Source: Nocardia ninae NBRC 108245 (GTDB lineage Bacteria > Actinomycetota > Actinomycetes > Mycobacteriales > Mycobacteriaceae). From it: DNA of 39,601 nt. Both the position numbers and the translations under genes were made by a program. The stretch is taken from the NCBI RefSeq assembly GCF_007990755.1, contig NZ_BJXA01000082.1, positions 1 to 39,601 on the forward strand, in the 5' to 3' direction. Under the pieces are notes generated by a model. That model was given only the letters and a program-made list of their open reading frames with translations, searched no databases and was not told where the DNA came from. The stretch's first letter is position 1. Each line of letters begins with the position of its first letter. Positions 1 to 39,601 of this stretch are shown piece by piece.

Positions 1-693
1 GGTATCGCCTGCGGTCCCAGCCGACTGCTGGTCCTCGACCTCGATGGGGGTACCGACCGCGACCCGCCGCCGCAATGGTCCGGCGCCATCGACGGACGCG
101 ACGTGCTGACCCGCCTGGCCGAGACCGCAGGCAGGCCGGTTCCTTCCCAGACTCTGACCGTCCGGACCCCCGCAGGGTGGCATCTCTACTTCCGGCCGCC
201 ACCGCGGTCCGATCTCGGCAACAGCACCGCCCGACTGGGATGGCGTGTGGACACCCGTGGCGTCGGCGGCTATGTAGTCGCGCCCGGGTCGCGCTGTTCC
301 GGCGGCGTCTATCGGATCGTTCGCCGCACACCGGTCGCGGCTCTGCCCGACTGGCTCGCCGACGCGCTCACGCTGCCATCGCCACCCCCGCGACATCCCT
401 TGGTATTGCCCGACTATCGCGCCCACGCCTACATCTCGAAGGTTCTCCGTAGCGAGGCGGAGGCGGTCACCTCCGCACCCACCGGCCAACGGCATCTGAC
501 ACTGCTGCGTGCTGCGGGAGCGCTAGGACGGCTCGTCGGCGGCGGAGAACTCGATGAACACGAAGCGCGCGCGGTCCTACACGATGCCGCCCGCCACCAC
601 TTCGGATACGACGGATTCACCGAAGCCGAGGCCGCCCGGACCATCGACGACGGCCTCGCCTACGGAGCGCTCCGCCCACGCCGTCTCAGCTGA
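1..693 (+). CDS. Bifunctional primase-polymerase (prim-pol) domain protein, 5' end missing
   Basis: The frame is open from base 1, so the N-terminus lies outside the window; 230 residues are visible. The visible start, GIACGPSRLLVLDLD, has the metal-binding acidic motif of the archaeo-eukaryotic primase/prim-pol fold. About 75 residues on comes WRVDTRGVGGYVVAPGSR, the second conserved block of this family (the G-GYVVAP-S signature). The last 100 residues are helical and end in a basic tail. Prim-pol proteins prime and extend DNA on plasmids, phages and integrative elements, which fits the ssb, ParB-like and relaxase genes downstream. No helicase domain follows; if one exists it is encoded elsewhere. 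Family assignment is good; the exact replication role is inferred. Confidence 0.8.
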   Translation, partial: GIACGPSRLLVLDLDGGTDRDPPPQWSGAIDGRDVLTRLAETAGRPVPSQTLTVRTPAGWHLYFRPPPRSDLGNSTARLGWRVDTRGVGGYVVAPGSRCSGGVYRIVRRTPVAALPDWLADALTLPSPPPRHPLVLPDYRAHAYISKVLRSEAEAVTSAPTGQRHLTLLRAAGALGRLVGGGELDEHEARAVLHDAARHHFGYDGFTEAEAARTIDDGLAYGALRPRRLS

Positions 694-868
694 CTCCCGG
701 TCCATCTCACGAGTCGAGCCAGGCCCACGAGCCGAACCCATCATTTCACTGCTGGAGGACTGGCGTACCGGCTCTTGCGACGCGCCGTCCGGTCTCGACC
801 GGCGGGTTGGTCGCACCAGTCCGCCCACCGGCCTCGCAACATCTGCGCCTACTCCATCGAGGGCCGAT

Positions 869-1075
869 ATGACATCCGACCAGCCACGCGTGTGCCGCTA
901 TTGCGGCGATGACATCTGGCTCGACGAGTACCACAGCTGGCTCGCGGGCCCATTCGCCGCCGCGCAATGCGACTCCCATCTTGTTCGCTGTCTCAACTGC
1001 GACCGCGAAAAAGGTCACCTGGCTTGCCTGCGTTGCGCAGGCGACGGCTACGAGACCGGCTTCCACGAACCGTAG
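869..1075 (+). CDS. Small zinc-ribbon protein
   Basis: A 68-residue protein. The frame is open further upstream, but that extension overlaps the prim-pol gene and reads as a low-complexity shadow, so ATG 869 (MTSDQPRVCRYCGDD) is chosen. Cysteine pairs CRYC, then CLNC and CLRC (the last followed by AGDGYE), could bind one or two zinc ions; the final CLRCAGDG resembles the zinc-binding turns of DnaJ or glutaredoxin-like ribbons. Small proteins of this kind are common in actinobacterial plasmids and phages, and no function can be assigned. It lies about 175 bases after the prim-pol gene and 100 bases before the ParB-like gene in the same direction. Confidence 0.6.
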   Translation: MTSDQPRVCRYCGDDIWLDEYHSWLAGPFAAAQCDSHLVRCLNCDREKGHLACLRCAGDGYETGFHEP

Positions 1076-1178
1076 GCCCGCCTCTCTGCGCCTGCGCACT
1101 ACCTCACACGGCTGCAACGCCCGGCCGAATCCCGCGCGTCCATTACCGGCAACCTTTGAAACATCAAGGGAGACAACC

Positions 1179-3029
1179 ATGTCGATAGACATCGCCGCAT
1201 CCGCATCAGTTTCCGAATCTACCGACGCTCTCGAGCAACTCCTGGTCCAGCCGCCTTCGCTGGACCCCCGCATCCTGGTGGTCGACGACAACGTCCGCAG
1301 AACTTTCGACGACACCTTCGAATCTGATCCCGAACTGGTCGAGCTTCTGACCGCAGTTCGCGAAGAGGGCGTCTCGATTCCGATCATCGCCGAACTTACT
1401 GCCGACGGCAGTATCAGCGTTATCGATGGCCAATTGCGTGTACTGGCCGCGCGCAAAGCGGGTCTGGATGCCGTACCAGGTTGGGTCCGCCGCGCCCCCG
1501 ACTTCGACGACAAAACCCGGGCACTGACGCGGATCACCAAGCAGCTCGGCACCTACCGCCGCGTCGCCTTGCCCAAAGGCGACCACGCTGCGGCCGTTGC
1601 ACTCATGCTGGATCTGGGCATGCCCGTCACCAAAGTGTCCAAAGCGACTCACATGAAGAAGGACGTCGTGAAAACCACTGCCCTGATCGGTAAGTCGCCG
1701 ACGGCCCGGCGACTGCTCGACGAAGGCTCACTGGACCTCGCCCAGCTCGAAGTCATCGCAGAATTCGAGAATGCCGGCGACACCGACGCCGTAGCACGCT
1801 TAGAACAGACCGACGCCCGCGATTTCAACTGGACCGCGCAGCTATTGCACGACGAACGTGACCAGGCTCTCGCCCACCAGACTGAGGCCCTCGGCTACAC
1901 CGAACAGGGTTATCGCGTCCTGCACGAGGACGACTTCTCGCAGGACGCCGACGGTTACGTTCCAATCGACGACGTTCGCACCCCCGACGGCCTGCAAGTC
2001 ACACCTGCCGCCACCCGGCAACACCCCGCGTTGTGGGCGGTCTACCTCGAACACCTCGACGACGAGCTCGACATCACCGACGCCGAGACCGGCGTACCGG
2101 TCGATCCCGACACCGTGGACTGGGACACCGACACCGACACCGACCGCACCGCCCAGGCCGCCGATGGGCTGCGCCACGCCGACACCATCAAACTGTCACC
2201 GTGGCGTCCGTGGTGGTACATCCGGCCCGACGACATGACCGCCGCCGGCGTCGTGCCCGCGCCCATGGATGAGGACATCGAACTCACCGAGCCCGACCCT
2301 GTCTCACCACCTCCGACCGGAGACAACGACAATCCGGATATCCACTCCGAGGAGGTCGAAGCCACCGCCCCCGTGGCCTCCGTCAGCGCCGTCGACGATC
2401 CTGACGACACCGCCGAGATCGAGGACCCGCACGAAGCCCAGCGCCGCGACGCGGCTCGCATCGAGGCCCAGCTTCTCGCCGCTGACCAGGCCGCCAAGAT
2501 ACAGGCTGCCCGTGCGGAGGCGACGCGCTTGGCAGCCGAGCGCCGTGAAGCCGAGCGGCAGGCAGCCGCGCGAATCGAGAAGCTCTGTGACCAGGCCAAG
2601 GCGGTCAACTCCGCCCGGCGCGATTGGCTGATCGAGCACATCGTGCCGCGCAAAACCCTCACCAAGGACGAGGCCCAGTTCGTTGCCGCGTCACTACTGC
2701 GTGATCCGGAGCTGCTGAGCCGGTTCGGTGCCGCTGACATGGGGCTGCGGCTGCTGGGATTCGCCAACGCCCAAGACGCCGCCGCGTCGTTGACCGAGAC
2801 GACCCGAGGCCGGGCCGACGTCTATGTCTACGTCCTTGTTCTCGCAGGCTATGAATGGCTGATCACCAAGGATCTATGGCGGATGCGCGAGGTCGCATCC
2901 GGGCGGGAAAACCACAACAACGTGTCGTTCTACCTGCGCTTCCTCGCCACGCGCGGCTACCCGCTGGTCGCCATCGAACTCGCGGGACTCGGCGAGCTCG
3001 ATCCGGACTCCATCGAGACCGACCTCTAG
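1179..3029 (+). CDS. ParB-like nuclease/partition-domain protein with coiled coil
   Basis: A 616-residue protein. ATG 1179 is chosen because AAGGGAG lies 7 bases upstream; the same frame is open back to about 909, but that stretch overlaps the zinc-ribbon gene. Residues about 28-100 carry a ParB/Spo0J N-terminal domain (DDNVRRTFDD and VIDGQLRVLAARKAG, equivalent to the GxRR region). A helix-turn-helix segment follows at about 148-170. The middle is acidic and low in complexity (DTDTDTD near residue 312). Residues about 420-485 form a long Ala/Arg/Glu coiled coil, followed by a globular C-terminal domain. Such long ParB-like proteins belong to plasmids and integrative elements and may act in partition, replication control or DNA binding. 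No ParA partner is in the window, so classic segregation is not demonstrated. Confidence 0.75.
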   Translation: MSIDIAASASVSESTDALEQLLVQPPSLDPRILVVDDNVRRTFDDTFESDPELVELLTAVREEGVSIPIIAELTADGSISVIDGQLRVLAARKAGLDAVPGWVRRAPDFDDKTRALTRITKQLGTYRRVALPKGDHAAAVALMLDLGMPVTKVSKATHMKKDVVKTTALIGKSPTARRLLDEGSLDLAQLEVIAEFENAGDTDAVARLEQTDARDFNWTAQLLHDERDQALAHQTEALGYTEQGYRVLHEDDFSQDADGYVPIDDVRTPDGLQVTPAATRQHPALWAVYLEHLDDELDITDAETGVPVDPDTVDWDTDTDTDRTAQAADGLRHADTIKLSPWRPWWYIRPDDMTAAGVVPAPMDEDIELTEPDPVSPPPTGDNDNPDIHSEEVEATAPVASVSAVDDPDDTAEIEDPHEAQRRDAARIEAQLLAADQAAKIQAARAEATRLAAERREAERQAAARIEKLCDQAKAVNSARRDWLIEHIVPRKTLTKDEAQFVAASLLRDPELLSRFGAADMGLRLLGFANAQDAAASLTETTRGRADVYVYVLVLAGYEWLITKDLWRMREVASGRENHNNVSFYLRFLATRGYPLVAIELAGLGELDPDSIETDL

Positions 3030-3054
3030 ACACACAGCCGACTGTGATCCTCGC

Positions 3055-3094
3055 GTTCGCCGGTGTGCCCGACCAAGTGGGCACACCGGCGAAC
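3055..3094 (+). terminator. Perfect 16-bp inverted repeat between ParB-like and DUF932 genes
   Basis: The arms GTTCGCCGGTGTGCCC (3055-3070) and GGGCACACCGGCGAAC (3079-3094) pair without mismatch around an 8-base loop. No T-tract follows. It starts 25 bases after the ParB-like stop and ends about 40 bases before the next start codon. It could be a factor-independent terminator of the U-less type seen in actinobacteria, an RNA-processing or attenuating hairpin, or a protein-binding operator. Confidence 0.6.
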
Positions 3095-3135
3095 TGCCAC
3101 TTCTGACCGTTCTCCCCGATTGGAGATGGTTTCGC

Positions 3136-4359
3136 ATGTCCGTGCTCACCGGCGTTCGCAACGCCACACTCGACGACATGGTCGCTCTGCTGCAAACCCA
3201 GCAGGCCGCCAAACTCGACGTCGTCGCCCCCGTCACCGCGTTGACCTGCCGTGACGGATTCATCGAACTGACCGGAGCCGACCCCGTCATCGACGAGGCC
3301 GGTGTCACCCCGGTCGACGGCCGGTACCTGCCGACTGTCTCCGCCGACGGCGACCTCGCCGAAAAACTCGACATATCCCGCCGCTACCTGCGCCACCTGC
3401 GTGACATCGGCCGCGTGGACCTGTTCGACGTGAACATCAACGGCAAAATCCACGGCCGCGTCCCCGGCTCCGACAGCCGCCATGAGCCCGACCAGCGCAA
3501 GTTCCTCCTGCGGACCTTCCGCGGTGATCCCGGCGGACCGGGCGTGCTGCGGGCGGTGCTGTCCGACCGCTTCGGCATCTGCGACAACTTCGACGTGTTG
3601 ACCGCCGTTCTCGACGGCATCAACCAGGCAGGCACCCCCGTCACCATCCGCTCCTGCGACCTGACCGACTCCGCGATGCACGTCAAGGTCTACTCACCCG
3701 CCGTCGCCCAACTGGCTCCCGCTCTGCTCGCCAACTACCGCAACCCGTTCGCCACACCACAACTCGCCGACGACCGCACCACCGTCACCACCCCGCCCGG
3801 CCGACCCACGCACGACGCCCCACCGCCCAGCGATCCGGATCTGCCGGTCATGTTCGCCGGTTTCCGCTTCTCCAACTCCGAGACCGGCCACGGCGCGGTC
3901 GTACTGAAACCCGAACTCTACGTCCGGGTCTGCGGCAACGGACTGACCCTGCCGATGTTGGCGGTTCGCGACGTCCACCTCGGCAGCCGACTCAAGGCCG
4001 GCGCGGTTGCCTGGTCCCAGGACACCTACGACAAGCAATTGGCCGTCGTGACGGCCAAAACCCGCGACACGGTCCAGCATTGGCTCTCGCCTGAATTCCT
4101 CGCCGAACAGATCGCCCTGCTGGGTGCCACCGCGACGACTCCGGTGACCGAACCGGGCAAGACGATCACTGTCATCGCCAAACAGATGCGTTTCTCCGAT
4201 GCAGAACGCACCGGAATTCTCAGCCATTTCATCGCCGGTGGCCAGCTCAATGCGGCGGGGATCGCCAATGCAATTACCAGCTTTTCCCAAACACTGGCCG
4301 ATCCTACCCGGGCTGACACCCTCGACGACCTGGCCGTCGAAGCCATGGCATTGGCGTGA
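3136..4359 (+). CDS. DUF932 (phage/plasmid-like, TIGR03299 type) protein
   Basis: A 407-residue soluble protein starting at ATG 3136, with GGAGATGG just upstream. The N-terminal third (residues 50-120: ISRRYLRHLRDIG, FDVNINGKIHGR) and the middle block (FAGFRFSNSETGHGAVVLKPELYVRVCGNGLT) match the DUF932 family as I know it. That family is widespread in phages, plasmids and integrative elements, but its biochemical role is unknown. A proline-rich linker lies at about residues 210-235. The C-terminus has a helical segment (MRFSDAERTGILSHFIAGGQ). It follows the ParB-like gene in the same direction, separated by the strong hairpin at 3055-3094. There are no membrane segments. Confidence 0.75.
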   Translation: MSVLTGVRNATLDDMVALLQTQQAAKLDVVAPVTALTCRDGFIELTGADPVIDEAGVTPVDGRYLPTVSADGDLAEKLDISRRYLRHLRDIGRVDLFDVNINGKIHGRVPGSDSRHEPDQRKFLLRTFRGDPGGPGVLRAVLSDRFGICDNFDVLTAVLDGINQAGTPVTIRSCDLTDSAMHVKVYSPAVAQLAPALLANYRNPFATPQLADDRTTVTTPPGRPTHDAPPPSDPDLPVMFAGFRFSNSETGHGAVVLKPELYVRVCGNGLTLPMLAVRDVHLGSRLKAGAVAWSQDTYDKQLAVVTAKTRDTVQHWLSPEFLAEQIALLGATATTPVTEPGKTITVIAKQMRFSDAERTGILSHFIAGGQLNAAGIANAITSFSQTLADPTRADTLDDLAVEAMALA

Positions 4360-4751
4360 CCTGATCCGCCGACGGATGAACAGGTTCCCGAGGCTGTGAA
4401 CCGAGAACTGAGGCCCAACAGTTCCCGAACAACCGCAGTCACCCGCCGTCGCGCTAAACCCCTGTGCCCGGGGCTGCCGATTCACTCTGTCGGTTCTGAT
4501 TGCCTTCCATGACAACTCTCCTCAATCGCTGACGCTTCTTGTACTCGTCTGAGTTGTTGCGATCGAACCTGTTTCGCGCCACAGCCACCGAATCTTCCGT
4601 GTTGTTGGTCGCACCTCGGCATCTACGCTGATCGCGGTCGAGCTCATCACTCAAATGATCTCGGCATCAACAATTTTCGGTCCACCAGCAGCTTTCCGAT
4701 GCCTACGCGGCGCGGGTCGCCCTCCGTCGTCATTGTCTTCCGAAAGGATCT
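4360..4751 (+). other. Non-coding interval before the methyltransferase
   Basis: About 390 bases without a convincing gene. Base composition is less GC-rich than the flanking genes, with several AT-rich patches around 4540-4570 and 4650-4690, which fits a regulatory region for the methyltransferase. A 66-codon frame on the opposite strand (4454-4654) would need a TTG start and lacks a convincing ribosome-binding site. I see no clear -35/-10 pair or strong hairpin. Confidence 0.4.
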
Positions 4752-4760
4752 GTGATCCCC

Positions 4761-6476
4761 ATGCTCGAATTGATGGATTGGTTCTGTGGCGCCGGTGGCT
4801 CCAGTCAAGGCGCGCACGCTGTTCCCGGAGTTCAGGTCACTCGCGCCGCAAATCATTGGGAGCTGGCAATCGAGTCGCATTCCAGAAATTTTCCAGCTAC
4901 CGATCATTATCTCGGTGATATCCGCACCGCACCAGTGCATCGCTGGCCGGTCGCCGACCTCCTGTGGGCGTCCCCGGAGTGCCCGCAATGGTCCTCCGCG
5001 CGCGGAGCGCGCCGCGACTTCCACAACAGCCTGCAAACCGATCTGCTCGAGCTGCCTCGCGACGAGGAGGCCGAACGCTCCCGCGCCCTGATGGAAGAGG
5101 TCCCCCAGTACCTACGCGGTGTCATCGACCGCGGCGGCAGGGTCCGCGGCGGAGTAGTGGAAAACGTTGTCGAGGTCAGAGGGTGGGATCAGTGGAGTCG
5201 CTGGATCGGGGAAATCCGCGCATTGGGCTACAAGACCCGGCTGATCGCGATGAACTCCATGCACGCCCAGCCCGCACGCACCCCGGTCGCCCCACAGTCG
5301 CGCGACCGGCTCTATCTGGCCTACTGGGACGTCGCGTTGCAGCGAGAACCGGACTGGGACAAGTGGTTGCGGCCGTTGGCCTATTGCGAGGTTTGCGACG
5401 AATCGGTGCAAGCCCTGCAGGTGTTCAAACAGCCCGGCGTCGACATGGGCCGCTACCGGCAGCAGTACACCTACCGGTGCCCGCACGTGACCTGCCGGAA
5501 CTCCGTGCTCGAGCCGCCCGCGTCTCCGGCGGCGACTGCGATCGACTGGAGCTTGGAAGGTACCCGCATCGGTGATCGGGATCGACCGCTGGCCGAGAAG
5601 ACGATGGAGCGCATCCGCGTCGGACTCAAGCGCTACGCCACTGTCGCGCCGATGATGGTCCCCGCAGGCGGGACCTGGCGCGACGCGGCGATCCCGGTCA
5701 CCGCGCCGATGAGCGCCCGCACCACCCGCGAAAACGACGGCATCGCCATTCCGGCCCCGTTCCTCGCGTTGTTGCGGTCCGATAGGGCGCGCACCGTCGG
5801 ATTGCACGAGCCGATGGCCACCGTTGTCGCGGACGGATCCAATCACGGCCTCGTGGTGCCGCCCCTGGTCGTGCCGATGGAGGGCCGCGACGGCAAAGAA
5901 GCCGTGCCCGCCACGATGCCGATGCGCACCCAGACCACCCGCGCCGAAACCGCCGTGTGCTTCCTGCCGTTCGTCACCGAACTACGCGGCGGATCCTCTG
6001 ATGCCCGGTCTGTGTACGAGGCTCTGGCCACTGTCACCGCCTCCGGGAATCACCACGGTCTGGTTACTCCCGCGGCGACCACGCCGGATGGGCTGTGGGA
6101 GTCGATGTTGTTGCCGTACTTCGGCAAGAGCGTCCCGCGTCCGGTGGCCGAGCCCATGGGCGCGCTGACCACCCGCGACACCTACGCGCTCGTGGACGTC
6201 CTCAGCGAGGAATACATCAACGACGTTCGGTTCAGAATGCTCGAGCCCCACGAAATTTCACGGGCGATGGCGTTCGGCACCGACTACGTCGTGGTCGGCA
6301 ACAAGCGCCAGCGCGTGCGCCAGCTTGGCAACGCGGTTACCCCGCCTGTCGCGGAGGTCATCATTTCCGCGCTGGTCGAGGCCATCACCGGCGAAGAGAT
6401 CGACCGCTGGCCCACCAGCCTGACTCCTCGCCAGCCCACTGCGGCACCAACCCGCTCCCAGTCGCTGGCAGCGTAG
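4761..6476 (+). CDS. DNA (cytosine-5-)-methyltransferase
   Basis: A 571-residue protein from ATG 4761 (574 if GTG 4752 is used; AAAGGA lies 12 and 3 bases upstream respectively). Motif I is DWFCGAGGSSQG (residues 6-17), which binds S-adenosylmethionine. Motif IV is ASPECPQWS with the catalytic Cys at 74, a variant of the usual PPCQ. Motif VI is VVENVVE, motif VIII is QSRDRLYLAYWD, and motifs IX-X end in RQLGNAVTPPVA. Between VIII and IX lie four cysteines (CEVC, then CPHVTC), a probable zinc ribbon, and then three or four repeats around the phrase TTRE/TTRA/TTRD. The enzyme should methylate cytosine at C5 in a sequence I cannot predict. No partner endonuclease is adjacent, so it is probably an orphan that shields the element from host restriction. 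Confidence 0.88.
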   Translation: MLELMDWFCGAGGSSQGAHAVPGVQVTRAANHWELAIESHSRNFPATDHYLGDIRTAPVHRWPVADLLWASPECPQWSSARGARRDFHNSLQTDLLELPRDEEAERSRALMEEVPQYLRGVIDRGGRVRGGVVENVVEVRGWDQWSRWIGEIRALGYKTRLIAMNSMHAQPARTPVAPQSRDRLYLAYWDVALQREPDWDKWLRPLAYCEVCDESVQALQVFKQPGVDMGRYRQQYTYRCPHVTCRNSVLEPPASPAATAIDWSLEGTRIGDRDRPLAEKTMERIRVGLKRYATVAPMMVPAGGTWRDAAIPVTAPMSARTTRENDGIAIPAPFLALLRSDRARTVGLHEPMATVVADGSNHGLVVPPLVVPMEGRDGKEAVPATMPMRTQTTRAETAVCFLPFVTELRGGSSDARSVYEALATVTASGNHHGLVTPAATTPDGLWESMLLPYFGKSVPRPVAEPMGALTTRDTYALVDVLSEEYINDVRFRMLEPHEISRAMAFGTDYVVVGNKRQRVRQLGNAVTPPVAEVIISALVEAITGEEIDRWPTSLTPRQPTAAPTRSQSLAA

Positions 6477-6650
6477 ACCAGCTTGCAGGACGACCAGCTC
6501 ATCGCACGGCACCGGAGTCCTTCACCATCGGCACCCGTCGCCCCGAACCAGACTCGCCATTCATCGGCGCTTCTGAGGAGATAACCAGCGTTCGACCTGG
6601 CTGGAAACCTTGCGGCATGGTCGGTGCTTTGGAAGGTGCGCGGCTAGGCG

Positions 6651-6797
6651 GGATCGGTACCGGGGGCTGTCGATCTACCCCAAGGGGATCAGGCCGTGGC
6701 AAGGGCGTCAAGCCTGCGGAAAAAGCGCCCCAGGCTTGACGCCCTTGCCGCAGCCCGATGGCGGAGCCATAGATCGACAGCCCCCGAGCACCGATCC
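6651..6797 (+). repeat. Large cruciform/cloverleaf-forming inverted repeat before ssb
   Basis: An outer stem pairs GGATCGGT (6651-6658) with ACCGATCC (6790-6797), then, after a small internal loop, GGGGGCTGTCGATCTA (6662-6677) with TAGATCGACAGCCCCC (6770-6785) perfectly. Inside it a second stem pairs GGCAAGGGCGTCAAGCCTG (6698-6716) with CAGGCTTGACGCCCTTGCC (6731-6749), 19 perfect pairs that extend outward to 6692/6755 with one mismatch and one wobble. A small hairpin TGGC-GGA-GCCA (6759-6769) lies between the stems, and CCCCAAGGGG (6678-6687) opposite it. No ORF convincingly crosses it. It may be a single-strand initiation site, a replication or transfer origin part, or an RNA leader for ssb. 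Confidence 0.8.
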
Positions 6798-6820
6798 AGC
6801 TCTTCTCACTTTCGAGCTGG
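6796..6820 (+). promoter_or_regulatory. Short hairpin in the ssb leader
   Basis: CCAGCTC (6796-6802) and GAGCTGG (6814-6820) form a 7-bp stem with an 11-base pyrimidine-rich loop. It abuts the large cruciform, sharing its last two bases, so the two could be alternative folds. It ends about 56 bases before the ssb start, so it could regulate ssb translation. The role is a guess. Confidence 0.35.
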
Positions 6821-6876
6821 CGGGGCCGGGTGGGTCGATCGTCCTTATCAACTCACTTCACCCGAGGAGACTCACC

Positions 6877-7371
6877 ATGTTCGGAGCAATTACTCCCACC
6901 ATCATCGGCAACCTGACCGCAAACCCAGAACTTTTCTTCAGCAGCAAGGGCGAAGCCGGCGTTCATTTCACTGTCGCGTGCAACGACCGCTACTACGACA
7001 AGGACGCCGAACGGTACAAGGACCTGCCCGCGGTATTCATGCGCTGCACCGCGTGGGGTGCGCTGGCCGAGCACATTGCCGACAGCCTCAGCCGCGGGAT
7101 GACCGTCATCGGCTTCGGACGGTTGAAGCAGTCCAGCTACACCGTAAAGGACACGGGCGAGAAGCGCACCGTCATGGAGATGACCATCGATGTTCTCGGA
7201 CCCTCGTTGCAGTACGCGACGGCGGAGGTCACCAAGGCGTCTCGTGCCACCACCGTGGTCGACGAGCCGATCGAGGACCCGTGGGGCGCGGCCCCCGATC
7301 AGACCCCGGTCTCGGTCGGTGCGGGCGAGCAGTCCACCCCCGAGAGCGAGGATGACAACCCACCGTTCTAA
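6877..7371 (+). CDS. ssb: Single-stranded DNA-binding protein
   Basis: A 164-residue protein starting at ATG 6877, six bases after GAGGAGA. Residues 5-115 read as an SSB OB fold (IIGNLTANPELFFSSKG, FMRCTAWGALAEHIADSL, VIGFGRLKQSSY, MTIDVLGPSLQYATAEV). The linker is Ser/Thr/Pro/Glu-rich and the acidic tip ends DDNPPF, the protein-interaction tail of bacterial SSBs (DDDIPF in the type case). It binds single-stranded DNA during replication, repair or conjugative transfer. As a second copy carried with prim-pol and relaxase genes, it probably protects the element's own DNA. It is preceded by the cruciform region and followed at once by an intrinsic terminator. Confidence 0.93.
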   Translation: MFGAITPTIIGNLTANPELFFSSKGEAGVHFTVACNDRYYDKDAERYKDLPAVFMRCTAWGALAEHIADSLSRGMTVIGFGRLKQSSYTVKDTGEKRTVMEMTIDVLGPSLQYATAEVTKASRATTVVDEPIEDPWGAAPDQTPVSVGAGEQSTPESEDDNPPF

Positions 7372-7385
7372 CCCCCATCTCCCAT

Positions 7386-7430
7386 CGCCTGTCCCGGTCC
7401 CGTATCGCGGGACCGGGACAGGCGTCTTTG
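7386..7430 (+). terminator. Intrinsic terminator after ssb
   Basis: The arms CGCCTGTCCCGGTCCCG (7386-7402) and CGGGACCGGGACAGGCG (7408-7424) form a perfect 17-bp stem with a 5-base TATCG loop, followed by TCTTTG. It begins 14 bases after the ssb stop codon. Confidence 0.85.
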
Positions 7431-7522
7431 TTCCATTCCTTCGTCCTGAAAGGCAAGACGATGACGTCGACCGGTCACCCCGCTGCCCGACTCAGTCGGG
7501 TGCACTAACGGATGCGTACGTC

Positions 7523-7837
7523 ATGTCCGAGCCACTCCCTCGAGTTGACCTCGAGGCCGAGAATTCTCGGCTACGCGCTCTGGTCGCGGAACTCTCGGAC
7601 CGCTGTCGCGCTCTCGAAATAGTCGTCCACGATCTAACCGTCACCGTGGACGATTGTCTCGACCGCGAGTCCGAACAGCTCAACGACGTGCGCCACGAAC
7701 GACTTGCCACCACCGGCATGTCGCGCGTCGCACCCCACCCCGGCAGCTCCTACGACTGGAGCCTGCCGAATACACAACCCTCCTCCCGCAACGCCAGCGG
7801 CGACATAGCCACCTCCGGCGAACAGCACCGCGTCTGA
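7523..7837 (+). CDS. Small coiled-coil hypothetical protein
   Basis: A 104-residue protein from ATG 7523. The frame is open further upstream, but that part overlaps ssb and its terminator, so it is not used. Residues 8-55 (VDLEAENSRLRALVAEL, ALEIVVHDLTVTVDDCLDRES) have a heptad pattern typical of a short parallel coiled coil. The second half is polar and probably disordered. No clear ribosome-binding site precedes ATG 7523, which lowers confidence. I do not recognise the family. It lies between ssb and a membrane-protein gene in the same direction. Confidence 0.5.
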   Translation: MSEPLPRVDLEAENSRLRALVAELSDRCRALEIVVHDLTVTVDDCLDRESEQLNDVRHERLATTGMSRVAPHPGSSYDWSLPNTQPSSRNASGDIATSGEQHRV

Positions 7838-8024
7838 CCGCGGCCAATCGCCGCGCCCAGCGCGGATTCCGACGGCCGTGTCGGCACTTGACTCTCCCGC
7901 CTACCCCCCGTAGCTGCGTGGGTGACCCGTCGACACGGTCCCCGGAGTCCACGCCGCGCCATCGCGACGCTGGCGATCCCTCACATTCCCGTCGGCCCCG
8001 ACCGCGCACGAGAAAGGCTCAGCC

Positions 8025-8324
8025 GTGGCATTGATCTGGTTGGCTGCCATCGCCGTTGCAGGGTTCCTGATCTTCTGGTCCCTATTTCCCACCCTCGCCC
8101 GGGTCGCTGGAATTCTGCTGATGTTCGACTCCGTCCTCACGTTGATCCTGTTTCCCGACCGGGCGCCCGCCGCGCATGTCGGCTGGCTGCTGGCTGGGAT
8201 CGGGCTGTGGCTGGCTGGGCACTTCGTCTTCGCCGTCAAGTACGGCGCGTGGCGCTCGCGCCTCGCCGCGCGGATCGTCCGCGCTTCGGTCCTGCAGCGG
8301 TTGCTTCCCTCCGAGCTCCGATAG
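8025..8324 (+). CDS. Small integral membrane protein, paralogue of the one at 13788
   Basis: A 99-residue protein starting at GTG 8025 with GAAAGG 7 bases upstream. It has three hydrophobic segments (about residues 3-20, 26-43 and 52-67) and a basic cytoplasmic-type tail (AWRSRLAARIVR). It aligns without gaps to the 99-residue product at 13788-14087, sharing ARxxxILL, DS, FPxxAPxAHxGWL, GIxLWLAxH and a WRSxLA tail. The family is unknown to me; a plausible role is in conjugation or entry exclusion because of its place by the relaxase. Its 3' 243 bases overlap the converging gene on the other strand. Confidence 0.75.
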   Translation: MALIWLAAIAVAGFLIFWSLFPTLARVAGILLMFDSVLTLILFPDRAPAAHVGWLLAGIGLWLAGHFVFAVKYGAWRSRLAARIVRASVLQRLLPSELR

Positions 8325-8792
8325 TCCCGCCGCGTCTCCCCTCGCGGGGACCGGCGGTTTCCGGTCGTCATCGCGCGCCGGGCTTGGACGCGCTCGCCTC
8401 GACTTGCCGCTCGACGCTGCGTTTCCGGTGCTGCCAAGCAGCTTGCGCAGTTCGCCGACCGGCATCTCGGCCCAGATGCCGAGGTCGGTGTCGCTGACGC
8501 CCCGTTGTTTCATCCGCTGCAGCGCGTCGCTCTGCTCCGGTAAGGCGGCGGCCACGACCTTCTCGTACGTCTCTTTGGCTTTCGCCACGGCTGCCTCGCA
8601 TCGAATCATCGCGGAGGCGATGGCCGCGTCGCGGCGCTGGGCTGCCTGCGTCTGGACGTCGCGGTGGCGGCGGAACAGATACAGGTCATCGCCGTTGGCC
8701 TTGGCGATCTCGAGCTGGTGCCGCACCGCCTGCGCGGCGATGCGGCGCGCGATCGTCCGTCCTGACGTCGAACGCTTGCGTTGGCTGTCCAT
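8082..8792 (-). CDS. Helical hypothetical protein, possible relaxase accessory DNA-binding protein
   Basis: A 236-residue protein read from ATG 8792, preceded 7 bases upstream by GGAGG, a strong ribosome-binding site. Residues 1-85 are basic and helical (SGRTIARRIAAQAVRHQLE, RCEAAVAKAKETYEKVV). Residues about 96-117 (RGVSDTDLGIWAEMPVGELRKLL) look like a helix-turn-helix, so DNA binding is plausible. The last 110 residues are low-complexity and run antisense through the membrane-protein gene at 8025-8324; the biological C-terminus there is unusual but no earlier stop exists. It is divergent from the relaxase across a repeat-rich spacer, the usual position of an oriT-binding accessory protein or local repressor. 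Function is inferred only from this. Confidence 0.6.
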   Translation of the reverse strand: MDSQRKRSTSGRTIARRIAAQAVRHQLEIAKANGDDLYLFRRHRDVQTQAAQRRDAAIASAMIRCEAAVAKAKETYEKVVAAALPEQSDALQRMKQRGVSDTDLGIWAEMPVGELRKLLGSTGNAASSGKSRRARPSPARDDDRKPPVPARGDAAGLSELGGKQPLQDRSADDPRGEARAPRAVLDGEDEVPSQPQPDPSQQPADMRGGRPVGKQDQREDGVEHQQNSSDPGEGGK

Positions 8793-8890
8793 GTCGTCCT
8801 CCGCTTCCCGGTGTTCTCCGCCCGCCGATCGCCCCGGTTTCGGGTCCGGCCGGACGCGGCCGTTCTCTCATTCTGTTTCTTCAGAATTTC

Positions 8891-8920
8891 AATGTAGCTC
8901 TGCCACCGCCCCCTTCTGAA
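8891..8920 (-). promoter_or_regulatory. Possible promoter for the divergent - strand gene
   Basis: Read on the - strand, TTCAGA (8915-8920) and TACATT (8891-8896) are spaced 18 bases apart, a loose match to a housekeeping actinobacterial -35/-10 pair, about 100 bases before the start codon at 8792. Confidence 0.25.
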
Positions 8921-8937
8921 CACCATTCTCGCTTGCG

Positions 8938-9006
8938 CCATTACAGCCCATTACATCCCATATGGGCTTTCTTTTTAACCGCGTCACACCCCTTGCATCG
9001 CGATGC
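8938..9006 (+). promoter_or_regulatory. Candidate oriT or operator: iterons, inverted repeat and palindrome before the relaxase
   Basis: CCATTACA occurs at 8938 and 8948 and is followed by CCATATGG at 8958, a 10-base (one helical turn) spacing. AGCCCAT (8946-8952) and ATGGGCT (8962-8968) form an inverted repeat followed by TTCTTTTTAA, an AT-rich patch rare in this window. A perfect 12-base palindrome GCATCGCGATGC lies at 8995-9006. The stretch ends 22 bases before the relaxase start and lies upstream of a divergent gene for a possible DNA-binding protein. This is how many MobF oriT regions are arranged, but an operator, or an intrinsic terminator for the inverted repeat with its T-tract, are alternatives. 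Confidence 0.5.
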
Positions 9007-9028
9007 GACTTGGGGGACTTTCGAATAG

Positions 9029-12000
9029 GTGATGACACTTCACCGGCTGCATTCCGGTGACGGCTACGAGTATTTGACCCAGCAGGTCGCTACGGGCGAC
9101 CGCGTTCGGGATCGCACCCGTGACCTCACCGATTACTACACCGCGCACGGCTGCCCACCGGGCCAATGGTTCGGGCGCGGAGCCGCCGCGCTCGGTTTAT
9201 CGGGCGAGGTGACCGAACAGCAGATGCAATTATTGTTCGGCGAGGGAATGCACCCGGACGCGAACCGTATCATCACCGAAGCCTTGGCCGACGGAAAGAC
9301 CATTGCCGAGGCGATCGCCACCGCGAGTTTGGGTGCCAATTTCTATCAATTCTCCTCCAAAACGCCGATATCGGAATTGCTCGATCGGATGGTGGTCGCG
9401 TTCACCGAGAAGAACCAGCGGCGACCGACCTACGACGAACGGATGATGCTGCGCACCGAGGCCACCCGCACACACCTGACAGCTGAACTCGGCACCGAGC
9501 CGTCCACCGAGGCCATCGAGGACGCACTCGCCCAGGAGCAAGGAGAGTCGCGTAAGGCCGTCGCTGGCTTCGACTGCGTATTCACTCCGCAGAAATCGAT
9601 CGCGATCCTGTGGGGCTTGGCCGACGACGAGGTGCGCCGCGTCATCTGGGAATGCCACGAGGAAGCGATGCGCGAAATCCTGGAGTGGGCCGAACAGCGG
9701 TACGCGGTCACCCGCCGCGGCCACAACGGGGTTCGGCAGATCGACGCGAACGGGTTGACTGTCGCGTTGTTCCGTCACTACGACTCGCGCACGGGTGACC
9801 CGCTACCGCACACGCACGCCACGATATCGGCGAAAGTCGAAGGCAGCGACGGCAAATGGTCCTCGCTCGACGCTCGCCCGCTCTACGGCGGCGCGGTGGC
9901 GTTGTCGTGTCGCTACAACGCGATGATCGTCGGCAAGCTGCGTCGCCGTCTCGGGTTGCGGTTCGAGGAACGCTCCCGAGGTCGCGGCAAGCAACCGGTG
10001 CTCGAGATCGTCGGCATCTCCGATGCGATGATCGAGTTCTTCTCGAGGCGCCGCACAGCGATCATCGCCCGCACCGAACAACTCCTCGCCGCGTACCGGC
10101 GAGCACACGGCCACAATCCCGACAAGCGCGCCCAAGCCAAATTGGCACAACAGGCGACGCTGGAAACCCGGGACGCCAAAGCCGAACCACACAGCCTGCG
10201 CGACATGCTGGCAGGCTGGGATCGCCGAGTCCGCGCTTTCCTCGGCGACGGCCGCGACGCACAACGGTTCGTCACCGATCTCCTCGAACAACACCGGCTC
10301 GACGACCATCCGGCCGCGTTCGACGCCCGCCGAGTCGCCGTCGCCGCGGGCGTGGCCGTCGGCGGCGCAGCCGAAGTTCTGCGATCCGACGACACACACC
10401 TGAGCGCCGCGATCGAGCACGCCGTGGACGAATGCATCGGCCTGCACCCCGGCGACCGCACCCCGGCCATCGCGCAGGTTCGGGGACTGCTGCTGTCAGG
10501 CGACGATGACGAGTTGCTCGCCGACATCGACGAGGCATTCACCGCCACCCAGCGCACCGCATACGACCCGAAACGAATCGCCGAAGAAGTCGCTGCCACG
10601 GTCGCGCGACGCCGCGCGACCTGGACCGAAGCCAACATCTATTCCGCAGCCGACGAACGAGTCGGTCTGTGCGATTTCGACAGCGACACCGCGCAACGCG
10701 CCGCCGTCGAGGAAATCGTGCAAGCCGTCCGGGACGGACACAGCATCCAATTGACCATCGACCCGGACCCGGTGCCCGCGGCCATCGCGCGCCGCAACGG
10801 GGAAAGCGAATTCACCGTCACCGGCGCGATCCGCTACACCAGCGAAGAAGTCCTCGCCGCCGAGCACCGCCTGCTTGACGCAGCCAACACCGCCACCGAG
10901 CACTACCTGCCCCACGCCGCGGTCGCCGCGGCCATCGCCGAAGTCGAGCGGTCCCAACCTCGGCAGCGTCGCCGCCGTCTCAACGCCGCGCAGCAGGCGA
11001 TCGCGCATCACCTCTGCACCTCAGGGATGGCGTTGACCGCCGCCATCGGCCCCGCCGGCAGCGGCAAGACCACCGCGATGACGGTCGTCTCCCGCGCCTG
11101 GCAGGCCAGCGGACGGTCGGTGCTGGCGCTGGGTCCGTCGAAGAACGCGGCCCGCGAACTCGGCGACAGCATCGGCGTGCGCGGCTCCACCGTCGCCCGG
11201 GTCCTGACCCTGGCCAAGTACGGGCTGCCCACGGGAATCACCCCGGGCGCGATGCTGCTCGTGGACGAAACCGCGATGGCGGCCACCCACGACCTGGACC
11301 AGCTGCAACGGCTCGCCCGCCAGCACGGCGCGGTCGTGCGATGGGTCGGCGACCCGCACCAGCTGTCGGCCGTCGAGTCCGGTGGCGCACTGCGTCTGCT
11401 CGCCGCCGACACCCGCGCGCCGACGCTGATGACGATCGTCCGATTCAAGACCGCCGCCGAGGCCGCGGCCACACTGGCGGTCCGTGCCGGCGACGCGGAG
11501 GCGGCATGGAACTTCTACAGCGGTGCCGGACGGGTCACCTCCGGGATGGTCGACGAGCTGCGTGAGCGCATCCTGGCCGATCACCTCGCCGACATCGCCG
11601 CCGGGAAATCCTCGTTGATGCTCGCAGCCACCCTCGATGACGTCGCCACCCTGAACCTCGCCGCCCAAGCAGCACACACCGTGTCCGGACGTGTCGACAC
11701 AACGCGCGGCTCGGTCAGGTTGTCCGACAGCGCTGACGGTCATGTCGGCGACGTCGTGGTGACTCGTCTCAACGACAACCGGTTGCGGGTCACCGGCGGC
11801 AAACGCGGCGGCACCGGCATCGACAACGGCGACCTGTGGCGCATCCGGAAAGTGCACACCGACGGGTCGATCACCGTTCTCGGTGTCGATCACCGCGGCA
11901 GTGTGCGTCTACCGGCGGACTATGTAGCCGCCAACGTCGAGCTCGGCTACGCGTCCACCGTGCATCGCAGCCAAGGCAGCACCGTCGACCGATGTCGCCT

Positions 12001-13678
12001 GTTGATCAACGCCACCCTCGGCCGTGCCCTGGCCTACGTCGGGCTCACCCGCGGCGCGGAATCCAACCACATCTACCAGGCCCTCGACGCCCTCGACCCG
12101 ACCTGCGAGCAGCAGCCCGAAGACCCGATCACCGAACAACAAATGTTCGCAAAAGTCCTCGCCCGCGAGGACGACAATCTCACCGCCACCGAAACCATGC
12201 GACTCGAACAAGCCCGCATCGACGACCCGGCGCGGCTGCGCGGCATCTACACCCACATCACCGGGCTACTCACTGACGCCCGCGGCCGTCGCCTGCTCGA
12301 CCGGGCGCTGCCCGTCGTGCTCTATCGCGACGCCGAGACCTCCGACCGATTCCAAACGCTGCTCGACACGATCGCGCTGGCCGATCAGCATCGACTCGAC
12401 AGCCGTGCCCTCGTCGCCGACATCACCACCAACAACGGCGAGGACCTCGGCGACAGCCTGGCCACCGCCCGCGATGTGGCAGCAGTGCTGTGTGCTCGCG
12501 CCGACGACTGGATCGCACAGCATCTCACCCCCGCGACAGCAGCTGTGTCTACCTCGACCGACACCTTGACCGCGGACGCATCCAGCGACGCGACGCTGTA
12601 TGCCGCCGCTGCGGCCGTCAATCGCCGCGAAGTTCTCGCGCAATCGGGTCGGTTCAGTGCCCTGCGTGACGCTCCCGTCACCGGCTGTCCACCCGTACCC
12701 AGCCGTCATCCCGGCGTCGACACCGAACTTGCCGATCTTGCCGACGAACTCCGGAGCCGCCTCACCGGCGCCCACGGACCCGCTGCGCCGCTAGACGCCC
12801 CCGATCCCGAGTCCGGTCGAGACGACGTCACACGGCAGATGCGCATCCAACGCCTCAACCGGCTGCGTCACGACCATGAGCACTACATCAAGCAGCTGTC
12901 CGACGAGCGCGGACGGTACCTGCTGTACCGGGCGCTGCCGGTCGTGGTGTACGCCGAAGCCGCCCGCTCCCAGCATTTCGCCGCCCTGCTCGACGCGATC
13001 GCCCGCGCCGACGCCACCGGCCTGAACAGCAACGCACTGATAGGTTCGATCACGACCGACGACTTCACTGACTTCGGCACCGGGCTGCTGGAGACCCGAG
13101 ATCCCGGCGACCTGCTGGCCGGCCGCGCTCAACGATGGATCGCCCGCGAAACAGCAACCCAACGCACAGCCGCAGCTATCGCGGCCGGCACGGTGAACCT
13201 AGAAACATTGGCGCTCACCGACGACACATCCGCCATCGAACTCATCTCAACGGCAGACGCGGTAAACCGACTCACAGAGCACGCCGCACTCACCTCGGCT
13301 GGGACGCCACCCCCAACGCCGAGCCCTCCGCCCCCTCCGTTCCCCGGCATCGATCAACGTCTCGTGGATTTCGCCGCCGAGCTTCGACGGCGTATCGCGC
13401 GCGAGGAACGCGCGCTCCTCGACAGCGACCGCACTGCCGTTGATCCTCAAAGCGAAACACCTGTCGTCGGTCAGCCGGTAGAGGATCCTCGACATCCCGG
13501 CATCCACATGCCCTCTCCAACGCCCCACAGCTTCTCGACCCTGCCGCCGCATCGCGACGACGCGTCAATTGACGCGGAATCGCCGTCGGATGACGCCGCA
13601 CCGGATCCCCGGCGGCGTAGGAAACTCCTACGGCGACAGCGATCGTTGCCAGTTCGACATCGCCGCCGATCGTTGTAG
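9029..13678 (+). CDS. MobF-family conjugative relaxase-helicase (TraA/TrwC type)
   Basis: A 1549-residue protein from GTG 9029 (ATG 9032 is equally possible; GGGGGA lies 11 bases upstream). The TrwC relaxase domain spans about residues 1-400: a tyrosine pair (LTDYYTAHG, residues 36-37) for nicking and covalent attachment at oriT, and the metal-binding histidines H250 with HTH at about 261-263 (HYDSRTGDPLPHTHATIS). A helicase domain follows with Walker A GPAGSGKTT (about residue 674), Walker B MLLVDETAMA and motif III GDPHQLSAVESGG; YASTVHRSQGST is a later helicase motif. The C-terminal third contains two copies of a 200-residue unit and ends in a basic tail. The enzyme would nick, unwind and pilot the transferred strand. 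No coupling protein or secretion genes are in the window. Confidence 0.93.
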   Translation: MMTLHRLHSGDGYEYLTQQVATGDRVRDRTRDLTDYYTAHGCPPGQWFGRGAAALGLSGEVTEQQMQLLFGEGMHPDANRIITEALADGKTIAEAIATASLGANFYQFSSKTPISELLDRMVVAFTEKNQRRPTYDERMMLRTEATRTHLTAELGTEPSTEAIEDALAQEQGESRKAVAGFDCVFTPQKSIAILWGLADDEVRRVIWECHEEAMREILEWAEQRYAVTRRGHNGVRQIDANGLTVALFRHYDSRTGDPLPHTHATISAKVEGSDGKWSSLDARPLYGGAVALSCRYNAMIVGKLRRRLGLRFEERSRGRGKQPVLEIVGISDAMIEFFSRRRTAIIARTEQLLAAYRRAHGHNPDKRAQAKLAQQATLETRDAKAEPHSLRDMLAGWDRRVRAFLGDGRDAQRFVTDLLEQHRLDDHPAAFDARRVAVAAGVAVGGAAEVLRSDDTHLSAAIEHAVDECIGLHPGDRTPAIAQVRGLLLSGDDDELLADIDEAFTATQRTAYDPKRIAEEVAATVARRRATWTEANIYSAADERVGLCDFDSDTAQRAAVEEIVQAVRDGHSIQLTIDPDPVPAAIARRNGESEFTVTGAIRYTSEEVLAAEHRLLDAANTATEHYLPHAAVAAAIAEVERSQPRQRRRRLNAAQQAIAHHLCTSGMALTAAIGPAGSGKTTAMTVVSRAWQASGRSVLALGPSKNAARELGDSIGVRGSTVARVLTLAKYGLPTGITPGAMLLVDETAMAATHDLDQLQRLARQHGAVVRWVGDPHQLSAVESGGALRLLAADTRAPTLMTIVRFKTAAEAAATLAVRAGDAEAAWNFYSGAGRVTSGMVDELRERILADHLADIAAGKSSLMLAATLDDVATLNLAAQAAHTVSGRVDTTRGSVRLSDSADGHVGDVVVTRLNDNRLRVTGGKRGGTGIDNGDLWRIRKVHTDGSITVLGVDHRGSVRLPADYVAANVELGYASTVHRSQGSTVDRCRLLINATLGRALAYVGLTRGAESNHIYQALDALDPTCEQQPEDPITEQQMFAKVLAREDDNLTATETMRLEQARIDDPARLRGIYTHITGLLTDARGRRLLDRALPVVLYRDAETSDRFQTLLDTIALADQHRLDSRALVADITTNNGEDLGDSLATARDVAAVLCARADDWIAQHLTPATAAVSTSTDTLTADASSDATLYAAAAAVNRREVLAQSGRFSALRDAPVTGCPPVPSRHPGVDTELADLADELRSRLTGAHGPAAPLDAPDPESGRDDVTRQMRIQRLNRLRHDHEHYIKQLSDERGRYLLYRALPVVVYAEAARSQHFAALLDAIARADATGLNSNALIGSITTDDFTDFGTGLLETRDPGDLLAGRAQRWIARETATQRTAAAIAAGTVNLETLALTDDTSAIELISTADAVNRLTEHAALTSAGTPPPTPSPPPPPFPGIDQRLVDFAAELRRRIAREERALLDSDRTAVDPQSETPVVGQPVEDPRHPGIHMPSPTPHSFSTLPPHRDDASIDAESPSDDAAPDPRRRRKLLRRQRSLPVRHRRRSL

Positions 13679-13694
13679 CTCTTCGTCGTGACGT

Positions 13695-13711
13695 GGCGAT
13701 CTACCATCGCC
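13695..13711 (+). terminator. Weak hairpin after the relaxase
   Basis: GGCGAT (13695-13700) and ATCGCC (13706-13711) form a 6-bp stem with a 5-base loop followed by TCTTG, 17 bases after the relaxase stop. It is short and has a poor T-tract. Confidence 0.25.
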
Positions 13712-13787
13712 TCTTGATGCCGATCGGTCTGCGGCGGACAATTTCGGTAGCCACAAGCTCGCTCAACACCGAGAAGGGGCATCAATC

Positions 13788-14087
13788 ATGGGGCAGACGG
13801 GGCTGAGCGTCATCATTGCACTGGCACTTCTCCTAGCCTGGGCGCTGTATCCCGGTCTCGCGCGATTCCTCGCCATACTGCTCGTGATCGACTCCATCGC
13901 CTCTGTCTTCCTGTTTCCGTACAAGGCGCCGTTGGCCCATCTCGGCTGGCTTATCTTCGGCATCGCGCTGTGGCTTGCCAGCCATCGACGATTGGCCATC
14001 CGCCACCGCTCGTGGCGCTCCACCCTGGCCAAACGCGCCTTTCAACTACCGGGTCTGCGACATCTCCAGCCTCGCGCCCTGCCGTGA
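13788..14087 (+). CDS. Small integral membrane protein, paralogue of the one at 8025
   Basis: A 99-residue protein starting at ATG 13788 with AGAAGGGG 8 bases upstream. It has three hydrophobic segments (about residues 5-20, 24-43 and 50-67) and a basic tail (HRSWRSTLAKRAF). It is the same length as the product of 8025-8324 and aligns to it without gaps, keeping LYPxLAR, AILL, DS, FPxxAPxAHxGWL and GIxLWLA. The pair encloses the relaxase gene. Function unknown; membrane location is inferred from hydrophobicity. Confidence 0.78.
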   Translation: MGQTGLSVIIALALLLAWALYPGLARFLAILLVIDSIASVFLFPYKAPLAHLGWLIFGIALWLASHRRLAIRHRSWRSTLAKRAFQLPGLRHLQPRALP

Positions 14088-14196
14088 CCGATTCCTGATC
14101 ACCTCCACAAGCTTTCAGGCTTACCCTCCACTATTCGTCGCTGGAGGCGGACCTCGGGTGGCCCTCCGATGACGCTGACTTGTCGGTGCAACTCGG

Positions 14197-14208
14197 TATC
14201 CTCGCGGC
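14197..14208 (+). promoter_or_regulatory. Possible -10 element for a leaderless transcript
   Basis: TATCCT (14197-14202) fits the actinobacterial TANNNT -10 consensus and ends six bases before GTG 14209. No ribosome-binding site precedes that GTG, as expected if transcription starts on the start codon itself. No matching -35 is obvious. Confidence 0.4.
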
Positions 14209-17200
14209 GTGGCTGAAATGGGGGAGCAGGGTCCGATTAGGCGGTTGCCGGTGGACAAGAAGAATGCCGGGCCGCTGACCGAAGCCTGGATCAGGTACGA
14301 GAAGCAAGCTGCTGCCTTGGGGCTGATTCGTGAACTGCTGCAACAGACCGATATCCAAGCGATCGCTCTGCAACACTCCTCAGACGCTATCCTGCTGTAC
14401 CGCGACCGGCGGCCGAAGCTTGTCTCAATCAAGCATCGCGAGCCTGACCAGAAGAACGACGACAGCGGCTGGAGCCGCCCGAAACTGAAGGAAATGCTCG
14501 GTGTTTTGTACCGCCAGTGGCTGGAGGCCGAGCAGGCGTGCCAGCTGGCTTTCTGGTCAAACGCCGGATTCGTCCGCGATGCACGCGACAATCACGCGCG
14601 TCTGATCGACGGGGCGACACCGTCGGCAGGTTTTCTGCATTGGCTGACTGCGACCGTCGGGGTCGCTCCAGAGCACTTGGACGCATTCGCGCGTGATCTG
14701 GAACTGCTCGCCGAGCCGCTGCCTCGCAGATTCGAGATCGATGCTGTCGGCGCGACGGCGGTGGCCGAGTTCCTGCGGCGTCATGGACGCGATTTCGCTC
14801 CGTTGTTTGCCCGAGAATGTTTCAACCTGTTGTGTGACCGCATTATCGAACTCAGCGCCCCGTCTCCCGCACCACCGTCGACCGATACTCGCAGAGACCT
14901 GGTGGATCGGCTGTACCCGCGCCTGGATGCCGGCGATGCGGCCCGGCTCGCGTTGAGGACACTCCCGGTGACCGAGGCCGAGGCGATCATGCTGAGAGAA
15001 CACGACCGCCGGTTGGCGACCAGAGTGCCCGATCCTGGATTCAGGTGGGAAGCCGACGATCGGTTCGTCGGTCGCGTCGCTGTGCTATCGCAGTTGACCG
15101 ACTTACTCGAACCAGGGGGCGTCACCGCCGTACCCCCGGTTTGCATATCCGGCATGACGGGCTGCGGAAAATCCAGCGTAGCAACACAATTTGCCGCACT
15201 CCACACTGATGCCCTGCGCCCGGTATTCATCAGCGCCAGTAGTCGCGCCGACGTAATCGCCGGACTGCAACAACTGGGTCAAACCGATGCCGGATCCCGC
15301 ATCGGCGATATCGCCGATGCCCGGACAGCGGTGACACCCGCCATGCCCGCGACGACGAGCTTGCTACTGATTCTCGACGGAGTGACCGACGCCGACGCCC
15401 TGCGTGGACTGATCCCTCGCCGGTCACTGTGCCGGGTGCTGATCACCACGACGGTGGCCAACCTCGACAGCGGATACCGCGAAGTGCGGCTCCACGCATG
15501 GGAGCCAGACGAAAGCCGCGCGTTTCTCGCCGATCATCTACCGCACGAGACTGCCGAAAACCGTGACCGCTTGCGGGCAGACCTGTACGACAATCCTTTA
15601 GCGCTCAATCAAGCCGTTGACCACTGTCACGTCCTTCGCCGCTCCGTCACCAGCTACCTCACCCGGCTACGAGAGGCTCCCGCGCACACATTGGCGCTGG
15701 GGAAGGCCACAGGGCATCCTGCATCGATCATCGAATCCATCAGGATGAATATCGAAGCCGTCGAAAGTACCTCGCCGGAAGCGCTGACCCTGCTGACCGT
15801 CCTAGCGTTCATGGGGCCCGCACCACTGCACGAGTCGGTGTTCGACACGGCGAGCCCGACTACCTCCGTCCACCCACCCACTGCCGCAGTCGACACCAAT
15901 GCCACACGCCGATGGCGGTCGCGCTTTCGACGCAAGCCGCCGCGTAGCCACTCGCAGACAATCCCACAAGCAACCGAACTTGCCGTCGAGATACGCAACA
16001 GACTGCACGACAAGAACTTCCGTGACCGAGCCACCGAGAACCTAGCGCGTATATCTCTACTCACAACGACCGCGGACCATCTCTCGGTCCATCCCCTAAT
16101 AGCACTGGCAATACTCGACCGAGTCACCGACGCGGCGCCCTGGCTGGAAGCAGGAATCAGCGTATTTCTGCCAACATCTGCAGCAGGCTCAATCACCGAC
16201 CCAATACCCAATCTCGACGAGAACCTCAGCGCCGCAACCCATATCACAGTCTCGGCTCTCGACCACGGCTACACAGGCCCGGGTCCGATCACGATGGCAG
16301 CACTCCTGTGTCACCGTCTCTCGCTGGTTGGCGCGAACGACTCCAGCGCCGAACACGGATGGACAGCCACCGAACTAGGTGAGTTCGCCATCAGCAATGC
16401 CATCAATCACGCGAATGTCACCACAGCCCCGATTTGGAAGCTGGCAGCCGCTCGCATGCAACTTCCTCTCGCGCAAGCACACTCCCTTGCCGGCCGGGTC
16501 GACGAGGCCCTCGCCGCAATCGACTCAAGCCTGATGTGGGCGCATGACCTGCGCAACCCACTATTGACTGCCGAGGCTGTGACGGCCGCAGAGCCCATCG
16601 TCACTATGCACGGCCGTCGCGATTTCGCAGAGCTGTTGCTGTCCCGGATCGAAGAACTGTCCGATATGGACTTCAACGTCCATTTCGCGGTGCAGATATC
16701 GACAACCCAGGCGCGCATCTTGCGGATGCTCAACCGCACCCAGGACGCCGCTGCTCTCTGCGATCGGACCCTCGATCTCATCTTTAGCAACCCCGAACAG
16801 CTGTCACCACAGGTGCTAGTTAATGCGTACAGTGCCGCCGCAATCATTGCCCGTGATCTGGGCACGACCTTGTCATCCTTCAAATTTGCGATGGCCATTG
16901 TCGACCTACAAAACCGACCCGACGTAGCGTCGCACTTCCCGCCGAGGGCGCGGATCGACCATCTACACCTCGCGGGCGACGCGGCCATCTCCACCGGAAG
17001 GTTCGAACAAGCACGTGAACTGATAGCCGAGGCTCGTGAGACAGCTGCTGAACACGGATTCGACAACACCTCAATCGTGTTCGCCGATACTCTCGCCATC
17101 GAAGGACGCCTCGCCCACATCACGGGTGATCTCGACCATGCGCGAGCCACCCTCAGACAGGCAATCACGATCCTAAAAGCGATGCCTGCCAGTTTCCGCC

Positions 17201-17928
17201 CCCGCCTGCCTGCGCCCCTGATGAATCTCGCAATTGTCTTACACGAGCTGGGTGAGTACGCCGAGGCCATGCGCTATGTGAGCGAGGCGCAGGCGATCGA
17301 CAGCGATATCTACACGTCCGATCACCCCGAAAGCAAACAAGATCAGCTTCTCCTGAATGCCCTCACCAACACCATCGATACGTCGGCCAACTCCGCCGAA
17401 TCACACTCCCTACTCAGCGTTCTGAATGCCTCCGGCAGGTCGGCCAGCACCCCTGCCGGCAACGGCAAAGTCGCCATCAACATCGTCCAAGTCCAACGCA
17501 ACATTCACGACGGACTGCGCGCGATCGGCACCAATCCCCGTCGCGAATGGACCATTTCGGATCTGATCGCCGCCGAGGAGCTGAATTTTCTATTTTACAC
17601 AATACCTTTCGGTGCCACTATTATCTCCACGACTCTGACATCCGTGCGGGAACTGCTGATAGAACGATTCGGCCCTAAGGGGGCCGCTCTCCGGCTACAC
17701 GAGAGTTTCGATATCAACACTGTCACTGCCCACCCGACTCACGTCGGCAAAGAAGCTCACGCCATCGCCATCGCTCTAATCAACGCCGCCCTAACCGAGG
17801 GTGCGGAAGCTGAGCCGGACCGCTCGCCCCTCGAAGGCCACAACGATCCCGACCTGCTCACCCATACATGGTTCGTCATTGTCGTAGCCTTCGCTTTCAT
17901 CAACGTCCTACTTCACGGTGGCGAATGA
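14209..17928 (+). CDS. DUF4297/Cap4-like nuclease - STAND NTPase - helical-repeat protein, candidate antiphage sensor (Avs-like)
   Basis: A 1239-residue protein from GTG 14209. Residues 20-210 resemble the DUF4297/Cap4 PD-(D/E)xK nuclease domain: a helix AWIRYEKQAAALGLIRELL, then Asp59 and SIKHRE with Lys75, the D-xn-(Q/S)xK core. A STAND/NB-ARC NTPase follows: P-loop GMTGCGKSS (residues 315-323), Walker B LLLILDG (385-391), RVLITTT sensor and a PLALNQA motif. Residues about 730-1060 are TPR-like helical pairs. The end carries a hydrophobic stretch WFVIVVAFAFINVLL (about 1219-1233). In known Avs proteins the repeat domain senses a phage protein and the nuclease then destroys DNA. The order of domains matches, but the activity is inferred. 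It stands alone as cargo between a membrane protein and an unknown gene. Confidence 0.7.
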   Translation: MAEMGEQGPIRRLPVDKKNAGPLTEAWIRYEKQAAALGLIRELLQQTDIQAIALQHSSDAILLYRDRRPKLVSIKHREPDQKNDDSGWSRPKLKEMLGVLYRQWLEAEQACQLAFWSNAGFVRDARDNHARLIDGATPSAGFLHWLTATVGVAPEHLDAFARDLELLAEPLPRRFEIDAVGATAVAEFLRRHGRDFAPLFARECFNLLCDRIIELSAPSPAPPSTDTRRDLVDRLYPRLDAGDAARLALRTLPVTEAEAIMLREHDRRLATRVPDPGFRWEADDRFVGRVAVLSQLTDLLEPGGVTAVPPVCISGMTGCGKSSVATQFAALHTDALRPVFISASSRADVIAGLQQLGQTDAGSRIGDIADARTAVTPAMPATTSLLLILDGVTDADALRGLIPRRSLCRVLITTTVANLDSGYREVRLHAWEPDESRAFLADHLPHETAENRDRLRADLYDNPLALNQAVDHCHVLRRSVTSYLTRLREAPAHTLALGKATGHPASIIESIRMNIEAVESTSPEALTLLTVLAFMGPAPLHESVFDTASPTTSVHPPTAAVDTNATRRWRSRFRRKPPRSHSQTIPQATELAVEIRNRLHDKNFRDRATENLARISLLTTTADHLSVHPLIALAILDRVTDAAPWLEAGISVFLPTSAAGSITDPIPNLDENLSAATHITVSALDHGYTGPGPITMAALLCHRLSLVGANDSSAEHGWTATELGEFAISNAINHANVTTAPIWKLAAARMQLPLAQAHSLAGRVDEALAAIDSSLMWAHDLRNPLLTAEAVTAAEPIVTMHGRRDFAELLLSRIEELSDMDFNVHFAVQISTTQARILRMLNRTQDAAALCDRTLDLIFSNPEQLSPQVLVNAYSAAAIIARDLGTTLSSFKFAMAIVDLQNRPDVASHFPPRARIDHLHLAGDAAISTGRFEQARELIAEARETAAEHGFDNTSIVFADTLAIEGRLAHITGDLDHARATLRQAITILKAMPASFRPRLPAPLMNLAIVLHELGEYAEAMRYVSEAQAIDSDIYTSDHPESKQDQLLLNALTNTIDTSANSAESHSLLSVLNASGRSASTPAGNGKVAINIVQVQRNIHDGLRAIGTNPRREWTISDLIAAEELNFLFYTIPFGATIISTTLTSVRELLIERFGPKGAALRLHESFDINTVTAHPTHVGKEAHAIAIALINAALTEGAEAEPDRSPLEGHNDPDLLTHTWFVIVVAFAFINVLLHGGE

Positions 17929-18205
17929 CACACGCGCTCCACTCAGAACGACATCACGCGACAAGAACCGGCCTACACCCCGCACCCGCCAGCCGTACTG
18001 CCACTTGCCTGGCGGCACTCTCGGGCGAACCACGAAACCACGGGTCACGAACCGCTCTTCCGAGGTAAACCATCGATGAGAAGCCCGCCTCAGCGAGAAT
18101 GCATATGGGCCGATCGTCCGGCCCCGGCGGACCTCGGTGGAACAGGCTGGTCGGCTGCGGTCGCGTCATTAAACCAGAACCAGTTCGAGTCAGGGGGTAC
18201 CGGAA

Positions 18206-19114
18206 ATGACCGCTGAGAGCCGACTTGTCGCGCGAATTCCACGACGAGGTCGCGCAAGGGTGCAGTGGTTCGATCAGCTGGTTGAGGCGATACAGCTCGA
18301 TGCGCAGGCGCAGCGGCGCGATATGCGTATCAGCGGAGTCACATACATCAGCGGCGTACGGCCCGAAGAAATTGTGGATCCCGCGACGGCACAATTGCGC
18401 CCCCTGCCAGAGGATCATCCGCCGGTATACGTAGGACGGGACCGTAGTGAGGAGTCGATTAACCAGTATGCCGAGTGGGTCGTCGGTCTTGTCCGGTCGG
18501 CATTCGAGACCGAGATGCTCGACGATATCTGGGCCGGACCTGAACCGGTTGTCGTCGATGGTGTCACCTATGCCGGCGGCGTGGATGCTGTCTTCGGGGA
18601 GTTCTTCTGCGGCATCGGCTGGCAGGCCGTGTACCACAGGGGTGGCCCGGGGGACCACGCGTACTTCGTGATCGACGGTCAGGCACCTCTGATCGTGGAG
18701 GTAGGACTTCCGGATGTGTGGGCACGGATCGAGCAGATCAGTCAACTGGGGCTGTATCGAACTCTGGCGGATAGGCCACGGCTGCATGACGTACTGGTCT
18801 TGGGAAGTGAACCGGTGGATCCCGAACGGTCCGTAGCGTGGCCGGAGGACGCGATTCCGGCCGGTGTACTCGCCCAGAGGTTCGAGCCCGACCAGTGCGA
18901 CGACGTTTCCGACGATCTAGCTCCCCTCGACGCCGGATGGGTGTGCTGCACCAACTGTGGAAATGTCGCGGTTCATCACTGCGAGCAGAGCTTCCACGCG
19001 AGGCCCTGCGGCTGCTATGACTCCGGCGCCAACATCGGTGAACCCGACCGTGAGCTCCTCCGCGACGCCTGGAATTCCGCGCTGGACCACGTATTAGACA
19101 ATACCGAGCCGTAA
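18206..19114 (+). CDS. Hypothetical protein with C-terminal cysteine-rich zinc-binding region
   Basis: A 302-residue protein from ATG 18206 with AGGGGG 8 bases upstream. The N-terminal half is a soluble alpha/beta sequence with repeated Val-Asp-Gly-Val-Thr-Tyr motifs. Near residues 250-275 lies a cluster CCTNCGNVAVHHC followed by FHARPCGCYD, enough Cys and His for a zinc ribbon or knuckle. I do not recognise the family. Convergent with the next gene across 40 bases. It follows the STAND gene by 277 bases in which I see no gene and no strong signal, so it need not share its transcript. It may be an ordinary plasmid accessory gene or a partner of the STAND protein; nothing in the sequence decides. 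Confidence 0.65.
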   Translation: MTAESRLVARIPRRGRARVQWFDQLVEAIQLDAQAQRRDMRISGVTYISGVRPEEIVDPATAQLRPLPEDHPPVYVGRDRSEESINQYAEWVVGLVRSAFETEMLDDIWAGPEPVVVDGVTYAGGVDAVFGEFFCGIGWQAVYHRGGPGDHAYFVIDGQAPLIVEVGLPDVWARIEQISQLGLYRTLADRPRLHDVLVLGSEPVDPERSVAWPEDAIPAGVLAQRFEPDQCDDVSDDLAPLDAGWVCCTNCGNVAVHHCEQSFHARPCGCYDSGANIGEPDRELLRDAWNSALDHVLDNTEP

Positions 19115-19154
19115 ATCCCGAACGAACGCCCGTGCCAGAAGTCGGGCTCTCGAC

Positions 19155-20051
19155 TCACAGCCGTGCCTTTCGTTGATCTCGTGCACTTACCGTCTGGCGG
19201 CGTCGGTTCCTGCGTCGACTGCGTGCCGCGTCGGCGAGGCGAGCACTGATCGCGGCGGTTTCGAGTTCTCCAGCCGCGCTGGCAGCTCCGCGTGCCGTAG
19301 CGGCCAGGATCTCCGGATGATCGCACGCGCATATCCGAGCCTTCGCCGCTAACGCATCCAGGCGAGCTTGAAACGCACAGAGGTCTTCCACGATGTCGGC
19401 CGGCACGGTCAGCACGGGCAAATGCTCTCCGGCCCGCGCGTCGCCGCAGTAGGGGGCGCCGATAGCAAGGTCGCCGAGCATGTCGGTGACTCGTGCGTAG
19501 TGCGGGACGCCGACGCGACCGATTTCGCGGAGTTCGTTGCGGCGCCGGTGGTCTTGCCGGTACTCGACGGTCATCCATTCCCGATCGATCATGCCGACGG
19601 TCAGGATTCGGCCGGGTTCAGCGGGATCGGTGAACTCGATGCTGATGCCGCTTGCGAGGGCCTGGTCCAGCGCTTGGGCTGCCTCCGAGGCGGGATCACC
19701 GATGGCGGACCTCGTCCAGGCGGTGCGGGTCAGCTGTTGGGCGGGGCGAGCGGCCGTGATGGCCATCCGGATTGTGTCAGCGACCTCAAGGCCGGTGCCG
19801 ACACCGAACCGACGTACCGGTGCGAATTCTTCTCCGCTGGCAGATCGAGCGTAGACCGCTGCCGCGGCCAGGGCTGTTCCGGACGCCAACGTGTCGTCGC
19901 ATACACAGTCGTGCAGCCACATCAGCGCCTCGTGCAACGTGTCGAACTCAGCCCTGCTGGGTTGGGGTGTTTCCTGCGGCCGGGCAGGTTCGGCGAGGAT
20001 TGCGAATGCGGCGAGGTAGGAGATGGCTCGCCGAGGTTGTCTCGTGATCAT
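19155..20051 (-). CDS. Hypothetical protein overlapping the NRPS stop codon
   Basis: A 298-residue protein read from ATG 20051, with GAGGA 6 bases upstream; the longer frame to 20111 is a shadow of the NRPS. Its ATG and the NRPS TGA share the bases ATGA (20048-20051), an arrangement that usually gives translational coupling. The sequence is Ala/Arg-rich and helical, with Cys residues in short clusters ([15 protein letters not shown]) and a very basic C-terminal tail ([20 protein letters not shown]). I do not recognise it; nothing resembles a thioesterase, reductase or tailoring enzyme, and it reads more like an accessory gene of the plasmid-like half. Convergent with 18206-19114. Confidence 0.6.
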
Positions 20052-23000
20052 GACGGGTCCTCGATGGATGAGTCGGGTACGACCGCGTACTGCACCGGCA
20101 ACGGCGCCCACTGCGGCTGCAACCCCCGAGTCCGAGCTTCGTACGCGGTGCCCAGATCCTGTAGTAGCGGGGCGATCGACGAACCGTCTCCGGCGATGTG
20201 GTGGATCAACACCAGCAACACCAGTTCATCGTTATCGCTCCGGAACATGCTGCCGCGCACCGGAATCTCCGACGACAAATCGAATCGATACATCGCCGCC
20301 TCAACCACGGCCTGGCGCACATCCGCCGAATCGACATCGATGATCGGCACCGTCACATCGACCTCGCCGATATCGAGTACCCGCTGCACCGCCAAACCGT
20401 CGACCTCAGCGAACACCGTCCGCAAACTCTCGTGCCGAGCCACCACATCCGCCAGCGCGCCCGCCATCGCTCCACCATCGAACCCACCCGCGAGCCGCAC
20501 CGCGAAAGGAATGTTGTAAGTCGCAGACGGACCATCGAACCGGAACAAAAACCACAACCGCTGCTGCGCAAACGACAACGGCACCAACGCCGGACGCTCC
20601 TGCACCACCAACGCCGGACGAACACCCGACCCATCACTCAACCGGGCAGCCAACTCCGCCACCGTGGGTGCCTCGAACAACATCCGGATCGGCACCTCAA
20701 CGCCCAGCACCGACCGAATCCGGCTGATCACCCGCATACCCAACAGCGAATGCCCACCCAAATCGAAGAACGAATCATCGATACCGACATCCTCGACACC
20801 GAGGACCTCCCCGAACAACCCCGCCAGCGCCTGTTCACGCTCATTTCGCGGTGCCCGATATTCTCGTCCGGCGAATGCCGGTTCCGGCAGCGCCTTGCGA
20901 TCGAGTTTGCCGTTGGGCGTCAACGGCAACGCATCGAGCACCATCACCGCCGATGGCACCATGAACTCCGGCAACCGCTCACCCACAAAACGACGAACAC
21001 CCGCCGCATCCACCCCGTCGACCGCAGCGCCGGCAACCACATAACCGACCAACCGCTTGTCACCAGCCATACCGGCAACCTCACGAGCCATCACCGCGGC
21101 TTGGACCACCCCTGGATAAGCCAGCAGGGCCGCCTCGACCTCACCCGGCTCCACCCGGAACCCGCGAACCTTCACTTGCTCGTCGGCACGTCCGATGAAC
21201 TCCAACACCCCGTCGGCACGCCACCGCGCCACATCCCCCGTTCGATACATCCGCGACCCACCCCCCTCGAACGGATTCGCCACGAACCGCCCGGCGGTCA
21301 ACTCCGACCGCCCTCGATATCCCCGAGATACCTGCACTCCCGCCACATACAGTTCCCCCGCAACACCCACCGGAACCGGACGCAACCACGAATCCAGTAC
21401 GAACACCCGAGTATTCGGCAACGGAGAACCGACCACGCTCGAGGGTGACGTATAGTCGGACCAGCCGAGTTCCCGTTGGGTCACATGCACGGTTGTTTCC
21501 GTAATACCGTACATATTGATGAGACACGGACTGTCGCTACCGTCCACGTATTCGGCAATGGACTGTGGCGACAACGCTTCGCCGCCGAATATAATATACT
21601 CGAGCGCACCGAAATCAACCGAACCGTAACGGTCTACGAGCGTTTGAGCTATCGAGTGGAAGGCCGACGGAGTTTGGTTCAGGACGGTAACTCCGGCAGA
21701 TTGCACGTGCTGCCACATATCCATGGGCGAGCGGGATAACTCGCTCGAGAAGGCAACCACTTTTCCACCGGTCAGCAATGGGCACCATAGTTCCCAGACC
21801 GAGAAATCGAATGCCTGTGAATGTAGCCATGCCCATACCTCACGATCGCCGATACCGAACCACGCCGATACCCCGCCGATGAGATTGGTGAGATTGTGCT
21901 GGGTGACGGCGACGCCTTTGGGTCGCCCGGTGGAGCCGGAGGTATAGATCAGATAAGCGAGATTGTCCGGCCGCAGTGACACCCGCAGATCAACGCCCGG
22001 ATCAACGTCATCCGCGATCTCCGCGGGAAACACATACGCGGCATCGGTCACCGGCAAGACGTCGACGATGTCGCGGTTGGTCAGTACGACCACCGGATCA
22101 GCATCGGCGACGACGTAGGCCAGCCGCTCGGAGGGATATCCGGGATCGATCGGCAGATACGCGCCACCGGCCTTCAGCACCCCCAGCAACGCCACCACCA
22201 AATCCACCGAACGCGGCAACGCCACCGCCACAACCGATTCCGGCCCGACCCCATACCCGGCCAGCACCCGCGCCAACCGACCCGCCCGCTCATCGATCCG
22301 CCGATAACTCCACTCGACATCACCATCGACAACAGCCACTGCATCCGGTGACGCGGCAACCTGTCGCTCGAACAACTCCACCACCGTGGCCGGGGCGACA
22401 TCGACCGCGTTGTCGTTCCACTTCCGGAGAATCTGCCGACGGTCATCCTCGGCGAGGATGGCTACCTCGCCGACCCCCAGCTGCGGATCCGCGACCACCG
22501 CTTCCAGATACCCGATAAGCCAGCCTACGAGCCGATCGATATCGTCCAGCGAATACAGTGAGCTGTCTGCTTCGATCTGGATCTTCGCCGAACGATCTGT
22601 CGATCGCTGGTGCATGAACGACACCGCGAGTGGCTCCAACGAGCCGATCGTCAGCACCTCGAACGACACCGCATGGCCGTTCAGCTCCTGCACCGTGTCA
22701 GCCGAGATCACATTGACTACCGGACCGACGCCAGATCCTTTCAGCCAATCCCTGCCGCTGGCGCGACGAATACGCGACGACAAAAATCGCCCGTGCTGAG
22801 CAGCCGTTTCGATCTCTGTGCTCGCGTGCGCGATGATATCGGATAGACCGGCGGTGTCGTCGATCGAAAAATGAACGGGGATCATATCGGCGAGAGCGCA
22901 CGGAGTATCCCAGTCACTCGCCCGTCTATTTGCTATGGAAAGCTGAATGCAGAACGCGTCGCTGCCGGTCAGCCTATATACCAGACCGGCCGTCACACCG

Positions 23001-23782
23001 GCGATGAACTGCGGCACTGTGACGCCCATACCCTGCGCGGCACGCCGAATACCGCGGACCTGAGTTCGCGATATACCGGCGCTTTGACGAATGATTCTTC
23101 GCTCGCCGCCTTCCGCGCCGGCCGACGGAAGTTTCACGTCATCGAACCGGCCATTCGGTCGCGATTGCCAGTACCGTTCGTCATCGAGATAATCCGAGGA
23201 CTCGCGGTAGGTCAGATCCGCATCGACGATTTCGGACAGCCGACGGAACCTGGGCGGATCGATCGGCTGCCCCTCGAGCGTCTGCCCGTACGCCGCGAGC
23301 AAAGAGTTGACAAATACCCCGAGGCCGGAGCCGTCGATGATGATGTGATGGAAAACAAAGAAGATCAGTGTCCGTTGTTCCCCGATCTGCAGTATGACCA
23401 CATCGAAGAGCTGGTCGCCGGACAGATCGAAAATATAGCTTCGCGCCTCGTTCATCCACGCACGTGCCCGTAGCTCGGCGTCGGGGGCTGTTCGAAAATC
23501 AATAGCGCCCGGCATTGCCAGCTCCGATGGTTCCCGAAGGACCTGCGCACCCTCCAGACCATCGTTGACGATATTCACCGTCAACGCATCCGCAGCACCG
23601 ACGACAGCCGAGTACGCTCGATTCATCGCCGCCAGATCGACCTGGCCCGCAATGCCGACGAATCCCGATATGTTCATGGATACGCCGGGATCGAGCGACT
23701 GCGCAATCCAGATACCCTGCTGCACACCCGTCAAAGCAAAGGACTCGACGTCGCGACCTACAATACTCATCACACCCACCAT
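20048..23782 (-). CDS. NRPS, C-A(Thr)-PCP-C, second C domain truncated
   Basis: A 1244-residue protein from ATG 23782 (ATG 23770 is possible). The first condensation domain covers about residues 10-440 with an intact HHIIIDG active site. The adenylation domain (about 470-970) has [18 protein letters not shown] and [10 protein letters not shown]; its ten specificity residues read D-F-W-N-I-G-M-V-H-K, the classic threonine code. The PCP has GGHSLL, with the phosphopantetheine Ser codon at 20747-20749. A second C domain begins [10 protein letters not shown] and keeps HHIAGDG, but stops after about 180 of 450 residues at PLPVQYA, just where the family continues with Asp-Tyr. Eleven unrelated residues follow before TGA. 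There is no thioesterase, and MbtH is not in the window. It takes the chain from the PKS proteins upstream and would extend it by Thr. Confidence 0.93.
20077..20090. other. Dyad at the NRPS/plasmid-like DNA junction
   Basis: GTACG (20077-20081) and CGTAC (20086-20090) are inverted around ACCG. The centre lies on the last codon that still matches the C-domain family (Ala, 20084-20086). It could mark a recombination or insertion point, or be coincidence, since the GTACGC half is ordinary NRPS coding sequence. Confidence 0.35.
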
Positions 23783-23851
23783 CGCTCTGTTAGTAAATAC
23801 GCACGCCCTCTACCAAGGCCGATAACGCGATTGCCGACCGGCGGACAACCT

Positions 23852-26800
23852 TCAGGAGATTCGAGCTTCTCCTGCTGCGGACCCCACGAATTCCGATGGC
23901 TCATGGTGCCGCGAAATCTCCCGCGCCAGCTCACGAGCACCTTGCTGACCGAGCAGCGTGATCACGGGCAATCGCACACCCAATGCCTCGGTGAGCCTGT
24001 TCCTCAGGTTCATGGCGGTCAACGAGTCGAAGCCCCATTCCAGCAGCGACAAGTTCACATTCAGCACACTCGCATCGGAGTATCCGAGGATCTCACCGGC
24101 GATATCGCGGATCGTTCGCTCGATGAGTTCTTCGCGGTCCGCACCCACCAGGCGATGCCATTCGGATGGTATTCCGATCGCGGAGGTCGCACTCGGCAGA
24201 GGTTTCCGATGCGTTCCATGTACAGTTTTCAAGAGCTCGGATGAATTCGCATCGTTTTTCGCCAGTGCACCCGAATCAATTCGTATCGGTATAACGACGG
24301 GTCGGCTCGATTGCAACGCGCGGTCGAAGGCGGCGAGGCCGTCTCCCATTTTAAAACCCTGCACGCCCTTTCTTTTCAGGCGGCTCCAATGGGCTTCTTT
24401 CATTTCCGCAGCCAGCCCGACCGACTGCCACGGTCCCCACTCTATCGCCGTGGCCGGAAGTCCGAGCCCGCTCCGATGGTGCGCGAGAGCATCCAGGAAG
24501 GCATTGGCACTGGCATAATTCGCCTGCCCCTGAGCCAGCACGGTTCCCGCCGCCGAGGAGACGAGGACGAACAGATCCAGATCATCTTCTCTGGTCAGGT
24601 CGTGCAGATACCATGCCGCGTCCATCTTGGGCCGGAGTACATCCTCGAACCGCTGCTCGGTGAGCTCGGTGATCGGCGCATTATCGACTACCGCCGCCGC
24701 GTGAATTACGCCGGTCAGCGGTCCTCCGCGCCGTATCCAGGACAACAGATCGTGTATCTCGGATCGATTCGACACGTCACACGATCTGATGTGAACCTCG
24801 GCACCGAGATCGCTCAATTCGGCGCACAGTTCCGCGGCCCCGGGGGCCGCCATGCCCCGGCGGCTGACCAGAACCAGCTTCTCGACGCCATGCCTTTCCA
24901 CAAGACGGCGCGCAAACAGCGCACCGAGGCCATGCGTACCGGCGGTGACGAGGACAGTGCCGCCGGGATCCACGGCGCGCTCGGATCTTGCCGAACCCTC
25001 GTCGGAGCGGAGGCGAATCAGGGCGGGATAGTAGATGCCGCCAGCGCGAATTGCCAGCTCGGATCGACCGGTCGCGATGGCGCGGGGCAAAAGAATTCTC
25101 GCCTCTTCGCTGTCGTCGATATCGACGAGCTGGATTTTGCCAACGGCTTCCTGTTGCGCGGCTCGCACCAGGCCCCACACCGGAGCCTGCCAGAGATTCA
25201 CCTCGTCAGAATCCCGCACACAGACAGCACCATGTGTTACCACAACTGTCGTATCGTCAGCGACGCCGCCATCGGACTCTAGTTTCTTGATGAGGTTCAG
25301 TACGGAATAGAGATTCGAGCGTGCACCATCGAGACTTGCACCGTGCCCGTCCTCGCATTCGTGTACGGAGACATCGGCACTGTCGACTTCGAGAGCGGCA
25401 TTGGACGAGGATGACACGGGCCCCTGGATCGGCTCCGTTTCTTTCCACTCCAGGACATACATATCTCGGCCGATCCGCTTTGCGGAGTCGTCGAGTGCCT
25501 GTGCATGTATCTTTCGGCCATGTACCGATCGAACCGAAAATACCGGCTGATGATCTGGAGTGAAAGCGGTAATATCGTATCCGTCGGTACCGTTGGGACG
25601 GATCTCGGCGATCAGGCTTGTCGCATCGACCGCGTACAGCGCGAAATTCTGCCACAAGAACGGCACAATCATCTCGCTGCGATCCGCCCCGGCTGCTATC
25701 AGCGGGTGAAAGATCGAGTCCAGCAACGCCGGATGAAGCCCATATCTCGGGGCATCGGAGGACAGGTGGTGCGGCAGCGAGCTTTGCACAAAGATATCCG
25801 CACCTCGGCGCCATACCGCCTGCACGCAGTGGAAAGTCGGTCCGTACGCATAACCCCGGCCGAGCAACTCGTCATACAAGCCGGCACAGTCGACTGGTGT
25901 CGCCTCGGCCGGAGGCCATGGTGACGGCGGTACCGAGCGCGGGTCGGGGACGCTACCGAGGACCCCTTCCGCATGCAAGGTCCAGGATGCACTGTCGAGC
26001 ACCCGGTCGTCGTCCACCCGGGAATAGATTCGCACCGAATAACCACCCTGGTCTGCGGTACTTTCGACCCGGACCTGGACTGCCACGATATCCCCGGAAC
26101 GAACTGTCAACGGCGATATCAACGTGAGATGACGAAGAGCGGTGCAACCGACTTCGACCCCCGCACGCATCGCCAGTTCGACCAGACCTGTTCCCGGCAT
26201 GACCACGACTCCGGCGATGACGTGGTCTGCCAGCCACGGCTGCGCCAAAGGCGACAACCGGCCCGTCAAAATCACGCCATTCGTTTCCGGATTCGCGATC
26301 ACCGCGGCCAGTAGCGGATGATCCGTCGGCATCAGGCCCAACGAACGTGCGTCGATATTCGTATGACCGCTGTCGATCCAGTAACGATTTCGCTGGAAGG
26401 CATACGTAGGGAGGTCGACACGCGAAGCGCCGGCCCCGGACAAAACCGCCGACCAGTCGACATCGATACCGGATGTGTCCAACTTCGCAAGCGTCGATAA
26501 AAGGTCCGGCACTTCAGGCTTGTTTTCCTTCGGCATCGTCGACGCAACCATAATTTGGTCCGACTGGACCGTGTTGTCCACCGAGACGGTCAACCCGGAA
26601 GCCGGGCCGATTTCGATGAACCGGATACACCCTTCGCGTTCCAAAAACTCGACCCCGGCACCGAAACGCACGGTCCCACGGGCCTGCTGTGCCAGATATT
26701 CGGGCCGAGCATACGCATTGGGATGAATTTTGCCGTCGATATTGGATACCACCGGAATCGCGGGCGCGGCGGACACCAGACCATCGACCAATCTGGTGAA

Positions 26801-29155
26801 ATCCGGCAGAATAGGATCGATCAACGACGAATGGAATGCGTTCGATACCCGTAGCCTGACCGTTCGGTGACCCAATTCCCGGAGACGCTTCGCGACCGCA
26901 TCCACAGCATCAGACGTGCCGGAAATGACCACCGATTCGGGCGCGTTCACTGCGGCCACGTCCACATCTTTGCCCAGCAGAGGGACGATTTCCTCCTCGT
27001 CTGCCGCGACGGCGATCATTGCGCCACCGTCCGGCAAGGCGTCCATCAGCCGGCCGCGGGCCGCGACCAGTGTGGCGGCATCATCGAGGGACCACACGTC
27101 GGCCAGGAAGGCCGCGGTGATTTCTCCTATGGAGTGACCGATCAGGTAATCGGGTTTCAGACCGAAACTTTCGACCAGCCGACACAGCGCCACTTCCACC
27201 GCGAACAGCCCCGCCTGGGCAAACACCGTCCGGTTCAGTAGGTCCTCGTCCGCCCCCCACACCACCTCTTTCAGCGAGCAGTCCAACCGCTCGTCCAGCT
27301 TCGTGACGACTTCGTCGAAGGCCGCCGCGAAGACTGGAAAGACGGCATGCAGGTCACGTCCCATACCGAGGCGCTGGGCACCCTGACCGGGGAACACGAA
27401 CGCTGTCTTACCCGGCGCGGCCGCCGAGCCCCGGGCCGCATCCGCGCCAGGACGGTGCTCCACCGTCTCGGACAACCTCGCCAGCAATTTCTCGCGGTTG
27501 GCGCCCAGAACGACTGCTCGATGGTCGAACCTGGATCGCTCGGTGGCCAATGACCAGCCGATATCGGCCGCGTCCAGCTCTGGGTGTGCCCGAACATGCT
27601 CGGCGAGCCGGCGAGCCTGTGCCGTCAGCGCCTGCGGGCTCCGTGCAGAGACGACCCACGGAAGCAACGGCAACGGCGGCCACGCCGAATCATTACCGCC
27701 CGAACCACGTTCGCCGGGCGCATCCGAGTTCTGTTCGGCAGGCGCCTGTTCCACGATGACGTGTGCGTTGGTGCCACTGATCCCGAAGGACGACACCCCC
27801 GCACGCCGGGGCCGACCATGGTCCGGCCACGGCAGGGCCGCATTGGCCACCCGCACCGCACCGGACGACCAATCCACGTGTGGCGTCGGCTCATCCACAT
27901 GCAGCGTCGGGGGTACCACGCCGTGCCGGATCGCCTCGATCATCTTGATGATGCCCGCCACTCCTGCGGCAGCCTGGGTGTGACCCAGGTTCGACTTGAC
28001 CGAACCCAGCAGCACGGGGCCGTGCTGCCGGGCACCTCCGAAGACCTCGATCAGCGAGGACGCCTCGACCGGGTCGCCGAGTCTGGTACCGGTTCCGTGC
28101 CCCTCGATGACGTCGATATCGTCGGGGCTCAGTCCACTGTTCGACAGGGCCTGCCGAATCAAGCGCTGCTGCGCCCGGCCGTTCGGCGCGGTCATTCCGT
28201 TGCTCGCGCCATCCTGGTTGACCGCCGAACCGCGCAGCACGGCCAGCACCCGGTGCCCCAGTCGCCGGGCGTCCGACAACCGCTCCAGCACAAGCACACC
28301 CGCGCCCTCGGAGAAGCCGGTGCCGTCGGCGGCGGCCGCGAACGATTTGCACCGACCATCCGGTGCGAGACCACGCTGCCTGCTGAACTCGACGAACGTG
28401 GCCGGTGTCGACATCACCGTGACCCCGCCGGCCACCGCCATCGAGCACTCACCCTGCCGTAATGCCTGTACCGCCTGATGCACTGCCACCAGCGACGAGG
28501 AGCACGCGGTATCCACCGTCACCGCGGGACCTTCGAACCCGAACAGGTAGGAGACACGTCCCGACAGCACGCTCGCCGCGGTCCCCGTACCCAGGTGCGC
28601 CGCCGACTCCGGTGGCACCGCGCCCGGCCGAGCACCGTAGTCGTGGTACATCGAGCCGACGAACACACCACAATCACGACCACGCAATGCAGCTGGATCT
28701 ATCCCCCCGCGCTCGAACGCCTCCCACACCACCTCGAGCAGCACACGCTGCTGCGGATCCATCGCCGCCGCCTCATGTGGCGAAACACCGAAGAACCCCG
28801 CATCGAAATCGGCTGCATCACCGAGAAAACCACCCGACCGAGCATACGAACGACCGGCCGCCTCCGAATCCGGACCGAACAGCTCGGCCAGATCCCAGCC
28901 GCGATCGGCAGGGAACCCGGAGATGACATCGGACTCGGCGGAAAGCAGTCGCCACAAACCCTCCGGAGAATCCACACCCCCCGGAAAACGGCACCCCACA
29001 CCCACAATCGCGACCGGCTCACTCGTGGCGGCGAGAAGTGCCCGGTTGCTCGTACGCAGTCGGGCGTTCTCCATCATCGACGCGCGTAGCGCCGCTTCCA
29101 GTTTCGCTGAGGTATCACTCATGTCACCACGCCTCGATCCATTGTTCTGCAACAT
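23852..29155 (-). CDS. Type I modular PKS, one module KS-AT(malonyl)-DH-KR-ACP
   Basis: About 1767 residues. ATG 29155 is favoured (GAGGGG 8 bases upstream); GTG 29164 and ATG 29122 are alternatives. A short N-terminal coiled-coil docking segment ([17 protein letters not shown]) precedes KS, with active Cys in DTACSSSL (codon 28502-28504) and the EGHGTGT and KSNLGHT histidines. AT has catalytic Ser in GHSIGE (27131-27133) and NAFH, close to the HAFH of malonyl-CoA-specific domains. DH has [10 protein letters not shown] (His codon 26222-26224). There is no ER. KR has a TAGTHGLG nucleotide-binding loop and NYASANAF tyrosine; VDN stands in place of LDD. ACP has GFDSL (Ser 24024-24026). One round adds C2 with an alkene. 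It ends 69 bases before the NRPS, the likely acceptor of the chain. Confidence 0.93.
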
Positions 29156-29183
29156 AAAACTCACCCCTCGTATCCATGAAGGC

Positions 29184-29208
29184 CGGACGGCTCGTGCCAG
29201 ACCGTCCG
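29184..29208 (-). promoter_or_regulatory. Hairpin between the two PKS genes
   Basis: CGGACGG (29184-29190) and CCGTCCG (29202-29208) form a 7-bp stem with an 11-base loop in the 95-base gap between PKS genes. There is no T-tract on either strand. It may only modulate message levels or processing. Confidence 0.3.
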
Positions 29209-29258
29209 CGCGCTCGGCCGGTCACGGATGCGGCCGTAGCGGTTTCGACGGCGGGGCA

Positions 29259-32200
29259 TCAGCGGCCGCTTTCATCGAGGGCGAGGTTGATCAGGCTTTC
29301 GGTGTCGAGGGTGGCCAAGTAGTCGGCGTCGAGCTCCGCTGCCGGGGTCGGGTCCTCGGCGGAGTCCGCGAGGCTCTGCAATACGGTGACCAGCCCGGCG
29401 CGGCGCAGCGCTGCGACGGGAATGGCCGCCAGCAGTTCACGGATCGCGGCGTCGCTGTCGCCGGGCACGGTCTCGGACTGTTTCGCCAGGCCCAGTTCGT
29501 CGGCAACATAGCGGGCGACATCGGTGACCGTCGAGTAGTCGAAGACGAACGTGGTCGGCAGTCGCAGTCCGGTCGCGGCATTGAGCCGGTTGCGGAAGTT
29601 GACCGCGGCCAAGGAGTCGAATCCCAAGTCGCTCAGTGCCTTTCCCTCGGGGACGGCGGTCGCGTCCGGGTAGCCGAGCACGGTGGCCGCAGCCGCAGCG
29701 ACCAGTGCGGTGGTGGCTGCGATCGCCTGGTCCGCGTCCAGCGTCCGCACCCCGGCGGCCCATCCCGCCTCCGTAATGTCGACGTCGGCAGCTTTGCCCC
29801 TGCCGCGGCCGCCGATCAGCTGCCGCAACACCGCGGGCAGCAGGCCCGCGGCCGCGTTGCTCCGCAGCTGGGGTAGGTCGAGGCGGGCAGGCAGCGCCGA
29901 CGCCCGGTCGCTGTCGAGACAACGATCGAGCAACTGCATGCCCTCGGCCGGACTCAGGGCACGGACGCCGTTGTTGACCTCGATGACGGCTCCCTGGTCG
30001 CTTCCCATGGCGCCGCCACCGCCGTCCCACAACCCCCACGCGGCCGAGATGCCGGGTAGACCGAGCTGACGGCGGTAACCGGCGATCCCATCGAGGACGC
30101 TGTTGGCGGCGGCATAGTTGGCCTGACCCGCGCTGCCGAGGGTGCCCGCCGCCGAGGAGAAGAGCACGAATTGCGTCAGGTCGGTGCCCGCGGTGAGGGT
30201 GTGCAAATTCCAGGCACCGTCAACCTTCGGCCGCAGCACCGCGTCGAATTGCTCCGGTGTGAGCGAGTCGACGAGTCCGTCGACGAGCACGCCGGCCAGG
30301 TGAATGACCCCGGTCAGCGGTGCCGCGGCGGGGATGGCGGCCAGCACCCGCGCCAACGCCGCCGCGTCCGCCACATCGCAGCTCGCGCAGGTGACAGCGG
30401 CTCCGGCCGCCGTCAGCTCCGCGATCAGCGCGTCGCCGGGACGACTTCGGCTGAGCAACAACAGATGTCTGACTCCACGAGCGGTCACCAGGTGCCGGGC
30501 GACGTGTGCGGCGATCGCGCCGGTGGCACCGGTCACCAACCAGGTGCCGTCCGTCCGCAGCGGTGCGGGCACCGGATTCGACCGTGGTGCGCGGACCACG
30601 CGTGGCACGACGGCCGCACCGTGTCGCAGCGCCAATTGTGGCTCGGATGCCGCAATCCCCGCGGAGACGATGTCTGCCAGCGTATGTCGGCTCGCCTCGT
30701 CGTCGTCGATGTCCACCAGTACGAATCGGTCGGGGTGCTCGATTTGCGCGCTGCGCAGCAACCCCCATGCTGCCGCGCCCGCCGGATCGGTAACGGCGTC
30801 ACCGACGCCGGTCGCGACCGCGCCGGTGGTGACGACCACCAGCGTCGAGTGGGCGTAGCGGTCCTCCCGCACCCAGGTCTTGACAGCGTCCAACAGCCGC
30901 GCGGACACCGCGCGCACCGCTACGGGTAGGTCGACGTCGGAGGGGCCGGCGGCGGCGAGCAGCACCACGTCCGGCAGCTCCGTGCGGCCCGCTATATCGG
31001 GCCAATCTTGGTGGATCGTGACCGTTGGGGCCGGTATCGCGGTTCCGTCCCGCACCACATCGGACAGCGGTTGCCAGCTCAGGTCGTACCAGGCGTCATC
31101 GATGGTCGAGGGCGCCAGCTGCTCGGGCGACACCGATCGGGTGACCAGGGAGCGCACCGCGGCCACCGGCGCGCCGGTATGGTCGGCCAGCCGCACCGAC
31201 ACCTCGTCCGGGCCGATGGCCGACAGCCGCACCCGCAGCGCCGACGCGCCGACCGCCGCTACCGAGACACCGGACCAGGCGAACGGCATCCGAACCTCGT
31301 CGGGTCGGTCCCCCGGCAGCAGCGTCAGCAGCTGGATCGCCGCATCGAACAACGCCGGGTGCAGGGTGTACGCCGTGCCGTCGGTCCCCTCGGGCAGCGC
31401 GATCTCGGCGAGCACTTCGTCGGCGACCGCCCAGGCGGCCCGCACGCCCTGGAAAGCCGGGCCGTAGTCATAGCCGCGGGCGGCAAATCGGTGGTAGAAA
31501 TCCGAGAGGTCGAGCTGTGCAGCACCAGCGGGCGGCCAGGTGCCGACGCCGAATTCCGCCACCTCAACCTCCGGCTCGACGAATCCGCTGGCATGCCTGA
31601 TCCATTCGCTGCCCTCGTCGCGGCGCGAGTAGATGCGCACCGCACGGCGGCCTGCGTCGAGCCCACCGATGGTCACCTGGGTTCGGACCTGCGCTCCGGC
31701 GGCGAGCAGCAGCGGCGCCTCGAGCACCAGTTCGTCGACTCGGCCGCAGCCCACCCGCTCACCCGCGTGCAGCGCCAACTCGAGCAATCCAGTGCCCGGC
31801 AACAACACCGATCCCAGCACGGCATGGTCGAGCAGCCACGGGAGCGCGGCCACCGGCAGGTCGCCGGTGAGAGCCGCGCCGCCGCCGTCGGCGAAGACCA
31901 CCTCGGTGCTCACCAGCGGATGGCCGGACTGGCCCGCCGAGCGCGGCACGGGCGCCGCGAGCCAGAACCGCTGCCGCTGAAAGGCGTAGGTGGGCAGCTC
32001 GATTCGACTGCCCTCGGGAAGACCGGGCCGTGCTACCGGCGCGCTGGCGGCAGTCAACTCCGCGACGGCCGCGACGAGCGTCCTCGGTTCCGGTGTGCCG
32101 GCCCGCAACGCGGCGACAAACACCGCGTCCGCGTCATCGGGTAGGCATCCGGCGGTCATCGCCGTCAGCACCCCGCCGGGACCCAACTCCAGATATCCGG

Positions 32201-35200
32201 CGACACCCAACGCCGCCAGCACCGCGACACCGTCGGCGTACCGAACCGCACCGCGAATATGCTCGGCCCAATACCCCGGCGCCATCAGCTGCTCCGCCGT
32301 CGCGAGCGTCCCGGTCACATTCGAGATGATCGGGATCATCGGCGGGTGAAATGACAACCCGGCAATCGCCGCCTCGAACTCCGCCGGCACCGAATCCATA
32401 TGCGGTGAATGAAACGCATGCGACACCGTCAATCGCTTCACACTGCGGCCCGCATCCGACCACACGGCGGCGATCTCCGCCACCGCGTCCGCATCACCGG
32501 AAATCACCACCGACGCCGGACCATTCACGGCCGCCAGCGCCACCAGGCTCGCCGAACCGGCCAGCGAACCGGCCACCTCGTCCTCGCTCGCCGCAATCGC
32601 GACCATCGCCCCACCCGAGGGCGCCGACGCCATCAACCGCGCCCGCGCCGCCACCAGTAGACAGGCATCCGCCAGCGACAACACACCGGACACATGCGCC
32701 GCCGTGATCTCCCCGAGTGAATGCCCAATCAGATACCCCGGCACCACTCCCCATGACGTCACCAACCGGAACAACGCCGTTTCCAACGCGAACAGCGCCG
32801 GCTGTGTGAACTCCGTGCGATGAATCAACTCACCGGCTTCGTCGAACATCACCTCCCGCAACGGAACCGACAGCACCCCGACGAACTCCGCACACACCGC
32901 ATCCAGCGCCGCCGCGAACACCGGATAGGCCTCGTACAGCTCCCGCCCCATCCCCGGGTATTGACTCCCCTGCCCGGTGAACAACATCGCCGGCGCCCCA
33001 CCGGCCGCCCGATGCACCGCGCCCGCACCCGAGGCCAGCCCCGCCAGCCCCGCCAACAACTCGTCCCGGCTGCCCGCCACCAGCGCGGCCCGATAATCCA
33101 GCCTCGCCCGAACGGTCAGCGACGCAGCGACATCCGCCACCGCAACATCCACCGCATCCGCGACGAACGCTCGCAGCTTGCCCGCATACGCCCGCACCGC
33201 CGCCTCGTCACCGGCGGACAACATCACCGCGACCGGCTCGGCCGAAACCGGCTCGGCCGAAACCGGCTCGGCCGAAACCGGCTCGGCCGAAACCGGCTCC
33301 GCCACAGCGGGTTCCTCCAGAATCAAATGCGCATTGGTGCCGCTGATGCCGAACGAGGAGACCGCGGCGCGGCGCGGACGGCCACTGGCTTCCCACGGCC
33401 TCGGATCGGTCAGTAGCCGTACCCCACCCGCCGACCAATCCACGCGACGCGACGGTGCGTCCACGTGCAGCGTCTGCGGCAGCACCCCGTGCCGCATCGC
33501 CAGCACCATCTTGATAACGCCCGCGACGCCCGCCGCCGCCTGCGTATGTCCGAGGTTGGACTTCAGCGATCCCAACCACAACGGCCGCTGCGGATCCCGA
33601 TCCGCGCCGTAGGTCGCGATCAACGCGCCCGCCTCGATCGGGTCGCCCAGCGCGGTGCCGGTGCCGTGCGCTTCGACCGCATCGATACTGTCGGCCGCGA
33701 CGCCCGCGTCAGCCAGCGCCGCGCGGATAACCCGTTGCTGTGACACGCCGTTCGGTGCGGTCAGGCCGTTGCTGGCGCCGTCTGAATTCATCGCCGAGCC
33801 CCGCACCACCGCGAGAATCCGGTGACCGTTGCGCTTGGCGTCCGACATCCGTTCCAACAGCACCATGCCTGCGCCCTCGGAGAAGCCGGTGCCGTCGGCC
33901 GCGTCGGCGAACGAACGGCACCGTCCGTCGGGCGACAGCCCGCGCTGGCGACTGAACTCAACGAAGGTGTTCGGTTTCGCCATCACCGTCACGCCACCGG
34001 CCAGTGCCAGATCACATTCATTGCTGCGCAACGACCGCAGCGCCAGATGCATGGCCACCAGCGACGACGAGCATGCCGTGTCGATCGTCACCGTCGGCCC
34101 CTGGAGACCGAATACGTAGGCCACTCGACCCGAGATAACGCTGACATGCGACCCCGTGCCGATATATCCCTCGGAGTCCGTCGCGCCCGCACCGTAACCG
34201 CTCGCCATCGCGCCGACGAACACACCGGTGCTGCTGCCCTGCAGTGCATCAGGAGCGATGCCCGCGCGCTCGAACACCTCCCAGGTCGTTTCCAATATCA
34301 GCCGCTGCTGCGGATCCATCGCGACGGCTTCGCGTGGACTTATGCCGAACAGTTCGGCATCGAACTCCGCGGCGTCGGACAGGAACCCGGCACGGCGGGT
34401 ATACGACTTGCCGACCGCATCCGGGTCGTCGTCGAACAGACCGGCCAGGTCCCAACCACGGTCGGCCGGGAAGTCCGACACCACTTCGGCACCGTCGACG
34501 ACCAACTGCCACAGCTCATCCGGTGTACCGGCCCCGCCGGGATAACGACAGCTCATCGCGACGATCACCACCGGCTCGGCGGTGTCGGGCCGCGGTGCCG
34601 CGTGCGCGACGGGGAGCCGGGCATCATCCGCGCGGAGCCGGTCGACGATGTGCTCGGCGATGGCATGCACCGTCGGGTAGTCGAATACCAAGGTCGTCGG
34701 TAGCCGCACGCCGGTGGCCGAATTGAGCCGGTTGCGCAATTCGATGCCGGTCAACGAGTCGAGTCCGAGGTCCTTGAACGGCGTTGTCACCGACAGGCCG
34801 CAGGCGTTCGGATATCCGAGGACCGCCGCGACCACGTCGGCGACGAGCGAGGTCACCAACGTCAGCGCCTCGTCGAGTTCCAGGGCAGCCACGCGGCGGC
34901 CGAGGTCGTGCCCCGAGCCGACGGTATTCGCGCGCCGACGCGCGGTGCTACGGATCAAGCGACTCAGCAACGGCTGCACCGCATTCGGGCGCGGCGTCAG
35001 GTCCAAGTCGAGCGGCAGCACCACGGCCTCGTCGAACGACCGGGCCGCGTCGAACAGCCGCATACCATCGGCGGCCGTGAGCGGGCGCAGGCCGAGCGCA
35101 CCGAGCCGCGCCAGATCCGCGGTGGTCAGACGCCCGGTCATCGCGCTGCCGGATTCCGCCCACAGCCCCCAGGCCATCGAGTTTCCGGGCAGACCGAGCG

Positions 35201-38200
35201 CTCGCCGGTGACCGATCAGCGCATCGAGGAAGGCGTTGGCCGCAGCGTAGTTCGCCTGTCCGCCGGTGCCGAAGGTGGCTGCGGCCGAGGAGAACACGAT
35301 GAAGTCGGTGAGCGGGGCCGACCGAGTGAGGGTGTGCAGATTCCAGGCGCCATCGACCTTCGGCGACCCGACGGTGTGCAGCCGGTCCAGGGTCAGCGCC
35401 TCGACGACGGTGTCGTCGAGGACCCCGGCCAGATGCACGACCGCCGTGAGCGGATGCGCGGGCGGCACCGCGCGGAGGACCTCGGCAAGTGCGTCGGCGT
35501 CGGCGACGTCGCACGCCGCCCAGGTCACCTCGGCCCCGGCGGCGGTCAGGTCGTCGATCAGATCGGTGCTCGGCCGGCCCCGGCTGACCAGCAGCAGATG
35601 TCGCACGTTCCGCTCGGTCACCAGATGCCGGGTCAACACACCCGCCAGCGCGCCGGACGCGCCTGTCACCAGCACAGTGCCCGGCGCGAACGCGGGAATC
35701 GGCCGGGTCGCTGCGTCCGCGCGCGTCAACCGCGGCACCGTGCACCGGCCCGCGCGAATCGCGACCTGCGGTTCGCCCAGACCGGCGACGCCGGCCACCG
35801 CGCGCCTGCTCGCATCATCGTCATCGATGTCGACCAGCACGAACCGGGTCGGGTGCTCGGTCTGCGCGGAGCGCAGCAGCCCCCAGACCGCCGCCGCCGC
35901 CGGATCGCGCACCACGTCGCCGACTCCTGCCGCGACGGCGCCCACAGTGACAACGACCAGGGTCTTGTCCACGAAACGGTCTTCGCGCAACCACGTCTGG
36001 ACGGCTTCGAGAGCATGCTCGGTCGCCGCGCGCACCACATCGGGCAACTCGGCCATCGCGTGCGGACCGGACGCCAGCAGCACGACCTCGGACAACTCGT
36101 CGGCGGCTACCACGCTCGCCCAGTCCGGGTAGAGCTCGGCCGTATCCGCGGTGTTGGCGATCTCCTCCCAGGTCACCCGGTACAGCGCCGCCGAATCCGC
36201 GCGCAGTTGCTCGGCCGTGACCGGCCGGACGGTCAGCGACCGTACTTGCGCGACCTGAGCTCCGGTCGGATCGTCGCATCGCACGGCGAAGGTGTCCGCA
36301 CCGGTCGGGGTCAGGCGCACCCGCAGCGATGCCGCGCCGACGGCTTGCACTGACACCCCGGACCAGGCGAACGGCAGCAGGACGGACTCCGCCGCCCCGA
36401 CGAGCAGCAACGGATGCAGCGCGGCATCGAGCAGAGCGGGATGCAGCCCAAACGCCGCAGCGTCGGCGGCCTGTTCCGGCGGCAGTGCCACTTCGGCGAG
36501 GATGTCCGTACCGTGCCGCCATGCCGCCCGCAATCCCTGGAACGCCGGGCCGTAGTCGTAACCGAGTGCGGCCAACCCCGCGTAGGCGCCCGTGACATCG
36601 AGCGGCATCGCATCCACTGGCGGCCAAACGGCGGTGTCGACCGCGAGATTCGGTGTGTCCTCGACGGCGACGAGGCCGCTGGCATGCCGGACCCAGCCGC
36701 CGTCGGCGGCGGGCCGGGAGTAGATGTGCACCGGCGCCACGCCGTTGTCGAGCTCGCCGACGGTGACCTGCACGCGGACCATCCCCTCGGCAGGCAGCAA
36801 CAGCGGCGCGGATAGCACAAGCTCCTCGACCCGGCCGTACCCGAGCCGCTCGCCTGCCTCCAGCGCCAGTTCCACCAGCCCGGTGCCCGGCATCAGCACC
36901 GTCCCGAAGATCGTGTGATCGACCAGCCACGGCGTGCGTGCCGTGGACAGCTCGCCGGTGAACACCGACCCGCCGCCGGCGGCCAATTCCACTTCGTCTC
37001 CCAGCAGCGGGTGGTGTCCGGGCCGGACTACGCCGCCGGGTGACCCCGGCGCGAGCCAGAACCGTTGCCGGTGAAACGGATACGTCGGTAACTCCACCCG
37101 CTGCGCATCCGCGAACAGCGCGGAGAAGTCGACCCGCACGCCCGCCACGTGGGCGCGCCCCAAGGCGGTCACGAACTGATCAAGGCCGCCCTGGTCGGGC
37201 AGCAGCAATTCGACCGCCACCGCATCGGCCCCGACCGCGGCCACTGTCTCGGCGACGCCGCGGCACGGTTCTGTCTGCCGCAGAGTGCGGGACCAGTAGT
37301 CCCCGTCCAGTGCCGTGGTACCGACCGGCGCGCCGGTCGACGTCGAATACATCGGCACCTGTGCCGCCAGCGAACCGACCGATGCCAATGCCGCCCGCGC
37401 GTCATCGCGGGGCAGCGCGCTCGGCAACGTCACTATCCGCGCAGCATCCGACAGTGTCAGTGCCCCCGCGATGGTGGCCGCCGCGACCTCACCCTGCGCA
37501 TGCCCCACCACCGCGTCCGGGCTCACACCGTGCGACGCCCATACCCGCGCGAGGCCGATCGTCATCGCCCACAGTGCCGGTCGGACGACGTCGGGCCGAT
37601 CCAGCCAGGTGTCGTCCTCGCTGGTCAGCAGATCCAGCGGAGACCAATCGACGAATTCGGACAACGCGACCGCGCACTCGGACAGCGCGTCGGCGAATAC
37701 CGGCGAGGAGGCCAGTAATTCGCGGGCGATCCCGCACCACGGCGCGCCCCGACCGGGGCAGACGAATACCGTCGCGCCCCGCGACGCGATGCCCGCGACG
37801 GTCCGGGCGCGCAGACCCGTCAGCACTTCGTCCCGGTTCGCGCCGACTATCACCGCGCGGTGATCGAACCGGACGCGCCGCGCCAGGGTGGCTCCCACCC
37901 CGGCGAGATCGATCTTCGGATCGTCCGCAAGGAAAGCGTGCAGCGCTACCGCGGCCGCCTCCACCACCTCGGCGGTGCGACCCGATAAAACCAGTGGAAT
38001 CGGCGCACCGGCGCGCGTCGTGGGCTGCGGCGCCGGTGTCGGTTGCGGCGCTTCGATGATCAGATGTGCGTTGGTGCCGCTGATTCCGAACGCGGAAACA
38101 GCGGCGCGACGCGGCCGCCCGTCGGTGTCCCACGGCCGTGGCTCGGTCAGCAGGCGCACCCCACCGGCCGACCAATCCACATGCCGGGACGGCGCGTCCA

Positions 38201-39601
38201 CGTGCAGCGTCTGCGGTAGAACACCGTGACGCATCGCCAGCACCATCTTGATCAGGCCCGCGACGCCCGCCGCCGCTTGGGTGTGGCCGATGTTCGACTT
38301 CAGCGACCCCAGCCACAGCGGCCGCTGTGGATCCCGATCCGTGCCATAGGTCGCGATCAACGCGCCCGCCTCGATCGGGTCGCCCAGCTTGGTGCCGGTA
38401 CCGTGCGCCTCCACGGCGTCGACCTCATCGGGGCGCAGCCCGGCATCGGCCAGCGCCGCGCGAATAACCCGTTGCTGCGAAAGCCCATTCGGCGCGGACA
38501 GCCCGTTGCTGGCACCGTCGGAGTTCACCGCCGTGCCCCGGACCACCGCGAGGATCCGATGGCCGTTGCGCCGCGCGTCGGACAACCGTTCCAGCAGGAC
38601 CAGGCCCGCGCCCTCGGCGAAGCCGGTTCCGTCTGCGGCGTCGGCGAATGCCTTGCACCGGCCGTCGGCGGCGAGGCCGCGTTGCCTGCTGAACTCCACG
38701 AAGATGTTCGGATTCGCCATCACGGTGACACCACCGGCCAAGGCCAGGTCACATTCCCCGGCCCGCAGGGAACGCACTGCCAAATGCGTAGCCAGCAGCG
38801 ACGACGAGCACGCGGTGTCGACAGTGAGCGCAGGCCCCTCGAGCCCGAACACATAGGCCACTCGGCCCGAAATGACGCTGGTGTTCGTCCCGGTCATCAG
38901 ATAACCCTCGGCACCGCCCGCCCCCGAGCCCATCCCGTAGCCCTGCGAGATGGCGCCGACGAACACACCGGTTCGGCTGCCGCGCAACGCCTCCGTATCC
39001 ACCCCGGCGCGTTCGAACACCTCCCACGCGGTCTCCAGCAGCACCCGCTGCTGCGGGTCCATCGCGACCGCCTCACGCGGATTGATCCCGAACAGATCCG
39101 CGTCGAATTCGGTTGCATCGGAGAGGAACCCGCCGACATTGGCATAGGACTTGCCCAGTGCGTCCGGGTCGGCGTCGAATAATCCGGCGAGATCCCAGCC
39201 ACGATCGACAGGGAATTCCGACATCACATCGCGCCCCGATGCCGCCAAATCCCACAGCTTTTCGGGCGTCACGGCGGCGCCGGGATAGCGGCACCCCATC
39301 GCCACTATGACCACCGGATCGTCGGTCACAGCGGGCTGCGCGGTGACCCCGGAGGCAGGGGTGTCGCGGGTATCGCCGGACAGCAGGATCGATTCGAGGT
39401 GCCCCGCGATCGCCTGCACGGTCGGGTAGTCGAATACCAGCGTGGTCGGCAGTCGCAGGCCGGTGGCGGAATTGAGCCGGTTGCGCAATTCGACGCTGGT
39501 CAGCGAGTCGAATCCGAGGTCGCGCAATGGCGTGGTCACCGGCAGGTCCGCACCGTCGCCGTAGCCGAGTACCGCCGCAACGCAGTCCACCGCGAGCGCG
39601 G
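29259..39601 (-). CDS. Type I modular PKS, ACP(partial) - KS-AT0-DH-KR-ACP - KS-AT(malonyl)-DH-KR-ACP, N-terminus beyond window
   Basis: The frame is open to the window edge; GTG 39590 is an internal Val inside an ACP, so the protein starts outside. About 3446 residues are visible. First comes the tail of an ACP (GFDSL, Ser codon near 39504). Module 1: KS with DTACSSSL (Cys 38808-38810), an AT with GHAQGE instead of GHSxGE (Ala 37497-37499) and large deletions, DH with [10 protein letters not shown] (His 36915-36917), KR with LDD (B-type) and [11 protein letters not shown] (Ser 34755-34757). Module 2: KS (Cys 34071-34073), malonyl-type AT (GHSLGE Ser 32718-32720, HAFH), DH with [10 protein letters not shown] (His 31824-31826), KR, ACP (Ser 29613-29615). 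No ER. The last 70 residues are a helical docking domain ([19 protein letters not shown], then [19 protein letters not shown]) that should meet the N-terminal coiled coil of the next PKS. Confidence 0.95.
33232..33300 (-). repeat. 15-bp tandem repeat in the KS-AT linker of PKS module 2
   Basis: ACCGGCTCGGCCGAA is repeated four times without error (33232-33291) with a partial fifth copy (33292-33300). It is in frame and encodes AEPVS units in the linker between KS and AT of the second complete module. The unit length keeps the frame, so copy number could vary without damage. Confidence 0.95.

Follow-up and report, generated by a model that had tools for sequence, protein, structure and literature searches.

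The window (the whole stretch of DNA analysed, 39,601 nt) is an entire contig of the Nocardia ninae NBRC 108245 assembly. Genes for a ParB-like protein, a cytosine methylase and a TrwC relaxase lie on the 5' side of the gene under study; its 3' side carries NRPS and PKS genes on the opposite strand, beginning at 20 kb. The gene starts with GTG (an alternative in-frame ATG lies at 14218). Its features and those of its immediate neighbours are as follows:

9029..13678, + strand: TrwC-type relaxase of the carrying element (PF08751, 3.7e-81; kept with the gene in genome G035)
13788..14087, + strand: small hydrophobic ORF of 99 aa, separating the relaxase from the nuclease-STAND gene (conserved at 88% in G035; no Pfam match)
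14209..17928, + strand: nuclease-STAND-TPR gene, 1239 aa (Cap4/LmuA-type nuclease, AP-ATPase (STAND), TPR)
14266..15048, + strand: predicted PD-(D/E)xK nuclease domain of the Cap4/LmuA/HamA type, residues ~20-280
14371..14373, + strand: Gln55 (28 of the 33 aligned rows have Glu here, the five Nocardia rows Gln)
14383..14385, + strand: Asp59, candidate active-site Asp (kept in 14 of 14 rows)
14422..14442, + strand: VSIKHRE, the SxK motif with Ser73 and Lys75 at the QxK position (alignment columns)
15061..15888, + strand: NB-ARC/AP-ATPase STAND core, residues ~285-560 (AAA_16, NB-ARC, FxSxx_TPR, unvarying columns)
15151..15174, + strand: P-loop GMTGCGKS (unvarying alignment columns)
15361..15381, + strand: Walker B / kinase-2 LLLILDG (unvarying alignment columns)
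16087..16101, + strand: MHD-like motif VHPLI, at residue 627 (H and L unvarying in seven rows)
16225..17364, + strand: TPR superhelix, residues ~673-1052, putative sensor (Pfam TPRs, model)
17365..17925, + strand: C-terminal region, residues ~1053-1239 (low-confidence model, pLDDT mostly <50)
17857..17913, + strand: hydrophobic C-terminal helix, residues 1217-1235 (Kyte-Doolittle 2.12 over 19 residues)

All the motifs named by a first-pass annotation were recovered: Asp59, VSIKHRE at residues 72-78, GMTGCGKS at 315 and LLLILDG at 385. The gene is more than a chance reading frame, because another genome of the genus, G035, carries a full-length ortholog with 87% identity and the whole-gene dN/dS between the two copies is 0.211. 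By part, dN/dS was 0.197 (nuclease), 0.123 (ATPase), 0.297 (residues 561-640), 0.234 (TPR) and 0.275 (C-terminus); the comparison genes gave 0.268 (relaxase), 0.201 (ParB-like), 0.128 (ORF 3136) and 0.085 (methylase).

The first 280 residues had no Pfam match even at E ≤ 10, and the nuclease domain matched no PADLOC model. The domain was assigned to the Cap4 type via its relatives and via a fold model built from an 11-row alignment, and the predicted structure supports a Cap4-type PD-(D/E)xK fold for residues ~20-280. For the N-terminal Cap4 (DUF4297) nuclease proposed by the first-pass annotation, a Cap4-type fold is supported by the model and by the PF14130 matches of relatives, and the absence of a PD-(D/E)xK fold, named there as counter-evidence, did not occur. 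PF14130 matched three of the seven rows of a 7-row nuclease alignment (best 4.7e-6; the window domain itself none at E ≤ 10), and Streptomyces proteins of the same architecture exceeded its cut-off. Against a profile made from six Streptomyces relatives alone, the window domain scored 37.1 bits and none of its 2000 shuffles reached E ≤ 1; nine shuffles did so with the Nocardia-built profile (best 8.0 bits), where the weakest relative scored 31.7 bits. When PDB sequences were searched with a 14-row nuclease profile, HamA (8zue) was matched at 7.5e-4 and the remaining matches were chance; with a QxK relative as query HamA was found at 0.085 only. The antibody matches that were all a 7-row profile returned from PDB sequences were judged chance and set aside.

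The active site of Cap4 nucleases is D...QxK, and HamA carries QVK at the QxK position. The window protein departs from this pattern, with Ser at the Gln position. Asp59 and Lys75 are unvarying in the 14-row alignment, in which the Gln55 column is Glu in 12 rows. SxK was found in 27 of 33 rows and QxK in the other six: the Asp and Lys of Cap4 are retained and Gln is replaced by Ser. Eleven of 29 matches did not enter this count: L063, L071 and L072 (the same places as L094, L092 and L093), the SxK matches L070, L075 and L079 (broken copy, near-duplicate, partial match), L088, L089 and L091 (duplicates of the QxK rows L081, L082 and L090), L086 (a fragment lacking the Lys) and L069 (motif absent). 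Ser for Gln, together with Gln55 for Glu, could weaken catalysis.

The STAND NTPase of the first-pass annotation is supported by Pfam matches, an NCBIfam match and motif columns. AAA_16 (9.2e-7) and NB-ARC (2e-4) matched within residues ~285-454, both slightly under their curated cut-offs (NB-ARC 21.1 bits vs a cut-off of 23.5; 36.2 bits in the relative L093). The closest NCBIfam model was FxSxx_TPR (NF040586, 176.2 bits), whose equivalog cut-off of 300 bits is reached neither by the window protein nor by the relative L059 (292.5 bits). The P-loop, Walker B, GLPL-like and MHD-like motifs of NB-ARC/AP-ATPases are present, with unvarying columns in seven rows. In a tree of STAND cores, SARP-type proteins were set off on a 100/100 branch; the grouping with SARP/AfsR-like regulators that would have told against the annotation did not appear.

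The TPR-like helices noted earlier correspond to TPR_2 (3.2e-10) and TPR_12 (3.5e-8) matches within residues 919-1049 and to a helical superhelix in the predicted structure. Two further marks had been proposed to set the gene apart. The Ser at the Gln position of QxK is present, and does not distinguish the gene, being found also in Lamassu-like and kinase-fused relatives; likewise the hydrophobic C-terminal stretch is real, and is an unsafe mark against described Avs groups because its hydrophobicity (Kyte-Doolittle) ranges from 2.41 to 0.99 across five Nocardia copies. That the tail is a membrane anchor is weakly suggested. In an Actinoplanes nuclease-STAND protein, an extra C-terminal AAA_22 match (L054 9286-9666, residues 1113-1239) lies where Nocardia has the tail.

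Relatives were sought with the N-terminal nuclease domain or a profile from it. Matches were found in 6 of 150 genomes of the window's genus (own genome counted; one, G149, is a 30-residue match), in 4 of 397 of its order (the window's genome, G381 and two taken to be spurious), in at least 8 of 394 of its class (own counted; one, G586, L069, lacks the motif), in at least 20 of 295 of the genus of G605 (inferred Streptomyces) and in 2 of 35 of the family of G829. For the class and the G605 genus the best six and best eight candidates per genome were scored, and these counts are lower bounds. The G389 and G468 matches were dropped, as inspection of the ORFs by eye showed unrelated secreted proteases. 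A pattern-seeded scan of contigs gave 13 pattern matches, ten of them relatives (two from Nocardia, three from Actinoplanes, one from Catenuloplanes and four from Streptomyces); among viral contigs there was one pattern match and no relative. These ten loci are no witness to conservation of the Ser, because the seed pattern contained VS[IV]K; the HMM searches, unlike the scan, can be such a witness, though the nuclease profile itself also favours Ser at the QxK position. L057 and L060 from the scan are absent from the tree.

Several copies are incomplete. A truncated copy on a Rhodococcus plasmid stops at an IS3 element, and the remnant on a Nocardia plasmid is a stretch of the TPR part. The match is scattered over several frames in the G177 and G165 copies and breaks off early in L057 and L060/L095. 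The L094 copy runs out near a contig end, where completeness is not judgeable.

The nuclease module also occurs in other settings. The best PADLOC matches of the relatives' nucleases were Lamassu LmuA models, and L065 matches LmuA almost end to end. The same module is fused to nSTAND1 (L081) and nSTAND5 (L087) ATPases, and also occurs as short proteins. It is further fused to protein kinase-like domains (with SxK in L056 5971-7515 and L058 5959-7569, with QxK in L082 1-2157), possibly a kinase-gated nuclease defence architecture. At all three loci read, a P-loop ATPase ORF lies beside the short SxK protein:

L103 6511-10464: short SxK nuclease beside an SMC-like ATPase
L104 4524-8182: short SxK nuclease beside an SMC-like ATPase
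L105 6900-10548: short SxK nuclease beside an SMC-like ATPase

These ATPases match AAA_23 at 28.2-36.0 bits (cut-off 27), matches that are weak alone because the family was matched at 30-44 places in each of the three genomes. By layout the three loci appear Lamassu-like, the SMC-like neighbour being known from AAA_23.

The adjoining TrwC-type relaxase agrees with the plasmid-borne setting suggested by the first-pass annotation. Positions 1-19 kb of the window align with 752-782 kb of contig C1 of G035 at 86-90% nucleotide identity in long pieces, relaxase and gene together. The 99-aa ORF (13788-14087) has a second, 48% match in G035 on the opposite flank of the relaxase, and a 302-aa protein (18206-19114) lacking a Pfam match has an 84% identical counterpart there, directly after the nuclease-STAND gene. 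The NRPS/PKS genes (20048-39590, - strand) begin just past the element backbone common to G035. They may belong to the window's element alone, because the NRPS and first PKS had no match in the G035 stretches read.

At nine other loci compared, the other window genes were unmatched, and no partner gene was conserved in the loci compared outside the G035 element. No known defence gene was found among the scanned window genes (ParB-like, methylase, relaxase, NRPS/PKS and ORFs lacking an assignment). Ten neighbour proteins at five other loci were all ordinary or unassigned: a lipase, a BTAD/Trans_reg_C regulator, a VWA_CoxE protein, an IS4-type transposase, a HEAT-repeat protein, an amidohydrolase, two GntR regulators and two with no match. 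The VWA_CoxE-domain protein (L045 9625-11931) is encoded close to the intact copy of Nocardia speluncae; vWA proteins are described as components of conflict systems (PMC7159879).

The protein has the layout of Avs proteins (N-terminal effector, STAND ATPase, C-terminal repeats), with an inferred sensor role for the repeats. The Avs kinship that had been proposed was not upheld: its ATPase core resembles the FxSxx AP-ATPase most closely, not Avs1-Avs4, no Avs sequence was matched, and the relatives' nucleases match LmuA best. PADLOC, which we take to contain Avs models, gave no match of any kind to the 1239-aa protein at E ≤ 0.1, and no Avs match to five relatives of the same architecture at E ≤ 0.01. 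No Avs chain was matched at E ≤ 1 among PDB sequences with the whole protein as query, a result compatible with remote kinship. With 1239 residues the protein is roughly three fifths as long as the Avs3 chain (2028). It is filed as a variant of NLR-like STAND defence proteins and not as an Avs member.

Other systems share parts of the architecture. In contrast to Lamassu LmuA with a Cap4-type nuclease, the window nuclease sits in one chain with a STAND-TPR body of its own; neither an LmuB-like nor an SMC-like partner was found among the scanned window genes, and the Lamassu layout, LmuA next to SMC-like LmuB, was not seen among them. Unlike CBASS Cap4 (PF14130) and HerA-DUF4297, the protein has SxK and not QxK, and no SAVED domain or HerA partner was seen. 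FxsT (NF040586, the FxSxx-COOH TPR AP-ATPase) has the closest STAND core by NCBIfam and also C-terminal TPRs, but FxSxx-type proteins bear an N-terminal TIR (PMC7159879) where the window protein, which scores below the NF040586 cut-off, has a nuclease. bNACHT25 and bNACHT32 combine an N-terminal PD-(D/E)XK DNase, which they require, with a STAND core (PMC12169576), but theirs is a NACHT core with an NCH1 C-terminus, in place of an AP-ATPase core with TPRs. Among the open-access matches listed (titles and abstract starts; subscription papers, preprints and supplements lie outside), none dealt with a Cap4-type nuclease joined to an AP-ATPase-TPR body, and the main text of an actinobacterial defence survey (PMC10482375) does not mention AVAST, Avs or STAND.

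Antiviral STAND proteins are tripartite, and Avs1-Avs4 have nuclease effectors (PMC10907252, PMC12931631). Avs3 forms tetramers that pair its Cap4 nucleases, and a DUF4297 nuclease cuts dsDNA with no specificity for phage DNA (PMC11291478). Many Lamassu LmuA proteins bear Cap4 domains, and these proteins are thought to destroy the infected cell (PMC10586767). By its anatomy the window protein should work like Avs3, and we consider it probable that the gene encodes a single-gene NLR-like defence protein in which sensing leads to oligomerisation, DNA cutting and cell death or arrest. Probably together with the C-terminal region, the TPR superhelix would keep the protein off and recognise an invader protein or a host infection signal. 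As in other STAND proteins, recognition would cause the AP-ATPase core to swap nucleotide and oligomerise. By comparison with Avs3, HerA-DUF4297 and Lamassu, the oligomer would pair the Cap4/LmuA-type nuclease domains into active dimers, and these would cut double-stranded DNA, host DNA included, so that the cell is killed or arrested and the invader is stopped. What the analysis itself shows is the predicted fold, the motifs and a nuclease common to Lamassu-like loci.

The same machine might instead be directed against competing plasmids, or against conjugative elements entering the cell, and not against phages, the carrier excluding its rivals. Lamassu and Wadjet act against plasmids, and this reading, which we hold unlikely, draws on the nuclease common to Lamassu-like loci, on the relaxase next to the gene in the element backbone common to G035 (86-90%) and on the truncated copy and remnant on two plasmid records. 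However, the nine other loci lack the other window genes, so the tie to the element is not general, and plasmid carriage is nothing unusual in phage defence either.

It is quite unlikely that the nuclease fold is catalytically dead and merely binds DNA, with the protein acting as a STAND-type regulator of conjugation or of the biosynthetic genes nearby. In favour are Ser73 and Gln55, which replace the usual Gln and Glu, and the opposite-strand NRPS gene, which ends 2.1 kb downstream; yet Asp59 and Lys75 do not vary in any of the 14 rows, SxK also occurs in short proteins beside SMC-like ATPases, as in Lamassu, the NRPS/PKS genes are unmatched in the G035 stretches that retain the gene, and Pfam found no DNA-binding regulator domain.

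A bolder and distinctly improbable proposal is that the conjugative element uses a one-gene, membrane-anchored NLR (TPR coil and hydrophobic tail) that would sense rival DNA elements at the cell envelope. Its Lamassu-type SxK nuclease, with the altered Ser73/Gln55 site, would then differ in how or what it cuts, and the protein would belong to a separate, uncatalogued actinobacterial NLR lineage that arose as Lamassu-type nucleases were repeatedly fused to STAND ATPases and to kinases.

Membership of an FxSxx-COOH peptide-modification system, with the nuclease replacing the TIR of its AP-ATPase, is very improbable: NF040586 is the best match of the STAND core and a TIR-bearing AP-ATPase of FxSxx systems has been described (PMC7159879), but the score is under the equivalog cut-off (176 vs 300) and no radical-SAM or peptidase partner was found among the subset of neighbouring ORFs scanned by Pfam. 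A SARP/AfsR-type transcriptional activator merely resembling a defence protein is barely credible and was rejected: the AfsR model matches weakly (29.6 bits vs a cut-off of 1430), but the DNA-binding domains Trans_reg_C and BTAD are absent (Pfam, E ≤ 0.1), FxSxx_TPR scores 176 bits, SARP-type cores fall on their separate 100/100 branch and the N-terminus models as a nuclease.

As a single-gene NLR-like defence protein, the combination of an LmuA/Cap4-type nuclease with an AP-ATPase-TPR body would be an added actinobacterial NLR-like architecture, one that PADLOC misses in the window protein. Its place in a relaxase-bearing element backbone raises the question of whether plasmid NLRs act against phages or against other plasmids. 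The common SxK variant of QxK links nucleases found in Lamassu-like loci, in kinase fusions and in STAND proteins, and therefore makes the tolerance of the QxK Gln position testable.
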